Positions 1 through 64,000 of a stretch of 64,000 nucleotides of DNA are shown here, one piece after another. Every line of letters starts with the position of its first letter. Positions within the stretch are counted from its first letter, which is position 1. The position numbers and the translations under genes were made by a program. Source of the DNA: Bacteroidetes bacterium GWA2_32_17 (GTDB lineage Bacteria > Bacteroidota > Bacteroidia > Bacteroidales > GWA2-32-17); NCBI GenBank assembly GCA_001769035.1, contig MENF01000100.1:1-64000 (forward strand). Reading direction: 5' to 3'. A model generated the notes under the pieces. The model was given only the letters and a program-made list of their open reading frames with translations, was not told the origin of the DNA and did not search any database.

Positions 1-224
1 TCTCAATAATTAGGTGGTATTATTTAAACAATAGAACATTTGAAAAACGAACTGATGTTACGTAAAAGAGTTTCACACAATGATTATTTCTCGCAAAAGC
101 GCCATTACGCCAAGAAAAATTTTTTTTTTAAAACTTTGAGACCTTGGCGGCTTTGCGAGACAAATTTTTTACTTGCGTAACATGAGGTATTAACAAAAAA
201 AGGAGCAATGCTCCTTTTCTTTGT

Positions 225-1910
225 TTAATGTTTTGATTCGGCAGGAACTTTAAATTTATCACCGGTTTGCCTTACAATTTCACGATAAAATTCATTGCTA
301 TATCCTAGTTGTGAAACTTTAGGATTACGCTGTCCGGGAATAGTGGTTTTAATGTTTCCGTCCATATATTTTGTAAACAGAAAACCATAAAGTTGTTTCC
401 ATCTTTTAACTGTTTCGTTTCCTGTGTTTACGCTATAATTTGTAATATATTCTAATGCTTTTGCAGGGGTTTTTTTATAAAGTTCAGATGCTTCTTTATC
501 AATATTTGGAATAGTTTCGATGTAATTAGTTTCGAGTTCACGCTGAACCAGTTGAATATCTTTAATAATATCACTATATCGCGTATATGCAAAATTAGAA
601 ACCTGATTAAATGCCCAGAATGCACTATTATCGCTAAATACCATCATCGAACCATTGCCAACAGCAAAAGTTTCGGGAACCTTTGTTATTCCACAATACA
701 TTGGTACATAAACATTTGAATAGGTATCGTCAACACCAAACCAAAATATTCCACCAATTGGGTTTGGTAACCACGAACGACTTTGAGTTACAAATGTAAA
801 TCCTGTTTGTTGAGTACTTACTGCACGTTCGTTAAAATATTCCGTACTATCTACTTTCCATGTTAAAGGTCTCCATCTTACAATACAACTATAAGAACCA
901 GCACCAAAATCTTTTGTCATATCCATTTTTGTTCCCTGATAATAATCGCGCATAAGCTCTATAACATCGTGAACACTTAGTTTTTTATCAGGTTTAATAT
1001 AAAGAGGCATACGGTTTATTAAATCATAACCCATTGCATATTGTTCGTATTTTGCCATATCTTTATTAACTCTGTTAAATTGTGCCCAAACACGAGCTTC
1101 GCAAAATCGTGCAGCTTCAAAATCGAGTGGAGCATATACATCTGAAAAACTAAAGTCTTTGTCTTCCCCTTTAAAATAACCCATTTTTCGAGCAAAAGAA
1201 ATAACATCCGGCGAATGAAAAACTGTTTGTTTTGGGTCAAAAAAGTTGTTCTTTTTTTGAAATGGGAATGTTGTTATACGGGCGTGGTTTGCATGTCCCG
1301 AAATATATCCATCAGGTATTAAAATTGCAACCCAAACAGCACCTTTGCTATAATCTATTTTACCTTTTGCATCTTTTTTTGGTGAACTTTTGCCAATCAT
1401 CTCAAGAATCCAAACTTCGTTTGCGTCAGAAATCGAAAACGACTCGCCCTCGCTGTAATAGCCGTATTCATTAATAAGTTCTGAAAATATTTTAATTGCT
1501 TCGCGTGCAGTTTTGGCTCGTTGAAGTGTGATATACATAAGTGAACCATAATCTACTATCGCTGTTGTGTCTTGAAGCTCTAAACGCCCCCCCCAAGTTG
1601 TTTCACCAATAGACACTTGATTTTCATTCATGTTTCCAACAACCGAATAAGTATGTTTTACTTGTTTAATTTTTCCAAGATATTTACCGGTATCCCATTC
1701 GTAAATATCAAACCATGAGCCTTCGGGATAATCGGCGGCAGGTCTATAATATAACTCGCCATATAAAACATGACTGTCGGCATTGTACGAAATCATTGTA
1801 GAACCATCGGTTGTTGCTCCCTTTGAAATTAATAGGTTAGTGCAGGAAATAGCATCTTGCGTAATAAATAAACCTATAGCAATTGAAATAGTTAAATTAA
1901 TTTTATTCAT
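225..1910 (-). CDS. Peptidase family C69 (PepD-like) dipeptidase, secreted
   Basis: Signal peptide ending before a Cys (SCTNLLISKGATTDGSTMISYNADSH), the N-terminal Cys nucleophile pattern of C69. The ORF track starts at 1961; the internal Met (MNKINLTIS) at 1910 fits the signal peptide better. Confidence 0.88.
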   Translation of the reverse strand: MNKINLTISIAIGLFITQDAISCTNLLISKGATTDGSTMISYNADSHVLYGELYYRPAADYPEGSWFDIYEWDTGKYLGKIKQVKHTYSVVGNMNENQVSIGETTWGGRLELQDTTAIVDYGSLMYITLQRAKTAREAIKIFSELINEYGYYSEGESFSISDANEVWILEMIGKSSPKKDAKGKIDYSKGAVWVAILIPDGYISGHANHARITTFPFQKKNNFFDPKQTVFHSPDVISFARKMGYFKGEDKDFSFSDVYAPLDFEAARFCEARVWAQFNRVNKDMAKYEQYAMGYDLINRMPLYIKPDKKLSVHDVIELMRDYYQGTKMDMTKDFGAGSYSCIVRWRPLTWKVDSTEYFNERAVSTQQTGFTFVTQSRSWLPNPIGGIFWFGVDDTYSNVYVPMYCGITKVPETFAVGNGSMMVFSDNSAFWAFNQVSNFAYTRYSDIIKDIQLVQRELETNYIETIPNIDKEASELYKKTPAKALEYITNYSVNTGNETVKRWKQLYGFLFTKYMDGNIKTTIPGQRNPKVSQLGYSNEFYREIVRQTGDKFKVPAESKH

Positions 1911-2104
1911 GTCATTATTTTTTTTAATTGGCAAAGTTAAATGAAAAAATGTTTTTGCCAATTTTGTTTTTTCATTCCGAACGATTGCTTTGTCATTCTG
2001 AACGGAGTGAAGAATCTAATTGCAAATATAGATTATTGGCATACTCGGAATAATAGTTTTTATGCATATAATATACTCATTTAAAACATTGTTGGTTAAG
2101 GCAT

Positions 2105-2174
2105 TACCCTACAGGTTACAAAGTTCCTGTTGGATTGGTGTTTAATCAAACAGGTGTTGTGCGACCTGTCGGAT
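2105..2174. repeat. Nested hairpin repeat A, copy 1
   Basis: ctacaggttacaaagttcctgttggattggtgtttaatcaaacaggtgttgtgcgacctgtcgg; near-identical to 5887-5955. Confidence 0.85.
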
Positions 2175-2189
2175 AGTAACAGCAAAATA

Positions 2190-5100
2190 TTAATTTACAA
2201 TTATTCGATAAACAACATTTTCTTTTTCTGAATAAATTTTTAAGAAATATATTCCTGCTGAAAATAATTTTGTTGGAAAACTGAATTTATCTGCATTTTT
2301 AATTTTCTTTTCAAACACTTCTTTTCCATACACATCAGTTAGTAAAAAGTTATAGTTCGAAAGTTTAGGCATTTTTATTTGTAACAATTGTCCTTTATTA
2401 ATTGGGTTAGGAAAAACTTTATATCCGTAATTCGACACATTGTTAATTCCTATACAAACATTATTAGTAATTTGAATTGTATCGCTACTAAAACAGTCAT
2501 TATTGTTCGAAACGGAAACCCAATAAGTTGCAATTCCAATAGGAGTTATGCTACCATCAATTGTAATAGAGTTTAATAAAGAACCTGTATTCCACAAATA
2601 ATTATCATAGCCAATTCCTGCATCAAGTGTAAAAATATCTGTATTGCACATAAATGTATCTATCCCAAGGTTTATATCAGGAGAAGCGAGGAAATTTACT
2701 GTAATTGTATCAATATCTGAACAGTTGTTAATATCATAAATCAGAATTGTGAAATCAACAATTCCAGAATAATCATGATTTGTATTTACATTAACAGACT
2801 GGCTGTTTCCGCAACAACTCCATTGATAAAAAGGAAAACCTGCAGTGGCAGTTAAAATTAAAGATTCATTGCTGCACACGGTTGTGTCATTACCTGCAAA
2901 AACAGTAGGATTGGCAACAACGTTTACGCTGATGGTGTCGTAACTGTCACAACCGTTATTATTCCATACATGAACATAATAGGTGTGCATCCCCTGTGAA
3001 AGAACTGTTCCATCAAGTAACACTGAACTTGAAGTTTCACCTGTATTCCACAGATAGTGATCTGCAACAGTATTTGAATTTAGGATAAGTGAATCTTCTT
3101 TACAGAAAGTAATATTATTACCTAAATTCGCATTGGGAGAAGGGATAAATGTTACGGAAACAGTATCGGAATTTGAACATGAGTAACTTTGATAATATAT
3201 AGTTACAGTATAGTTCACTGTTCCTAAATTAGTGTGATTTGCGTTTACATTAATGGATTGAGTATAACCACAACAACTCCAATCGTAATTTACATATCCC
3301 GGAGAAGCTGTTAATGTTACAGTTTCGTTATTGCACACTGTTGTATCTGAGCCTGCATTAATATAAGGGGTAAAAACTGTTAATAAGATAGTATCTATAA
3401 TAACATTGTTCAGATGATCAGTTGCAGTTAAAACATATTGAGTTGTGACAGAAGGTGTTGCTATAGGATTTAATACGGTATCGTTACTTAATCCGGTAGA
3501 GGGTGACCAATGAAACGAATAAGGTGGAGTACCACCAACAACAATGTTGTTAAAATAATATGGAGCTCCTTTGCAGATAGTAGTGTCTTTAGTATATAGA
3601 TGAGCGATGGTATTGGTATCAGCAAAAATCTCACCGCAACTCCAGTTTTGCGAATTGTAAAAATCAATAATGTTAGAAGTTATTTTTTTCAAAAGTGGGT
3701 TTACAGATGTTAAATTATTTCCCGAATAATCAATAGCATTAGGAAAAGCTACGTCAATACAAAGAGTGGTACCTGCATTAAAAGTAAATGGTCCAACCGT
3801 ACCAACCCCTCTTCTATCACCAGGTGGAAAGTTTTCAGTTACTTCCGACCATCCTCCCGGAATATTCGGATAACTGCTAAAACAATAATTTGTGTAAACA
3901 TTTCCTCCATATCCATTTCCTCCATAACTATAAGGTGTTCCATCTTTCCAGTATCCATTTAATACATTATAAAACTCAAAATTTGTAGAAGGATCGCCCA
4001 TATTTCCACTTGAATTACTGTAGTAATTGAAAGAATACATTGGGGAACTTAATAATACTACTCCTTGAGCGGGGATGTTAGTGCCATATTGTGCATCGTT
4101 AGGAGTAGCATTGTAAACATAATATAAACTTATAGTGCTATCGCAACCTATATAATCATCTGTTGGTACTCCGACATCAATATCGGTGTATATACCAAGA
4201 TAGAAATCATGATAATCGTTGACTGAGTAATTATACACTTTATAGTTGCAGAAAACAGTATTTGCAAGTGCCGAATCGGTTGAATTAAATGAATAAGATA
4301 AGGAATGGATTTCAACACCCAGAGGCAATCCACCTGAACCATGTGTGTATGCAACATCATTAAAAATTGTCAATATAGCCTGGTCGCCTCTGATTAACGG
4401 ATAGTCACCATTTATTGGGTCATAAAGATTATTATCATTTACATCTATATAATCAGCAGTTGGAGCCGGCCAATCAATAATTGAGAGAGGAATTATATAT
4501 CCTGGTTGATTGTAATTCAGAATGTGATTATCTATGTCTGTTTTTGAAATTTTCCATATTCTGTTCCATGTACTATCTTCAGAATAATTATTTAAATCTG
4601 AGTAGATTGGTCCCGACCATGTGTCATTATTATAATTAGAAAACCCTTGTGCAGCTAAATGAAGTTGGTTATTCTGGTCAAATCCACCGAGCCATATTGA
4701 ACTGGCAAAAATGGATGTAAATGCTGTATTTTTGGGTACTCTAAAACCCGCAATTTGTTCAGGTCTTTCAAAGAGTAATCCGGTGGAATTAATTCCGGCA
4801 GCAATATTGTTAGTGTCAAGATAATCAAAACGAACAGGTGGGATAGTCCATTTACGTGTTTCTATTAAACCATTGCTACTACCAAAATATACAAGATTAC
4901 CATTTGAGATAATTGAAACAAAACTACCGTATGAAAGACCATTATTCTCATTGAAATTTGTAAAAAAAACACCATTATAACGAGTTACGCCAACAATACT
5001 ATAACTAATCCAAATATTATTAGAATTATCTTGTGATAATGCTGTAATTGAATTTCCAAGAAGTCCATTTGTTGTTGTATATATTGTAAACGAACCATCA

Positions 5101-5768
5101 TATTTTACTAACCCTGCTGTAGTGCCAATCCACACATTACCTGTGTTATCACAAAAAAGCGATTTTATTGAATTTGATGGCAAACCATTTCCGGTTGTGT
5201 AATTAGTAAAAGTAGTTCCATTAAAAACCGAAAGACCAACATTAGTTCCAACCCATACATTTCCTGTTAAATCTGTGCAAATACAAACTATACTATTATT
5301 AATTAATCCATCGGCAGTTGTGTAATTTGTAAAGGTTGTACCATTATATTTTGATAAACCTGAAGTAGTTCCAGCCCATAATATACCACCTGTAGAAGTG
5401 GTAAGCGCCATTATATTGTTTCCGATTAATCCATCAGTTGTATGATATTGTATAAAAGTTGAGCCGGTATTTTTATTTAATCCAATTTGTGTTCCAAGCC
5501 AAACTGTTCCAGAAGCATCGCAAGCAAGAGATTTTACATAATTGTTCGAAAGTCCTTGAGTTGTTGAATAATTTGTAAAAGTTGTTCCATTAAACATACT
5601 AGCGCCATAAGTTGTTCCAATCCAAACATTTCCTGTTAAATCAGTTGTTAAAACTTTAACATTATTTGATGGAAGTCCATTTGCAGTAGTATATAATTTC
5701 CATACTTGAGCTTTAGTATTTACAACAATACAAATTATTACAAATAATAACGTGATTGTTTTTTTCAT
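2190..5768 (-). CDS. T9SS cargo: N-terminal two-component-regulator propeller repeats, Cys-pair Ig/PKD-like repeats, type A sorting domain
   Basis: Repeated NGTTFTNYTTxxGLxxNxI...GNVWVGTxxGL motifs; repeated YxWSCCGxxQSxNVNxNH blocks; C-terminus VFPNPINKGQLLQIKM...GIYFLKIYSEKENVVYRIIVN. Confidence 0.85.
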   Translation of the reverse strand: MKKTITLLFVIICIVVNTKAQVWKLYTTANGLPSNNVKVLTTDLTGNVWIGTTYGASMFNGTTFTNYSTTQGLSNNYVKSLACDASGTVWLGTQIGLNKNTGSTFIQYHTTDGLIGNNIMALTTSTGGILWAGTTSGLSKYNGTTFTNYTTADGLINNSIVCICTDLTGNVWVGTNVGLSVFNGTTFTNYTTGNGLPSNSIKSLFCDNTGNVWIGTTAGLVKYDGSFTIYTTTNGLLGNSITALSQDNSNNIWISYSIVGVTRYNGVFFTNFNENNGLSYGSFVSIISNGNLVYFGSSNGLIETRKWTIPPVRFDYLDTNNIAAGINSTGLLFERPEQIAGFRVPKNTAFTSIFASSIWLGGFDQNNQLHLAAQGFSNYNNDTWSGPIYSDLNNYSEDSTWNRIWKISKTDIDNHILNYNQPGYIIPLSIIDWPAPTADYIDVNDNNLYDPINGDYPLIRGDQAILTIFNDVAYTHGSGGLPLGVEIHSLSYSFNSTDSALANTVFCNYKVYNYSVNDYHDFYLGIYTDIDVGVPTDDYIGCDSTISLYYVYNATPNDAQYGTNIPAQGVVLLSSPMYSFNYYSNSSGNMGDPSTNFEFYNVLNGYWKDGTPYSYGGNGYGGNVYTNYCFSSYPNIPGGWSEVTENFPPGDRRGVGTVGPFTFNAGTTLCIDVAFPNAIDYSGNNLTSVNPLLKKITSNIIDFYNSQNWSCGEIFADTNTIAHLYTKDTTICKGAPYYFNNIVVGGTPPYSFHWSPSTGLSNDTVLNPIATPSVTTQYVLTATDHLNNVIIDTILLTVFTPYINAGSDTTVCNNETVTLTASPGYVNYDWSCCGYTQSINVNANHTNLGTVNYTVTIYYQSYSCSNSDTVSVTFIPSPNANLGNNITFCKEDSLILNSNTVADHYLWNTGETSSSVLLDGTVLSQGMHTYYVHVWNNNGCDSYDTISVNVVANPTVFAGNDTTVCSNESLILTATAGFPFYQWSCCGNSQSVNVNTNHDYSGIVDFTILIYDINNCSDIDTITVNFLASPDINLGIDTFMCNTDIFTLDAGIGYDNYLWNTGSLLNSITIDGSITPIGIATYWVSVSNNNDCFSSDTIQITNNVCIGINNVSNYGYKVFPNPINKGQLLQIKMPKLSNYNFLLTDVYGKEVFEKKIKNADKFSFPTKLFSAGIYFLKIYSEKENVVYRIIVN

Positions 5769-5886
5769 AGTAAATGTAATTTATTACAACAAAGATAATA
5801 ATAAAACAAAAAAAAGCAATATTTTTATAATGTTTTTTTTGCATTGTAAAAATTTTTAATTTACAATAATTTATTAGTTAAGACAC

Positions 5887-5955
5887 TACCCGACAGGTTA
5901 CAAAGTTCCTGTTGGATTGGTGTTTAATCCAACAGGTGTTGTGCGACCTGTCGGA
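5887..5955. repeat. Nested hairpin repeat A, copy 2
   Basis: cgacaggttacaaagttcctgttggattggtgtttaatccaacaggtgttgtgcgacctgtcgg; CGACAGGT/ACCTGTCG and CCTGTTGGATT/AATCCAACAGG pair concentrically. Confidence 0.87.
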
Positions 5956-6150
5956 TATTTGTTGTAATTTGTTTTTTGAAAGTTGAATGAAAAATGTTTT
6001 TGCAAAGTTGTTTTTTCCATTTAGAACGAAGCATTTTATTATTCTGAAATGATTGAAGAATCTAATTATAAATAAAGATTCCTCACTCACTCGGAATGAC
6101 AAAAAAACCGCGAAACAAAGTTTCGAGGTTTTTTTAATATCTGCTAATGT

Positions 6151-6535
6151 TATACTAAAAACGGGATAAATTTGTACAGAATAGGCATAAAGTATGATGG
6201 TTTCATTGCTCTATTGCTTCATTGTTAAACATTTAAATTCCTGTAACTACTCAGCCACTAAATATGGAATTTTTGCCACAGATTGCACAAATTTACGCAG
6301 ATTTAAAACCACCAAAGGTGGTTTATTGGCGAAAATTGATTAAAAAAGATTTTATTTTAATCTGTGACGTCTGCGTAATCTGTGGCAAATATTTGTTTAT
6401 GAACTCTTTGAACCGGCTGAGTAGTTACAAATTCCTTAATAGGTAATAACAATATAGCAATTTAACAATAGTTATTAGTATACCCTATACCTCTATACCA
6501 AGAATAATGTATAATTTTACCCCATGCACAGTATA
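6151..6535. mobile_element. MITE-like element (family II) containing a nested long inverted repeat
   Basis: Ends tatactaaaaacgggataaattt ... aattttaccccatgcacagtata are imperfect inverted repeats similar to the ends at 11183-11508 and 16385-16541. Confidence 0.5.
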
Positions 6536-6546
6536 AATCAACAATT

Positions 6547-7374
6547 TTAGTAAAATCCTGTGGTCTTTTTTGTGTTGGTACGTGGATTAATGCACATTAC
6601 TGGAATTTTTGAGCTATTGGCAATAATTAGTTGCTCATCAGCAGCAAAAATATAATCAGTTAAGCGTGGTTGCTTTGTTGTCATAATCATAACCATGTCG
6701 GCATCTATTTCGGAAGCATATTTTATTGTTTGTTCCGAAAATTTTCCTTTTTGTTGCGAAACGGTAATTTCATAAGGAACATCTCTTTCGTCTAAATAAT
6801 TACGTGCAAAAGACAGATTAGCTTTGGTTCCACGCAATAGAGTTTTATCAGCAATAAATGGAATAAACAAAAACATTTTTGTTTTAAAATATGCCGAAAT
6901 ATACACTGCCCAACGTAATTTTTCTTTGCTTTCCTGACTAAAGTCAACAGGTAATACAACTTTTGCAAATGCTTCGTGCTCGGGTTTACCTTGCACTACA
7001 ATAAAAGGTACAGTTGAGTTTGCAATAACTTTAAGTGCCCAACTTCCTGTAAGTTTTTGCATACCTTTAATACCATGAGTTCCCATAACAACAAAAGTAG
7101 AACTAATTTCTTCGGCAGTTTCTTTAATAGAAGAAAAAATATTCCCCTCTTTAACAATTCCTTTAATTTCGACGTTGTATTTTTTTGAAGCGTCAGAAGC
7201 GACTTGTTCTAATTTCTCTAATGCCGAAGCTTCTTCTTTTTTGCTATTTGCAATGTTTAATAATATTATTGTTGCATTAATAGTTTTAACTAAACGAACA
7301 GCATGTAAAAGAGCATTCTCGGCTACCCCTGTAAAATCCCAAGGAACTAAAATAGATTTTGTTGTTTTTTCCAT
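6547..7374 (-). CDS. Universal stress protein (two UspA domains)
   Basis: ILVPWDFTGVAENALLHAVRL; VVMGTHGIKGMQKLTGSWALKVIANSTVPFIVV; second domain KVVLPVDFSQESKEKLRWAV. Confidence 0.93.
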   Translation of the reverse strand: MEKTTKSILVPWDFTGVAENALLHAVRLVKTINATIILLNIANSKKEEASALEKLEQVASDASKKYNVEIKGIVKEGNIFSSIKETAEEISSTFVVMGTHGIKGMQKLTGSWALKVIANSTVPFIVVQGKPEHEAFAKVVLPVDFSQESKEKLRWAVYISAYFKTKMFLFIPFIADKTLLRGTKANLSFARNYLDERDVPYEITVSQQKGKFSEQTIKYASEIDADMVMIMTTKQPRLTDYIFAADEQLIIANSSKIPVMCINPRTNTKKTTGFY

Positions 7375-7418
7375 AATTATTGTGATATTTTTATTAAGTT
7401 TACATCGTTTTTTTTAAA

Positions 7419-10400
7419 TTGTTTTCGTTACAAATGATTTTTTATAAACATAGCAAAGTTACAAAAAAAAAAATTAACACAACAAAACTTTTCTTAATTG
7501 TTGTCTTTCAATTTATTAGTATCTTTTTGTTTTGTCAGGAAAATGAAATGGGAATACCTTTTGCCCAAAATTTTCCACCTAAAATTTATGGTTACGAGAA
7601 TCAAAATTATTCGATTACCGAAGATGCAAATGGAATTCTTTATGTTGGTAATTTAAGCGGAGTTCTCGAATACGACGGTTATTCGTGGCGACTTATCCCA
7701 CAAAATGGATTTCCACAATTAACTTTAGATAGCAAGGGACGTGTTTATGTCGGGAGTTACAATGATTTTGGTTATTTGAATAGAAATAAACAAGATATTA
7801 ATGTTTTTGTTTCACTAATAAACAAATTCCCTTATAAAAACAAAAATATAGGACAAGTTTCTAAAATTGTTTCACAAAACGAAAACATATTATTTGTTGC
7901 AGGTTCAAATTTATATTTATGGAATGGTAACATTATTAAAATGCTTGATAGTTCAGCAATTGCAATAAACATTTTTAAAGTTAATAAGCAAATTTATGTT
8001 TCCCGCGAACCTGGCGGAATTTATAAATATTTACAAAGTGCATTAATAAAAGTAAACGATAACGAGTTTTTTACAAATAAAACTATTCTGGGGATTTTGC
8101 CTCATAACAATTCACTTTTAATTAAAACTCTACAGGACAAAACATTTTTTATACTAAATCAAGATAGTACAGTAATTCCACTTTACTCCGAAATTGATGA
8201 ATTTTTAAAAACCAATGAATTTACATGTGCAATACCAGTTGCCGAAGGATTTTATGCTATTGGAACTAAACTTGGAGGATTTATTGTAATTGATAAAGAA
8301 GGAAAATATATAACTGGCTTAAACGAAAAAACCGGGCTTTATAATGATTATGTTCACGATTTGTACCTCGACAAAAGAAATAATTTGTGGGCAAGTTTAA
8401 ATAATGGTATTTGCCGTACCGAAGTACCATCGGCTTTTACTTATTTTAACAGAAACAATGGAGTACTTGGCGGTATTTCATCAATTTGCAGGTATCGTGG
8501 TAAATTATATATTGCTACTTCACGTGGTGCATTTTACTTAAAAACAAATCCGCTCGCTATCGTATCCAAAAAAAATTTGAATGTTAATTCCGAAAAATTT
8601 GTTCCTGTAAAAAATATTAAAACAGATTGCAATAGGTTTTTTCCATTAAAAGAAGGTTTGTTACTTTCGGCTAATGATGGTATTTACATTATAAATAATG
8701 ATGAAGCCAAAAAAATTTCAGACGGACAGTTAGAGGCAATTGCACGTTCAAAAACTAATTCCAACATAATTTATCTTGGAAAAATTAATGGACTTTTTGC
8801 ATTAAGTTATAACAATGGTAAATGGAATGAATTAGGAAAATTAGAAAAAATAAATGCTCCAATAAGAACTATTGCCGAAGACAACAACGGAACTCTTTGG
8901 TTAGGAACCGACTACAATGGCGTTTACAAAGTTAATTTGAGCAATGGGTGGAATAAATTAGCAAATATTTCAACATGTTTTGAAAGAAATGGATTACCTA
9001 AAAATCATAATTGGATTGATGTATATAATTCTGCTCAAGGTGTTCTTTTTTCTACTCAAAAAGGGGTTTACCGGTTCAATTATAAAAATGACCAGTTTTA
9101 TATTGATACAGTTTTAGGACTCGATTATAGTAGCAGCAAAAGATGGGTTTACCCAATAACCGAAGATAATAATAGTAATTTATGGCTAAGCTCTGGAGTA
9201 GAAGGAATATTTGACAAAGAAACAGCAGTTGCATATTATAAAGGTCAGGGGAAAAAATATTTATTAAAATCTGTTCCCTTTAGAAAAATTAAAGATTATA
9301 CTATTGAATCAATATATCCCGATTTTAATAATATTGTTTGGTTTGGCGGGTTTGATGGCTTAATTCGTTTCGACCCAAAATATTATAACAACGATGCAAT
9401 TTTTCTTAAAACAATATTGCGGCAAGTAATTATTGGACACGATTCGATTGTTTTTTGTGGTGTTAGTACAACTAATGACGCTATTACCGGAATATTAGAT
9501 ACTTTAATTCCTAAATTTCAATATCGCTACAACCATATTACGTTTAATTTTTCAGCACCATTTTTCGAAAGCCCCGAATATGTCTTTTATCAGTATTATC
9601 TTGAGAATTTCGATAAAGAATGGTCAACATGGGAACACATTCACCTTAAAGAATATACAAATCTATACGAAGGACAATATGTTTTTCATGTACGTGCAAA
9701 AAATATTTATAACAATCTGTCAAAAGAAGCTACGTATCATTTTATAATTAAACCACCTGTTTGGCGAACATGGTATGCAGTATTAATATACTTAGTTATT
9801 TTAGCAAGTTTTATATTAATGTTACTTAAATGGCGTGCGTATTCTTATGCACAGGAAAAATTTAAACTTGAATATTTATTAGCCGAACGTACCGAAGAAC
9901 TTGTAAAACAAAAAGAACGAGCCGAAGATTTAATTGCTAACATTTTACCAAAAGATACAGCCGAAGAATTAGCATCAAAAGGACATGCTACCCGAAAAAA
10001 ATACAAAATGGTTACAGTGTTGTTTAGTGATGTTCAGGGATTTACGCAAATTGCCGAACACATGAACCCCGAAAAACTTTTAGACGAATTAGACAAATTC
10101 TTTTTACAATTCGATATTGTTGTCGAAAAACTTGGTATCGAAAAAATTAAAACCATTGGCGATGCGTATATGTGTGCGGGTGGAATTCCTCAAAAAAACA
10201 GAACAAATCCTATTGATGTAATAATGTCGGCAATTGAAATGCAACAATTTATGAAAATTCTTCGCAAAGAATCGGAAAACGAATGGGACATTAGAATAGG
10301 CATTCATACCGGACCTGTAATTGCCGGTGTTGTTGGAAGTAAGAAATTCTCTTATGATATTTGGGGCGACACAGTTAACATTGCAAGCCGAATGGAATCG

Positions 10401-11180
10401 TCGGGAAAAGCTGGCGAAATAAACATTTCCGAAGTAACTCACGAACTTGTTAAAGATTTTTTCGATTGCGAATACAGAGGAAAATTGCCAGTAAAATACA
10501 AAGGCGAAATTGATATGTACTTTGTAAAAGGAATTAAACCCGAACTTTCGGTTAATAGCGAAGGAATTATGCCAAATGAGGAGTTTTTAAAGAAATTACA
10601 ATTTATAAGATTCGCCGACCTCGAAGAAACCCTTATGAATAAGCTCGATAAGGGACTTCCACAAAATTTATATTATCACAATATTAAGCATACCATTGAT
10701 GTTATGGTTCAGGTCGAAATTTTTGGATTGGGCGAAAATGTTTCAAGAGACGAACTGCTTCTTTTAAAAACTGCAGCTTTATTTCACGATTCAGGTTTTT
10801 TAATTGGATACGAAGACCATGAATTGCTCAGTATTAAAATGACAAAAGATATTTTACCACAATATCAGTACACCGACCAGCAAATAAAAACTATTTCGGA
10901 AATGATTTTTGCTACAAAGTTTCCGCCATCACCACGTACAAAATTAGAAAAAATTCTTTGCGATGCCGACCTCGACTACCTTGGAAGAGCCGATTTTATC
11001 CCTGTTTCACAAAGTTTATTTAGAGAACTTTACGAACGTGGTAAAATTCATTCAATTGATGAGTGGAACAAATTGCAATATGAGTTTATTAGAAATCATC
11101 AATATTATACCGAAACAGCAAGAGAATTACGTAACAGTAAGAAAGGCAATAAATTAGACGAACTAAACAATTTGGAATAG
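7419..11180 (+). CDS. Sensor: beta-propeller, Y_Y_Y, TM, class III nucleotide cyclase, C-terminal HD domain
   Basis: Propeller repeats (DNNGTLWLGTDYNGVYKVN), Y_Y_Y (LENFDKEWSTWEHI...GQYVFHVRAKN), cyclase (VTVLFSDVQGFTQIAEHM; IKTIGDAYMCAGGIP; GIHTGPVIAGVVG), HD-like (YHNIKHTIDVMVQ; TAALFHDSGFLIGYEDHE; CDADLDYLGR). Confidence 0.9.
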   Translation: MFSLQMIFYKHSKVTKKKINTTKLFLIVVFQFISIFLFCQENEMGIPFAQNFPPKIYGYENQNYSITEDANGILYVGNLSGVLEYDGYSWRLIPQNGFPQLTLDSKGRVYVGSYNDFGYLNRNKQDINVFVSLINKFPYKNKNIGQVSKIVSQNENILFVAGSNLYLWNGNIIKMLDSSAIAINIFKVNKQIYVSREPGGIYKYLQSALIKVNDNEFFTNKTILGILPHNNSLLIKTLQDKTFFILNQDSTVIPLYSEIDEFLKTNEFTCAIPVAEGFYAIGTKLGGFIVIDKEGKYITGLNEKTGLYNDYVHDLYLDKRNNLWASLNNGICRTEVPSAFTYFNRNNGVLGGISSICRYRGKLYIATSRGAFYLKTNPLAIVSKKNLNVNSEKFVPVKNIKTDCNRFFPLKEGLLLSANDGIYIINNDEAKKISDGQLEAIARSKTNSNIIYLGKINGLFALSYNNGKWNELGKLEKINAPIRTIAEDNNGTLWLGTDYNGVYKVNLSNGWNKLANISTCFERNGLPKNHNWIDVYNSAQGVLFSTQKGVYRFNYKNDQFYIDTVLGLDYSSSKRWVYPITEDNNSNLWLSSGVEGIFDKETAVAYYKGQGKKYLLKSVPFRKIKDYTIESIYPDFNNIVWFGGFDGLIRFDPKYYNNDAIFLKTILRQVIIGHDSIVFCGVSTTNDAITGILDTLIPKFQYRYNHITFNFSAPFFESPEYVFYQYYLENFDKEWSTWEHIHLKEYTNLYEGQYVFHVRAKNIYNNLSKEATYHFIIKPPVWRTWYAVLIYLVILASFILMLLKWRAYSYAQEKFKLEYLLAERTEELVKQKERAEDLIANILPKDTAEELASKGHATRKKYKMVTVLFSDVQGFTQIAEHMNPEKLLDELDKFFLQFDIVVEKLGIEKIKTIGDAYMCAGGIPQKNRTNPIDVIMSAIEMQQFMKILRKESENEWDIRIGIHTGPVIAGVVGSKKFSYDIWGDTVNIASRMESSGKAGEINISEVTHELVKDFFDCEYRGKLPVKYKGEIDMYFVKGIKPELSVNSEGIMPNEEFLKKLQFIRFADLEETLMNKLDKGLPQNLYYHNIKHTIDVMVQVEIFGLGENVSRDELLLLKTAALFHDSGFLIGYEDHELLSIKMTKDILPQYQYTDQQIKTISEMIFATKFPPSPRTKLEKILCDADLDYLGRADFIPVSQSLFRELYERGKIHSIDEWNKLQYEFIRNHQYYTETARELRNSKKGNKLDELNNLE

Positions 11181-11182
11181 CC

Positions 11183-11508
11183 AATTATACTTTGAACGGG
11201 TTTCACCACGTTGGATAATATATTGGATAACGATATATGAACTTATAAAATATATCCCACGTGGTAAATTATTACATTTGAGTTTAAAGTATAGGGTATA
11301 ACCTGCAGAACACAAGTTCCAAGAACCCAAGCCCCAAATTTCAAGACTTGTAGTGATGCTGATAAATCGGGACGAACTAACCAAGATTTACGCTGCGAGC
11401 CATCTTGGGATTTGGAGTTTGGAATTTGAGATTTTGGGCTATACCTTGTACCTCTATACCTTTTTGTATTCATGAAATGCTAAAATTTATCCCGTTTTCA
11501 GTATAATT
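11183..11508. mobile_element. MITE-like element (family II)
   Basis: Left aattatactttgaacgggttt and right aaatttatcccgttttcagtataatt are inverted copies; shared internal segments with 16385-16541. Confidence 0.6.
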
Positions 11509-11542
11509 ACAAAAGTTTTTTAACACATCTAAATATTATTTA

Positions 11543-11685
11543 GTGCTTGTCCATAAAGTCGAGAGTCTGGAATATAAAGTTCGATGACAAGGCTTGCGAA
11601 GTTTTGAAAATCAAGGAGTTTACTAATGTAAATGACTGTTTTCAAAACGAGCATAACGCAGTCAGCGGACTTTATAGACAGACAC
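11543..11685. mobile_element. MITE-like element (family I), 143 bp
   Basis: Ends gtgcttgtccataaagtc ... ggactttatagacagacac; flanked by TATTTA at 11537-11542 and 11686-11691; homologous (inverted) to 15541-15748. Confidence 0.8.
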
Positions 11686-11805
11686 TATTTAGCCAATTGC
11701 TGATAAAAACAGGAGTTATCAACCGATTTTTTTATAATTTTGCAGAAAAAACTGCAATGTGGGTTAATTGGACTATTGAATGCTATACTTCAAAATGGAA
11801 TAATT

Positions 11806-12132
11806 TTTTTCCGTCCCGATGGCTATCTGGCAATGTCATTAAGTTAAGGTGGGTTCTAAAAATCAATATAGTTCGTCATAGCGGGCTTGACCCGCTATCT
11901 CATATCAAAGGTAGAACTTTGATTGTGAGATGCTGAAATAAATTCAGCATGACGATTTGAGTATTTTTAGAAGTCCCCTTAACGTAATTTTTAAAAAATA
12001 TCGAATATCGAATACAGAATGATGCATTTCGAAGTGGTTGATTTACTTCATTATTTGGTGTTCGATGTTCATTATTCATTATTCTTTTTTCTTAACTTAA
12101 CGACATTAGGCTATCGGGAGCTATCGGAATTA
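11806..12132. repeat. Nested inverted-repeat structure with a cloverleaf core at 11873-11955
   Basis: Outer arms ccgatggctatctggcaatgtcattaagttaagg / cttaacttaacgacattaggctatcgggagctatcgg; inner arms gttaaggtgggttctaaaaat / atttttagaagtccccttaac; core with four perfect stems. Confidence 0.75.
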
Positions 12133-12481
12133 CCTTTCTTAGCTCCCTCTCCAATTGGAAAGAGCTTGTCCCACCATTGCGGGATGAGGTTATAAAAAAA
12201 ATAAAAAACTCAAATTATTACAATTTTAAGTATAATATGGAGGGACAGAAGAGAATTTAGGAGAGGCAACAATGAGCAATTAACATTTTTGAACAGTAAA
12301 CATTTTTAATAAACAACATTAAAACATAAGCATTTGTGTATGTGTTACATATCCGTGTATAACCGCTTACACACGACTATAAACGAATATACTTAATTAA
12401 CAGACGAATAAGGATTTTTCGTCGCCTTACCTTTGTCTCAAATTAAAATTCATTTTTATTAACAATTAAAAAATTTGTATT

Positions 12482-12832
12482 ATGGAAAAGATGATTAACA
12501 AAGTAGAACTTAGCGGATTTGTAGGATCAAATCCCGAAGTTAAAACATTACCAAACGGTAATAAAGTATTAAGAATGTCGCTCGCTACAAGCTCGAGTTA
12601 CAAAGACCGTGATGGCAACTGGGTACGCGATACCACGTGGCATAATATTGTTATGTGGAATAAACTTGCCGAAGCTGCAAACAATGAAATTAAAAAAGGC
12701 AGCAGAGTTTCTTTAATTGGTAAGTTAACAAATCGTCAATATACCGATAAAGAAGGTAACAAACACTATGTAACAGAAGTTATTGCTAATAGTTACGAAA
12801 TTGTTGTTAGTGAAACTGCTAAAGCAGTATAG
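12482..12832 (+). CDS. ssb: Single-stranded DNA-binding protein
   Basis: NKVELSGFVGSNPEVKTLPNGNKVLRMSLATSSSYKDRDGNWVRDTTWHNIVMWNKLAE, OB-fold SSB. Confidence 0.95.
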   Translation: MEKMINKVELSGFVGSNPEVKTLPNGNKVLRMSLATSSSYKDRDGNWVRDTTWHNIVMWNKLAEAANNEIKKGSRVSLIGKLTNRQYTDKEGNKHYVTEVIANSYEIVVSETAKAV

Positions 12833-12854
12833 AGATTAAAAATTAATTTTTAAA

Positions 12855-12889
12855 AAGCCCAACAAGTTATAACTTGATGGGCTTTTTTT
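12855..12889 (+). terminator. Rho-independent terminator after ssb
   Basis: AAAGCCCAacaAGTTATAACTtgaTGGGCTTTTTTT stem plus T tract. Confidence 0.85.
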
Positions 12890-13088
12890 ATTTGTATCAT
12901 TCGGCAAAAAATTTATAAAAAAATGACAACTCAAGAGATTATAAATAAAGCTATTTTTTCTTTATTTCTCAAGTGATTTTCATGTGGGAAACTTTAGTTA
13001 TAAAGATTACTCTATGGTCTGTGAGCCACAGACAACTGCCTCACATCTTGGGGCATAATACAAACCAATAATAATTTGATGTATTAAA

Positions 13089-13706
13089 TTATAAAGGCAA
13101 ATAAATGATTTTTTTTGTTTCAAAAAACTCTAATGGGAACCATTTAGAAATGTCTTCAACTTTTACTTTATTTTTAAAAGACGATAGTTCTTCTTTTAAA
13201 TCACCACCTTTTAAATACAAAATTCCATTATGCGGAAAAGTAGATTCGTGCTTAATGTTTTTTTTCGACAAATTTACAAATTCGGGAAAAGCACACACAC
13301 CACGGCCTACAATAAAATTAAATTTTGGTTTAAGTTCAATAACATTTCCATGAATTGCTGTAACATTTTTTAAATTAAGGGCTTCGCAAACAGCTTTTAC
13401 TACTTTTATTTTTTTCCCAATAGCATCAAGTAATGTGAATTTGCAATCGGGAAAAGCAATTGCCAGTGGAATGCCCGGAAAACCTCCTCCTGTTCCAATA
13501 TCTAATATCTCCGATTTTTCAGGAAATTTGATTGCTCTTGCAATAGCAAGTGAATGAAGCACATGTCTTTCGTATAAGTTTTCGATATCTTTTCGTGAAA
13601 CAATATTTATTTTAGAATTCCAATCCGAATAAAGTGGCATTAGCTTTTCAAAAGCAATTAATTGTTCTTTTGAAAATTTTGAGAAAAAACGACGAATTTG
13701 CTCCAT
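13089..13706 (-). CDS. rsmG: 16S rRNA (guanine-N7)-methyltransferase G
   Basis: LDIGTGGGFPGIPLAIAFPDCKFTLLDAIGKKIKVV; internal Met at 13706 (MEQIRRFFSKF) is the more likely start. Confidence 0.93.
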   Translation of the reverse strand: MEQIRRFFSKFSKEQLIAFEKLMPLYSDWNSKINIVSRKDIENLYERHVLHSLAIARAIKFPEKSEILDIGTGGGFPGIPLAIAFPDCKFTLLDAIGKKIKVVKAVCEALNLKNVTAIHGNVIELKPKFNFIVGRGVCAFPEFVNLSKKNIKHESTFPHNGILYLKGGDLKEELSSFKNKVKVEDISKWFPLEFFETKKIIYLPL

Positions 13707-13719
13707 ATTTATTAGAAGC

Positions 13720-14322
13720 TTAAATGTTTTCCTGCGAATTTTTAATAATATTATAAAGTAATTCACGTGCTCTATAAAGTTGAGCTTTTATAGTTCCGGC
13801 AGGAAGTTCAAGCTCACGTGAAATTTCTTCGTACGAAAATTCATTAAAATAACGTAACTCAATAAGTTTGCGGTACCGAGGTTTTAGTTTACACACTATA
13901 TTTCGCATAATATTAATCTTCTGCGATTTAATTAGTTCTTCTTCGGGGTCTAAAACATTTGCAGGTAATGGTATTGTTTGGTCTTGGTCAATTAAATCGT
14001 TTGGTGTATCAATAGAAATAATATCGCTTTTCTTCTTACGCAAAAAATCAATACAATTGTTCGATGCAATTTTAAATAACCAGGTACTAAAAGCAAAACT
14101 GGGAGAATACTGCCCAAGATACTTAAATGCCTTACCAAATGCTTCAATGGTGAGGTCTTCGGCATCTATTTTATTGCAAACCATTTTAAGAAGCATAAAG
14201 TAAATAGCATCGCGGTAACGACCTAATAATTCGGCATACGATTTTTGGTCGCCATTAATGGCATTTTGTACTAATTGATAGTCTTGAAGCGCTTTTTCAC
14301 TAAAATTATGGCTTATCTCCAT
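13720..14322 (-). CDS. RNA polymerase sigma factor, sigma-70/ECF family
   Basis: DAEDLTIEAFGKAFKYLGQYSPSFAFSTWLFKIASNNCIDFLRKKK; YEEISRELELPAGTIKAQLYRARELL. Confidence 0.93.
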   Translation of the reverse strand: MEISHNFSEKALQDYQLVQNAINGDQKSYAELLGRYRDAIYFMLLKMVCNKIDAEDLTIEAFGKAFKYLGQYSPSFAFSTWLFKIASNNCIDFLRKKKSDIISIDTPNDLIDQDQTIPLPANVLDPEEELIKSQKINIMRNIVCKLKPRYRKLIELRYFNEFSYEEISRELELPAGTIKAQLYRARELLYNIIKNSQENI

Positions 14323-15446
14323 GCGTAAGGATTTTTATGTTTCCGCGAAAAAAATATAATGAACCCAATAAAAATAAATATAAAATCAAATATTGGCGAA
14401 TATAGCAATAAATCTTTTTCGTGCAACTTTCGTGTGGCAAAATATATTACCAACATTTGAACAATAAGTCTTAAAGCAAAAAAAGAAATAACAATTATCG
14501 GATAAAAATTAAATGCAAGTAAAGCAATTAAACAAACATAAAACAACATTCTGCTTATTGGTTCTAAAGCTAATAATACCTTATGTTTTAATTTATATCG
14601 CGTAAAAGTTGTACGATGACGTTTTTTTTGCGAAAGCCAGTAATTAAACTTTTTTTTTGGAACCGACAAAGTAAAACTGTTATCGTTAATTGCAACCTTT
14701 GTGTTTTTTGAATCTGCTGTTTCGTTTACAAAAAGGTCATCGTCGCCCGATAATAAACGTGCATGGTTTGCAAATCCTTTGTTTTTAAAGAATAGATTTT
14801 TTTTATACGACAAATTTCGTCCAACGCCCATATATGGTACTCCTGCTAATGCAAAACTTAAGTATTGCAAAGCAATAAAAAAAGTATCGAAACGAATAAT
14901 TTTATTTAAAAAACCTTTTGTTTTTTCGTAAGCACCATATCCTAAAACAATTTCTGTGTTTGATATGTAGTTACTTTTAACACTTTTTATCCAGTTTTTG
15001 TTTTCAGGATAACAATCTGCATCTATAAAAAGTAACGTTTCGTATTTTGCTGCTTTTATTCCAATTGTTTGAGCCAATTTTTTTCCATGAGTAAATTTCT
15101 CGTCTTTTTTTATTGTTGTAACCTTTAAATTAAAATATTGTTTTTGGAAAATTTTTAAAACGTCTTCGGTATTATCTTCCGAACAATCGTTTACCACAAT
15201 TACTTCAAAAGTCGGATAATTTTGTTTTAAAACTAATGGTAAAAATATTTCGAGATTTTCGGCTTCATCGTGGGCACAAATAATAACCGAAATGGGTATG
15301 TTTTCGATGTTGTTTTGTTCTTTTACAAATGCTAATTGCAAATAAAAAAACAAATAATAGAATAGTTGTACAATAAAGCTTATAGCAAAAAGTACCGCTA
15401 CAACAAAAATTATAACCCCAACAAATGAATTAAAATACTCGCTCAC
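14313..15446 (-). CDS. Glycosyltransferase family 2, membrane-associated
   Basis: ISVIICAHDEAENLEIFLPLVLKQNYPTFEVIVVNDCSEDNTEDVL; C-terminal TM helices. Confidence 0.9.
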   Translation of the reverse strand: MSEYFNSFVGVIIFVVAVLFAISFIVQLFYYLFFYLQLAFVKEQNNIENIPISVIICAHDEAENLEIFLPLVLKQNYPTFEVIVVNDCSEDNTEDVLKIFQKQYFNLKVTTIKKDEKFTHGKKLAQTIGIKAAKYETLLFIDADCYPENKNWIKSVKSNYISNTEIVLGYGAYEKTKGFLNKIIRFDTFFIALQYLSFALAGVPYMGVGRNLSYKKNLFFKNKGFANHARLLSGDDDLFVNETADSKNTKVAINDNSFTLSVPKKKFNYWLSQKKRHRTTFTRYKLKHKVLLALEPISRMLFYVCLIALLAFNFYPIIVISFFALRLIVQMLVIYFATRKLHEKDLLLYSPIFDFIFIFIGFIIFFSRKHKNPYAWR

Positions 15447-15540
15447 AATTTTTAATTTTATGCAAGTTTACAAAAACAAACAATAATTTTTACTCGATTT
15501 TAAATTGAATATTAAACGAGTTATTCACAAAGAATAACTA

Positions 15541-15748
15541 GTGTCTGTCTATAATGTCCGATTTTTTCGTTATACCTCAGTACGCTTCGCTACGGGGTAA
15601 ACTCGTTTTGAAAACAGTCATTTACTATAGTAAACTCCTTGGTTTTCAAAACTTCGTATGTTTACCCTGTAGAATTTGCGAATGCAAATATTCAACAGGG
15701 CCTCAAACTCGAACATTATAGTTCAGACAAGACTTTATGGACAGACAC
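15541..15748. mobile_element. MITE-like element (family I), 208 bp
   Basis: Ends gtgtctgtctataatgtc ... gactttatggacagacac; flanked by TAACTA at 15535-15540 and 15749-15754; interior homologous in inverse orientation to 11543-11685. Confidence 0.85.
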
Positions 15749-15770
15749 TAACTATTTGAACATTCCCTTT

Positions 15771-16274
15771 TTAATAAAAACTTATTTCTAAATCATCAAT
15801 ATAAGCAACATCTCCTTTAGGCGACCATACATAAAACTTTATTACAGCATCATCAGGTAAGTCTTTTGAAAATATAATTTCACCTTTTACAAGAGTCCAT
15901 TTATTAATCGTTTTAATTTGTTCCGAAACATTAATACCAACCCATTGTAACTGACTGTTTTTTTTATCTGACCAAATTGAAGCTACCAAAGAAATCTCAT
16001 TTTTAATATTTTCAACTTTAACCCATACACTAAAATCAGCTTTTGTGAGTTTGTTTTTACTTATATCCTTAATGGGATACACAAAACCAAAACTATAAGG
16101 ATTTAACGAATCAATTTTAGAGCAAAGTTTTCCAGAATGTCCATCACCCGTATAAATACTATTATAGCCTTGTGTCCAACCTTCAATTGAACTATTAAAA
16201 GTCACTTTTTCATCATTTGAGCATGACGAAACAAATAACACAACTATAAATAAAAATGATAAATATAATTTCAT
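15771..16274 (-). CDS. Lipoprotein with predicted jelly-roll/CBM-like domain
   Basis: Lipobox VVLFVSSCSND; SGKLCSKID...FSVWVKVENI...VAYIDDLEISFY. Confidence 0.65.
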   Translation of the reverse strand: MKLYLSFLFIVVLFVSSCSNDEKVTFNSSIEGWTQGYNSIYTGDGHSGKLCSKIDSLNPYSFGFVYPIKDISKNKLTKADFSVWVKVENIKNEISLVASIWSDKKNSQLQWVGINVSEQIKTINKWTLVKGEIIFSKDLPDDAVIKFYVWSPKGDVAYIDDLEISFY

Positions 16275-16384
16275 GTTTTAATTTTATTATGTTACAAAAT
16301 TATTGTTTTTTAATGCAATATTGAAATATTTTCTTTATTTAGATTGTTTTAGTTTGTCCACCCATATAAATTCGTTGTATCTTT

Positions 16385-16541
16385 AGTATACTTTGAACGG
16401 GTTAAATTATTACATTTGAGTTTAAGGTATAGGGTATAACGGTATAGGGTATAACCAGCTCTTCCTTAAGTCTTTATACTTTACACCTCTATGCCATTTT
16501 GTATTCATGAAATGTTAATATTTGTTCCATTTTCAGTATAG
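16385..16541. mobile_element. MITE-like element (family II), short copy
   Basis: tatactttgaacgggtt...ttaaattattacatttgagtttaaggtatagggtataac...tttgtattcatgaaatgttaat...ccattttcagtata, homologous to 11183-11508 with the middle missing. Confidence 0.6.
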
Positions 16542-16543
16542 TG

Positions 16544-16650
16544 ATAAAATTGCAAATTGTTTCCGGACATGTTGCCGAATATCTATTTACAGTTGGTAGG
16601 TTAATTGTTTGCGTCAATAACATAGCATCAATAAACACACAAAAGTAAGG
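16544..16650. repeat. ~107-bp direct repeat R, copy 1
   Basis: ataaaattgcaaat...gttgccgaatatctatttacagttggtaggttaattgtttgcgtcaataacatagcatcaataaacacacaaa; similar to 27031-27137. Confidence 0.75.
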
Positions 16651-16773
16651 TTCTAAATATTAAGTTAATAGTGTGGTTTTTGTGTTTACAAATCAACAAA
16701 ATTTTATCATATTTCTTTTTTATATTAAGCCTAATGAGAAAGTAAACAAATCACTCAATTATTAAATAAATGT

Positions 16774-16781
16774 TATTTTTG
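16774..16781 (+). promoter_or_regulatory. Bacteroidetes-type -7 box upstream of the MBOAT gene
   Basis: TATTTTTG matches TAnnTTTG, 22 bp before the ATG. Confidence 0.45.
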
Positions 16782-16803
16782 CCATTCTTATTTTTTATAA
16801 CAA

Positions 16804-18222
16804 ATGATTTTTAGCAGCAGCCTTTTTTTATTATATTTTTTGCCAATATTCCTTTTGACATATTTTTTAGTTCCAAAAAAACTTAAAAATATTACAATCT
16901 TACTGTTTAGCATATTTTTTTATAGTTGGGGAGCACCGAAGTTTATTTTTGTAATTCTGGGAACTACATTTCTCGATTTCCATCTGGTTAAACTAATGGA
17001 TAAAACAAAGAATGAAATTCATCGGAAACTAATGCTTACCCTTTCATTATCAGTAAATTTAGGATTATTGTTTTATTTTAAATACTCCAATTTTTTTATT
17101 GAAAATGTAAATCAGGCACTTTCAGTTTATGGAGGAGGCGAAATACATTGGACAAAATTGGTACTCCCTATCGGAATTTCATTCTATACTTTTGAAACTA
17201 TCACTTATGTAGTTGATGTTTACAGAAGAATTCATAAACCATTAAATAATTTTTGGGATTATCAGTTATATATTATTCTCTTTCCAAAGCTAATTGCAGG
17301 ACCAATTATTCGATATCACGATTTAGCCGACCAAATTACCAACAGACAAGAAAATGCAGATAACAGACTTACCGGGTTTTACAGATTTGTGTTAGGTTTA
17401 TCGAAGAAAGTTATTATTGCTAATGTTATGGGCGAACAAGCCGATAAAATTTTTGCAATGAATATTGCCGAACTTGATACATACACAGCTTGGATTGGAA
17501 TAATCTCATATACATTTCAAATTTATTTCGATTTTTCGGGATATTCCGATATGGCATTAGGTCTTGGAAAAATGATGGGATTTAAATTTCCTGAAAACTT
17601 TAATAACCCTTACATATCACAAAGTATTACAGAATTCTGGAAACGTTGGCATATTAGTTTAGGAAATTGGATGAGAAGTTATTTATACATTCCTTTGGGA
17701 GGAAATAGAGTAAACTCAAAATCCAGACTTTATATTAATCTTTGGTTGGTGTTTTTAGCTTCTGGTTTATGGCACGGAGCTTCGTGGAGTTTTGTGTTGT
17801 GGGGAGCTTATCACGGAATATTTTTGGTTTTAGAAAGAGCATTTTTACTGAAAGTGTATGAAAAAATAGGAAAATTTCCGAGTACAGTTATTACATTTTT
17901 CTTTGTTGTTATAGGGTGGGTTTTCTTTCGTATCGAAAACTTAAGCGATGGCTTTTTATTTGTAAAACGAATGTTTGCCTTTGATTTTGTTCCCAATATT
18001 TATTTTGGTACACAATACTTTACAATTTTAGTTTTAGCAATTATTTTCTCGTTTTTTGTTTATTTTAAATTTGGACAAAAAATACAAGATTTGATTTATC
18101 ATAAAGAATATCCATTATCACGACATTTATTGTTTTCTACATTAACATTATTATTATTATTAATTTCTGTAAGTACAATTACATCATCGGGATTCAATCC
18201 GTTTATTTATTTTAGGTTTTAA
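16804..18222 (+). CDS. MBOAT family O-acyltransferase (AlgI-like)
   Basis: VLPIGISFYTFETITYVVDVYRR; FPKLIAGPIIRYHDL; FWKRWHISLGNWMRSYLYIPLGGNR; ASGLWHGASWSFVLWGAYHG. Confidence 0.95.
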   Translation: MIFSSSLFLLYFLPIFLLTYFLVPKKLKNITILLFSIFFYSWGAPKFIFVILGTTFLDFHLVKLMDKTKNEIHRKLMLTLSLSVNLGLLFYFKYSNFFIENVNQALSVYGGGEIHWTKLVLPIGISFYTFETITYVVDVYRRIHKPLNNFWDYQLYIILFPKLIAGPIIRYHDLADQITNRQENADNRLTGFYRFVLGLSKKVIIANVMGEQADKIFAMNIAELDTYTAWIGIISYTFQIYFDFSGYSDMALGLGKMMGFKFPENFNNPYISQSITEFWKRWHISLGNWMRSYLYIPLGGNRVNSKSRLYINLWLVFLASGLWHGASWSFVLWGAYHGIFLVLERAFLLKVYEKIGKFPSTVITFFFVVIGWVFFRIENLSDGFLFVKRMFAFDFVPNIYFGTQYFTILVLAIIFSFFVYFKFGQKIQDLIYHKEYPLSRHLLFSTLTLLLLLISVSTITSSGFNPFIYFRF

Positions 18223-18225
18223 ATC

Positions 18226-19527
18226 ATGAGTAATACACTGTTAAAGCAAATAATTTTATTTGGATTTATTTTTTTACTTTTTGTTCCGTTAATTCAAAAA
18301 GAATTTCCGTTTTATGAAGAAAAACCGTTAAAAGGTGTCTTTACATTAACTGCAAAGCCCGATTCAATTTATAAAAATTGGTTTTCAGGTGAATATCAAC
18401 TAAAATATGAAAAATATTTTAATGATTCAATTGGATTTAGAGCATTTTTTATAAGATTATATAATCAAATTGAATTTTCGTTATTTAAGAATGTCTCTAC
18501 ACAATTTACAGCATTAGGAAAAGATAATGTACTTTATCAAAATTGTTATATTGAATCTTATTTAGGCAATGATTATATTGGAGAACATAAAATAATTTCA
18601 GAAGTAAAAAAAATAGAATTTGTTCAAAATGAATTACTGAAAAGAGGAAAGAAATTACTATACATTATAGCACCTGGTAAAGCTTCAATTTATCCTGATA
18701 ATTTCCCATTAAGTTATGATACAATATGCAAAAAGACATCAAATTACGATACCTATATAAAATATTTAAAGCAATATAAAATAGAATATTTTGATGTTAG
18801 AAATTATTTTCTGCAAATAAAACAAGCATCTAAATATCCATTGTTTCCCAAGAATGGAACTCATTGGAGTGGCTACGGAGTATCTTTGGTTGCAGATAGT
18901 TTATACAAAAGATTATCAGCTTTATTTAATAAGGATTTGGCAGAAATAGAGTTTTTGACAGGAAGAGAGGAAAGTATAAATTTAGACTTTACCGATAATG
19001 ATATGGGAAAGGCGTTAAATTTATTTTTTGAACTTTCAAATTGGAAAATGTATTATCCTAAAATTAAATTCCATTCAAAAATGAAATTAAAAGCACTAAT
19101 AATTGGAGATAGTTTTGCTCAAAGCTTTTTTGGTTTTGGACATTATTTCTACTACATTTTCTCCCAAGACTCTAAATACTTTTACTATTACGAAACTGTT
19201 TTTTGGCCAAGAATTGATGATGCTGATTTGCGAAATATTGAGAGCTATAATATTTCAGACCTTGTAAATGAAAATGAACTAATACTGGTAATATTAACTG
19301 ATCAGAATTTAGATAAAAACACATTTGGCTTTTTCGATGACTTATATTCTTTATTCAAAAATGGCGATTCAATAACTCATGAAGAAACAGAAAAAGTAAT
19401 TAAGAATATTAAATCAAATGAAAAATGGTTTAAAGCAATTCTAAGACAAGCTAAAGAAAGAAAAATTTCAGTTGATGAAATGTTAAGACGAAATGCAATT
19501 TTCACTATTAAAAACAGAAAAAAATAG
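18226..19527 (+). CDS. AlgX/AlgJ-like SGNH-type polysaccharide O-acetylation protein with C-terminal helical module
   Basis: FSGEYQLKYEKYFNDSIGFRAFFIRLYNQIEFSLF; FPKNGTHWSGYGVSLVADSLYKRL; KALIIGDSFAQSFF; module at C-terminus. Confidence 0.8.
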   Translation: MSNTLLKQIILFGFIFLLFVPLIQKEFPFYEEKPLKGVFTLTAKPDSIYKNWFSGEYQLKYEKYFNDSIGFRAFFIRLYNQIEFSLFKNVSTQFTALGKDNVLYQNCYIESYLGNDYIGEHKIISEVKKIEFVQNELLKRGKKLLYIIAPGKASIYPDNFPLSYDTICKKTSNYDTYIKYLKQYKIEYFDVRNYFLQIKQASKYPLFPKNGTHWSGYGVSLVADSLYKRLSALFNKDLAEIEFLTGREESINLDFTDNDMGKALNLFFELSNWKMYYPKIKFHSKMKLKALIIGDSFAQSFFGFGHYFYYIFSQDSKYFYYYETVFWPRIDDADLRNIESYNISDLVNENELILVILTDQNLDKNTFGFFDDLYSLFKNGDSITHEETEKVIKNIKSNEKWFKAILRQAKERKISVDEMLRRNAIFTIKNRKK

Positions 19528-19566
19528 TTTTTACAAAAATAACACAAAATTGCAACTAATTTTATT

Positions 19567-21372
19567 TTGATGACTAAAATATTAAAACAAATTATACTTA
19601 TTATTATAACAATATGTCTTTTTATTCCATTAATTCAAAAAGAATTTACATTTTTTAAAGAAAAACCGTTAAAAGGAGTCTTTACTTTAGCTGAAAAGCC
19701 CGATTCAATGCTTGAAAATTGGTTTTCCGGAGAATATCAACTAAAATATGAAAAATATTTTAATGATTCGCTTGGATTTAGGCCTTTTTTTGTGAGAATA
19801 AATAATCAAATAAGTTTTAGTTTATTTAATACTATAACAACAGATAATGCTATTTTAGGAATTGACAAAGTTGTTCTTGATGAAAAATACATTTTTGCAA
19901 ATTTTGGATTAGATTTTTTAGGAAACAAATATCTTGAATCTCAAGCTGATAAATTAAAATTCGTTCAATACAAATTAAAAACAGATTACAATATAGATTT
20001 GTTAGTAATATTTGCTCCATCAAAAGTGAGTTTTTTTGCTGATAAAATACCCGAAAAATATTCTAAAATTAAAAATGATTCAACCAACTATTCGGGATTT
20101 GTAAATGAATTCACAAAGAAAAAAATAAACTTTATAGATTTTAATAAATGGTTCGAAAAAATTAAAGATACATCTGAATTTGAATTATTTCCAAAATATG
20201 GTATTCATTGGAGTTATTATGGAGCCATTCTCGCTACCGACTCATTAATTAAATATATGTCAAATAATAAAAGCTATAGCATGCCGAAGTTAACAATACG
20301 ACAAATTATATTAACTGATTCGATGGCTTTTGTTGATAATGATGTTACAACTTCAATGAATTTACTCTTTAATCCAAAGTATTCAAAAATGCCATACACA
20401 AAATTTGATATTGAAAAGTCATCGAACAAAAATATTAAATTACTAGTAATTGGCGATAGTTACTATAATGTAATTTTAAACACTGGAATAATGCAACAAA
20501 TTTGTTTAGCAACTGATTATTTATATTACAATAAAACTTATAAAATTAATAATAAAGAAAATAAGATTGACTACAATAATTATTTTAATTTAATCAAGAA
20601 GTACAACTATATTATACTTTTAAATACTGAATTAAATTATTGGAATTTAGGGCATGGATTTATTGAGTTGATGTATAGAGAGTTAACACCAGAAATGAAT
20701 ACTTTGAGAGAAGATGAACTATTTACATTTTATTATAAAAGTGAAAAAATTGACTCAATTAAAGCAAGAGAAAAAGCAAAAAACATTATAAATAATACTC
20801 TTAAAGATTATTTTTTATACAAAGATTCGAGAATTGAATTGCTCAAAAAAAGATTACTTTACAGTTTTATAAACAAACAAAATCTTATAAACAAAGCAAA
20901 AGAAAGAAGAGTAAGTCTTGACGAAATGGCTTATTTAGATGGAAGATATCTGTTTTATGATAATCTTTTTTTAAACAAAACAAGAGAAGAAGAAATTAGA
21001 AAAAACATAGAATTAAATATTCTTATTGAAAATATAAAAAACGACAAACAAAAGCTTGACAAACTCAAATTAATATCTGATAAAACTAAAATCCCATTTA
21101 ATGATGTATTGCTTCGATATGCAAAAAATTCGATGAATGGAAATGATAATGAAAACGAATTACAAAAAAATAATAGTAAAAAAATTGAAATTAAACAAGA
21201 GAATGTAAGCGGCAAATACAACGAAAATGAAATACAAGTTGTTATTGCTCGAATTAAAAACAATAAAGTATGGTTCGATAATATTGTTCAACAAGCAAAA
21301 GAACAAAATATAAGTACCGCCGATATGTTGCGAAAAAATGCCATATTCACTATAAAAAATAGAAAAAAATAA
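19567..21372 (+). CDS. Second AlgX/AlgJ-like protein, C-terminal extension with further module-like copies
   Basis: FSGEYQLKYEKYFNDSLGFRPFFVRINNQISFSLF; FPKYGIHWSYYGAILATDSL; LLVIGDSYYN; C-terminus RIKNNKVWFDNIVQQAKEQNISTADMLRKNAIFTIKNRKK. Confidence 0.8.
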   Translation: MMTKILKQIILIIITICLFIPLIQKEFTFFKEKPLKGVFTLAEKPDSMLENWFSGEYQLKYEKYFNDSLGFRPFFVRINNQISFSLFNTITTDNAILGIDKVVLDEKYIFANFGLDFLGNKYLESQADKLKFVQYKLKTDYNIDLLVIFAPSKVSFFADKIPEKYSKIKNDSTNYSGFVNEFTKKKINFIDFNKWFEKIKDTSEFELFPKYGIHWSYYGAILATDSLIKYMSNNKSYSMPKLTIRQIILTDSMAFVDNDVTTSMNLLFNPKYSKMPYTKFDIEKSSNKNIKLLVIGDSYYNVILNTGIMQQICLATDYLYYNKTYKINNKENKIDYNNYFNLIKKYNYIILLNTELNYWNLGHGFIELMYRELTPEMNTLREDELFTFYYKSEKIDSIKAREKAKNIINNTLKDYFLYKDSRIELLKKRLLYSFINKQNLINKAKERRVSLDEMAYLDGRYLFYDNLFLNKTREEEIRKNIELNILIENIKNDKQKLDKLKLISDKTKIPFNDVLLRYAKNSMNGNDNENELQKNNSKKIEIKQENVSGKYNENEIQVVIARIKNNKVWFDNIVQQAKEQNISTADMLRKNAIFTIKNRKK

Positions 21373-21442
21373 ACTAATTTATTATTAATGAGTTTAAGGG
21401 ATATTTTTGAGGCAATATCCTAATTCTTACCCATATTGCCAA

Positions 21443-23284
21443 CTATTGCAAAGCATTAATTTCTTTATCTAACCAGGTAATTCGCTTTTCAATCCAGGTT
21501 TTTAAATATTCGATATCTTCAGCATAAGTTTTACCATTAAAGTAATTTGGGGACAACTCACTTCCACTAATCTTCCATTTTATGTCGTTCCGTTCAATTG
21601 CTGCATCAATTAACTCAATATCGTTATCAATAATTAAGTTTATGTGGTTGGGTGTAATTATATTTTTGCGAAGTTCCGACCATCTATATTTTAAATGCTT
21701 TCTGAATGTTTCATCTTTCATTAAGCTTTTCCACCAAAATGGTATATAATTAGAACTATTATATATCCAACCCTCCGGGTTATATCCGTCTAAATAACTA
21801 GTAAGTCCTAACGAAAAGTTAAAATCCCATAATGGTCCCATAGTCAGTTTCCCGTTTTTACTGTCTTTATCTTTGTATATAAATGTACTTAATCTGTAAG
21901 CATCTATATTTTTAGAAAATTCGTTTATTATAAAATAGTCAACAAAAGAATTAATATCAATAAAATCAATTATATCGTTTTTGTTGTAATATAGAGATGT
22001 TTCAAAACGGCAAATGTAATTTGCTATACTTTTTTTTTGTATTTTAGACAATTCACTTGCTTTTGGTTCGTGAAATCTTAAGTAAGATTTATTTTGCAGA
22101 TGTTTTTCTAAAGGGTATTTTGAATATATAAATTCTTCGTCGCCTCTGTCAAATTGTAATAAGTAACCACCTGTTAAATCATCTCCAATAGTATCTTTAA
22201 TATTCATTTTGGAAATATTTACCATGTTTTCAGAAATTTTTACTTTTTGCATTAATAAATATATTCCTCTATAATCGTTATTAATAACTAATTCGCAGTA
22301 TTTAGATTTGGGTGCCAACAATCCCATTTCACTTCCAAGATTATATATTAATCTGTCTCTTAGTAACGTTCTATCAAGATATGGTCCATATAAAACCCAG
22401 TCCGAATTTTTTGGCAATCCCAATAACGATTCTTTTTTCTTATTTTTAACTTTTAAAGCAAATGATTTCTTCAAATATGATTGTGATGTTTTTCCTCTAA
22501 TTTCTACTGCAATTTTACCAAAAAAGTCATTATATTTATTACCAATGCAATTATCCCCAGTATTAATTATCCCCATTTCAGCTAATATTTTTGGTTCATC
22601 TACAATAATTTGATTATTTGTATTTATTATTATTATCGGAATATTTGAATGAGTATAGTAGGCTGGTGGTTTAAAATCAGGTTCCCTTTTTTCAAAATTT
22701 TTATTCTCTTCTGAAAAGCCAATTGAAAATTTTATTTTACTTAATTTCTCAACAATTTTATTTTTATTTAAAATCTTAATAATTAAAGTGTTATTCCCTT
22801 TTTTAATACATTCTTTAAATGTTTTTTCATTTAAAAAGAAATTTTGTTGGCTGTAACAATCAAAAATTGGAACACGACTAGAATTGAAATCGTGAGGGTA
22901 CGAGTTATCGCGTATTGTACCATAATAGTTATGAGCAATATCAACATTATTCAAGAATGCACTAAACAATAAATTATATGGGCTTTGTAATAATGCTTCT
23001 TTAGATGAAGTTAAATCATTAATGTTGAGGTTTGTTTTACAAAACATAATTTTATGTGAATCAACTAGTTCTTTTTCTATTAATTCAAAATTAGAAGATG
23101 TAAAATGTTTCCAATTTGTTTGTTCTGAAATATTGCCTTCATATAACGAATCAACTAAAACATATTCCCAATTTTTTTCGTTACTAAACACTATTTTCCA
23201 ATTATCAATTTTGGCTGAATTACATGATAATAGTGGAATTACAATTAAAATAATAGTTATGATTCTATAGTATATAATCATCAA
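21443..23284 (-). CDS. CotH kinase family lipoprotein
   Basis: IAVEIRGKTSQSYLKKSFALKVKN; LYGPYLDRTLLRDRLIYNLGSEMG; YRGIYLLMQKVK; MGPLWDFNFSLG. Confidence 0.88.
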   Translation of the reverse strand: MMIIYYRIITIILIVIPLLSCNSAKIDNWKIVFSNEKNWEYVLVDSLYEGNISEQTNWKHFTSSNFELIEKELVDSHKIMFCKTNLNINDLTSSKEALLQSPYNLLFSAFLNNVDIAHNYYGTIRDNSYPHDFNSSRVPIFDCYSQQNFFLNEKTFKECIKKGNNTLIIKILNKNKIVEKLSKIKFSIGFSEENKNFEKREPDFKPPAYYTHSNIPIIIINTNNQIIVDEPKILAEMGIINTGDNCIGNKYNDFFGKIAVEIRGKTSQSYLKKSFALKVKNKKKESLLGLPKNSDWVLYGPYLDRTLLRDRLIYNLGSEMGLLAPKSKYCELVINNDYRGIYLLMQKVKISENMVNISKMNIKDTIGDDLTGGYLLQFDRGDEEFIYSKYPLEKHLQNKSYLRFHEPKASELSKIQKKSIANYICRFETSLYYNKNDIIDFIDINSFVDYFIINEFSKNIDAYRLSTFIYKDKDSKNGKLTMGPLWDFNFSLGLTSYLDGYNPEGWIYNSSNYIPFWWKSLMKDETFRKHLKYRWSELRKNIITPNHINLIIDNDIELIDAAIERNDIKWKISGSELSPNYFNGKTYAEDIEYLKTWIEKRITWLDKEINALQ

Positions 23285-26200
23285 TTATTTAATAAAAAAA
23301 TTATTATTATCACCTGGAGTATAATTATTTTGTTTATAATCCCAGTTTTTGCTGTTAGAGTTATCGAATAATGGGGTTTTTAACTGTAAGCTACCTCCAG
23401 TTTCAATATTTACAACAGGCCAGGGGGCAGTATTTTTAAATGAAACAAAATCTATTTTATTGTCAAATTTATCAAAAAGAATTAATTCATTTTCAAAGGC
23501 ATTAAATTCTAAATTGGTATAAATATATTTACAAGTATAATAGTTATGTTTAAATAACTCATCGAATTTTAAAGGGCTATTATAAATAATAACATAACTA
23601 TATGGTAAAACTTTAGTTCCAATAGGAAAAATTAATTCTTTTTTGTTAAAATGTAGTTTCCATTCCGAAATATCTAATTCAATATTATTTGGATTATATA
23701 ATTCAACCCATTCGCCTGAATTTGAGTTGCTTGGTATAAGATAATTTATTTCATTTATTACTAATTGCGATTCGAATCTTGAGAATGCTCCAATATCACT
23801 ATTTGTTCCATCATAATTTAATATTGAAGGGATACCGGTATTAATGCATGGAGATTTTTCTTTAAGATAAAAATTGTTTCCTGATTCTGAAATAAATGCA
23901 GGTTTATTGTAAATATTAGCTGTACCTGAAATTTGTTTTGAATCACAAAGCGAATACGAAATTGAAATACTAGATAAATTATCAACTTTAATATCTTCTT
24001 TATTTGACTTTGAAATTATTGAGTTTTTTACAACAGCATTTCCGCCAACTATATACCCTTCTCTTTTTTTGTAAGCTACAATAGAAACATTGTTATTATA
24101 AAGTGTGTTATTTGTTATAAATGCAGTTGAGCTGTCTTTAATTGCAATGCCTACATTATTTCCAACAATAAGGTTTTTTTCTACATATATGTTTTTTGAA
24201 GCACCATATTGTTCTGTTCCTATTGAAATGGCCTTATCTTTAGAATTTAATAAAATATTGTTTGTTATTATAACATTATAACATCCATTTAAATCTATAG
24301 CATCGTCGGGCGAGTTTTCAACTTTGTTTCCTTTAATTACTCCATCTGTTACATTAATAAACTCAATAGCATCGGGTAAATTATAAAACACGGAATTTTC
24401 AACTAAAGAATTTGCATAGTTAATATCCATTCCTTCACCTTTTCCCTTACTAGTTAAATAATTATTTTTACAAGTAAATTTACCTTGATGAACCCAAACA
24501 AGGCATAATCTTCGTTCCTGACTAATATGTAATTGTTTGTTTGTAATAATTATTTTGCTATTTTCAATATAGAGATTAGTGTATTTTGAATTAACCACAC
24601 CATCTTCAATTATAACACTTTGCAAGACACAACTATCTGATGCATGTTCAAAATATATAGAACTCCAACTACTTTTATTGTTTATTGGCCTAAAAATTAC
24701 TGGTTTTTTCTCAGTTCCTTTTGCAATTATTTGTCCTTTAACCCATAAAGTAGCATCAGGTTTAAAAATAATAGTTGCTCCTTCGTTAATTTGTATTTTT
24801 ATTCCCGGCTTAACAATTACATCGCCGTCAATTAAATAAGGTGAATTTTCCTCAGTAATAATTATATTTTTATTTATTTCGCCTTTCAATACTACTGGTT
24901 TTTTTACATAAAATATGTTTTTTGTATTAAACCCTTCGGTGTAATATTCTTTGTCGTTAGCTACTACTTTCCAAAAATATTTACCTTCAGATAATTTATT
25001 AGTATATGTATAGCAAGTGTCTTTAAGATTTTTAACTATAATTGTTTTTAGTGAGTCTTTAAATAAAAAATCTTTACTTAAATAAAAATCATAATTTATT
25101 TCTTTTCCTTTAGGGCTAATTGATTGACTCCATGAAAAAAAAGGATTCTCTACAATAATATCATAAGTTTTATTTAATTTAAAACTTAGTGGCATTTTAT
25201 TAATCTGGTCTAATAATAATTTTGAATTATTTTTAAAAAAATCTCTTTCGTTATTAATTGTGTTTTTCCATGTTTTTAGGTCTTTAATTTTATCTGTTTT
25301 GTCTTTTTCTACCGACTCAGCAAGCGTGGTTTCTAAATTAGTTATTGTTGATTCCATATAACTATAATTTACATATTTTTCACTTAATTCTTTAATCATG
25401 CTTTTTATATCTGCAAAAATTTCTTTATCTAGCAACATCCTTTCTATAAGAACATTATTTGATTCCCAATCACTAGAAGTTTGATGATAGATGTATGGTT
25501 TCCAGTTATAATACGATAATGTTTTATCCATATCCCAAGGAAATATTTCCCATTTTCCAGTTCCATAAGTATCATGATATAAATAATAATTGTGATAGTA
25601 AGTGCTTCCATTAGCAAGCAACATGTTTAAAGCTACAAGCTTAATTAATTTATCGTAAACAAAAGTGTTTCTAACAAATGCAGTAAAATCTTTATCACTA
25701 ACTGAATTTATTTGGTTAATTAAATATATTAAATCGTTTTTATCTAAATCTTTATTGGTTTTCTTTTCCCAAACTACATCAACATTATCAAATAAACTTA
25801 AACAAGCACCATCTTTCTTTGCTTTATATAAGTTTCCTTTTTCGCTTAAATTATGTTCTTTTAAAAATTTATTGTCAATGTTTTCAACCATTAAATACAA
25901 TCCATAAAATTTATTGTTCACATATAACTTTGCGTAACTTGATGTAAAACATTTAATACCCGCATCTCTCATAATCAACGATGATAAAAATTGTCGGATA
26001 TAACTTTTATCGGTATATTCTGCATTAAAATTAAAAACTTTAGTGTTATCACCAGGAAAAGGGTCTGATAATTTTACCTTAATAGACTTTTTTGGTTCTT
26101 CGCGAGATGTGTCGCCTCTTACTCGCAACTTTGCTTTTTTGATTGTATCATTACCACAGGATATGGTAATTGGAATGTATAAATCTTCTTTATATTTAGA

Positions 26201-26326
26201 AAAAATATTGTCTAAATCGTTTTGTTTACAAACTATATGATATTCTTTTATTTCAAAAATATTTTTTTCTTTTCCACAAGCAAATAATACAAATGAAAGC
26301 AGAATTAGTAGTAAAAAATTTCTCAT
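23285..26326 (-). CDS. CotH kinase, right-handed beta-helix, lamin-tail-like domain lipoprotein
   Basis: KLRVRGDTSREEPKKSIKVKL; KFYGLYLMVENID; WEIFPWDMDKTLSYYNW; beta-helix (GVIKGNKVENSPDDAIDLNGCYNVIITNNI); LVINEINYLIPSNSNSGEWVELYNPNNIELDISEWKL. Lipoprotein start at internal Met 26326. Confidence 0.85.
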   Translation of the reverse strand: MRNFLLLILLSFVLFACGKEKNIFEIKEYHIVCKQNDLDNIFSKYKEDLYIPITISCGNDTIKKAKLRVRGDTSREEPKKSIKVKLSDPFPGDNTKVFNFNAEYTDKSYIRQFLSSLIMRDAGIKCFTSSYAKLYVNNKFYGLYLMVENIDNKFLKEHNLSEKGNLYKAKKDGACLSLFDNVDVVWEKKTNKDLDKNDLIYLINQINSVSDKDFTAFVRNTFVYDKLIKLVALNMLLANGSTYYHNYYLYHDTYGTGKWEIFPWDMDKTLSYYNWKPYIYHQTSSDWESNNVLIERMLLDKEIFADIKSMIKELSEKYVNYSYMESTITNLETTLAESVEKDKTDKIKDLKTWKNTINNERDFFKNNSKLLLDQINKMPLSFKLNKTYDIIVENPFFSWSQSISPKGKEINYDFYLSKDFLFKDSLKTIIVKNLKDTCYTYTNKLSEGKYFWKVVANDKEYYTEGFNTKNIFYVKKPVVLKGEINKNIIITEENSPYLIDGDVIVKPGIKIQINEGATIIFKPDATLWVKGQIIAKGTEKKPVIFRPINNKSSWSSIYFEHASDSCVLQSVIIEDGVVNSKYTNLYIENSKIIITNKQLHISQERRLCLVWVHQGKFTCKNNYLTSKGKGEGMDINYANSLVENSVFYNLPDAIEFINVTDGVIKGNKVENSPDDAIDLNGCYNVIITNNILLNSKDKAISIGTEQYGASKNIYVEKNLIVGNNVGIAIKDSSTAFITNNTLYNNNVSIVAYKKREGYIVGGNAVVKNSIISKSNKEDIKVDNLSSISISYSLCDSKQISGTANIYNKPAFISESGNNFYLKEKSPCINTGIPSILNYDGTNSDIGAFSRFESQLVINEINYLIPSNSNSGEWVELYNPNNIELDISEWKLHFNKKELIFPIGTKVLPYSYVIIYNSPLKFDELFKHNYYTCKYIYTNLEFNAFENELILFDKFDNKIDFVSFKNTAPWPVVNIETGGSLQLKTPLFDNSNSKNWDYKQNNYTPGDNNNFFIK

Positions 26327-26467
26327 TTTTTTAAATAAAATTTTGTTAAACTCAAAAAATATAACATAAACTACTAATTTAAACTGTTTTATAATTTCGC
26401 TATTATAGAGTTTCGAATTTAACAAACTTAATTAAGAAAAAATAAGAACGCTTAAAAATTGAGATTC

Positions 26468-26893
26468 TTAATTTTCTCTTTGACTAATTACATAATTTGC
26501 AGATCTTATCAGCATGGAATCTACACTTATTTGTCTTTCTTTAGCTTGAGCTTTAACATTTTCATACCATTCTTTATTATTTTTGATAATATTAATTTGT
26601 GCTTGTACTTCATTTTCGGTTTCATCAACAAAACCATTTTGTTTTGCCATATATTTTGCATTTTTGGATAAAGCAGAATCAACAGACACACCCATTTCTT
26701 CTGCTTGTTTTTTTACTTCAATCATCCATTTTTCATCATTCTTTATTCTTTCTAAATAATAATTATAATCTTTAACAACTTCCTCTTTTAAAGTAGAATT
26801 ATTTACAGTGCTTTCAGCTTCAGGTGTAGATTCCCCACAACCAATAAAAACAAAGAGCATAATACTAATGACAGACAATTTTATATTACTCAT
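26468..26893 (-). CDS. Small lipoprotein made of two copies of the helical module
   Basis: Lipobox FVFIGCGES; repeats RIKNDEKWMIEVKKQAEEMGVSVDSALSKNAKYMAKQN and IIKNNKEWYENVKAQAKERQISVDSMLIRSANYVISQREN. Confidence 0.75.
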   Translation of the reverse strand: MSNIKLSVISIMLFVFIGCGESTPEAESTVNNSTLKEEVVKDYNYYLERIKNDEKWMIEVKKQAEEMGVSVDSALSKNAKYMAKQNGFVDETENEVQAQINIIKNNKEWYENVKAQAKERQISVDSMLIRSANYVISQREN

Positions 26894-27030
26894 AATTAAT
26901 TAAGTTAAATTATTTAATTTATTTTACGTAATTAAACGCGTGCAATATTACAATCAATTTTTAAATTAAAAAAAAATCTTTATATAATCTGATATGTCTA
27001 CTCATGTATCTAGTTGTATCTAAAGTAGCC

Positions 27031-27137
27031 ATAAAATTGCAAATAGGGATAGGACAAGTTGCCGGATATTAATTTGCAGTTGGTAAATTAATTGTTTGAG
27101 ATAATAACATAGCATCAATATTATATACACACAAGGA
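27031..27137. repeat. ~107-bp direct repeat R, copy 2
   Basis: ataaaattgcaaatagggataggacaagttgccggatattaatttgcagttggtaaattaattgtttgagataataacatagcatcaatattatatacacaca. Confidence 0.75.
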
Positions 27138-27320
27138 GTCAGTATTATTTGTTGGACAATATGCATAAGTAACGTGCATTAAATAATATCCTACTGCGTT
27201 GCTATAAAAGATTTTAAATCCTCGTTCCGCATGAAGCTGAACTGCGGTTTAAAATTTTTATGTGCCTTGTAGAAACTTATTTTCAACACATTACTAACAT
27301 GTTTTATTTTTAAAAGATTT

Positions 27321-29837
27321 TTATTTGTTTTGATTACTGTTTTCAATATCTACCATATATTCTGCATTGAGTCTAATCATTTCTTCCAAGTTAATTTTTC
27401 TTTTTTTAGATTGAATAATTACATTATTTAACCAATCAGGAGTATTTTTTATTTGGTCTATATAAAAATTAACTCTATTTTCCCGATTAATTAATTGTTT
27501 ACTAAAATTATCACTTAAAAGGATTTGATGATTGTTTTTAAATAATTCAGATTGATTATTATTTAATGATAGAATCGGACAATAAACATTAGTGTTAGCT
27601 TCCCGAATAAGTAAATCATCAATATACATGGTATCATTAGAAATAGCTCTTGTATCAATAAAAAGATTGCCAGTATTTTGTAATTTATAAACTTTAAATT
27701 TTAATTCAACTAAACTCCAATCACCAACTACTATTTCACAATATCGAGGGTCGGTATAGTAATTCCAATATCCTTTATTTTCCTGAGGGTCATATTCATC
27801 TATACATACAAACACACACGATCTTTCTTCTTTAGCATTGTTATACCAAAAACTTAATATATATTCCTTATTTGGATCAAAGGTGTTTGCTTCATATTTG
27901 AATAGATAACTTACGCCTGAACGGGGTAACGTAAAGCACCCTTTACCTCTGAATTTAATTTTAGAAGAATAATTATCAAAATTATTATAATAGATTAAAC
28001 CAGTTGTGTCAGATGTATATAGTCCCTTTCTATTAAAAAGAAATTGATTTAATGACATGTATTCATCAATTTCTTTTTGAACATTATATTCAAATAATTT
28101 CTCATAAGATATTTCATATAAGCTTATTAGCGAATCCTTTAATAATAAATCCGCTTTTGAAAGAATAGCTTGTTCATAAAATGTAAGAGGTTCATTTGAA
28201 AAAGAAATAAGAAATGGTTTTCTTAATTTAATATCACTGGCTATTTCTTTTGAATAAAATGCTGGAGCTAATACTTGAAGCTCTTTTTTGGCTTCGGTCA
28301 TAGAGGTTCTTGAAAGCATTGCACCAAGAACAGGTAATTTTGTGTAATATGATAGAACAAGGGTGTTTCGTAATGAATTGTGTGTTGCTTCTCGTTTAAA
28401 CCACTCGGAACCATTAAGAAAGAAGGGTAATGGTATAATAGCTTGATATTTAGATGTTTTTATGTTTTTTAATGCTCTTTTATAGTAATCGGGCAAATTA
28501 TCTTTTAAAAACAGATTATGTTCTTTAGTAATAAACCCCGAGAAAAAATAATGATAAGGTAATCCTTCATAAATATATGAGAGTGGAAGAAGTATAACAA
28601 TAAAAAAGCCAATATGTTTTCTTTGTTTAAACAACATAAAATTGTAAAATTTATTTATAATAAATACACAATAAACCGTGATTATAAAATAAAATAGCCA
28701 TGCAAATCTTCCTAAAGCTCTAAATTGTTTTAAAAACGGTGCCCAATCAAGAATAAACATCATCCCCCATCTAAATGGATAAGCCATTGAAAATAGAACA
28801 AAAATGACAGAAACGATAAGAATTACAATTATTTCGTTTGGAAACAATGTTTTTTTAATTTGATTTTTTTTCTTTAATATTAAAAGAATAATCGAATAAA
28901 AAATTACTGCAATAATTATAACATCGCTTAAAAAGCCAATGTATGCCATACCCTCACCATGTTGGTCGCTAAACAAATGAATTTTATCAAGGATTGGTCT
29001 TAATGGAGGAAAATATGGAAGAAAAACAGTATCCCATGTTGCATTATAAATTAGTAAACCAACAGGAGTAGTAGGTCTGTTTATATGAGTTTCTATTACT
29101 ATTACTATAATTGCAAAAATCAATAAAGGAACAAAAACCATAAAAATTAACGAAAGATAACCTTTCCAGTCTTTTTTTAATTTTTTAAACCCCAGTAAAT
29201 AATCAACAACCCAATATGCTAGTGCAAACATAACTAACACCATCCCAAGATATGAATGAATAAAAAACCAAAAAAGTGCCATTACTGAATACAATATACT
29301 CCATTTAATTTTATTTTGTGAATGATAAATTTTAATAATTATGTACCATGCTAAAGGAATTACAAAAGAATATGCAAGATGATAATGACCATATAGTCTG
29401 AAAATTTGAGGAGATAAAATTGTTATTGAAAATGCTCCAAAAACTGCTAAAAATTTATGAACTTTATAATGTAACAAAATAAGATATAAGAAATAAGCAC
29501 ATAAAACATAAGAAAAAATAATTAAAAAATTCATTATTCCTATTGCATAATTGCCAACTAAAGGGAATAATGCAGAAACTAATTTAACTGGTATTCCTAT
29601 TGATGGTTGAGCTGCTGCAAAAATAACATTATCATAATAAGGATAATTCATCCCTTTAAATTCAATATAAGAACTATCATTATTTATATGAAAAGCATAA
29701 GTATAATATGCTTGTATAGCATCACCTTCTGTATTGAACATATAGGAATTTGGTGATAAGATAACTTTATAATAAAATGTAAATAAAAATGAGATAGTAA
29801 GAAGAATTAATATTAACTGCGGAAGTCTCTTTTTCAT
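27321..29837 (-). CDS. Large polytopic membrane protein (YfhO/GT-C-like topology) with CBM-like domain and C-terminal helical module
   Basis: Many TM helices then soluble region; NLFIDTRAISNDTMYIDDLLIREA; C-terminus YIDQIKNTPDWLNNVIIQSKKRKINLEEMIRLNAEYMVDIENS. Confidence 0.6.
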   Translation of the reverse strand: MKKRLPQLILILLTISFLFTFYYKVILSPNSYMFNTEGDAIQAYYTYAFHINNDSSYIEFKGMNYPYYDNVIFAAAQPSIGIPVKLVSALFPLVGNYAIGIMNFLIIFSYVLCAYFLYLILLHYKVHKFLAVFGAFSITILSPQIFRLYGHYHLAYSFVIPLAWYIIIKIYHSQNKIKWSILYSVMALFWFFIHSYLGMVLVMFALAYWVVDYLLGFKKLKKDWKGYLSLIFMVFVPLLIFAIIVIVIETHINRPTTPVGLLIYNATWDTVFLPYFPPLRPILDKIHLFSDQHGEGMAYIGFLSDVIIIAVIFYSIILLILKKKNQIKKTLFPNEIIVILIVSVIFVLFSMAYPFRWGMMFILDWAPFLKQFRALGRFAWLFYFIITVYCVFIINKFYNFMLFKQRKHIGFFIVILLPLSYIYEGLPYHYFFSGFITKEHNLFLKDNLPDYYKRALKNIKTSKYQAIIPLPFFLNGSEWFKREATHNSLRNTLVLSYYTKLPVLGAMLSRTSMTEAKKELQVLAPAFYSKEIASDIKLRKPFLISFSNEPLTFYEQAILSKADLLLKDSLISLYEISYEKLFEYNVQKEIDEYMSLNQFLFNRKGLYTSDTTGLIYYNNFDNYSSKIKFRGKGCFTLPRSGVSYLFKYEANTFDPNKEYILSFWYNNAKEERSCVFVCIDEYDPQENKGYWNYYTDPRYCEIVVGDWSLVELKFKVYKLQNTGNLFIDTRAISNDTMYIDDLLIREANTNVYCPILSLNNNQSELFKNNHQILLSDNFSKQLINRENRVNFYIDQIKNTPDWLNNVIIQSKKRKINLEEMIRLNAEYMVDIENSNQNK

Positions 29838-29909
29838 ATGTAACCCTTGTTGTTTTTTGTCAAAGATATTAATACATTTTATACCTTAAAACATTTATTT
29901 AAAAATTAT

Positions 29910-29917
29910 TACTTTTG
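29910..29917 (+). promoter_or_regulatory. Bacteroidetes-type -7 box
   Basis: TACTTTTG matches TAnnTTTG, just upstream of the glycosyltransferase start. Confidence 0.45.
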
Positions 29918-29935
29918 CTAAATAAAAATATTATT

Positions 29936-30868
29936 ATGACTCAACAACAGCCAAAAATATCTATTATCATACCTTGTCATAACGAAGAGGGTAATATAGA
30001 ATTTCTATATTCTAAATTAAAGCAATCAATTATTGCTTTCCCATCGCATGAAATTATTTTTGTAGATGATGGAAGTACTGATAAAACAATCTTGAAAATT
30101 CGATTAATAGCTAGTAAAGATGCGTTTGTTAAATATATTTCTTTTTCAACTAATTTCGGACATCAAAATGCATTAAAAGCAGGTCTTGATTATTCTTCCG
30201 GCGATTGTGCCATTAGTATGGATGCTGATATGCAACACCCCCCTGAATTGATTCCTTTGTTAATTGAAAAATGGAAAGAAGGCTTTGAGGTGGTTTATAC
30301 TATCAGAAAGGAAGAAGAAAATATTCCATTTTTTAAAAAAGTTACTTCTACCCTTTTTTATAAACTTGCTGGGAAATTTTCAGAAACAAAGATATATCCG
30401 GGTGCTGCTGATTTTCGCTTATTAGATAAAAAAGTCGTTGATGAGATAAAAAAATTAAAGGAGAATTTTCTTTTTTTTAGAGGGCTTGTTAATTGGATGG
30501 GGTTTTCTCAATTTCCTATTGAATTTAAAGCTGAAGTAAGATATTCTGGTAAAACAAAATATTCTTTTAAACGAATGTTTAAATTTGCTTTGTCGGGGAT
30601 AACATCTTTTAGTACAAAACCTTTACAAATTTCAACAATCATAGGATCTATCATAGCATTATGCGCATTTATTTATGGTATTTATGCAATTTCAATAGCT
30701 TTATTTACTTATAACGTAGTACCCGGGTGGACATCTATGTTAGCTAGTGTTCTTTTTATTGGTGGTTTGCAGCTTATTATGATTGGAATATTAGGAGAAT
30801 ATATTGGTAAGCTCTTTATTGAAAATAAAAGAAGACCAAATTATATAATTAGGGAAAAAAATTTTTAA
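29936..30868 (+). CDS. Glycosyltransferase family 2 (GtrB/ArnC/DPM1-like)
   Basis: ISIIIPCHNEEGNIEFLYSKLK; FVDDGSTDKT; ISMDADMQHPPELIPLLIEKWKEGFEVVYTIRKEEENIPFFKK; two C-terminal TMs. Likely start MTQQQPK at 29936. Confidence 0.93.
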   Translation: MTQQQPKISIIIPCHNEEGNIEFLYSKLKQSIIAFPSHEIIFVDDGSTDKTILKIRLIASKDAFVKYISFSTNFGHQNALKAGLDYSSGDCAISMDADMQHPPELIPLLIEKWKEGFEVVYTIRKEEENIPFFKKVTSTLFYKLAGKFSETKIYPGAADFRLLDKKVVDEIKKLKENFLFFRGLVNWMGFSQFPIEFKAEVRYSGKTKYSFKRMFKFALSGITSFSTKPLQISTIIGSIIALCAFIYGIYAISIALFTYNVVPGWTSMLASVLFIGGLQLIMIGILGEYIGKLFIENKRRPNYIIREKNF

Positions 30869-30886
30869 TTTTTTAATTGTTTTTTC

Positions 30887-31579
30887 ATGACTGAAAATAA
30901 AAATAAGGATGATAAAATGTATTTTTTTGAGTCGTTTGCTGATGATTTTGACTCAAAAATGAATATGTATGATACAAACAAGAGATTACATGTAGTGTTT
31001 AATGAACTTTTAACTGAAGATATTCATGAGAAAAAGCTTCTTGATGCAGGCTGTGGTACAGGATGGTTTAGCAAATGGTCTGTTGAAAGAGGAGCTGATG
31101 TAACATCAATGGATTTAGGTGAAAACTTACTCTCAAAGGTAGAACAGAAATGTCATAGCAAGAGAATTGTTGGTTCAATATTGCAAATACCTTTTCCAAA
31201 TAATACTTTTGACATTGTTGTTTCGAGTGAAGTTATAGAACACGTACCTGATCCATTTCTGGCAATTTCAGAACTTTATCGTGTTCTTAAACCAAATGGG
31301 ATAATGGTTTTAACTACTCCTAATAAACTATGGTATTTTGCAATTTGGTTTGCAAATACTTTTAAACTAAGGACTTATGAAGGTCTTGAAAATTGGACAG
31401 GATGGTTTAAAATGAGAAAATATTTAAAAACGATTGGATTTAAAAACGTGCAAATGTCAGGAATTCACATGTTCCCTTTTGTAATAGCTTTTTTAAATCC
31501 TGTTTTAGATTTTTTCCATCGTTTTAATAAAAAATTAGGTCCCCTTATGCTAAATATGGCAATTAAAGCCAATAAGTAA
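30887..31579 (+). CDS. Class I SAM-dependent methyltransferase
   Basis: KKLLDAGCGTGWFSKWSVERGADVTSMDLGENLL; FDIVVSSEVIEHVPDPFLAISELYRVLKPNGIMVLTTPN. Confidence 0.93.
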   Translation: MTENKNKDDKMYFFESFADDFDSKMNMYDTNKRLHVVFNELLTEDIHEKKLLDAGCGTGWFSKWSVERGADVTSMDLGENLLSKVEQKCHSKRIVGSILQIPFPNNTFDIVVSSEVIEHVPDPFLAISELYRVLKPNGIMVLTTPNKLWYFAIWFANTFKLRTYEGLENWTGWFKMRKYLKTIGFKNVQMSGIHMFPFVIAFLNPVLDFFHRFNKKLGPLMLNMAIKANK

Positions 31580-31660
31580 CAGATATTAAATATGGTTATA
31601 GCGAAACTTCCTGTCAATTTTAACATTTTTACCAAGCGTTTGTCTCAATTGGACAATATC

Positions 31661-32377
31661 TCAATTAGTTAAAAAGTATTTGATTATACAATATGTTGCT
31701 CTAACCCCATCTTTCCATCCAATTTTTTTCCCATCGACATAAGTCCGTCCATAATACGAAATTCCCACTTCATAAATTCTAATGTTAGGTATTTTGGCAA
31801 TTTTTGCTGTTACTTCCGGCTCAAAACCAAAGCGTTTTTCTTTTAAATGCAACGATTGGATTGTTTCAGTTTTAAAGAGTTTATAACAAGTTTCCATGTC
31901 AGTTAGGTTAAGATTTGTAAACATATTTGAAAACTTTGTCAGAAACCTGTTTCCTATACTATGCCAATAATATAAAATTCTATGCGGGTTTCCACCCATA
32001 AAACGCGAACCAAAAACAACATCTGCAAATCCCTCAACAATTGGCTTAAGTAAATCATTGTATTCGCGTGGATCGTATTCCATATCGGCATCCTGAATAA
32101 TTAAATATTCGCCCGTAGCATGTGCTATTCCTGTGTGTAATGCTGCTCCTTTGCCTTTATTAAATTCGTGATTAAATATTTTTATATCTTCATTTTTATG
32201 ATTTTCGCAATATTCATTTAGAACTTGTAAGGTTGCATCTTTTGAACAATCGTTTACAATAATCAATTCTTTTTTAATATCAGCTATTAAAGTAACATCA
32301 AGAATTTTATCTAGAATGTTGTTAATAGTTTTCTCTTCGTTGTAAGCAGGAATAACTATTGAAAGTTTTGTGAACAT
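31661..32377 (-). CDS. Glycosyltransferase family 2 (DPM1-like)
   Basis: [53 protein letters not shown]. Confidence 0.93.
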
Positions 32378-32484
32378 TTATAGTCATTAAATAATAAAGT
32401 ACAATATTAATAATTATTCTTTAAAAAATTTTGACTTTAAAAATTAAAGAATTTTTAATAATTTTTTCAATCTAAAAATTAACC

Positions 32485-32492
32485 TATTTTTG
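32485..32492 (+). promoter_or_regulatory. Bacteroidetes-type -7 box for efp
   Basis: TATTTTTG, ~24 bp upstream of the efp ATG. Confidence 0.45.
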
Positions 32493-32515
32493 CATAAAGA
32501 ATTTTATAAAAATTT

Positions 32516-33085
32516 ATGGCAAATACAGCAGATTTCAAAAACGGACTTTGTATTATTTACAACAACGATTTGTTTACAATTGTTGAATTTCAACATGTTA
32601 AGCCTGGCAAAGGTGGTGCTTTTGTTAGAACTAAATTAAAGAATTTAAAAACAGGGAAAGTTATTGATAACACTTTTAACTCTGGAGTTAAAATTGATTT
32701 AGCAAATATTGAACGTCGTTCATATCAGTTTTTATACAAAGACGATATGGGTTATAATTTTATGCATAACGAAACTTTTGAACAAATAAGTATTCCTGAA
32801 AATATGATTGAAATTCCTGGTTTACTAAAAGAAGGAATACAAATTTATATTGCATTTGATGCAAATACCGAAACGCCTCTTACCTGCGAACTACCACCTT
32901 TTATTGAGCTCAAAGTAACTTATACCGAACACGGATTAAAAGGCGATACTGCCTCATCAACGGCACTTAAAAAAGCAACTTTAGAAACAGGTCTCGAAAT
33001 TAAAGTACCACTTTTTATTAATGCTGGCGAAACAATAAAAGTTGATACACGCAACCTTAGTTACTCTGAAAGAGTCAGGAAATAA
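32516..33085 (+). CDS. efp: Elongation factor P
   Basis: [72 protein letters not shown]. Confidence 0.96.
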
Positions 33086-33212
33086 ATTTAAGATGATTGA
33101 TAAGATTGAGAAAAAAAGATTAAAAAGATTGACAAAAAAAGATTGAAAAGATTTATAAGACAAGATTGATAAGAAAGATTGAAGAAAAACCTGCAAACAA
33201 TGAACAATAATA

Positions 33213-33281
33213 ACAATGGTCACACAATAGTTAATACAATGGTCACACAATTGTTAATACAATGGTCACACAATTGTTTTC
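33213..33281. repeat. Three tandem 23-bp repeats
   Basis: acaatggtcacacaattgttaat x3 (last copy degenerates at the 3' end). Confidence 0.9.
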
Positions 33282-33306
33282 TAACTGCATTACAAATGCT
33301 GACAAT

Positions 33307-33365
33307 TGTATGACTATTGTATGACTATGTATGACTATTGTATGACTATGTATGACTATTGAATG
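33307..33365. repeat. Short tandem repeat, ~11-12 bp unit
   Basis: tgtatgactat(t) repeated about five times. Confidence 0.9.
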
Positions 33366-33468
33366 ACAGTGAGTTTTTTTGAACAGTGAACAGTGAACAG
33401 TCGGCAGTGAACGTAGAACAATAAACTTTTTAAACTTTTTTGAACAGTAAACTATAAAATACAAAAAG

Positions 33469-34407
33469 ATGAAACTTCCCAGACCATATAAAATTAGCGA
33501 AATTGCAGGTTTTTTGGGAATAACATTTATTGGCGACGAAAATGCACTTATTACAGGTGTTAACGAAATTCATAATATCGAGAAAGGCGACTTAACTTTT
33601 GCCGATAGTTCAAAGTATTATGAGCGGGCTCTTTTTAGCTCTGCAAATGCTATAATAATTAATACTAAACCTGAAAATACAAATAGTAAAAATTTAATTT
33701 TTTCCGAAGACCCTTTCCGCGATTATAATCGTTTTGTAAAACAATTTTTAAGTTTTACGCAAAGTCAACAGGCTATAAGTCCTACTGCTAAAATTGGGAA
33801 CAATACAATTGTTCAGCCAAATGTTTTTATTGGCGACAATGTTGTAATTGGCAATCATTGCGTAATTCACTCAAATGTAAGCATTTATCAAAACTGTATA
33901 GTTGGAGATAACGTTACAATTCACTCAAACACTGTAATTGGTGCCGATGCTTTTTATTATAAAAGAAAAGAAGATGGGTTAGAAAAACTTGAGTCGTGCG
34001 GAAATGTAATAATAAAAGATTTTGTTGAAATTGGTGCAAATTGTACCATTGACCGTGGAGTTAGTTCCAATACAATTATTGGCGAAGGAACAAAACTCGA
34101 TAATTTAATTCAAATTGGACACGATACAACAATTGGTCGAAATTGCATGTTTGCATCGCAAGTTGGTGTTGCTTCGGGAGTTACAATAGAAGATGATGTA
34201 ATATTATGGGGACAAGTTGGTATTCAAAAAGATATAACAATTGGCAAAGGGGCAGTTGTATTGGGGCAGTCGGGAGTTCCAAAATCGCTCGAAGGCGATA
34301 AAACATATTTTGGTTCTCCGGCAACAGAAGCACGCGAAAAAATGAAAGAAATAGCATACTTAAAACAAATACCTGTTTTAATTAAAATTTTAACCGAAAA
34401 ATTATGA
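33469..34407 (+). CDS. lpxD: UDP-3-O-acylglucosamine N-acyltransferase
   Basis: Left-handed beta-helix hexapeptides ([43 protein letters not shown]), N-terminal domain and C-terminal [15 protein letters not shown]-type helix typical of LpxD. Confidence 0.87.
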
Positions 34408-35630
34408 CCGAAAAAGCATCTGTTAAACGATTGCAATTATCTAATTTTAAGTTAGATTCACTCTTAAGCATTACTCAAGCTATAAACGAAAACTTATCAA
34501 CAGATGGTTTGCTTAAACGTTACGAAAAAATTATTCGCGAAGATTTAGGAATTGGAAAAGTTTTACTTTATAGTTATAACAAATCATGGCAATGTATTTT
34601 AGCTTCGGGCGTCAAAGACGACTCGTATAAACAAATAAACGTAGAAAACGATTTGTTTTCTTTTCGCGAAATAACAAATGTTACAGCAATGGAACATTGT
34701 AAACTTGCTTCGTTTGATGTTGTTATTCCGGTATTTCATAAAGCAATGCCATTAGCTTATGTTCTTATAGGAGATATTGAAGAAGAACGCGATGGAATCA
34801 GTCCGGTAATTAAACATTTGCGTTTTTTTCAAACTTTAACAAACATTATAATTGTAGCTATCGAAAATAAAAGATTATATAGTGAACATTTAAATCAGGA
34901 AAGCATTCGTAAAGAAATGGAATTGGCTAGCAAAATGCAAACCAATTTAATTCCTAATCCTGATTCACTTCCCAAAAATGAATTTTTATATGTTGCAGCC
35001 TATTATCAGCCACATTATGAGGTGGGTGGCGATTATTACGATTGTTTAAAACTGAACAACAACGAATACGGCTTTTGTATTGCCGATGTATCTGGTAAAG
35101 GAATGTCGGCTGCACTTATAATGTCAAATTTTCAGGCTAGCTTAAGAGCTCTTTTTACTTCGAAAATTGATTTTAGTGAATTAGCTAAAAGATTAAATAA
35201 TATTGTTATAACAAATACAAATGGAGAAAAATACATAACAGTATTTTTAGCTAAATACAATACTTTATTACGCAAACTTACTTATATTAATGCAGGACAT
35301 ATTCCGCCTGTGTTTTTATCCGAAAAAAAAGAAATAAGTTATTTAAAAGAAGGCTGCACAGGATTTGGAATGTTACAGGAAATTCCAAAAGTAACAGTTG
35401 GTACAATTGATATTGAGCCGAATTCGAAACTCCTTTTATGTACCGATGGTATAGTTGAAATGGAAAATGATGATAATATTGAGTTCGGCACTTCAGAAAT
35501 TGAAAGATATATAGCTACTGAAGAAAATATGGATTCTGCTATTTGGAAAATTATGCAACGTTTAAATATTTTTAAAGGCCGAAAACCTTTTTTTGATGAT
35601 ATTTCTATTTTAGGAATTAAATTTTTATAA
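34404..35630 (+). CDS. SpoIIE-type PP2C phosphatase with N-terminal GAF-like region (RsbU-like)
   Basis: [83 protein letters not shown]. Confidence 0.92.
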
Positions 35631-35655
35631 AGAATAATTAATCTCTTAAGTTAAC

Positions 35656-35663
35656 TATTTTTG
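35656..35663 (+). promoter_or_regulatory. Bacteroidetes-type -7 box
   Basis: TATTTTTG, ~25 bp upstream of the ATG at 35688. Confidence 0.45.
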
Positions 35664-35687
35664 TAATTCAATTAACAATCTATACAA

Positions 35688-38600
35688 ATGAAAATCTGTA
35701 CAAACATTATAAAAGTAATACTGCTTTTTTGTGTTTTACAAACCACTCAAACTTTTGCTCAAGATTTTTCGGAACTTGGCTCAAAACGTATTAAATATTT
35801 TTCGGCCGAAGATTATAATGGACATTCCCAAAACTGGACTATTTTTCAAGATACTAACGGGATGCTTTACTTTGGTAATAACGATGGTATTTTAGAGTAC
35901 GATGGCGTATTATGGACTCGTTTAACCAGTTCAAATGTCCGTTGTTTTGCACAGGGCGAAAATAATAAAATTTACGCCGGAGGCGATGACGATTTTGGAT
36001 ATTTACAAAAAAATTCCAAAGCCAAAAGCACATGGGTTTCATTATCGAAAAATTTACCTGCAGAATATAAAAATTATGTTTCAGTTTTAAGTATTTTCAA
36101 ATCTGGCAACAAAATAGTTTTTTTTGCATTTAGGGGAATTTTTATTTACGAAAAAGATGTGCTTATAAAAGTAATTCGTCCCGAAACCGACTTTCGATTT
36201 GCTTTTAACTATCAGAATCATATTTATTTAAGACAAACTGATATTGGGTTAATGGAGTTTAGAAACAACAGCATTTATATGGTTTCTAATGGGAAATATT
36301 TTGCCGATAAACCTATATATATGTTTGCTCCGTTCGATAAAGAACATGCAATTATTGCCACTAAACAAAATGGTCTTTATCTTGTAAATATCAATAATTT
36401 AAAAAACTACAAATTGCCACTTGATTCTGTTTATACTCCTTTTAAAACCGAAGCCGATAATTTTTTCTCGACAAATAACATTTCGCATGGGACATTATTA
36501 AAAGATGGGAATTATGCTTTTGGTTCGGCTATGAGCGGAATGTTAATTATTGACAACAAAGGTCATTTAAAAAGAATTTTTAATAAACAAACCGGCTTCC
36601 CTATAAGTAATATAAATTGTGTATTTAACGACCGCGAAAATAATTTATGGCTTGCCTTAAACAACGGAATTATTTATATTGAAATGAACAGCCCTTTGAA
36701 TTTTTTTGGCGAAGAATCGGGATATCAGGGAATACCTGTTTGTGTTATGAATTTTAAGGGCAATTTTTATCTCGGAACACTTACAGGGCTTTACTTATTA
36801 ACATATAACAAAAGCATATCACAACAAAGTGCATCATATTATAATTTTAAGCTGTTAACTAAAGATTATAACAGTTTTATGGTTCTAGATACAGTTGATA
36901 ACAAATTGCTTGCAGCAACCCGATATGGACTTTTCGAAATAGATGGCGAAAAAGTAATACCGATTAAAAAAATGGAGTTTTCTTATACATTATTACATTC
37001 AAAAAAGAATCCAAATATTTTATATTCTAACAATTCGAACGGACTGGCTGTATTTAGCAAAATTAATTACAAATGGGTATATTCGGGGCGTATTAAAGAG
37101 ATTGACCATGAAGTAAGATATATTTACGAAGAAAAGGATGGAACTTTATGGATTAACGGTAATAATAACGATATTTTAAAACTTAGCTTTAATAATAAAG
37201 ATTTTTACCGACCAACATTTACTGTTTACGATTCTTCAAAAGGGATTCCCAACGAAATAACCCCTGTAATAATAAAAAACACTAATAACTTATCTGTTTT
37301 ATCGCCAGGTAAAGGATATTATCGTTATTATTCAGAAAAATCGCCTGTTGGTAAAAAAGACCATTTTTATAACGACCCGTTTTTTCCAGATATAATGCCT
37401 GTAACAAATGATTCTATAATATATTATCTTTCAACATCTGTTAACGATTCTGTTGTTTATGCCTTAACTGTAAAACAAGGTTTAATTAAAATAACTTATA
37501 GAAACAATAATCCAATGATTGATGTTATTACATCGGGAATGGGACAAGGCATCGCAACCTTCTTTTTATATCCCGACATTAAAAATAATTTATTATGGTT
37601 TTCGAATTTTAAAGGATTATATTCGGTTAACTTAAATAAACAAAAAACCGAAAACATTAAATTTATAACAAACATTAATTTTATAACAATTGGCAAAGAT
37701 TCTATAGTTTTTGCAAGTAATGACACAAATTTCTTTGCCGATATTCCATTTATTAAAAACTCTATATCTATTAATTTTGCTGCATTGTTTTATCAGGGAA
37801 GCGAAAACAATTTGTATAAATATTATTTAGAAGGATTAGACGAAAAATGGTCAAACTGGACAAAAGAAAAATATGTAACATATAACTTTTTACCCGAAGG
37901 GACATATGCTTTTCGTGTAATAGGAAAAAATATTTATGGACATGAAGGCAAACAAGCTGTTTATAAATTTATAATTCTGCCTCCGTGGTACCGAACATGG
38001 TGGGCATATTCAATTTATGGAATTTTTGTAATTTTAATTATAATTGTTATAACAATTATATATGGCAAACAGTTAAAATCCAGAAATATTAAACTCGAAG
38101 AAATGGTGCAAAGCCGTACTGCTCAAATTAAAAAACAAAGTACCGAAATAGAATTAAAAAATACTCAACTTAGCGAAATAAACAAACAATTAGAAAAACT
38201 TTCAATTGTAGCACGCGAAATTGAAAATTCTGTGATGATAATGGATTCGGTTGGTAGGTTTGAGTGGATTAACGATGCCTTTATCAGGTTATACGGATAT
38301 ACATTACAGGAGCTAATTAACAAACATGGCGACAATTTAGTAGGATATAGCCAGTATCCTTACATTCAGCAAGTAATTACAGATTGCGTAAAAAATAAAA
38401 TACCATATTCTTATGAAACAACCATAACAAATAAAAACGCTCAACAGTTATGGACAAATACAACTCTTACTCCAATTATAGATAAAAATGGAAACGTTAT
38501 TAAAATTATTGCTATTGACTCCGATATAACAAAGTTAAAATTAATTGAAAAACAACTAATCGAACAAAACAGCGAAATTCAAACACAAAAGCAATTATTA

Positions 38601-39836
38601 GAAAAAGCGAATAGCGAATTAGAAAAACTCTCGATAGCCGCAAGCGAAACCGATAATGAAGTTATTATTATGGATAATAACACAAACTTTTTATGGATTA
38701 ACCAAAGTTTGAAAAAAAAATACGAAGGCGAATTTGATGACATCTCATCTAAAAATCTTTTCAATTCATCTTATAATCCTAATATAAAAAAACATATCGC
38801 AAAGTGTATCCATGAGAAAAAAACTATTATTTACGAAACTGAAGCAAAATTAAAATCGGGCAAAATATATTGGGCTCAAACTACCCTAACACCAATATTA
38901 AATGAAAATGGAGATGTTAAAAATTTAGTAGCAATTGACTCTGATATCACAAAGCTAAAAAGAGCTGAAGAAAAAATTAAAACACAAAGTCTTGAACTCG
39001 AAAATAGTTTTGTAGAATTGGAAAGGAAAAATAGATTTATTTCAAATAGCATCGAATATGCAAAAAAAATTCAAGATGCATTTTTACCATCACAGCAAGA
39101 GTTTAAAAAAATATTTCCGGATTCTTTTATGTTTTTTAAACCACGAGATATTGTAAGTGGCGACTTTTATTGGACAACTCAAACAAGGGGGCATGCCCCC
39201 TTGTTGATTATTGCTCTTATTGATTGTACTGGTCATGGGGTTCCAGGAGCATTTATGTCTTTAATTGCCACAACACTGCTTAACGAAATAGTTTGCGAAA
39301 AGAAAATTTATAAGCCTTCGCAAGTTTTAACTCAATTAAATCAAGGTATAGTTGCAGCTTTACATCAGAATGAAAAACAAAGCACACAAGATGATGGAAT
39401 GGATATAGTTTTTTGTGTTTTTAACACTTCTGATAAAAAATTGAATGTTTCGGCAACTAGTAAAATGGCAATTCTTTGCGATAAAACAGGTTTAACTAAT
39501 ATAGATTACAATGTTTTTTCGATAGGTGGTGCATTTTCTGCATTAAAAAATGCTGTTTATAACGAAACGGAAATAGAAATCAACCCTGATTCACAATTAT
39601 TTTTATTCTCCGATGGATATTACGACCAGTTTGGTGGTCCAAATAACGAAAAATATATGACCAACCAATTTGAAAAATTTCTAACATCAATATATAAACT
39701 GCCCGCCGTTCAACAACAAAAAGAAATCGAAAATAATTTTATTAACTGGAAAGGCAAAAATAAACAAATTGATGATGTTCTTGTAATTGGAATAAAATTT
39801 TCGGATATTTACAATTTTTATTTAAGCAATGTATAA
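35688..39836 (+). CDS. Sensor: propeller, Y_Y_Y, TM, two PAS domains, SpoIIE-type phosphatase
   Basis: YFSAEDYNGHSQNWTIFQDTNGMLYFGNNDGILEYDG; LEGLDEKWSNWTKEKYVTYNFLPEGTYAFRVIGKN; duplicated PAS; PRDIVSGDFYW...IDCTGHGVPGAFMSLI. Confidence 0.92.
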   Translation: MKICTNIIKVILLFCVLQTTQTFAQDFSELGSKRIKYFSAEDYNGHSQNWTIFQDTNGMLYFGNNDGILEYDGVLWTRLTSSNVRCFAQGENNKIYAGGDDDFGYLQKNSKAKSTWVSLSKNLPAEYKNYVSVLSIFKSGNKIVFFAFRGIFIYEKDVLIKVIRPETDFRFAFNYQNHIYLRQTDIGLMEFRNNSIYMVSNGKYFADKPIYMFAPFDKEHAIIATKQNGLYLVNINNLKNYKLPLDSVYTPFKTEADNFFSTNNISHGTLLKDGNYAFGSAMSGMLIIDNKGHLKRIFNKQTGFPISNINCVFNDRENNLWLALNNGIIYIEMNSPLNFFGEESGYQGIPVCVMNFKGNFYLGTLTGLYLLTYNKSISQQSASYYNFKLLTKDYNSFMVLDTVDNKLLAATRYGLFEIDGEKVIPIKKMEFSYTLLHSKKNPNILYSNNSNGLAVFSKINYKWVYSGRIKEIDHEVRYIYEEKDGTLWINGNNNDILKLSFNNKDFYRPTFTVYDSSKGIPNEITPVIIKNTNNLSVLSPGKGYYRYYSEKSPVGKKDHFYNDPFFPDIMPVTNDSIIYYLSTSVNDSVVYALTVKQGLIKITYRNNNPMIDVITSGMGQGIATFFLYPDIKNNLLWFSNFKGLYSVNLNKQKTENIKFITNINFITIGKDSIVFASNDTNFFADIPFIKNSISINFAALFYQGSENNLYKYYLEGLDEKWSNWTKEKYVTYNFLPEGTYAFRVIGKNIYGHEGKQAVYKFIILPPWYRTWWAYSIYGIFVILIIIVITIIYGKQLKSRNIKLEEMVQSRTAQIKKQSTEIELKNTQLSEINKQLEKLSIVAREIENSVMIMDSVGRFEWINDAFIRLYGYTLQELINKHGDNLVGYSQYPYIQQVITDCVKNKIPYSYETTITNKNAQQLWTNTTLTPIIDKNGNVIKIIAIDSDITKLKLIEKQLIEQNSEIQTQKQLLEKANSELEKLSIAASETDNEVIIMDNNTNFLWINQSLKKKYEGEFDDISSKNLFNSSYNPNIKKHIAKCIHEKKTIIYETEAKLKSGKIYWAQTTLTPILNENGDVKNLVAIDSDITKLKRAEEKIKTQSLELENSFVELERKNRFISNSIEYAKKIQDAFLPSQQEFKKIFPDSFMFFKPRDIVSGDFYWTTQTRGHAPLLIIALIDCTGHGVPGAFMSLIATTLLNEIVCEKKIYKPSQVLTQLNQGIVAALHQNEKQSTQDDGMDIVFCVFNTSDKKLNVSATSKMAILCDKTGLTNIDYNVFSIGGAFSALKNAVYNETEIEINPDSQLFLFSDGYYDQFGGPNNEKYMTNQFEKFLTSIYKLPAVQQQKEIENNFINWKGKNKQIDDVLVIGIKFSDIYNFYLSNV

Positions 39837-41838
39837 TTTTACCAATATAATAAAATCACTTTTAATATTAGTACTTACACATTTCGCTTATTGTGCAACT
39901 GGAGTATCTGATTCCAGCATTGTTAATTTTCCAAAAAACGCTCCCGATTCGATTAAAGCAAACTATTATATTAAAGCCGCCAATAATTTAAAAGGAAATT
40001 CGCCACAAGAAGCTTATGAATTTGCACTAAAAGCATTAAAATTAACCGAAACATCAAATAGCTTAACTAGTTATATTGATGCACAAAATATTATTGGTTC
40101 AATAAAACACGATTTGGGCGAGTTTAATAATGCACTCGAAAGTTATATTAAAGCTTTAGAAAAAGCTGAACTTTTACACGATAATTATAGAATTTCGGCT
40201 ACGCTAAATTACATAGGAATAGTTTATTTGTCAATAAATGAAAAACAACAGGCAATTAGTTATTTTAAACAATCGCTATCTATTGCCGAAAACACAAAAT
40301 ATAACAATCAGATACTAAATAACTTGTATAAGCTTGGAGTAATTTACGAATCATTAGATAGTCTTAGCCTTGCATACAAATACTATAAACGTAGTCTCTT
40401 AATTGAAGAGGAAATGAAAAATAAAGAAGGAATGTTTTATAGCTTAATGGGAATTGGCTCAATTAGTACAAAAAAAGAAAATTTTTATCAGGCTTATATT
40501 ATTTATAACAGAGCATTACAAATTGCAAATGAAACAGAGGTACTCGCATACCAATCATTATGTTATTCTAAATTAGGTGATTTAATGCGCGAACAAAAAG
40601 AATATGTAAAAGCCCGTGATTTTTATTTAAAGGCATTAACAATTGCCGACTCACTCGATTTTAATAAAGAACGGAAAGACTGCTATTTTAATCTTGCAAA
40701 AACTAACGAAAGCTTAGAGTTTTACAACGATGCCTATTATTATTTAGGACGTTATGTTGATATTAAAGATACGCTTTTTAGTCAGGAAGCTAGTGTTCGT
40801 AATTTACGTATGCAAATTCGATTCGACCTTAAAAATAAAGAAAAAGAAATCGAGTTTTTAAAGCAAAAAGAACAACAAAACAACATTACCCGTAATTTTT
40901 TAATTATAGGGTTTGTACTTATTCTGCTTGTGGCATTTCTGTTATTTTATTTAAATAGAATTAAACAACATAGTAACAAATTATTAAAAGAACAAAACAG
41001 AGAAATAGAACAACAAAAAGAAGAAATTGGTACAAACCTTGAGCAACTTGCTGCAACAAACACCGAGTTAGCTGCTAAAAATCAGCAAATTACCGATAGT
41101 CTTGTATATGCAAGTACAATTCAGGAAACAATACTTCCACACTCCAATATTTTTAAAAATTATTTTAAAGATTCGTTTGTGTTTTTTAAACCACGCGATA
41201 TTGTTAGTGGCGATTTTTATTGGATTAATTACAGAAAAGGAAACGTGTTTATTGCTCTTGCCGATTGTACGGGGCATGGAGTTGCAGGTGCCTTTATGAG
41301 CATGATTGGTTACACATTATTAAATAGCATTATCGAAGAAATATCTGACCCTTCACCTGCATTAATACTCGAAAAATTAAACATAAAAATTTTAGAAACA
41401 ATGCATCAGCACGATTCCTCGCACGACGATGGAATGGATATAGCAATTTGTTCTTATAACCTTAAAAATCGTATTCTCGAATATTCGGGAGCTAATCAAA
41501 ACATTGCTATTGCACAAAATGGAAAACTTAAGGTTTATAACGGTGATATTTCCTCGATAGGAGGAACTTTTGGTAAAAAAGAAAATCAAAATTTTACAAA
41601 TTACAATATCGAAATTACAACTGAAGCAACTGTTTATTTATATAGTGATGGATTTCAAGACCAATTTGGTGGATCTAATAATCAAAAATATATGTCGGAA
41701 CAGTTTTTATCGCTGCTCAATAATATAAGCCAATTCCCTTTGCAACAACAAAACGATATGCTCAACCTTGCTTTTAATGATTGGAAGGGAACTCACAAGC
41801 ACACAGATGACGTGCTGGTTATTGGATTAAAGTTCTAA
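39829..41838 (+). CDS. TPR, TM, coiled coil, SpoIIE-type phosphatase
   Basis: TPR repeats (ALESYIKALEKAELLHDNYRISATLNYIGIVYLSINEKQQAISYFKQSL); PRDIVSGDFYWINYRKGNVFIALADCTGHGVAGAFMSMI. Confidence 0.92.
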   Translation: MYNFTNIIKSLLILVLTHFAYCATGVSDSSIVNFPKNAPDSIKANYYIKAANNLKGNSPQEAYEFALKALKLTETSNSLTSYIDAQNIIGSIKHDLGEFNNALESYIKALEKAELLHDNYRISATLNYIGIVYLSINEKQQAISYFKQSLSIAENTKYNNQILNNLYKLGVIYESLDSLSLAYKYYKRSLLIEEEMKNKEGMFYSLMGIGSISTKKENFYQAYIIYNRALQIANETEVLAYQSLCYSKLGDLMREQKEYVKARDFYLKALTIADSLDFNKERKDCYFNLAKTNESLEFYNDAYYYLGRYVDIKDTLFSQEASVRNLRMQIRFDLKNKEKEIEFLKQKEQQNNITRNFLIIGFVLILLVAFLLFYLNRIKQHSNKLLKEQNREIEQQKEEIGTNLEQLAATNTELAAKNQQITDSLVYASTIQETILPHSNIFKNYFKDSFVFFKPRDIVSGDFYWINYRKGNVFIALADCTGHGVAGAFMSMIGYTLLNSIIEEISDPSPALILEKLNIKILETMHQHDSSHDDGMDIAICSYNLKNRILEYSGANQNIAIAQNGKLKVYNGDISSIGGTFGKKENQNFTNYNIEITTEATVYLYSDGFQDQFGGSNNQKYMSEQFLSLLNNISQFPLQQQNDMLNLAFNDWKGTHKHTDDVLVIGLKF

Positions 41839-41867
41839 ATAATTATTGTTCATAAAGTCTTAATGAG

Positions 41868-41927
41868 GCCGTCATTCCCGCGCAGGCGGGAATCCCCTGT
41901 TCGAAGCACAACATCATCATTTGCCAT
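41868..41927. repeat. 60-bp direct repeat, copy 1 (REP-like palindrome inside)
   Basis: gccgtcattcccgcgcaggcgggaatcccctgttcgaagcacaacatcatcatttgccat, identical to 42583-42642. Confidence 0.95.
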
Positions 41928-42119
41928 TTTTTTTGTTATTTTAAATCATCCTAAAAAAAATAATAAACATTTTGCTTATATAAAACCCGCCAAATAAATG
42001 AATTGAAAAAAATAATTTTGACAGTTCGAAAAGAAATGACTATTTTTGATAAACTTTTAATAGAAAGAAAATTACAAATAAAGAGTTTATAACTATGATA
42101 TAAAACATGAGCTTATCAA

Positions 42120-42311
42120 ATGAAAGTTAGTGAAATAATTAAGATAATTGAAAATGATGGATGGTACTTTGTCAGGCAAAAAGGTAGCCATAGACAATAT
42201 AAACATAATAAAAAACACGGACGAGTTACAATAGCCGTACATAAAATGTCTGACGATATTGCTAAAGGAACTTTAAATAGTATATTGAAACAAGCACAAC
42301 TTAAAACTTAA
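42120..42311 (+). CDS. hicA: HicA-family toxin
   Basis: MKVSEIIKIIENDGWYFVRQKGSHRQYKHNKKHGRVTIAVHKMSDDIAKGTLNSILKQAQL, HicA dsRBD-like fold with GSH motif. Confidence 0.93.
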   Translation: MKVSEIIKIIENDGWYFVRQKGSHRQYKHNKKHGRVTIAVHKMSDDIAKGTLNSILKQAQLKT

Positions 42312-42318
42312 AATTTAT

Positions 42319-42537
42319 ATGGTAAAATATTTAGTTGTATTCGAGAAAACGGAAACAGGTTATAGTGCCTATGTTCCCGATTTACCTGGTTGCATAGCTA
42401 CCGGAAAAACAAAAAGCATGACTGAAAAACACATAATTGAGGCTATTCAGTTTCATCTTGAAGGATTAAAAGAAGATAAAATTAAAATCCCGATGTCAAA
42501 AACTGAAGCAGATACATTTGTTTTTGCTTTAAAATAA
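42319..42537 (+). CDS. hicB: HicB-family antitoxin
   Basis: YLVVFEKTETGYSAYVPDLPGCIATGKTKSMTEKHIIEAIQFHLEGLKEDKIKIP. Confidence 0.93.
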   Translation: MVKYLVVFEKTETGYSAYVPDLPGCIATGKTKSMTEKHIIEAIQFHLEGLKEDKIKIPMSKTEADTFVFALK

Positions 42538-42582
42538 AAAATACTGTTTTTGATAACCTTTTAATTGTAATTTACCTTATGA

Positions 42583-42642
42583 GCCGTCATTCCCGCGCAG
42601 GCGGGAATCCCCTGTTCGAAGCACAACATCATCATTTGCCAT
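42583..42642. repeat. 60-bp direct repeat, copy 2
   Basis: Exact match to 41868-41927. Confidence 0.95.
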
Positions 42643-42837
42643 CCCAACATTTGCCAATGTTGGTTCCGATGACTATAGGAATATATCCAACATATATATA
42701 ACATATTTCTTTGTTGGAGAAAACTCCGCCTATGCGGAATGAGCATTTTAAGATTGAAGTCCATCAAAGAAAAGCAATCCGATAGCTATCGGATTTTGAA
42801 GTCCCGTTATTTTAATTTTTTTATCTGATAATATTTA

Positions 42838-42845
42838 TACCTTTG
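42838..42845 (+). promoter_or_regulatory. Bacteroidetes-type -7 box for the DUF177-rpmF-plsX-fabH operon
   Basis: TACCTTTG, 17 bp upstream of the first codon. Confidence 0.5.
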
Positions 42846-42861
42846 CAAAAATTTTTTTGAA

Positions 42862-43386
42862 TTGAAAAAGTTGAATGAATATATCATTCCTTTTAAAGGA
42901 TTAAAAGATGGGGAGCATGATTTTGATTATGTTTTAGATAAATCGTTTTTGAAAAATTTCGACAACTCTGATGTTAAAGATGTTAATATGAGTGTGGCTG
43001 TAAAGTTAATAAAAAATAATCGTTTACTCGAATTCATTTTTCACCTAAAAGGTAATGTTGTAGTTGAATGTGACCGTTGCCTCGATGATATATCTTTACC
43101 CATTAATTATAAGTCAACTACAATAGCAAAAACCGAAAATGTTGAAGACATACAAGAAGACGATATAATTTATCTTTCGCCAACTGACAGCAAAATAGAT
43201 ATCTCACAGATAATTTACGAAAATATTATTTTTTCGATACCACTAAAGCGCGTTCATCCTGTTAAAAATGGGAAAAGCCAATGTAATCCCGAAATGCTTA
43301 AAAAACTCAATAAATATCTTATAGAAAATACTAACGAGAAGCCAGACCCTCGTTGGAATGAGTTAATTAAAATGTTAAACAATTAA
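42862..43386 (+). CDS. DUF177/YceD family protein
   Basis: VVVECDRCLDDISLPINYKSTT; position immediately upstream of rpmF-plsX-fabH. Confidence 0.88.
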   Translation: MKKLNEYIIPFKGLKDGEHDFDYVLDKSFLKNFDNSDVKDVNMSVAVKLIKNNRLLEFIFHLKGNVVVECDRCLDDISLPINYKSTTIAKTENVEDIQEDDIIYLSPTDSKIDISQIIYENIIFSIPLKRVHPVKNGKSQCNPEMLKKLNKYLIENTNEKPDPRWNELIKMLNN

Positions 43387-43397
43387 ATAATAAAAAA

Positions 43398-43583
43398 ATG
43401 CCACATCCAAAAAGAAAACACTCTAAACAGAGAAGAGACAAAAGAAGAACTCACGACAATGCTGCTGTTCCTACATTAGCAACTTGTTCAAATTGCGGTG
43501 CAACCGTTCAATTTCACCATGTTTGCCCCGAATGCGGGTTTTATAGAGGCAAAAAAGCTATAGAAAAAGAAGTTGCCGTATAA
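43398..43583 (+). CDS. rpmF: 50S ribosomal protein L32
   Basis: MPHPKRKHSKQRRDKRRTHDNAAVPTLATCSNCGATVQFHHVCPECGFYRGKKAI. Confidence 0.97.
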   Translation: MPHPKRKHSKQRRDKRRTHDNAAVPTLATCSNCGATVQFHHVCPECGFYRGKKAIEKEVAV

Positions 43584-43592
43584 TTTTTGTTG

Positions 43593-44528
43593 ATGAAGAT
43601 TGGAGTTGATATAATGGGGGGTGATTTTGCCCCCGAATATACTCTGCAAGGTTCAGTTTTAGCTCGGGAAAAACTACCGAACGATGTTAAGTTAGTGCTT
43701 ATTGGTCCCGCTAAAACTATTGAATCTTATTTAAAACAACATTCTCAATCCGAAGGTTTTGAAATTGTTGATGCAACCGAAGTTATTGAAATGGACGAAC
43801 ATCCATCAAAAGCTTTTGTTCAAAAACCAAACTCAACAATTTCTGTTGGGCTAAATTTACTTAGCAAAGGCAGCATAGATGGTTTTGCAAGTACCGGAAG
43901 CACTGGTGCTGTAATGGTTGACACAATGTACACTATTAAATCTATTTTGGGTATTATTCGACCATGTCTTGCATCAATAGTTCCATTAGAAAATGGTAGT
44001 CATTTAATTCTTGCAGATGTTGGAATCACTCCCGATTGTCGCCCCGATGTACTTTATCAATATGCAATGCTTGCTTCTAAATATGCTGAATACATTTATA
44101 AAATTAATAATCCGAGAGTTGGATTGTTAAATATTGGTTCCGAATCGGAAAAAGGCAATTTGCTCGCTAAAGCAACTTTTGACCTGATGAAAGATACTGA
44201 ACATTTTAATTTTATTGGAAATGTTGAAGGAAACGACCTGCTAAAAATAAACAAAGCAGATGTTGTAATTTGTGATGGGTTTGTTGGAAATATCCTCTTA
44301 AAACAATTCGAAGGTTTTTATAATTTACTTAAAAATAGGCATTTAACCGATGATTATATTGAGCGATTTAATTTTGAAAATTACGGTGGATTGCCTATTC
44401 TTGGTGTAAATAAAGTTGTTATTGTTGGTCATGGAGCATCTTCGCCAAAAGCCATAATGAACATGCTAATACATACTTACAACGTTATTAATTCAAAATT
44501 AATCGAAAAACTTAAAGATACTTTTTAA
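43593..44528 (+). CDS. plsX: Phosphate acyltransferase
   Basis: [55 protein letters not shown]. Confidence 0.96.
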
Positions 44529-44532
44529 AACA

Positions 44533-45531
44533 ATGCAAAAATTAAATGCTGTAATTACCGGAGTTGGAGTTTATGTTCCAGAATATATTCTAACTAACGA
44601 AGAACTTAGCAGAATGGTTGATACAACTGATGAGTGGATAATGACACGTATTGGTATTAAAGAACGACATATATTACGCGAACCAGGAAAGGGATCGAGC
44701 GATTTGGGAGTGAATGCTGTAAATGAACTTTTACAAAAAACAAAAACAAAGCCAGAAGAAATTGAATTGCTTATTTGCGCTACTGTTACTCCCGATATGC
44801 AGTTTCCTGCTACTGCAAACATTATTTGCGATAAAGTTGGAATAAAAAACGCTTTTAGTTTCGATGTTAATGCTGGATGCAGTGGTTTTTTATATGCTTT
44901 ATCTGCCGGTGCTAAATTTATTGAATCGGGCAAATACAAAAAAGTTATTGTTGTAGGAACCGAAAAAATGTCGTCAATTGTTGATTATACCGACCGTGCT
45001 GTTTGTCCTATTTTTGGCGATGGAGCTGGTGCAGTGTTGCTCGAACCTACTACCGAAAATTTTGGGTTAATAGACGAAATCCTTTTATCAGATGGTTTCG
45101 GAAGAGTTCATTTACATCAAAAAGCTGGCGGTTCTTTAAAACCAGCATCTTTTGAAACTGTAGCAACTAAAGAACATTTTATTTATCAGGAAGGACAACC
45201 GGTTTTTAAATGGGCTGTCGTTAAAATGGCTGATGTTTCGCTTGAAATAATGGAACGTAATAACATTAAACCCGAAGATTTGGCATGGTTAGTTCCACAT
45301 CAGGCAAATTTGCGTATTATTGATGCCACAGCAAGCAGAATGAAACTTAACAAAGACCAGGTAATGATTAACATTCAAAAATATGGAAACACAACCTCGG
45401 CTACTTTGCCTTTATGCTTATACGAATGGGAATCGCGACTTAAAAAAGGCGACAATATAATTTTATCGGCTTTTGGTGCCGGCTTTACATGGGGAGCTAT
45501 CTATATTAAATGGGGGTATAATACAAACTAA
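44533..45531 (+). CDS. fabH: 3-oxoacyl-ACP synthase III
   Basis: [61 protein letters not shown]. Confidence 0.97.
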
Positions 45532-45642
45532 CAACTTTTATTTGTTAACCCAGTCGTAATAGGGTTTTTTATCTCAGGGTTGTTTTTTTTAAGCCATTTT
45601 AAGAGCCAAAATACATCCTTTTGCTGATAAATCCTCGCTTAG

Positions 45643-45799
45643 CCCACATTGCAGAAAAAACTATCAAAAACAAGAAATATTGGTTAATAACTCATCCATT
45701 TATTAACATTTACAAAAAGATAAAATTGTATTCAGCTAATATTCAATGTGTTGCGTTTTTATGAAAAAAGCATATTTGAAATGTGTTCCCCCCTGTCTC
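45643..45799. repeat. 157-bp inverted-copy repeat T, copy 1 (truncated TTAA-type element)
   Basis: cccacattgcagaaaaaactatcaaaaacaagaaatatt...ggtt...gaaatgtgttcccccctgtctc; near-identical to the reverse complement of 61044-61199. Confidence 0.9.
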
Positions 45800-45894
45800 G
45801 TGTTAATATTCACAAAAAGGATCCACTTTTATTCACTAAAAGTATTCCAGCAAAAATAAAAAAAGTGGTTTTTAAAACCTTTGGTTTCTAAAAC

Positions 45895-47043
45895 TTATCC
45901 ATACACACTCGTGCTAATACTAAACAATGGAAGGTACATTGCAACAAGAATAATTCCTACCAAAATACCTACGAAAATAATTAATATGGGTTCTAGAAGG
46001 CTGCTAAGCATGCTAATTTTATGTTCTAACTCATCGGAATAATGCTTATTGAGTTTATCGAATATTTTATCGAGTTGGTTTACTTCTTCACCAACACGTA
46101 CTAATGAAATTACACGTTTTTCAAAAATCGGGAATTTATTCATGCTTTCATATAACAAAGAACCTTTTAAAATATCCTGCTGTATTTTTTCAAGTGCTTT
46201 TTCGAAGGGATAAAATCCAATCATATTTTGCACAAGTTCGATGGATTTTAGCATGGGTGTATGCGAACCCATAAGCATAGACATTGACTGGCAAAAACGT
46301 GATATATAAATTTTCTTTGCAATTGGTCCTAAAATGGGTAATCTCAAAATTATTTTACTTTTTAATTTTCGATACCAGTCCTTTTTCCGTTGCAAATAAA
46401 TAAGTAGTACAATTCCCAAAATAATAATTATAAACCATCCTATATTTTTAGAAAACATATTGGAAACATCAATAATAAATTGTGTTAATGCAGGTAATTT
46501 TCCATTAAAGCGTTTAAATACATCTACAAACATAGGTACTATAAAATTCATCATAAAAATTACCGCAATAACAGCAGTTAAAAGAACCATTATTGGATAT
46601 GTAAATGAATTTACTATTTGCCTTTTTTGCTTTACTTTTTTATTAAGAAATTCAGCCAAATCTTCGAGAACTTCATTTATGCGTCCACTTTCTTCCCCAA
46701 TTTTTAAGCTGAAATGTTCATAAACAGTAAATTTTCCCGAATCCATAATAGCTTCAGACAAACTTTTTCCGTTAATTACCTGTTTGTATATAGATTCGAA
46801 AAGAGCTTTATCATTTTTTTTATTTTGTTCTTCAATCACTAATTCTAAAGCTGTTTTTACATCAATTCCTGAGGAAAGTAAAGTACTAAGTTCAGAAAAG
46901 AAATTCTCCTTTTTTTTGTCGCTCAGCTTATTTCCGAAAAGAGAAATATCGCGTGAAAAGAAATCGGCTAATTCGTTCTTTTTTTTCGCTTGCCCTATCT
47001 CTTTTTCGCGGTTTGGTTTTATTTGCTTTATATCAATGCTCAT
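45895..47043 (-). CDS. T2SS/T4P inner-membrane platform protein (GspF/PilC)
   Basis: LSTLLSSGIDVKTALELVIEEQ; YEHFSLKIGEESGRINEVLEDLAEFLNKKVKQKRQIVNSFTYPIMVLL; RVGEEVNQLDKIFDKL; LLEPILIIFVGILVGIILVAMYLPLF. Confidence 0.95.
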   Translation of the reverse strand: MSIDIKQIKPNREKEIGQAKKKNELADFFSRDISLFGNKLSDKKKENFFSELSTLLSSGIDVKTALELVIEEQNKKNDKALFESIYKQVINGKSLSEAIMDSGKFTVYEHFSLKIGEESGRINEVLEDLAEFLNKKVKQKRQIVNSFTYPIMVLLTAVIAVIFMMNFIVPMFVDVFKRFNGKLPALTQFIIDVSNMFSKNIGWFIIIILGIVLLIYLQRKKDWYRKLKSKIILRLPILGPIAKKIYISRFCQSMSMLMGSHTPMLKSIELVQNMIGFYPFEKALEKIQQDILKGSLLYESMNKFPIFEKRVISLVRVGEEVNQLDKIFDKLNKHYSDELEHKISMLSSLLEPILIIFVGILVGIILVAMYLPLFSISTSVYG

Positions 47044-47515
47044 TGTTTATTGGGTCTATATAAAATAATAAATCTCTTGAATATTCTTTAGTTATATGCA
47101 ACGGAAAAACAAATTCTCCCTGCTTAATGTTTATCAATATATCGTTAACGTATTTATTTTCGTTATCTAAATAATTTACTTCAATTTCCTGAACTTTGTT
47201 ATAAAAAGTATCAGTTACTTCACTTTTTGTTCTTATAACAAAATTACCTTCAAAACTGTAATTGATAGTTTTTCCGGCTTCAAAAACCAAAGTTAAATCC
47301 GAATTATCGCCATGTACTTCATACGATTTATCCATATCTGAACGAAATGTTGAAACCAGCATTAGCAACTCACTATCCATTTTGCCCTTTTCTTTAAAAT
47401 CAAGATAATATTGATTTAAATTCATATAAATAGTAAGAGCAATACCAATGACAATGGAACTGACAATCATTGCCACCATCAATTCTATCATGGTAAATGC
47501 CTTTAATTTTTTCAT
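47033..47515 (-). CDS. Pseudopilin (GspJ-like)
   Basis: MKKLKAFTMIELMVAMIVSSIVIGIALTIYM class III signal. Confidence 0.85.
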   Translation of the reverse strand: MKKLKAFTMIELMVAMIVSSIVIGIALTIYMNLNQYYLDFKEKGKMDSELLMLVSTFRSDMDKSYEVHGDNSDLTLVFEAGKTINYSFEGNFVIRTKSEVTDTFYNKVQEIEVNYLDNENKYVNDILINIKQGEFVFPLHITKEYSRDLLFYIDPINNEH

Positions 47516-47517
47516 TT

Positions 47518-47895
47518 TTATTTGGGACTTGGATTTGTTATTTCTGCTGTTTGAACTCTTATTATTTCCTCACGTTCTATAATGGGTTTATTCTCTAATG
47601 TAAATGCTGTAATTTTTAGAATTTTCAAGGATTTTGAGTTTGGATATTCTTCAGTAGTTTTTTTAATCAACATTCCAGGGAAATTAAATTCTTCATCGAG
47701 GTAATTCAGGTCTTTTTTTGCTTCGTTTAAAATATTTCCTGTATAAATAATTGCTTCTAATTTTTTTCTGTTTTTTCCCATTCCAGATAAGTTTACAAAT
47801 GCTAGTGAAGCAAGACTTGAAATAACTAAAATAATAATCATTGAGACGAGTACTTCAATCAACGTAAATGAAGGTAATTTCTTTATTGCAACCAT
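47518..47895 (-). CDS. Pseudopilin (GspI-like)
   Basis: KLPSFTLIEVLVSMIIILVISSLASLAFVNL. Confidence 0.85.
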   Translation of the reverse strand: MVAIKKLPSFTLIEVLVSMIIILVISSLASLAFVNLSGMGKNRKKLEAIIYTGNILNEAKKDLNYLDEEFNFPGMLIKKTTEEYPNSKSLKILKITAFTLENKPIIEREEIIRVQTAEITNPSPK

Positions 47896-49136
47896 CTTAT
47901 TACTTCTTTTTTATTACTTGATTCGAGTAAGCTTATTCCTGTAAAATACTTCGATAATCCTTCAAAATTTACGGTAGCATTTAATAAGTGATTTTCATAC
48001 ACTGATGAAGGTGTTGAAAGGATGAATCGTTTGCAATATAAGCTGCCATTTACACATCCTTTATGATCGACTAACGAATTACAATATACTTGTCCATTTA
48101 TTATAACATCTTTCTCAATTTTAAGAATAGAACTGTTTTTTTGCTGTTCTTTTTCACGAAATAAAACAAGTGCTCCTGATAATTCGGTTTTTTCACCAAT
48201 GCTTATAAAAGATGAAGTTTTTGAATCTTTTTTATTCAATAATGCTATTACACTTGGGTATATCAACCGACAATCTTCTTCAATTTTTGCTGAATCTGTA
48301 ACAAATGCCTGTAATGTTCCCTGAAAATTATTTTCTATAATAACATAAGGTGCATATATTACAACATCACAAATTTGTGCAGATTCTTTTATCTCAATTC
48401 CTTTTGTTGATTTAATAATTACATTCCCTGATATTATTTTATTTTCTAAAATAATTATTTGTTCCGAATAGACATAAAGTGTTTTTTTGTTGAAATCATT
48501 AGAAATAGTATCTTTTTTCTGAATTGATTCAAACCATATCAAACTATCATGGGTACCTGGTTTTCCTTCAAGCATTGCAACATTATAATCAACCATACTT
48601 TTATTCAATTCGGGTAAGTTTTTTTCGCTTTGTTTTATTTCGCCTTCCACGAATTTTGTTCCTGAAAAACTACTGCCTTCGATATAAGCTCTTTTTATAC
48701 CTTTTTTTGGTAACCAGCATGTTCCTTTTAGTAAAGTTTTACCACATACATTTAAATAATCGTCCTGATCGCATAAGTACAAAGCCACTTTATTACCACT
48801 GAAAATATCATCACCAATTAGGGCTTTTTTTGAATAATTAAATCTGTTCCACTTTCCACTGCATACTATTATCTGGTAAAAACCCCATATATTTTTTTGG
48901 AAAGTAATTTCCCTTACTTCATCGTCAAATAAATTAATTTTATTTTGGTTTAAAGTTTCAGGTATTTCGAGCACAATATTCATTGAAGAATTCACATCGC
49001 ATACAAGCCTTTCCTTTATAAATTCATCATCGAGATAACGATTCTGATAAAATGTCCAAAGAATAAAAAAACCGGATAATAATGCGATGATAATTGATAT
49101 AAAAACTGCGTAAAATAGTGCGGCGGCTTTTATCAT
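47883..49136 (-). CDS. Membrane-anchored protein in GspK-like position with predicted beta-helical region
   Basis: N-terminal hydrophobic segment MIKAAALFYAVFISIIIALLSGFFILWTFYQNR; repeating short beta-strand pattern (KIISGNVIIKSTKGIEIKESAQICDVVIYAPYVIIENN). Confidence 0.5.
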   Translation of the reverse strand: MIKAAALFYAVFISIIIALLSGFFILWTFYQNRYLDDEFIKERLVCDVNSSMNIVLEIPETLNQNKINLFDDEVREITFQKNIWGFYQIIVCSGKWNRFNYSKKALIGDDIFSGNKVALYLCDQDDYLNVCGKTLLKGTCWLPKKGIKRAYIEGSSFSGTKFVEGEIKQSEKNLPELNKSMVDYNVAMLEGKPGTHDSLIWFESIQKKDTISNDFNKKTLYVYSEQIIILENKIISGNVIIKSTKGIEIKESAQICDVVIYAPYVIIENNFQGTLQAFVTDSAKIEEDCRLIYPSVIALLNKKDSKTSSFISIGEKTELSGALVLFREKEQQKNSSILKIEKDVIINGQVYCNSLVDHKGCVNGSLYCKRFILSTPSSVYENHLLNATVNFEGLSKYFTGISLLESSNKKEVIRWLQ

Positions 49137-49151
49137 ATTTTCGTTAAAGAA

Positions 49152-49940
49152 TTAATGGTCAATTTTAGTGTCGGAATTTGTGTTATTGTTGCTTATGTTT
49201 TTCTGTTCTTTATCTTTCTTTTTCCAGAAAGGTTTTTTGTCAGAGTTATTGCTCTTTGTTTTTTCTTCTTTTATTTTATTTTCTTTTGAATTCTCTTTAT
49301 TTTTCTCTTTAACTTTCGAATTGTTTTTGTCATTTTCAGGCTTTTCTTTCTTCACTTTTTCTTTTTTTTCTTTAGAAGGTTTCTCATCTGCAACCTTAAC
49401 AGATTTAATTTCTGGTTCTTTAATAATTTCTTTATCTTTTATAAATTTCTTTATTATTGTTGAATCAGGAGAAACAATAGTACACTTACCCTGTTTGAGA
49501 CCTTTTTTGTAATTTGTTGTAGTGATAATTTTTCCAGTTTTGTCAATAGCTATTTCTTTGCCATCTTTCATCCCATTTTTCATGTTTTCTATAAGACTTA
49601 AACCACCTTTTTTATTCCAGGTTTTCCATTCTCCTTTTTTCAAACCTTTTTTAAAGAATCCTTGCGTCATTAAGTTTTTATCTTTATCGAAAACAAAATA
49701 CTTTCCATCTAAAAGTTTTCCGTAATATCCTCCTGCATTTTTTTCAATTTTATCGGAATTATACCAATAGTAAACAAAATTGTTTTTAGGTTTGATGTTT
49801 ACATTTTTAAGTCTTATTATAGCTTTTACTGTAGAATCCTGATTATTTACGATAATTTCAGTTCGTTTCATTTTAGGTGGGTTTTGTGCAAAACCAACGA
49901 AATTGATAAACAGTAATAAAAGGGATAAAAATGATTTCAT
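49152..49940 (-). CDS. YwqK/MORN-repeat-like protein with Lys/Glu/Asn-rich tail
   Basis: KLLDGKYFVFDKDKNLMTQGFFKKGLKKGEWKTWNKKGGLSLIENMKNGMKDGKEIAIDKTGKIITTTNYKKGLKQGKCTI; tail KEKKEKVKKEKPENDKNNSKVKEKNKENSKEN. Confidence 0.75.
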   Translation of the reverse strand: MKSFLSLLLLFINFVGFAQNPPKMKRTEIIVNNQDSTVKAIIRLKNVNIKPKNNFVYYWYNSDKIEKNAGGYYGKLLDGKYFVFDKDKNLMTQGFFKKGLKKGEWKTWNKKGGLSLIENMKNGMKDGKEIAIDKTGKIITTTNYKKGLKQGKCTIVSPDSTIIKKFIKDKEIIKEPEIKSVKVADEKPSKEKKEKVKKEKPENDKNNSKVKEKNKENSKENKIKEEKTKSNNSDKKPFWKKKDKEQKNISNNNTNSDTKIDH

Positions 49941-49944
49941 ATTA

Positions 49945-50448
49945 TTATTTTATCTTAAATATTGTTTTTAATTCTCCTGCATATTTAACAATTACCGAAT
50001 CATTAAATAGTTTATTTATTTCCACTTCATTTATTACATTTCCCTGGTATATAATAAAATCTTTTCCATTTATTTTTAATAGTCCTGTTTGATTCTTTGA
50101 TTTTTGATTTGTTATAATACCTTGGTATGAAAATTTTGGCCAATTAATTATCGTTTTTTCGACTTTGGGAATTTCTTTTTGTTTCACAATTTTTATAACT
50201 TTTTGATTATTCGGGTTTCCATTTTGATTATTCGAATTATTACCTTTTCCCAAAAAAGGATCACGGTAATTGGAAGCTAATTGAAAAGTGTCTGAAACAG
50301 TATTTTGTTCGTTTTTTTGTTTAGGAATATTTTGACTTACTATTTCGTCTTCATCGGAATTAACATAACTGAAAAGTTTATATGCAATAGTACCCCATAC
50401 GAGAACTACTAAAAAAATCAATATATATCTAACCGATTTATTTTTCAT
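49945..50448 (-). CDS. PilP/GspC-like periplasmic linker protein
   Basis: Single TM then linker; NWPKFSYQGIITNQKSKNQTGLLKINGKDFIIYQGNVINEVEINKLFNDSVIVKYAGE; gene order. Confidence 0.55.
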   Translation of the reverse strand: MKNKSVRYILIFLVVLVWGTIAYKLFSYVNSDEDEIVSQNIPKQKNEQNTVSDTFQLASNYRDPFLGKGNNSNNQNGNPNNQKVIKIVKQKEIPKVEKTIINWPKFSYQGIITNQKSKNQTGLLKINGKDFIIYQGNVINEVEINKLFNDSVIVKYAGELKTIFKIK

Positions 50449-51409
50449 AAATAAATTTCTTCCCTAAACTAATACTGCCAATATTTCCGGCTGCATCCAA
50501 TGGTTTTATTCTCCAAAAATATGTATTAGCTGTTTGCATGGTATAAGTGTATGTTGTATCAGTAACAAGTACTTTAAAAACATTTCCGGAAGTTGAAAAC
50601 ACAGAATCTGTAGAGAGAAATAGACTATCTTTTAGCGTAGAACCTGAGTTCGCTCCTCTGGTCCATCTGAATGTGAGATGAGAAATCGTTAATATACTGT
50701 CATTAATAGTGTCATTTGTTGCCGGATATGTCAAAGTTGGTGTATTTGGTCTGGTTGTATCAACCACCAATGTTCGTGTTGTAAAAAGTGAACTTGATGT
50801 TCCGTTTTGTGCCTGAATACCCCATGTATAAAATCCTTCAATCAGGGTAATGCTTATAGTATCTCCTGAAACAATATGGGGATTTAATGCAAGAGAGCCA
50901 TTCCAATCGGGACTACGGATTTCTAAACGGTAATCAGTAGCATTATATAATTCGTACCACTTGAATTGTAATGTAGTTTGATTTGTTGCTAAACTATTTG
51001 TAGGTGAAATAAGAACTACCTGCTGGCCAGATAAATCAGCCGTGCTATCAATTTTTAATGAATAGGTTGTATAAACAGTTTCACTATTTCCGTTTATCGC
51101 TTTAACTCTCCACTGAAATGTTCCCGGATATAGTGTAAATGTAAACTTGTTAGTTGTTATATTTGTATCTGCAACCATTTGATTAATTGCTAAAAAAGAC
51201 GAATCAACAATTTGCAGATTGTAACTGGTTGCTCCAATAACTTCTTCCCACCAAAATGTGTGAGAAAGGGTTGTTGTTTGAAGATTATTTGCTGGTGCAA
51301 TAATGGTAACAGTTTTACCATCAAGATCTTCTTCTACAATATCTTTACAGCTTGTAACAAATATTACAGGAAGAATCATCCATAATAAATTGAGCCATGT
51401 CTTATTCAT
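50438..51409 (-). CDS. Lipoprotein with three FN3-like repeats
   Basis: Lipobox VIFVTSCKD; repeats (LSHTFWWEEVIGATSYNLQIVDSSF..., LQFKWYELYNATDYRLEIRSPDW..., LTFRWTRGANSGSTLKDSLFLSTD...). Confidence 0.65.
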   Translation of the reverse strand: MNKTWLNLLWMILPVIFVTSCKDIVEEDLDGKTVTIIAPANNLQTTTLSHTFWWEEVIGATSYNLQIVDSSFLAINQMVADTNITTNKFTFTLYPGTFQWRVKAINGNSETVYTTYSLKIDSTADLSGQQVVLISPTNSLATNQTTLQFKWYELYNATDYRLEIRSPDWNGSLALNPHIVSGDTISITLIEGFYTWGIQAQNGTSSSLFTTRTLVVDTTRPNTPTLTYPATNDTINDSILTISHLTFRWTRGANSGSTLKDSLFLSTDSVFSTSGNVFKVLVTDTTYTYTMQTANTYFWRIKPLDAAGNIGSISLGKKFIYEK

Positions 51410-51941
51410 TTCTTACTTTTTTAAAGTTTTGAAAATAGAGCGTTGCAAAAAGTTTTATTGAACCGGTTTTATAATCCTTTTGAGAAGCGAACCGAAGTGA
51501 AACTATTTTTCCAAGACGAAATTTTTGTTCGAGATTATAAACTAATGTTAAAATCTTAATAAAATTACCCTCAATTACAACCTGATTGGTTTCTACTTCA
51601 AAATCCTGATTTTTAAAATATATTGTTTCAGGAAACTCCGTAAGTACTACATTGTTCTTTTGGCAGTATTCACTTACCTTTTCCAGTAAAATTTTCTGAA
51701 AATCAGTACTTGTATCAGGATTCATTCCAACTGACCTTTCAATGGAAGCTAATTGCTGTTCAACATTTAATATTTCTGAGGGAGCAGTTTGTATATTTTT
51801 CAATTGGTTTTTATATTCACTGCATTCCATATATATATTTATTGTTTTTCGGAATGAAAGGTAATACGAAAGAAAAAGCATAACAACTACTCCTATCGCA
51901 AGTAGTTTCACTTTTTTATTATATGTTTTTCTTTCAGCCAT
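51402..51941 (-). CDS. PilO/GspM-like inner-membrane protein
   Basis: Short cytoplasmic N-terminus, single TM, periplasmic ferredoxin-like domain; operon position. Confidence 0.55.
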   Translation of the reverse strand: MAERKTYNKKVKLLAIGVVVMLFLSYYLSFRKTINIYMECSEYKNQLKNIQTAPSEILNVEQQLASIERSVGMNPDTSTDFQKILLEKVSEYCQKNNVVLTEFPETIYFKNQDFEVETNQVVIEGNFIKILTLVYNLEQKFRLGKIVSLRFASQKDYKTGSIKLFATLYFQNFKKVRNE

Positions 51942-53164
51942 TAATTAAATATCATTTCTATTTTAAATTCCCCTTTTACAACAGCATTCTCCTGTGAATA
52001 ATTCATAATGTTAATTTGTTTTACCCACTTTTGCTGCTGGAGTTTTTTTATCCAGTCGTTTAAAATATTTGAATTAGGTGTAATTCCGGAAATTAGTATA
52101 GTATTCCTGTTAAATTCAGGAGCCTGATTTTCTTTTAATTTCTTTTTTAACGGATTTATATCCATAACAGTAAGTGTAATAGTTTCGGGCAAGGTTAAGG
52201 CAATCTGATCGGCAAAATAGGATTGACGACTGCTTTCTGAAAGATTATAATCTTTAAAAAAATCCTTTTTTAGTTTAAGTTCTGATTTCAATGTGTCCAA
52301 TCGTTTGATTAAATCTGTATTTAAACTCACTTTATAGGATAACTTATCGGACTGTTTCCGAAAATTATCAAACAAAAGAAAACTTATTAGTAACAAAGTA
52401 AAAATAAAAACAAGTGCAGTCCAGCCTCCCATAACAAATATCCTTTTATTCCAATATTCATCGGCTTGTTTTTGAATATTATCAGGTAATTTAGTTTCAT
52501 CAAATAAATTCAGGAGATAACAAAATCCTGCTGTAAATGAAAGAAGAATAGTTCCTTCAAGATTTTCATTCCCGACACGAATAATAGAACCTGCAGTTAA
52601 ATTTGATGTGCGATTAATTTCAACAATTAAATTATTTTTTATTTGCAGTTGTTGCAATGGTATTTCAATAATATTTTCTTTTGTTTCAACAAAACTTAAT
52701 AAATGATTAATTATTAGGGGTCCTAAAGAAACATTTACGATAATTTTTCCGGCATCATTAAAGATATTGCAAATCTCATTTAATTGCTGAATTCTAATAA
52801 GCGAAATAAAAACAAAATCGCCTTCTGTTTTGTATTTTTCAAAATAAAACTCACTTGAATTTGAATTTGGCAACACCTGATTTAACAAGTTTTCATCCGA
52901 GCTGTCTTTTTCAACCATCACTTTTCTTATAATAACACCCTTACCATCTATTACTAACTGAACGGGCAAAGAAGATGGAAGTATTTTCATTAATTCTTCA
53001 ATAGTTGTGATACCGGAATGTCTTTTAGTGATTTCTACCTTGTTCTTTTTCTTTTGAAGTATAACAACAGAAAAAATATTGCTGCCATCAGTCTGAATAT
53101 TAACTGACACACCGGCAACAGAATTGCCTTTTATTAACTCTATTTTCTTTAGCTTCTGAAGCAT
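51941..53164 (-). CDS. PilM/PilN (GspL)-like fused assembly protein
   Basis: N-terminal ~230 aa cytoplasmic domain, TM GWTALVFIFTLLLISFLLFDNFR, C-terminal LPETITLTVMDINP...ILISGITPNSNILNDWIKKLQQQKWVKQINIMNY PilN-like. Confidence 0.65.
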   Translation of the reverse strand: MLQKLKKIELIKGNSVAGVSVNIQTDGSNIFSVVILQKKKNKVEITKRHSGITTIEELMKILPSSLPVQLVIDGKGVIIRKVMVEKDSSDENLLNQVLPNSNSSEFYFEKYKTEGDFVFISLIRIQQLNEICNIFNDAGKIIVNVSLGPLIINHLLSFVETKENIIEIPLQQLQIKNNLIVEINRTSNLTAGSIIRVGNENLEGTILLSFTAGFCYLLNLFDETKLPDNIQKQADEYWNKRIFVMGGWTALVFIFTLLLISFLLFDNFRKQSDKLSYKVSLNTDLIKRLDTLKSELKLKKDFFKDYNLSESSRQSYFADQIALTLPETITLTVMDINPLKKKLKENQAPEFNRNTILISGITPNSNILNDWIKKLQQQKWVKQINIMNYSQENAVVKGEFKIEMIFN

Positions 53165-55074
53165 TAATAAATGACTGTAGGTTTAATGAATATATTAAGT
53201 TTGCTTGTTTTTTTCTCCTTGGTTCGGCTGCTAAAAATCCATTTAATAATTGGTATTCTTGAAAGTAATGGCACGCCTGTTCCTGTTTCACTGCTTCCGT
53301 TTTCTTCAAGTCCACCCAACAAAACCATTTCTTCGTTTTTTATTCGGATTAAAGACTCGAAATTTCGGGTAACAGAACCCGGAGGTGCATTGGGAGAAAT
53401 TCTTGCAGTAAAGTCAGATTGTTTTACTTTAATTTCCAATGTTACCTGATTATCACCAGAAACGATTGGTTTTATTGTAATAGATAAATCTGCATTAATT
53501 GACTTATAAGTTCGTGTAGTAATATTTTGGGGGTTTTGTGTGCCTACAACATTGTTTTGCTCTTCCATATAATATTCAGTTTTTCCAATACTTAATGTGG
53601 CTTCGTGACCATTAAGAGTTGACATTTTTGGCGTTGACCGAAGATGCAATACTCCATTATCTTCAAGAGCTTTTAAACTTAAATAAAAATTGGGAGTAAC
53701 ATGCCCTAGATTAAACCAACCAAACCCATTAAAAGAATTTATCAAGTCATTAATCGTATTTGTACTGAAAGTCATATCTATTCCTGGAAAAATACTTCCT
53801 TCAGTTTTTACTTGAGAATTATCTCCAATACCGGTTGAAATTCCTGTTGATGTTATATGTTTTTTTGTTACATCAACTATCATTACTTCAATTAAAACAA
53901 CAGGTACAACTTTATCTATGCTTCTTATAAAATTTTTAACAAGTTGCACTTTTGAACTTATGCCTGTTAACAAAAGACTGTTTAATTCAGGAAATTCTTT
54001 GATTTCAACATCTTTTTTTACATCACCAGGAATTACATCCATAATTTTTTCAACTGTTCTGAATTGCAATTGAACTACTTCAGATTCTTTTAAAACCATT
54101 ACTTTTTGTTCGCCAAGAACATAAATATTATCTGTTTTGCGATATGTAAATTCAGTGCCATTTAAAACATTATCCAGAAATTCATCATAGGTCATTCCGG
54201 TAATTGTCATATCAACAGTTCCATCTATCTGAGATACAAGCGAGTAATTTACATGTAATTTATCAGAAACATCTTTAATAATATCAATGATTGGTGCATT
54301 AACAACACATAAATTAATACTATCCATTGAAAAGACCTGAGCAGAAATACTGGCATCTGTTGATTTTTTATTTTTCTTATTATCTCCGGTTGCTTTATTA
54401 TCTTGTTTCTGAATTTCCTTTTTATCCAATATGTAAAAACCATCTGAGTTCTTAGTTAAGCTTAAATCATTAGAGAAAGCTAACATTTCCATTACCTGAT
54501 CGAAGGGTTTATCCTGAACAAAACCATTAATTAATATTCCATTAAGCGAGGAAGCAAGTATAATGTTTTTACCAGATTGACGAGTTATCTCTTTTGTTAC
54601 ACTAACAAGTGTGTCCTTTGTTAAATCTACAGAAAGCTGGTCGTTTGCTGTAGTGTATTTAATGTTAAGTTTTCTAGGGATAAATATAACTTCTTCTTTA
54701 GGTGCCTGATATTTTGCTACAGTAATAATTGTTCCAATAACTTTTATTTCCAAATCAAATTCTTTCGCCATAAACATTAGCATATCTATTACCCGAACAT
54801 TGGAAAAATTATTTACAATAATAATACTCAATGTCGGGTCAACTGAAATATTAATTTTTGCATTATTTGCTACCGCTCTTAAAAATTCCTGTATTGATAC
54901 TCCACTCACGGAAACATCAACCGATTCATCCATGGCCGGCATTGTAACTGAAAGTGCAGTCAGTTTTTTTTCAATTTCTGTAAAACGGTCGGTTTGTGAC
55001 CATGCAGAGCTTATAATTCCCGAAAGTAAAACAAGCAAAATTATTTTCAATAAAAATCCTCTGGTTCTTCTCAT
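53164..55074 (-). CDS. Secretin (GspD/PilQ family)
   Basis: VSVSGVSIQEFLRAVANNAKINISVDPTL; VVPVVLIEVMIVDVTKKHI; LRSTPKMSTLNGHEATLSIGKTEYY; EEMVLLGGLEENGSSETGTGVPLLSRIPIIKWIFSS. Confidence 0.95.
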   Translation of the reverse strand: MRRTRGFLLKIILLVLLSGIISSAWSQTDRFTEIEKKLTALSVTMPAMDESVDVSVSGVSIQEFLRAVANNAKINISVDPTLSIIIVNNFSNVRVIDMLMFMAKEFDLEIKVIGTIITVAKYQAPKEEVIFIPRKLNIKYTTANDQLSVDLTKDTLVSVTKEITRQSGKNIILASSLNGILINGFVQDKPFDQVMEMLAFSNDLSLTKNSDGFYILDKKEIQKQDNKATGDNKKNKKSTDASISAQVFSMDSINLCVVNAPIIDIIKDVSDKLHVNYSLVSQIDGTVDMTITGMTYDEFLDNVLNGTEFTYRKTDNIYVLGEQKVMVLKESEVVQLQFRTVEKIMDVIPGDVKKDVEIKEFPELNSLLLTGISSKVQLVKNFIRSIDKVVPVVLIEVMIVDVTKKHITSTGISTGIGDNSQVKTEGSIFPGIDMTFSTNTINDLINSFNGFGWFNLGHVTPNFYLSLKALEDNGVLHLRSTPKMSTLNGHEATLSIGKTEYYMEEQNNVVGTQNPQNITTRTYKSINADLSITIKPIVSGDNQVTLEIKVKQSDFTARISPNAPPGSVTRNFESLIRIKNEEMVLLGGLEENGSSETGTGVPLLSRIPIIKWIFSSRTKEKKTSKLNIFIKPTVIY

Positions 55075-55086
55075 TCTTATTTTTCT

Positions 55087-56526
55087 TTATATCGTTGTCA
55101 TAAGTATAGGATAAACTTCTTCGGCTGTTGTTAAACCCTGCTCAAGAAGATTAAAAGCACTGTCGGATAAACGTAATATTCCTTTTTCTTTAAGCAAAGA
55201 ACCTACATTCATATCTTCAGCTTTTATCTTTTCCGATAAATTGTAATCAATAGTAATAACTTCATAAACTGCCCTACGTCCACGATAACCCGTATAAAAA
55301 CATTTTTCACAACCTGCGGAAATGTATAAAACATTCAGCTTACGTGGCAAAACAAAATTCTTTGGCAACAATAAGCTGTCAAATGGTATTTTTGTTTTAC
55401 AATGCGGGCATAAAAGTCTGACAAGTCGTTGTGCTACAGAAAGACTCAATGTATTTGCCAATAAAAATGAAGGAACTTCCATGTCAATTAATCTTGAAAT
55501 AGTTCCCCAAGCAGAGTTTGTGTGAATTGTTGACAAAACAAGATGACCTGTTAATGCAGCCCTTATTGCCATTTGTGCGGTTTCATTATCCCTGATTTCA
55601 CCTAACATAATAATGTCAGGGTCTTGACGTAAAAATGTTCGTAAGGCACTTGCAAAAGTCAGCCCAATACTTTCTTTTAGTTGCACCTGATTAACTCCCT
55701 CAAGTGTATATTCTATCGGGTCTTCAATGGTAAGTATATTTACATTTTCTTTATTTAAAATTTTTAATGTTGCATATAATGTTGTAGTTTTTCCACTGCC
55801 TGTAGGTCCGCTAATAAGTATTATTCCATGAGGCTTTTTAATACCCTCATAATAGTCCTCTAACTGACGGGTATTAAAACCAAGCGATGTAATATCAATA
55901 TTTGTTGAATCTTTACTTAGAAGACGTAAAACAATTTTTTCGCCATACAAAGATGGCAGAACAGAAACCCTGATATCAAATTTATCTTTACCGGTATTAA
56001 AAAAAATTCTGCCATCCTGCGGAAGTCTTTTTTCGGCAATATCGAGATTTGATTTTATTTTTATTTTGTTAACCAGCGATGGATATTCATCTTTTTTAAT
56101 AACATAACGCTCTACTAATTTACCATCAATTCTTAAACGGATGCGACAATTTTCTTCGTAAGTTTCAATATGTATATCGGAACTGTTGATTGAATTTGCT
56201 TCAGAAATAAGCCGAAAAAGAAAATCATCACTTAACCTACCGTTTACAGAAAGTGTTTCCTCACCTGTTTTTCCTTTGCCTTTTCGATAATAAAGACTTA
56301 ATGATTTCTGAACAATTGGTGATGGAGTTTTTTCTAATGTTACTATTTTTCCAAAAAGTACTTCCAAATCATCTTTAATAGTTTCATTATATTTTAAAAC
56401 ATCAATGTAAAATTCAATATTCCCGTTGCTTGCAGTTTTCGGAATAATGCCATAATACCATGCTTGATCTGCCGAAACCATTTGTAACAAATCGGTGCTT
56501 ATTGTTATTTGGTCTATTTCAGACAT
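55087..56526 (-). CDS. T2SS/T4P assembly ATPase (GspE/PilB)
   Basis: GIILISGPTGSGKTTTLYATLKILN; ILTIEDPIEYTLEGVNQVQL; FLRQDPDIIMLGEIRDNETAQMAIRAALTGHLVLSTIHTNSA; LCPHCKTKIP. Confidence 0.97.
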   Translation of the reverse strand: MSEIDQITISTDLLQMVSADQAWYYGIIPKTASNGNIEFYIDVLKYNETIKDDLEVLFGKIVTLEKTPSPIVQKSLSLYYRKGKGKTGEETLSVNGRLSDDFLFRLISEANSINSSDIHIETYEENCRIRLRIDGKLVERYVIKKDEYPSLVNKIKIKSNLDIAEKRLPQDGRIFFNTGKDKFDIRVSVLPSLYGEKIVLRLLSKDSTNIDITSLGFNTRQLEDYYEGIKKPHGIILISGPTGSGKTTTLYATLKILNKENVNILTIEDPIEYTLEGVNQVQLKESIGLTFASALRTFLRQDPDIIMLGEIRDNETAQMAIRAALTGHLVLSTIHTNSAWGTISRLIDMEVPSFLLANTLSLSVAQRLVRLLCPHCKTKIPFDSLLLPKNFVLPRKLNVLYISAGCEKCFYTGYRGRRAVYEVITIDYNLSEKIKAEDMNVGSLLKEKGILRLSDSAFNLLEQGLTTAEEVYPILMTTI

Positions 56527-57052
56527 TGTAAAAGCCTAATAAATTGGTTATGTAACTATCGTTTTGAAGTTTGCCCGGATAAAAAACAGATTCTATTATC
56601 AAAACACCTAATAAAATTGTTGCAACCAAGCCAGCTAGAGGCACTGTTTTTTCTGTGCTTTTTAAAATTAGCAATGTGATTAAATAAATTAAAAGACTTA
56701 AAATAAATGCAGAAACTAAAAAAAGAATAAAATTTATTGGTGAAAAAGCAAGGCATAAGCAAACAAAAAAGAGCCAATCGCCCAACCCTATATGTTGTCT
56801 CAATATATTAATTAGTTTTTTGGATTTAATAGAAAACCAGAATGTAACAAATAGAAATTGAATAAATACAATACTTAAATTAATTAATGAATTGTTTAAA
56901 ACATCTATTAAAGTATTTTCCTGAATTGAATATAAAATAAGTAAGATTGCTAAAAACGGAATAATTACCCAATGAATTTCACGCCATTTTAAATCCTGAT
57001 ATACTACTATCAACAGCAACACAAACAATATTATCCGAATAGTCCAGAACAT
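56519..57052 (-). CDS. A24 (TadV/PilD C-terminal-like) prepilin peptidase
   Basis: VVYQDLKWREIHWVIIP and HIGLGDWLFFVCL provide the two Asp motifs; lacks the N-terminal methylase domain. Confidence 0.75.
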   Translation of the reverse strand: MFWTIRIILFVLLLIVVYQDLKWREIHWVIIPFLAILLILYSIQENTLIDVLNNSLINLSIVFIQFLFVTFWFSIKSKKLINILRQHIGLGDWLFFVCLCLAFSPINFILFLVSAFILSLLIYLITLLILKSTEKTVPLAGLVATILLGVLIIESVFYPGKLQNDSYITNLLGFYNV

Positions 57053-57231
57053 TATATGTTAATTAAGTTTTCAATGTGATTATTAACAAATTGATTTTCA
57101 GTTATTACCCCGACCCTAAAGGGAGAACTTAAAATCAATTTACAATCTTCAAGGTTTGGGGTAAGCAAATTGATTTTCATAATATTTAAATCTTCTTTAA
57201 TTATATTAAAATTCATTAATTAAAAACCTTT

Positions 57232-57633
57232 TTAATCTTTTGTCGTTTCTTTAAGGTTTTGATTCTGGTCTATTTCCCATATATTAAAAACACCGTCCCC
57301 GTCAAAATCAACTACAGAAGTTGCTGTTGCTTTAAAACTGTTGGTACTTGCTTCCACAATTTCAATACGGTAATTTGCTTTTCCGTTTTCGGTTACAAGT
57401 TTTGATTGTTCAAAACCAATGTCATCTATGGTTTGTGAGTATTTTGAATTTTGATAAAAAAAACTTTTTTCAAGTGTATATAAATGATTAAGCTGTATTT
57501 GTGCCTCTGTACTTTTAGCTTTTGTTATTAACGGCATAAGTTCGGGCAATGCCAAAAGAATAAGAATTCCCATGATAACCAAAGCTACAAGTAACTCGGT
57601 TAATGAGAATGCTTTAATAAAATTCTTCTTCAT
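57232..57633 (-). CDS. Major pilin/pseudopilin (GspG-like)
   Basis: KAFSLTELLVALVIMGILILLALPELMPLITKAKSTEAQIQLNHLYTLEKSFF; DFDGDGVFNIWEID. Confidence 0.9.
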   Translation of the reverse strand: MKKNFIKAFSLTELLVALVIMGILILLALPELMPLITKAKSTEAQIQLNHLYTLEKSFFYQNSKYSQTIDDIGFEQSKLVTENGKANYRIEIVEASTNSFKATATSVVDFDGDGVFNIWEIDQNQNLKETTKD

Positions 57634-58427
57634 AATATTTTCAATTTTTTCTTGATTTCAGTTTTTCTTCTTAGGGCAATTTCGTGTATTGAACCATTTT
57701 CCATATAAATATTATTATTTTGCATTTTACTTATAAAATTCATATTTACGATTTTTGATTTATGAATTTTCATAAAGCAATCGTATTGCAAAAGAATTTT
57801 TTCGATTTTAGATAAGGATTTTGTTATAAGTTTTTTTGACCCATTTTTAAAATACAAACTAGTATAATTTTTATCTGCCTCGCAATAAATAATTTCAAAG
57901 ACATAACAAAAAAAAGTAGCATTTTTTTCGCTAATTCCTATTTTAGGTCCCGAATTAAATAAATTTTCAATTTTATTAATTTTTGAATCTAAATATTCCA
58001 TTTTATAATATTGGAGTGATTTTTCAAGAGATTTGTTAAATTCTTGAATTTTATATAAAGCATCAGAATGGTCTAAAAAGTAATTATTTTCAAAACTCAC
58101 TACTAAAAATGAAAAAATCCCCGAACTATGTTTTTCAACTGATACTACATTTGGATTTCTCGAATATTTGCATTGTTTACAATAATTTATCTTATTTTTA
58201 AATTCATCATTAACATCTCCTACCAAACTAATATTTGTAATTTCTTGTTCGCTTCTTGTTTTACATTGTTTTGAATATATTTTTATTTGTTTTTTATTAT
58301 TTAAGTCTATTAAATATGCACAAAGACATTCAACATCTTGATTTGCACAAAATTTACTAATATTACTATTTGTTATTGTAGGAATATATGGTTTAATCCA
58401 ACTACTAATTTTGATAATATCATTCAT
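57630..58427 (-). CDS. LytTR DNA-binding regulator with Cys-rich N-terminal sensor-like domain
   Basis: C-terminal IIYCEADKNYTSLYFKNGSKKLITKSLSKIEKIL...FMKIHKSKIVNMNFISKM LytTR; N-terminal Cys-containing region with CKQC. Confidence 0.8.
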   Translation of the reverse strand: MNDIIKISSWIKPYIPTITNSNISKFCANQDVECLCAYLIDLNNKKQIKIYSKQCKTRSEQEITNISLVGDVNDEFKNKINYCKQCKYSRNPNVVSVEKHSSGIFSFLVVSFENNYFLDHSDALYKIQEFNKSLEKSLQYYKMEYLDSKINKIENLFNSGPKIGISEKNATFFCYVFEIIYCEADKNYTSLYFKNGSKKLITKSLSKIEKILLQYDCFMKIHKSKIVNMNFISKMQNNNIYMENGSIHEIALRRKTEIKKKLKIL

Positions 58428-58464
58428 CTTATAAAATATTATTATTAAGAAAATAGTCTATCTT

Positions 58465-58800
58465 TTATATTATGTACTTATTTTTTAAATTCCCATCTGA
58501 TGTTACAGTACAAAGCCACTTTGGGTAATCATCTGATTTTCCTTTATTATTTTCCCATTGTAAGGGCTGTAAATTTGACAACTCATCGTTTTTTTCTATG
58601 CTTTTAGGTTTTATATGGTCTATTTCCCACCCCATTGATAATGGATTTGCATTACCATGCATACTTTTTTTAATCCATGCTCCGCAATGGTCTTTTCTGT
58701 ACACATTTGAATCATAGCCCGGAACTACTGTTGCTTTTTGCCAAACAAGATCAATAATTGATTGATTAAACGATTCGTTTAAAACATTTTGATTTCTCAT
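58465..58800 (-). CDS. HNH endonuclease domain protein
   Basis: DHCGAWIKKSMHGN...MGWEIDHIKPKSIEKNDELSNLQPLQWENNKGKSD. Confidence 0.85.
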   Translation of the reverse strand: MRNQNVLNESFNQSIIDLVWQKATVVPGYDSNVYRKDHCGAWIKKSMHGNANPLSMGWEIDHIKPKSIEKNDELSNLQPLQWENNKGKSDDYPKWLCTVTSDGNLKNKYII

Positions 58801-58924
58801 AATACGATAATTTAGAATTTGATACCCTAAAGAGTACGAAAATCAAAAACCTAACCACTAAAAAATAGGAAATTTTTTAAGAAAAGACTTAATGCGTTGA
58901 TAATGTGTAAGAAAAAATGAAAAA

Positions 58925-59668
58925 TTATTTCATCTTTTCTATAATTTCAGAAGCGCTTTTTTTATAAAATGAATCGTTCTTGAGAAGTTTTTTGAATTGT
59001 TGAATTGCCAGGTTGGTTTGGTTTGTTTTAAGGTAACATAAACCTAAATACCAAATAACATCATCATGAAAAGCATTTCGCTTGTCAGAGCTTGCATTTT
59101 CGAAATGCCTGATTGCTTCGTCAAATTTATGTAATTCCATGTACGAGAGTCCTGTAAAATATTCTTTGGGAACAAGAAAATACGATGTGTCAGGAATTTT
59201 TTTTAACAATTCTAATGCTTCATAGTATTTTTTATAGTCATAAGCTCTTAGTGCCTGAGTGTATATATCTTTAGGGGTTTCTTCAGCTCCTCTTGTTATT
59301 GTTCCGGCATCATATGGCTTGAAATAGACTGCATAAAGTTCATCATTGGTATATGATTTATTGAAAATGCAAATGGTAGAAATCACTGCTACAATTAAAA
59401 TCGCACAAGCTGCATAAAGAAATACCAGTTTTCTTCTTTTTGCAATTTGTTTTTCTTGCTTAAACTCTTTGGTAATTTCACTTATCTGATTTCGTAATTC
59501 ATAAACATCCCGATTGGAAAAAGCAGCCCTGATTTCTTTTTGCAGAAAACAGTCCTGCGCCAATTTTTTATCGGTTTTAAGCTGCAATTCAAAATTAATT
59601 AAATCATCGCCTTGCAATTCTCCGTCAAGGTATCTTTCAATTAATATGGTATGGTCTTCTTTATTCAT
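58925..59668 (-). CDS. Anti-sigma-like membrane protein with TPR region
   Basis: ERYLDGELQGDDLINFELQLKTDKKLAQDCFLQ; single TM; TPR-like ALELLKKIPDTSYFLVPKEYFTGLSYMELHKFDEAIRHFENAS. Confidence 0.75.
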   Translation of the reverse strand: MNKEDHTILIERYLDGELQGDDLINFELQLKTDKKLAQDCFLQKEIRAAFSNRDVYELRNQISEITKEFKQEKQIAKRRKLVFLYAACAILIVAVISTICIFNKSYTNDELYAVYFKPYDAGTITRGAEETPKDIYTQALRAYDYKKYYEALELLKKIPDTSYFLVPKEYFTGLSYMELHKFDEAIRHFENASSDKRNAFHDDVIWYLGLCYLKTNQTNLAIQQFKKLLKNDSFYKKSASEIIEKMK

Positions 59669-60233
59669 TTGTAATGCTATTATAAGATGGATGATTCATT
59701 AATAATTCTCTTAAATATTTCAGACACCTGGATTTTTTATTCATTGCAATCTGATTGTTTCTAAACTCCATCCGGTAAGCAATTTCATTCATCCCTTTTT
59801 CCTGTAAATAATACATATCTAAAACTTCCTGACAATCAACTTTAAGCTGGTCGTATTTACTCCACATAAGTTTGTGTAACTGGTCTATATTATATTCATG
59901 CAAGAGGTTCGTTTCTTCATATTCTTCTGTAAAAAAATCTATAAAAATCCGTTTATTCTTCATTTTTACCGCATAAATCCAATTATTTTTGCAAATGCTC
60001 ATGAAATAACCATTGAATGAACCCGATAAAACAAAATCCTGCTTCTTAATTTCTGTGTACGCTTTTAGAATGGTTTCCTGAAAAACATCTTCGGCCTCAT
60101 TAACACTTCCAGAGTTATGTGTAACATAATTAATTACTTTTACCCAATATTCAGAGTATAGAAATCTTAATACAAGACTATCTCTTGCTTTAATTCCTTC
60201 TATTATCTGTTTATCTGAAAAGGGTAGTTTCAT
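59661..60233 (-). CDS. RNA polymerase ECF-like sigma factor
   Basis: SGSVNEAEDVFQETILKAYTEIKKQDFVLSGSFNGYFMSICKNNWIYAVKMKNKR; VLDMYYLQEKGMNEIAYRME. Likely internal start MKLPFSDK at 60233. Confidence 0.82.
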   Translation of the reverse strand: MKLPFSDKQIIEGIKARDSLVLRFLYSEYWVKVINYVTHNSGSVNEAEDVFQETILKAYTEIKKQDFVLSGSFNGYFMSICKNNWIYAVKMKNKRIFIDFFTEEYEETNLLHEYNIDQLHKLMWSKYDQLKVDCQEVLDMYYLQEKGMNEIAYRMEFRNNQIAMNKKSRCLKYLRELLMNHPSYNSITNE

Positions 60234-60597
60234 TATACAGAGTATATTTTGGGTAAAGGTAACCAAGAGTTATTATGAAAAAGTATAACAATGTAAATTA
60301 TTGTAATTATTATGCAATTATTGGTAAAATTAGGATTTAATTTTGTAAAATAATCTTTAAAAAATTGCAGGTCTTTATTTTTCAGAGTAATATTTATTGT
60401 AATAAATAATCCTTTTATATACTATTGAATTAGAATGATTAAAGACTTGTTTATATGTTATAGATTAGTAAAAAAACTTTTTTTTGTTTTTATAAATGTT
60501 TAAAAATATCATTTTTTTGTTGATTTTTTTAAATTTGCAAATTGTCTGATTTTATTGATGGTTTAGGGGTTAAAAAAATTTAAAAAAATATAAATTA

Positions 60598-61267
60598 TGA
60601 ATTTCGGCAGCAATCTCGCTCAGGTTAGAAAAGAAAAAAATATTACGCAACAAGCGTTAAGTGAGCTTACAGGTTTTGATAAAAGGATGATTTCACGGTG
60701 GGAAGGCGGTAAGACTAAGCCAAACATTGAAGCAGCAACAACGCTTGCCAAAGCTTTGGATGTTTCGTTGGATGTTTTAACGGGTTTAAATCAAACCGCA
60801 AGCCCTGAAATTGATAAACTAACGGCTCTCGCTAAAAAACTTAACCCACATTGCAACTTATTATTCGTAACTATTTAATAGTGAACCGATTTAATTTTCG
60901 GGATTTCTGCAGGGGGGACTACGGATTTTTTATTACTTTTATATTTCTTACATACTTTCGAGTGTTATTCAGTAAAAATATTTTATAATTATCAGATATT
61001 ATTTTCATATAGCAAAAATAGAAGATAAAAACCAATCTTTAAAGAGACAGGGGGGAACACATTTCAAATATGCTTTTTTCATAAAACGCAACATGTTGAA
61101 TATTAGCCGAATACAATTTTATCTTTTTGTAAATGTTAATAAATTGATGAGTTATTAACAAATATTTCTTGTTTTTGATAGTTTTTTCTGCAATGTGGGT
61201 TAATACGGGCGATTTAAAAGCGGTTTTACATATTACTGAAGGACTGGCGGGGAAAGTGGTAAAGTAA
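60598..61267 (+). pseudogene. XRE-family regulator gene interrupted by a 355-bp TTAA-flanked element
   Basis: HTH RKEKNITQQALSELTGFDKRMISRWEGGKTKPNIEAATTLAKALDVSLDVL; the current ORF ends inside the element (PHCNLLFVTI*). Joining 60844 to 61204 gives ...LAKKLN-TGDLKAVLHITEGLAGKVVK*. Confidence 0.85.
60845..61199. mobile_element. MITE-like element with TIR CCCACATTGCA and TTAA target duplication
   Basis: TTAA(60841-60844)-CCCACATTGCA ... TGCAATGTGGG-TTAA(61200-61203); no transposase ORF; right half repeated at 45643-45799. Confidence 0.87.
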
Positions 61268-61272
61268 TAAAA

Positions 61273-61296
61273 GCCAAGCGGGGGACTTGGCTTTTT
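61273..61296 (+). terminator. Rho-independent terminator of the interrupted XRE gene
   Basis: GCCAAGcgggggaCTTGGCTTTTT six bases after the restored stop codon. Confidence 0.88.
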
Positions 61297-61323
61297 AATG
61301 TTATTTGTTATAAAATTAAACCT

Positions 61324-61917
61324 TTATTTTGTTTTACCTCCGGTAGTGCCAGTACGTGATTTGTTAACGTGTATAACTATGGTATCTTTATACTTGTCAA
61401 GCGATAACAATAAACTGTCTATTTTCTTATTCCAGTTTTCTTGCATTTCTTTTTCAATTGAGTGACCTGTTTCTAAATCATATTTATCTTGCACAACATT
61501 TAATTTATTAAACCAATTTTTTAAAGTTTTATCCATAAGTTCCCAACCATAAACATTGTTACTCGCATTCAGTTCACTTAATTCCTTTCGAAAATATCTT
61601 GCATAAACCTCTGATAAGTCAAAATGTCTTTGCTCATGATTCAACAATAATTCATTACCTTCTTTATTTTTCGTCCAAGATTTATTTTTAACAAAAATAT
61701 TTTTTGCTGAATAAACAATATTACTATCGGTATAATTTAAAATTTTGTAATAAAACCTATATCTAATTTTTGCTTGTTCATCACTATAACCTTCTTGTTT
61801 ACCTTGAAAATCTTCCCATTTTAGCTTATAGTTTTCTGACCAAACAATTTCTAACGGCTCTTTATTATCAAGCTGAAAGAAGTAAGTAAACAAAATAAGT
61901 AAAATAACAATACGCAT
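61324..61917 (-). CDS. DUF922-like secreted protein (putative Zn-protease fold)
   Basis: IVWSENYKLKWEDFQGKQEGYSDEQAKIRYRF; LLLNHEQRHFDLSEVYARYFRKEL. Confidence 0.65.
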   Translation of the reverse strand: MRIVILLILFTYFFQLDNKEPLEIVWSENYKLKWEDFQGKQEGYSDEQAKIRYRFYYKILNYTDSNIVYSAKNIFVKNKSWTKNKEGNELLLNHEQRHFDLSEVYARYFRKELSELNASNNVYGWELMDKTLKNWFNKLNVVQDKYDLETGHSIEKEMQENWNKKIDSLLLSLDKYKDTIVIHVNKSRTGTTGGKTK

Positions 61918-61933
61918 AGTTTAAATTTCTTTC

Positions 61934-62872
61934 TTATTCCTTCTTTTTATCTGATTCAATATTTTCAGATTGTGCTTTTGTATTGAGTGGTCCTTTCATT
62001 GTGTATCCTCCGCCATCATCTCTCTGACCCTCAACTCTTATACCGGGAACTATTTTTACATCTGGGTATTTTTTCTGAACATCTCCAATTACATTCTTTA
62101 ACAGACCAAGTTCTCTTTCATTTGGTGCTATTACCCCAATATATTGTAAATCTTTTAAATCGCCACCCTCTTTTTTGTAAATACTTATTTCATTTTCTAT
62201 ATGTTTTACCAACTCATTACCAGCATAGTTTTCTCCTATGTTTCCTATTTGTTCTTCGCCAGTTTTTGAACTGTTAAAGTTCCCGAATAATTCTTGTTTT
62301 CTTCCAGATTTTTCTTCTTCTATAATTGATGCTGGTTTTACAGGAATTACTTGTTTATAATAAGACCCTTGATATCCGTCTTTACCACCCGGGCTCATAC
62401 CTGCTACATCTTCATGTCCCGGTGCTTTATATGGAGTGTACACATACATGTTATGTGGATCATTTTTGCCTCTTTGGAATTCGTTTTTAGTGATAAAGAT
62501 TTTTGGTGTACCCAAGTTTTCAACCCAAACATTATTATTGTTATATCCTTCCAAACCGTCTAAATCTATATTTAAAATAGGATTAAGGCTTCCATATTGG
62601 TAAGTAGATAATTCAGGATATTGTTTTGCAATAGGGTCAACCGAAATAAATCTACAAGTTCTTGTATCGAACATTCTTTTACCGTAATTTTGGAATGTTC
62701 CGGTTGAGCCAAATACTTCGTTATCGTTTTCTTTTCCATTGAACCCATGGGTGTACGCATTAGGAAAAAAAATTGAAGTGCTTTCTTGTTTTTGTAAGGG
62801 CTTTATAAAAAATACAGGCTCATTTTTTAATGTGCTTCCCTGCTCATAATATGATAATTTTAAACAGCCCAT
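61934..62872 (-). CDS. RHS repeat-associated core domain C-terminal fragment with variable tail
   Basis: YTHGFNGKENDNEVFGSTGTFQNYGKRMFDTRTCRFISVDPIAKQYPELSTYQYGSLNPILNIDLDG is the RHS core signature; the tail is unrelated. Confidence 0.88.
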   Translation of the reverse strand: MGCLKLSYYEQGSTLKNEPVFFIKPLQKQESTSIFFPNAYTHGFNGKENDNEVFGSTGTFQNYGKRMFDTRTCRFISVDPIAKQYPELSTYQYGSLNPILNIDLDGLEGYNNNNVWVENLGTPKIFITKNEFQRGKNDPHNMYVYTPYKAPGHEDVAGMSPGGKDGYQGSYYKQVIPVKPASIIEEEKSGRKQELFGNFNSSKTGEEQIGNIGENYAGNELVKHIENEISIYKKEGGDLKDLQYIGVIAPNERELGLLKNVIGDVQKKYPDVKIVPGIRVEGQRDDGGGYTMKGPLNTKAQSENIESDKKKE

Positions 62873-64000
62873 GTTTTTGTTTAACGTTGTGCAAGTTAAT
62901 AATATTTTTTCTTTTCAAATGAAAAAAATATTTTTGACATTGTTATAATTTAAAGTTGACATCAGGGAATATGTAAAATATTCAGATTTTAATATACTTG
63001 TACCTTGTCTATAACATGCTCCAAGTTGTAAAGTTACTTTACATAAAATAAATTATATTTTTAGTTTACTTATTTATAATACATTAAACGCTTTTTTAAA
63101 GCCCTTTTAATAGATTATCAGGTCTTTAGCAATATACTACTATTCAGTAGCTTAAATATGTTTTTAACATATCTTAACGTTTCAGGATTTCATTTATTTT
63201 CTTTTGTAAAAAAACACTGCTTTTTGTAACTAAATGTAATTTAATATATTAAAATGTTTTTTTAGATGTTTTTAATTAAGTATCAGCTACTTGCTTGTAA
63301 CCATTATTACAGCTGCTTTTCAAGAGTTTTTTATTTTTCCTAATTCATTAATAAGTAGTTATGTGGTAATTCAGTCGTAGCAAGACTTATAAGGTATAAT
63401 TTGTCTAAATGTTAAAAAATGTTTTTTCGTCTTTTGGCTTAAAAATAGCTTATTTTAATGTCTTTAATTGATTATTAATAAATTAAAAATAAATTAAAAA
63501 TCAAAAAAAATGAATGATATTTACATGCAAATAGCTTGTGTGCTGACAAGTGGCTTGAGTGTATCATCCATTTTTTTTGATTATCCAACCGAACTACTAA
63601 CCTCTTTAAAGCTGTGCTGTCATTTGAGGGCGGAAGGCTTGCAGATATTTTGTTTAAATTTTTAAAAAATAATTCATATTGTTAATTTCATTTTTTGGGG
63701 TGGTGGTCGGGGTTTGTCGGTGGATTAGACAACTCAGCAAGTGCAATAAAAAAACAAATTGGTTTGATTCGTGTGTCAGCTTGGTTTTTTATTGCTCTTG
63801 CTACCGCTTTAATGGCGGCAAACAGCTTTTTGATTTTTGGCTTTTACCTTTAAAAACCCGTGGTGAGCTTGTCGAACCATAAACTATTCAAAAGACAAAA
63901 ATAAAAGGGCTGTTTGTCAGCGGTGGCGTGGGTTTGGCGTGTGGCTACTTAACATAATTTGGTTATGGGACTGCCGGATAAAATTCATTTATACCGCTTA

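Follow-up and report, generated by a model that had tools for sequence, protein, structure and literature searches.

A head-to-head heterodimer of CGTC-type REP hairpins within a 131-bp MITE at a TTAA site of a Bacteroidetes genome

In REP systems, the enzyme usually in charge of folded single-stranded recombination is a Y1/RAYT transposase. REPs that bear a CGTC tag were described from five phyla, including the Bacteroidetes, where they occur mainly head-to-head, often as heterodimers, and have no associated transposase (Di Nocera, De Gregorio and Rocco 2013, PMC3733652). Each such unit is built from an unpaired CGTC tag (or TGTC/CCTC), an AT-initiated stem of 8-9 bp, a loop of 4-5 nt and a short tail, which is mostly CCA (PMC3733652). 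In Anabaena variabilis (GTAG-15) and Halothiobacillus neapolitanus (CGTC-1), REP dimers were found inside palindromes, which the authors called targets (PMC3733652). The palindromic elements RPE-4 and RPE-6 of Rickettsia are CGTC REPs as well (PMC3733652, PMC10969869).

The window, that is, the whole stretch of 64 kb from Bacteroidetes bacterium GWA2_32_17 that was analysed here, contains a new member of this family of repeats. The first-pass annotation had drawn an 83-bp cloverleaf at 11873-11955, with a 7-bp closing stem, three arms and Watson-Crick stems throughout, and had proposed that it be checked by folding. Its sequence and coordinates match the letters of the window, and DNA folding returned exactly the structure drawn, in which every stem pair is Watson-Crick and the stem of the central arm is offset internally, by one base at one point and by two at another. 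As DNA the fold has an energy of -25.0 kcal/mol (z -8.7), whereas 200 dinucleotide shuffles gave -7.1 ± 2.1 and none of them was as stable; as RNA it has -40.6, compared with -17.9 ± 3.0 (z -7.6). Both lie far below the shuffles. A scan of the whole 64 kb in 9130 windows of 93 nt with a step of 7 gave no lower fold, the runner-up being at -21.5. The cloverleaf is a real, stable structure. ARAGORN found no tRNA in it, in agreement with the earlier statement that it is not one.

In the cloverleaf, two different CGTC-type REP hairpins are joined head to head, as a heterodimer, around a structured spacer, which bears out one of three suggestions made earlier, that of an REP-like element. Unit A lies on the forward strand at 11874-11902 and consists of the CGTC tag (11874-11877), the hairpin ATAGCGGG-CTTGA-CCCGCTAT (11878-11898) and the CTCA tail (11899-11902). 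Unit B is inverted and occupies 11926-11954 on the reverse strand, with the tag at 11954-11951, the hairpin ATGCTGAA-TTTAT-TTCAGCAT at 11950-11930 and the tail at 11929-11926. The layouts are CGTC[AT-N-GCGGG-loop-CCCGC-N-AT]CTCA for A and, inverted, CGTC[AT-N-CTGAA-loop-TTCAG-N-AT]CTCA for B; both have an 8-bp stem with AT first and a 5-nt loop. In the R1 census the units scored 47.0 (A) and 43.5 bits (B), both being among the model's own sequences. Between them, on the forward strand at 11904-11923, lies the spacer hairpin ATCAAAG-GTAGAA-CTTTGAT, which is perfect here and has lost at least one pair in most other copies. The closing stem of the cloverleaf takes in both CGTC tags, a T/A pair that flanks them and the AT at the start of either hairpin, while the central arm combines the two tails (CTCA/TGAG) with the spacer hairpin. 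Pairing across the dimer is confined to these common flanks, namely the CGTCAT/ATGACG tags and the ATCTCA/TGAGAT tails. Because the stems of the two units differ, each pairs with itself and a cloverleaf results rather than one long hairpin; judging from the sequence, two equal units would give a single long hairpin, and different ones would have to fold on themselves.

A gapless alignment of 22 units showed that they have in common the tag (CGTC in 21, TGTC in one), the AT-initiated 8-bp stem, the 5-nt loop and a CT-rich tail. Six of the eight stem pairs vary on both sides, and the remaining two (AT) are invariant. The signal is lost when the partner is slid by 1-3 columns. This set was partly picked for intact stems, so its 100% pairing is biased. 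In a less biased second set of 110 units, selected by the left arm alone, all eight pairs were Watson-Crick in 70. Among the 97 of the left-arm set whose inner stem is mostly paired, the outer variable pair was complementary in 86 (G-C 45, T-A 29, C-G 9, A-T 3, others 11). Alignment of whole MITEs, with eight copies that are few and close, gave weak covariation, and the strong signal is that between REP units. The earlier proposal would have been refuted by arms that diverge without compensation, and the opposite was seen: the stems covary. Since pairing was kept by compensatory change, it is as folded single strands that the hairpins work or once worked. The evidence fits folding as RNA and folding as DNA alike, and the two cannot be told apart; G-U and A-C mismatches in the stems, which might hint at one or the other, amount to only a few events. 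Two near-identical MITE copies of the congener G002 (L084 and L085) differ in unit B, the hairpin of which holds an additional nested palindrome (TCCTGAA...TTCAGGA) in one of them, a difference that is a snapshot of REP stem growth. Similar nested stems occur in L006 and L139.

The annotated extent proved correct as the inner part of a larger element, of which the outer MITE at 11848-11978 and the flanking TTAA duplications had been missed. A 3-kb DNA query showed that copies in a congener reach past the dimer on both sides, and homologous copies end at the same bases. The ends of the element, GGTGGGTTCTAAAAAT at 11848-11863 (forward strand) and GGGGACTTCTAAAAAT at 11963-11978 (read on the reverse strand), pair with each other as 16-bp terminal inverted repeats with 3 mismatches. 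A TTAA stands on either side, at 11844-11847 and 11979-11982. All of this lies within a dispersed host repeat at 11832-12107, which has inverted ends of its own (AATGTCATTAAGTTAAG / CTTAACTTAACGACATT). Three paralogous copies of this repeat, on contigs C226, C211 and C95, are free of the MITE and have a single TTAA and no insert (e.g., CAATGTAATTAAATTAACGTAATTTTT); therefore 11848-11978 is a 131-bp MITE inserted into TTAA. These empty sites lack both the inverted ends and the dimer, which must therefore have moved together, regardless of how they first came to be joined. Other parts of this intergenic region, which is largely made of dispersed repeats, are a 326-bp dispersed element with 18-bp inverted ends (11183-11508) and a 155-bp element with dozens of matches in the genome (11537-11692).

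The same end points recur in the MITE copies of this genome and of one congener, most of which are flanked by an AT-rich 4-bp duplication of their own. Of 19 REP-bearing elements, 16 carry a perfect duplication of 4 bp at precisely the offset of the MITE, compared with 0-3 at the other offsets tested, and this fixed-offset count also supports the right-hand TTAA. The duplicated 4-mers in REP-bearing elements include TTAA, TATA, TTTA and TAAA. Elements that have the same ends and do not bear REPs showed the duplication at this offset in 7 of 24 cases. The element is thus 131 bp long, non-coding, bounded by terminal inverted repeats and accompanied by target duplications at several independent sites, as befits a MITE, an element of 70-300 bp with terminal inverted repeats of 15-30 bp. 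The target duplication and the empty sites show that the whole MITE was inserted at this locus; the site it entered is a TTAA of a pre-existing repeat between an adenylate-cyclase-like gene and ssb. It might be argued that the TTAA-flanked inverted repeat is a mere palindromic target entered by the REP dimer and not its carrier, as was proposed for the palindromes of two species that hold REP dimers (PMC3733652), and MITEs with the same ends and other interiors do exist here. This is decidedly unlikely, given that beyond their inverted ends most REP-bearing full elements (16 of 19) have a duplication of their own and that the empty sites lack ends and dimer together.

The insertion also bears on another suggestion of the first-pass annotation, a structured RNA. 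If the cloverleaf were a dedicated non-coding RNA or a cis-regulatory RNA of ssb or of the cyclase gene (which encodes a two-component-regulator propeller/Y_Y_Y protein with a cyclase domain), the very stable RNA fold and the position between two genes of the same strand would be accounted for. A search of Rfam with the cloverleaf matched no family, there is no terminator-like site, and promoter-like sites are no commoner than in shuffles. In congeners, the end of the cyclase gene (query 1-245), ssb (1442-2050) and the next gene (2189-3000) were matched on different contigs, and these matches leave out the cloverleaf. Near-identical elements occupy unrelated places, and the dimer sits within a mobile element that is marked by a target duplication and an empty site. 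An RNA gene is therefore highly improbable. As a caution, a stable multi-arm intergenic fold may turn out to be an REP dimer rather than an RNA gene. The window copy is best read as selfish repeat DNA without a dedicated host function at this site, and on the evidence as a whole we hold with considerable confidence that a heterodimer of CGTC REP hairpins forms the core of a 131-bp MITE inserted in TTAA.

The first-pass annotation named no other copies and proposed a search for them; many dispersed ones exist. A 111-base query matched 28 places in the same genome, where 62 units were found at E<=0.01 by a covariance model built for them. The same model found 14-53 units in each of four congeners, so all five genomes of the genus have them. 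Across the phylum, units were present in 76 of 247 sampled genomes, or 50 of 124 genera, in a census that scored no more than 30 units in any one genome. The distribution is patchy: G007 has 45 units, while three other members of its genus have none. In the fetched loci, neighbouring units were arranged head-to-head in 18 cases, tail-to-tail in 9 and in tandem in 16, the last count including an array of G007, and by inspection of the stems 17 of the 18 head-to-head dimers are heterodimers. Tandem arrays of CGTC units are dispersed in G007 at no fewer than seven places (at least seven; L099, L231-L236), in a genome where no Y1_Tnp gene was detected; a sequenced example has a period of ~56 bp, a conserved spacer and an inverted unit at one end.

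Units and dimers are also found in frame inside long coding sequences of the genome under study (L042, L045, L054, L058 and L067). The host genes are named here from Pfam and PDB matches and general knowledge, and we take them to be mtaB, purH, an FAD/4Fe-4S oxidase and an NAD(P)H-hydrate dehydratase, with one more protein left unnamed. The insertion in mtaB is a 64-bp head-to-head heterodimer, and that in purH corresponds to residues 308-332, which have no counterpart in PDB 4ehi. Elsewhere in the window, at 41868-42640, a small gene pair that was named by eye as a putative hicA/hicB toxin-antitoxin module is bracketed by two direct repeats of ~60 bp, 715 bp apart, which start with a CGTC-1-type REP unit (CGTCATTCCCGCGCAGGCGGGAATCCCC...).

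Most REP dimers other than the window copy, including those in frame, have no MITE shell. The MITE end pattern RGNNNTTCTAAAAAT was found at 74 sites in the same genome (G000), compared with 11 for a reversed control, and at 136 in G002, compared with 7. It has not expanded in G001, G003 and G004, though all three have REP units; one dimer of G004 (L087) has ends similar to those of the MITE. A MITE end lies within 55 bp of 6 of 50 strict REP units in the fetched loci of the genome. MITEs with the same ends and different interiors are common. The family with ends GAGGGGTTCTAAAAATTAGATTTTTCGAGGC.../CGGGACTTCTAAAAATTGC... (L102, L105, L106, L187-L196) has varied interiors that include other palindromes. 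From the separate distribution of ends and units it follows that at this site the MITE carries the REP dimer as cargo and that most units are spread in some other way. The genus is thus a clean case, in which one CGTC-REP dimer is demonstrably in a MITE and most units are outside.

As regards the enzyme that moved the MITE, the 4-bp duplication suggests a transposase of the DDE type, which is the most likely mover and would have acted in trans on the 16-bp inverted ends. An autonomous element with the MITE ends was sought in two draft genomes: PF13751 gave no match, and no PF01609 transposase was bracketed by the ends. The transposase at L124 was considered and set aside, as it seems to be bounded by different ends of its own and only interrupts MITE-like sequence. 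Contigs with single MITE ends led only to more non-coding MITEs, ordinary genes or contig breaks, and ordinary genes lie between the widely spaced inverted units at L227. Plasmid and phage sequences searched with the consensus MITE gave no match, and neither did viral contigs searched with the dimer pattern.

The enzyme that spreads the free REP units probably uses the folded hairpins as recognition ends, to judge from the conserved pairing. An obvious candidate is a Y1/RAYT transposase, which would mobilise the dimer by cutting the folded single strand, as it does for GTAG REPs and REPINs. The dimer has the same architecture as BIMEs and REPINs, and the genome has 13 Y1_Tnp genes or fragments. 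Units and Y1 genes co-occur weakly in the 247 genomes, with Y1 genes in 64 of 76 unit-bearing genomes compared with 114 of the other 171 (odds ratio 2.7, P = 0.005, without correction for descent), and on account of this weak positive association a Y1 enzyme might act in trans. Against this, the loci of 43 Y1 matches (up to 1.5 kb on each side, 133 kb) contain no unit, and no Y1 gene was detected in 12 of the 76 unit-bearing genomes, four of which (G271, G111, G202 and G221) have 11-30 scored units each, nor in the relative G007 with its 45 units. Y1 transposition, as in IS200/IS605, makes no target duplication, so the 4-bp duplication at the window copy is not its product. The survey of 2013 likewise found no dedicated transposase for CGTC REPs (PMC3733652), and in the literature no later report of one was found. 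Mobilisation by a Y1 enzyme is, on balance, unlikely. The last of the earlier suggestions, a folded single-stranded recombination substrate, may hold; the enzyme that would usually process it is not linked to these units. REP-rich genomes can thus be without the transposase class that is thought to move REPs, which narrows the search for the mover; G007, G221 and G271 are example genomes in which to seek it. Within the genus, too, the spread of the units bears no clear trace of that class. As a tentative and rather doubtful generalisation, the CGTC-REP heterodimers of the phylum may be modular folded-DNA elements that are spread by a non-Y1 enzyme and that a TTAA-type MITE family has taken up as exchangeable cargo. 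If this is true, the same pair of hairpins moves along two unrelated routes of transposition.

The units of the window belong to the CGTC-REP family, a known kind of repeat, of which they are a new member riding in a TTAA-type MITE. Their 8-bp stem and 5-nt loop place them nearest to the CGTC-2 type (PMC3733652). They share with CGTC REPs the head-to-head heterodimers, the short unpaired tail, the spacer with complementary ends, the patchy distribution, the intragenic units and the lack of an associated transposase. Unlike those, the tail is present here as CTC(A), where most have CCA, there are two stem types (GCGGG and CTGAA/CCGAA), and a minority of the dimers in this genome lie inside a MITE with target duplication. 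The dispersed arrangement of two inverted REP hairpins with a spacer is also that of the BIMEs and REPINs of RAYT transposases (GTAG REPs), from which the present elements differ in that the tag is CGTC and not GTAG/GTGG, no Y1 gene adjoins the units, and a target duplication accompanies the window copy. Like the elements of Rickettsia, they are short dispersed palindromes that also occur in frame in conserved genes (here mtaB, purH and others); the bacterial group and the sequence are different, and the window copy is intergenic. As in the palindromes of A. variabilis and H. neapolitanus, an REP dimer is centred in a longer inverted repeat. Unlike in those species, the outer repeat of the window is the end of a mobile element, as its duplication and empty site show, and it also exists without REPs.

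Follow-up and report, generated by a model that had tools for sequence, protein, structure and literature searches.

The window analysed here, a stretch of 64,000 nucleotides from Bacteroidetes bacterium GWA2_32_17 (GCA_001769035.1 MENF01000100.1:1-64000; all coordinates are counted from its first letter), encodes in four neighbouring genes five strong copies of a module of about 40 residues, which is a small helical domain without an entry in Pfam, NCBIfam or the PDB so far as these were searched. As the module is uncatalogued and the machinery that it decorates is of a known kind, the finding amounts to an uncatalogued domain by which a Bacteroidota variant of the MBOAT-SGNH and related envelope-glycan systems is defined. 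The module probably marks a so far unnoticed cell-surface assembly, in which it would dock enzymes together or onto the polymer that they modify.

Module copies in the window

Copy 1 (19399..19524, + strand; E 1.8e-22) and copy 2 (21244..21369, +; E 5.8e-22) form the C-termini of the 18226 and 19567 ORFs, respectively. The lipoprotein encoded at 26468 contains copy 3 (26639..26755, −; E 7.2e-21) as its first and copy 4 (26471..26596, −; E 4.5e-22) as its second module, and copy 5 (27336..27461, −; E 1.5e-21) lies at the C-terminus of the 27321 ORF. That is, the module occupies the extreme C-terminus in three of the four carriers. When an HMM made from the five full copies was run against the six frames of the window, each copy was returned with an iE of about 1e-21 to 1e-23, and with leave-one-out HMMs the omitted copy still reached an E of 8e-7 or better, unrelated window ORFs scoring about 0.1 or worse. 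Furthermore, an HMM built only on 90 copies from outside the own genome recovered all five, with iE values of 9e-14 to 8e-16 (8e-16, 9e-14, 6e-15, 4e-15 and 4e-14 for copies 1 to 5). The leave-one-out searches and the HMM trained only on other genomes rule out chance similarity and low-complexity bias. Residues I4, K5, W10, Q17 and A33 are common to all five full copies.

The peptides that a first-pass annotation had quoted for this module are all present in the translations where it had placed them. It had also counted up to seven copies in the four genes, on both strands; the five full copies and a probable sixth, degenerate one inside the 19567 ORF (20881..20964, +; iE 1.8e-4 with the HMM from other genomes, E 0.0014 for the own genome) bear this out, whereas the seventh, also inside that ORF (21025..21126, +), was not significant (iE 0.72) and gave no match with the HMM built from other genomes. 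The one thing that speaks for this possible second degenerate copy is its position, which is that of tandem copies in related proteins. The window count is five certain copies, one probable and one unproven. An HMM search of the rest of the 4.77-Mb assembly revealed no further convincing copy.

Genes carrying and surrounding the module

The cluster begins with an MBOAT O-acyltransferase of the AlgI/PatA/DltB type (16804..18222, +; PF03062, 2.6e-31), whose C-terminus FIYFRF fits an FxYxxF motif that is kept in 103 of the 104 MBOATs of related loci. It is followed by an AlgX/AlgJ-like SGNH protein with an N-terminal membrane anchor and one C-terminal module (18226..19527, +; PF16822, 1.3e-12). 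The AF2 model of this protein, made with 41 relatives, has a pLDDT of 90.6, and Foldseek matched it to AlgJ (4o8v, E 2.9e-9) and also to AlgX (4knc), AlgKX (7ula) and PatB1. A second AlgX/AlgJ-like SGNH protein (19567..21372, +; PF16822, 3.9e-9) belongs to another deep clade of the SGNH tree. On the opposite strand lie a CotH-family protein, here without the module (21443..23284, −; PF08757, 5.9e-61), a CotH, beta-helix and lamin-tail protein, also devoid of it (23285..26425, −; PF08757, PF13229 and PF00932), and the small lipoprotein, in which a signal/lipobox and a linker are followed by two modules and nothing else (26468..26893, −) and has relatives in two other loci (L100:6809-7237 and L101:6897-7310). 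The last carrier is a multi-pass GT-C/YfhO-like protein with eight hydrophobic segments (about 8 TM), a jelly-roll-like region and a C-terminal module (27321..29837, −); one of its relatives, in L109, has a CBM_4_9 match below threshold. Next to it, a polyprenyl-phosphate-sugar synthase-like GT2 without the module (29915..30868, +) may supply the GT-C protein with its donor, and GT2 genes of this kind adjoin module-bearing GTs in L109, L108, L125 and L139.

Fold, conservation and search for a known domain

Each copy of the module is predicted by AlphaFold, with high confidence, to form three helices. In the 18226 protein these span residues 385-397, 399-411 and 416-431 (AF2; pLDDT mostly 84-96), and in the lipoprotein residues 43-52, 54-67 and 71-85 for the first module and 91-105, 107-119 and 124-140 for the second (AF2; pLDDT 90-98). 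The copies diverge fast, to about 30% identity. I4, W10, A18 and A33 are invariant or almost so, together with I or V at position 14; position 35 is aromatic (W/Y/F) in 96%, Trp being as frequent as Tyr, and helix-cap residues are frequent (D/N7, S/T24-x-D/E26), while the remaining positions vary freely. Judged by helix periodicity, the conserved positions seem to form a core beneath a variable surface, and position 35 could be surface-exposed. The net charge spans −6 to +8, which disfavours polyanion binding.

Searches of Pfam and NCBIfam yielded no module match above the curated cut-offs, only chance-level ones; in the PDB there was no significant match by sequence, profile matches being piecewise only, and none by fold (Foldseek, best E 2). 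Known domains were rejected on these grounds as the identity of the module, which agrees with the earlier view of an unrecognised helical module; no HMM match to an already described domain emerged. Likewise, no description of such a module was found in the open-access literature. Ribbon-helix-helix (Arc/CopG) proteins, SHOCT, designed dTor repeats and YdbL show a local helix-loop-helix likeness (an IS-x-[DE]-x-[ML] cap box) with weak matches. However, the module has three helices and no N-terminal strand, Pfam RHH_1 gave an E of 0.09 and Arc a Foldseek E of 9 over 26 residues, and, unlike RHH-type modules, the present one sits in envelope proteins and not in DNA-binding ones. Type IX secretion CTDs, which are beta-rich, were set aside as well.

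Distribution and carriers

With a 33-copy profile, matches at E <= 0.001 were obtained in 94 genomes out of 295 from the same order and in 75 out of 295 from the class. In a sample of 297 genomes from the phylum, almost all very complete and seemingly ordered by genome quality, only the own genome contained the module, and the distribution is therefore patchy. Named matches beyond Bacteroidales are from Saprospiraceae, Chitinophagaceae and Fluviicola. Altogether 71 carrier proteins were collected from 40 extracted loci and the window.

SGNH carriers of the AlgX/AlgJ type have one to four tandem C-terminal copies; the first usually starts around residue 390-400, a near-constant start directly after the SGNH domain, and the last mostly ends 0-14 residues ahead of the stop. 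GH16-like carriers are lipoproteins of about 650-700 residues with one internal copy at residues 156-236 and, in one of them, a weak PF00722 match in the C-terminal part. In multi-pass carriers the module is C-terminal; several are PMT_2 glycosyltransferases, and other multi-pass carriers, as well as relatives of the 27321 protein, also adjoin polyprenyl-phosphate-sugar synthase-like genes. CBM_4_9 is present in one carrier fragment. When the best loci of each genome were taken as an independent set, 41 carriers were AlgX-like, 7 GH16-like and 6 GT-C proteins of known reference type; most of the remaining 23 were fragments, additional multi-pass proteins or the three module-only lipoproteins. 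An unassigned protein of 431 residues in L090, anchored in the membrane at its N-terminus, is one clear new carrier type.

Association with MBOAT and SGNH genes

Among 60 relatives, the module occurs in 15 of the 21 genomes with PF16822 versus 9 of the 39 others (Fisher P 4e-4). An MBOAT gene lies within 10 kb on 12 of 29 module contigs versus about 1% by chance, an expectation that assumes genomes of 3.5 Mb on average. Carriers are thus not scattered, and the module does travel with MBOAT/AlgX loci, as had been anticipated. In named loci fetched by SGNH family, MBOAT is beside SGNH in 69 of 80, and 64 of 91 SGNH proteins have the module. The other 27 include proteins that end near residue 380-400 (Flavobacteriales, Crocinitomicaceae) and Hymenobacter proteins whose tails are present but unrecognised by the profile.

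A locus from another family of the class (L100) nearly repeats the window arrangement. One strand encodes the lipoprotein, MBOAT, SGNH, multi-pass protein and a second SGNH, with modules on all except MBOAT, and opposite lies a convergent CotH pair, of which one member, the sole CotH protein found with the module (L100:14081-16060, a relative of the 21443 protein), has a copy at residues 624-655. Co-occurrence of the module with a lipoprotein and CotH proteins is therefore seen in at least one other lineage. The SGNH tree splits the pairs of the window, of this locus and of L144 each over two deep clades, so that the use of two SGNH proteins, as with AlgJ and AlgX, is kept; on this tree the module shows at least nine losses or gains.

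Possible functions of the module

The first-pass annotation had suggested a docking or oligomerisation tag for an O-acetylation complex. The role itself is plausible, and the wording is too narrow because the carriers include PMT_2 glycosyltransferases and GH16-like lipoproteins and some module loci have no MBOAT at all. We consider it quite possible, if short of probable, that the module is a stand-alone three-helix docking unit on surface-polysaccharide-tailoring enzymes; anchor topology would place it in the periplasm. The modules would bind each other or a common partner and so hold their carriers at one assembly site. The carriers held there would be SGNH O-acetyltransferases that depend on an MBOAT, GT-C glycosyltransferases that use polyprenyl-phosphate sugars, GH16-like lipoproteins and, in some cases, CotH proteins, most of which have the module at their very C-terminal end, frequently as tandem copies. 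The two-module lipoprotein may then be a membrane-anchored bivalent adaptor with a role like that of AlgF/AlgK. Docking would fit the presence of one module on unrelated envelope-glycan enzyme families, presumably on the same membrane side, its terminal position in one to four copies, the MBOAT proximity and genome association with AlgX, and a conserved core (I4, W10, I/V14, A18, A33) with helix caps under a variable surface, which is scaffold-like and unlike a common ligand pocket. It would also fit the module-only two-copy lipoproteins of three lineages, one of them in the near-copy of the window cluster, although these are rare and therefore cannot be a general hub. AlgF provides a precedent, as it makes protein contacts in alginate acetylation and does not bind polymannuronate (PMC10641220), and with it AlgK is one for protein docking in a tailoring complex (PMC9734138). 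Against docking stand the SGNH relatives that work without a recognised module and the confinement of the module to the window in its own genome. Moreover, a shared partner would lead one to expect that modules of different carriers resemble each other within a genome. None of 500 shuffles reached the observed resemblance at first, but 45 of 500 did once the window genome and G829 were left out; the resemblance is not general, and a genome-specific 'dialect' carried by these two genomes was dropped as proof of a common partner.

The main rival reading is binding to polysaccharide or peptidoglycan, by which the module would keep enzymes on their substrate, with tandem copies providing avidity. 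The carriers belong to different families of glycan-active enzymes, units that bind walls or glycans typically come as tandem repeats, the aromatic residue at position 35 could be exposed, and the module follows the SGNH domain, taking the place of the C-terminal CBM of AlgX (residues 348-463; PMC9734138). Nevertheless, there is no conserved polar ligand site, the net charge varies widely and some carriers also have a separate CBM_4_9-like domain. All-helical units of 40 residues are, furthermore, unusual glycan binders. Of the two readings that remain, we regard this one as the less likely and prefer docking, given that bivalent module-only lipoproteins exist, that unrelated enzymes have the module at their very C-terminus and that there is no conserved ligand site. 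A partnerless structural accessory spread by domain shuffling, be it a C-terminal stabiliser, a spacer or a periplasmic quality-control or turnover tag, would agree with conservation mostly of core and helix caps, with the repeated losses or gains and with the fast divergence; stabilisation hardly explains, however, the module-only lipoproteins, the internal GH16-like copy and the recurrence on unrelated carriers of the same loci, which makes this an unlikely reading. Finally, the presence of the module on the SGNH partner of MBOAT, with a kept aromatic that is often Tyr, might evoke a DltX-like shuttle carrying an acyl group between the two. As position 35 is as frequently Trp, as carriers without a nearby MBOAT exist and as the MBOATs have their own FxYxxF motif, which in PatA accepts the acetyl group and passes it on to the SGNH partner (PMC12148441), such a role is extremely improbable and was rejected; the MBOAT motif means that the module is probably unneeded for acyl-transfer chemistry.

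Extending the docking reading, one may speculate, with considerable reservation, that an as yet undescribed three-helix 'address' domain of Bacteroidota gathers acetyltransferases, GT-C glycosyltransferases, glycanase-like lipoproteins and CotH proteins at a single assembly for polysaccharide tailoring in the periplasm, where module-only lipoproteins would serve as bivalent adaptors, in an envelope counterpart of the dockerin principle. The module is in any case a searchable sequence tag. It links families not known to cooperate (MBOAT/SGNH acetyltransferases, PMT-like GTs, GH16-like lipoproteins and CotH), points to surface-polymer loci in many uncultivated Bacteroidales and some Saprospiraceae, and bears on how periplasmic polymer-modifying enzymes stay together outside Pseudomonas. 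A Pfam-style model would aid the annotation of many 'hypothetical' envelope proteins.

Comparison with known systems

The window has the MBOAT domain, the FxYxxF motif and an adjacent SGNH partner of MBOAT-SGNH systems. Among the SGNH proteins, the predicted catalytic residues His213 and Ser296 are present in 41/41 and 40/41, respectively, whereas the Asp of a DxH/DxxH motif is mostly absent (at position −2, 39 of the 41 have Gly and one has Asp; position −3 is usually Tyr or Thr). Membership is therefore limited to the MBOAT-SGNH gene pair and the fold and is not extended to a canonical triad, although the near-invariant Asp257/Asp259 might stand in for it. PatA/PatB and DltB/DltX/DltD likewise combine an FxYxxF MBOAT with a membrane-anchored SGNH partner encoded alongside, whereas further carrier types join in here. 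To our knowledge, PatB and DltD do not have this C-terminal module.

The alginate O-acetylation machinery of Pseudomonas (AlgI-AlgJ/AlgX, AlgF and AlgK) likewise joins an MBOAT to two SGNH paralogues with the AlgJ/AlgX fold, and the AlgJ signatures PxK and HW are also kept in the SGNH proteins described here. Differences are the Gly in place of the DxH Asp and the lack of a recognised TPR protein in the window cluster. The proteins are not AlgX proper, as no CBM match was found after the SGNH domain in the 41 relatives; helical modules replace it there. The cluster lipoprotein recalls AlgK, but is made of modules only.

Further carriers of the module

An additional type of module carrier is represented by a 431-residue protein from another genome (L090:364-1656), which has an N-terminal membrane anchor and a C-terminal module and gave no match to any Pfam or NCBIfam family. 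In a protein family of approximately 650-700 residues, mostly lipoprotein-like (loci L101, L102, L104, L105, L107, L108, L115, L117, L133, L134 and L139), the module is internal and is combined with a GH16-like C-terminal part; Pfam hardly detects this family, or misses it (a single weak PF00722 match). Helical stretches with W/A spacing were also found in the tails of the 'module-less' SGNH proteins of L149, L150, L155, L157 and L161 (Hymenobacter and one Flavobacteriales); these score below significance as modules and may be very divergent copies.

Genes of the window

In the multi-pass protein 27321-29837, the stretch that separates the membrane part from the module resembles a jelly roll of the CBM_4_9 type, and by eye 15771-16274, a small lipoprotein, is similar to it; neither reached a Pfam cut-off. 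At 21372/21443, the acetylation operon (+ strand) meets the CotH-CotH-lipoprotein genes (− strand) tail to tail, and the CotH pair of L100, a near-copy of the cluster from another family, is likewise convergent with the acetylation genes. Separately, ORF translations alone indicate a type II secretion/type IV pilus-like gene set at 45895-58427 (− strand; prepilin peptidase-like, GspE/GspF-like and secretin-like proteins and pseudopilins) in this Bacteroidota genome.

Catalytic residues of the SGNH proteins

The two SGNH proteins of the window (18226-19527 and 19567-21372) were aligned with 39 relatives (41 sequences, alignment A3). The catalytic Ser and His are retained, together with PxK and HW, which form the signature of AlgJ. 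The Asp of the DxH motif, however, which AlgX/AlgJ require, is replaced by Gly in 39 of the 41 aligned proteins; Asp 257 and Asp 259, both near-invariant, could stand in for it.
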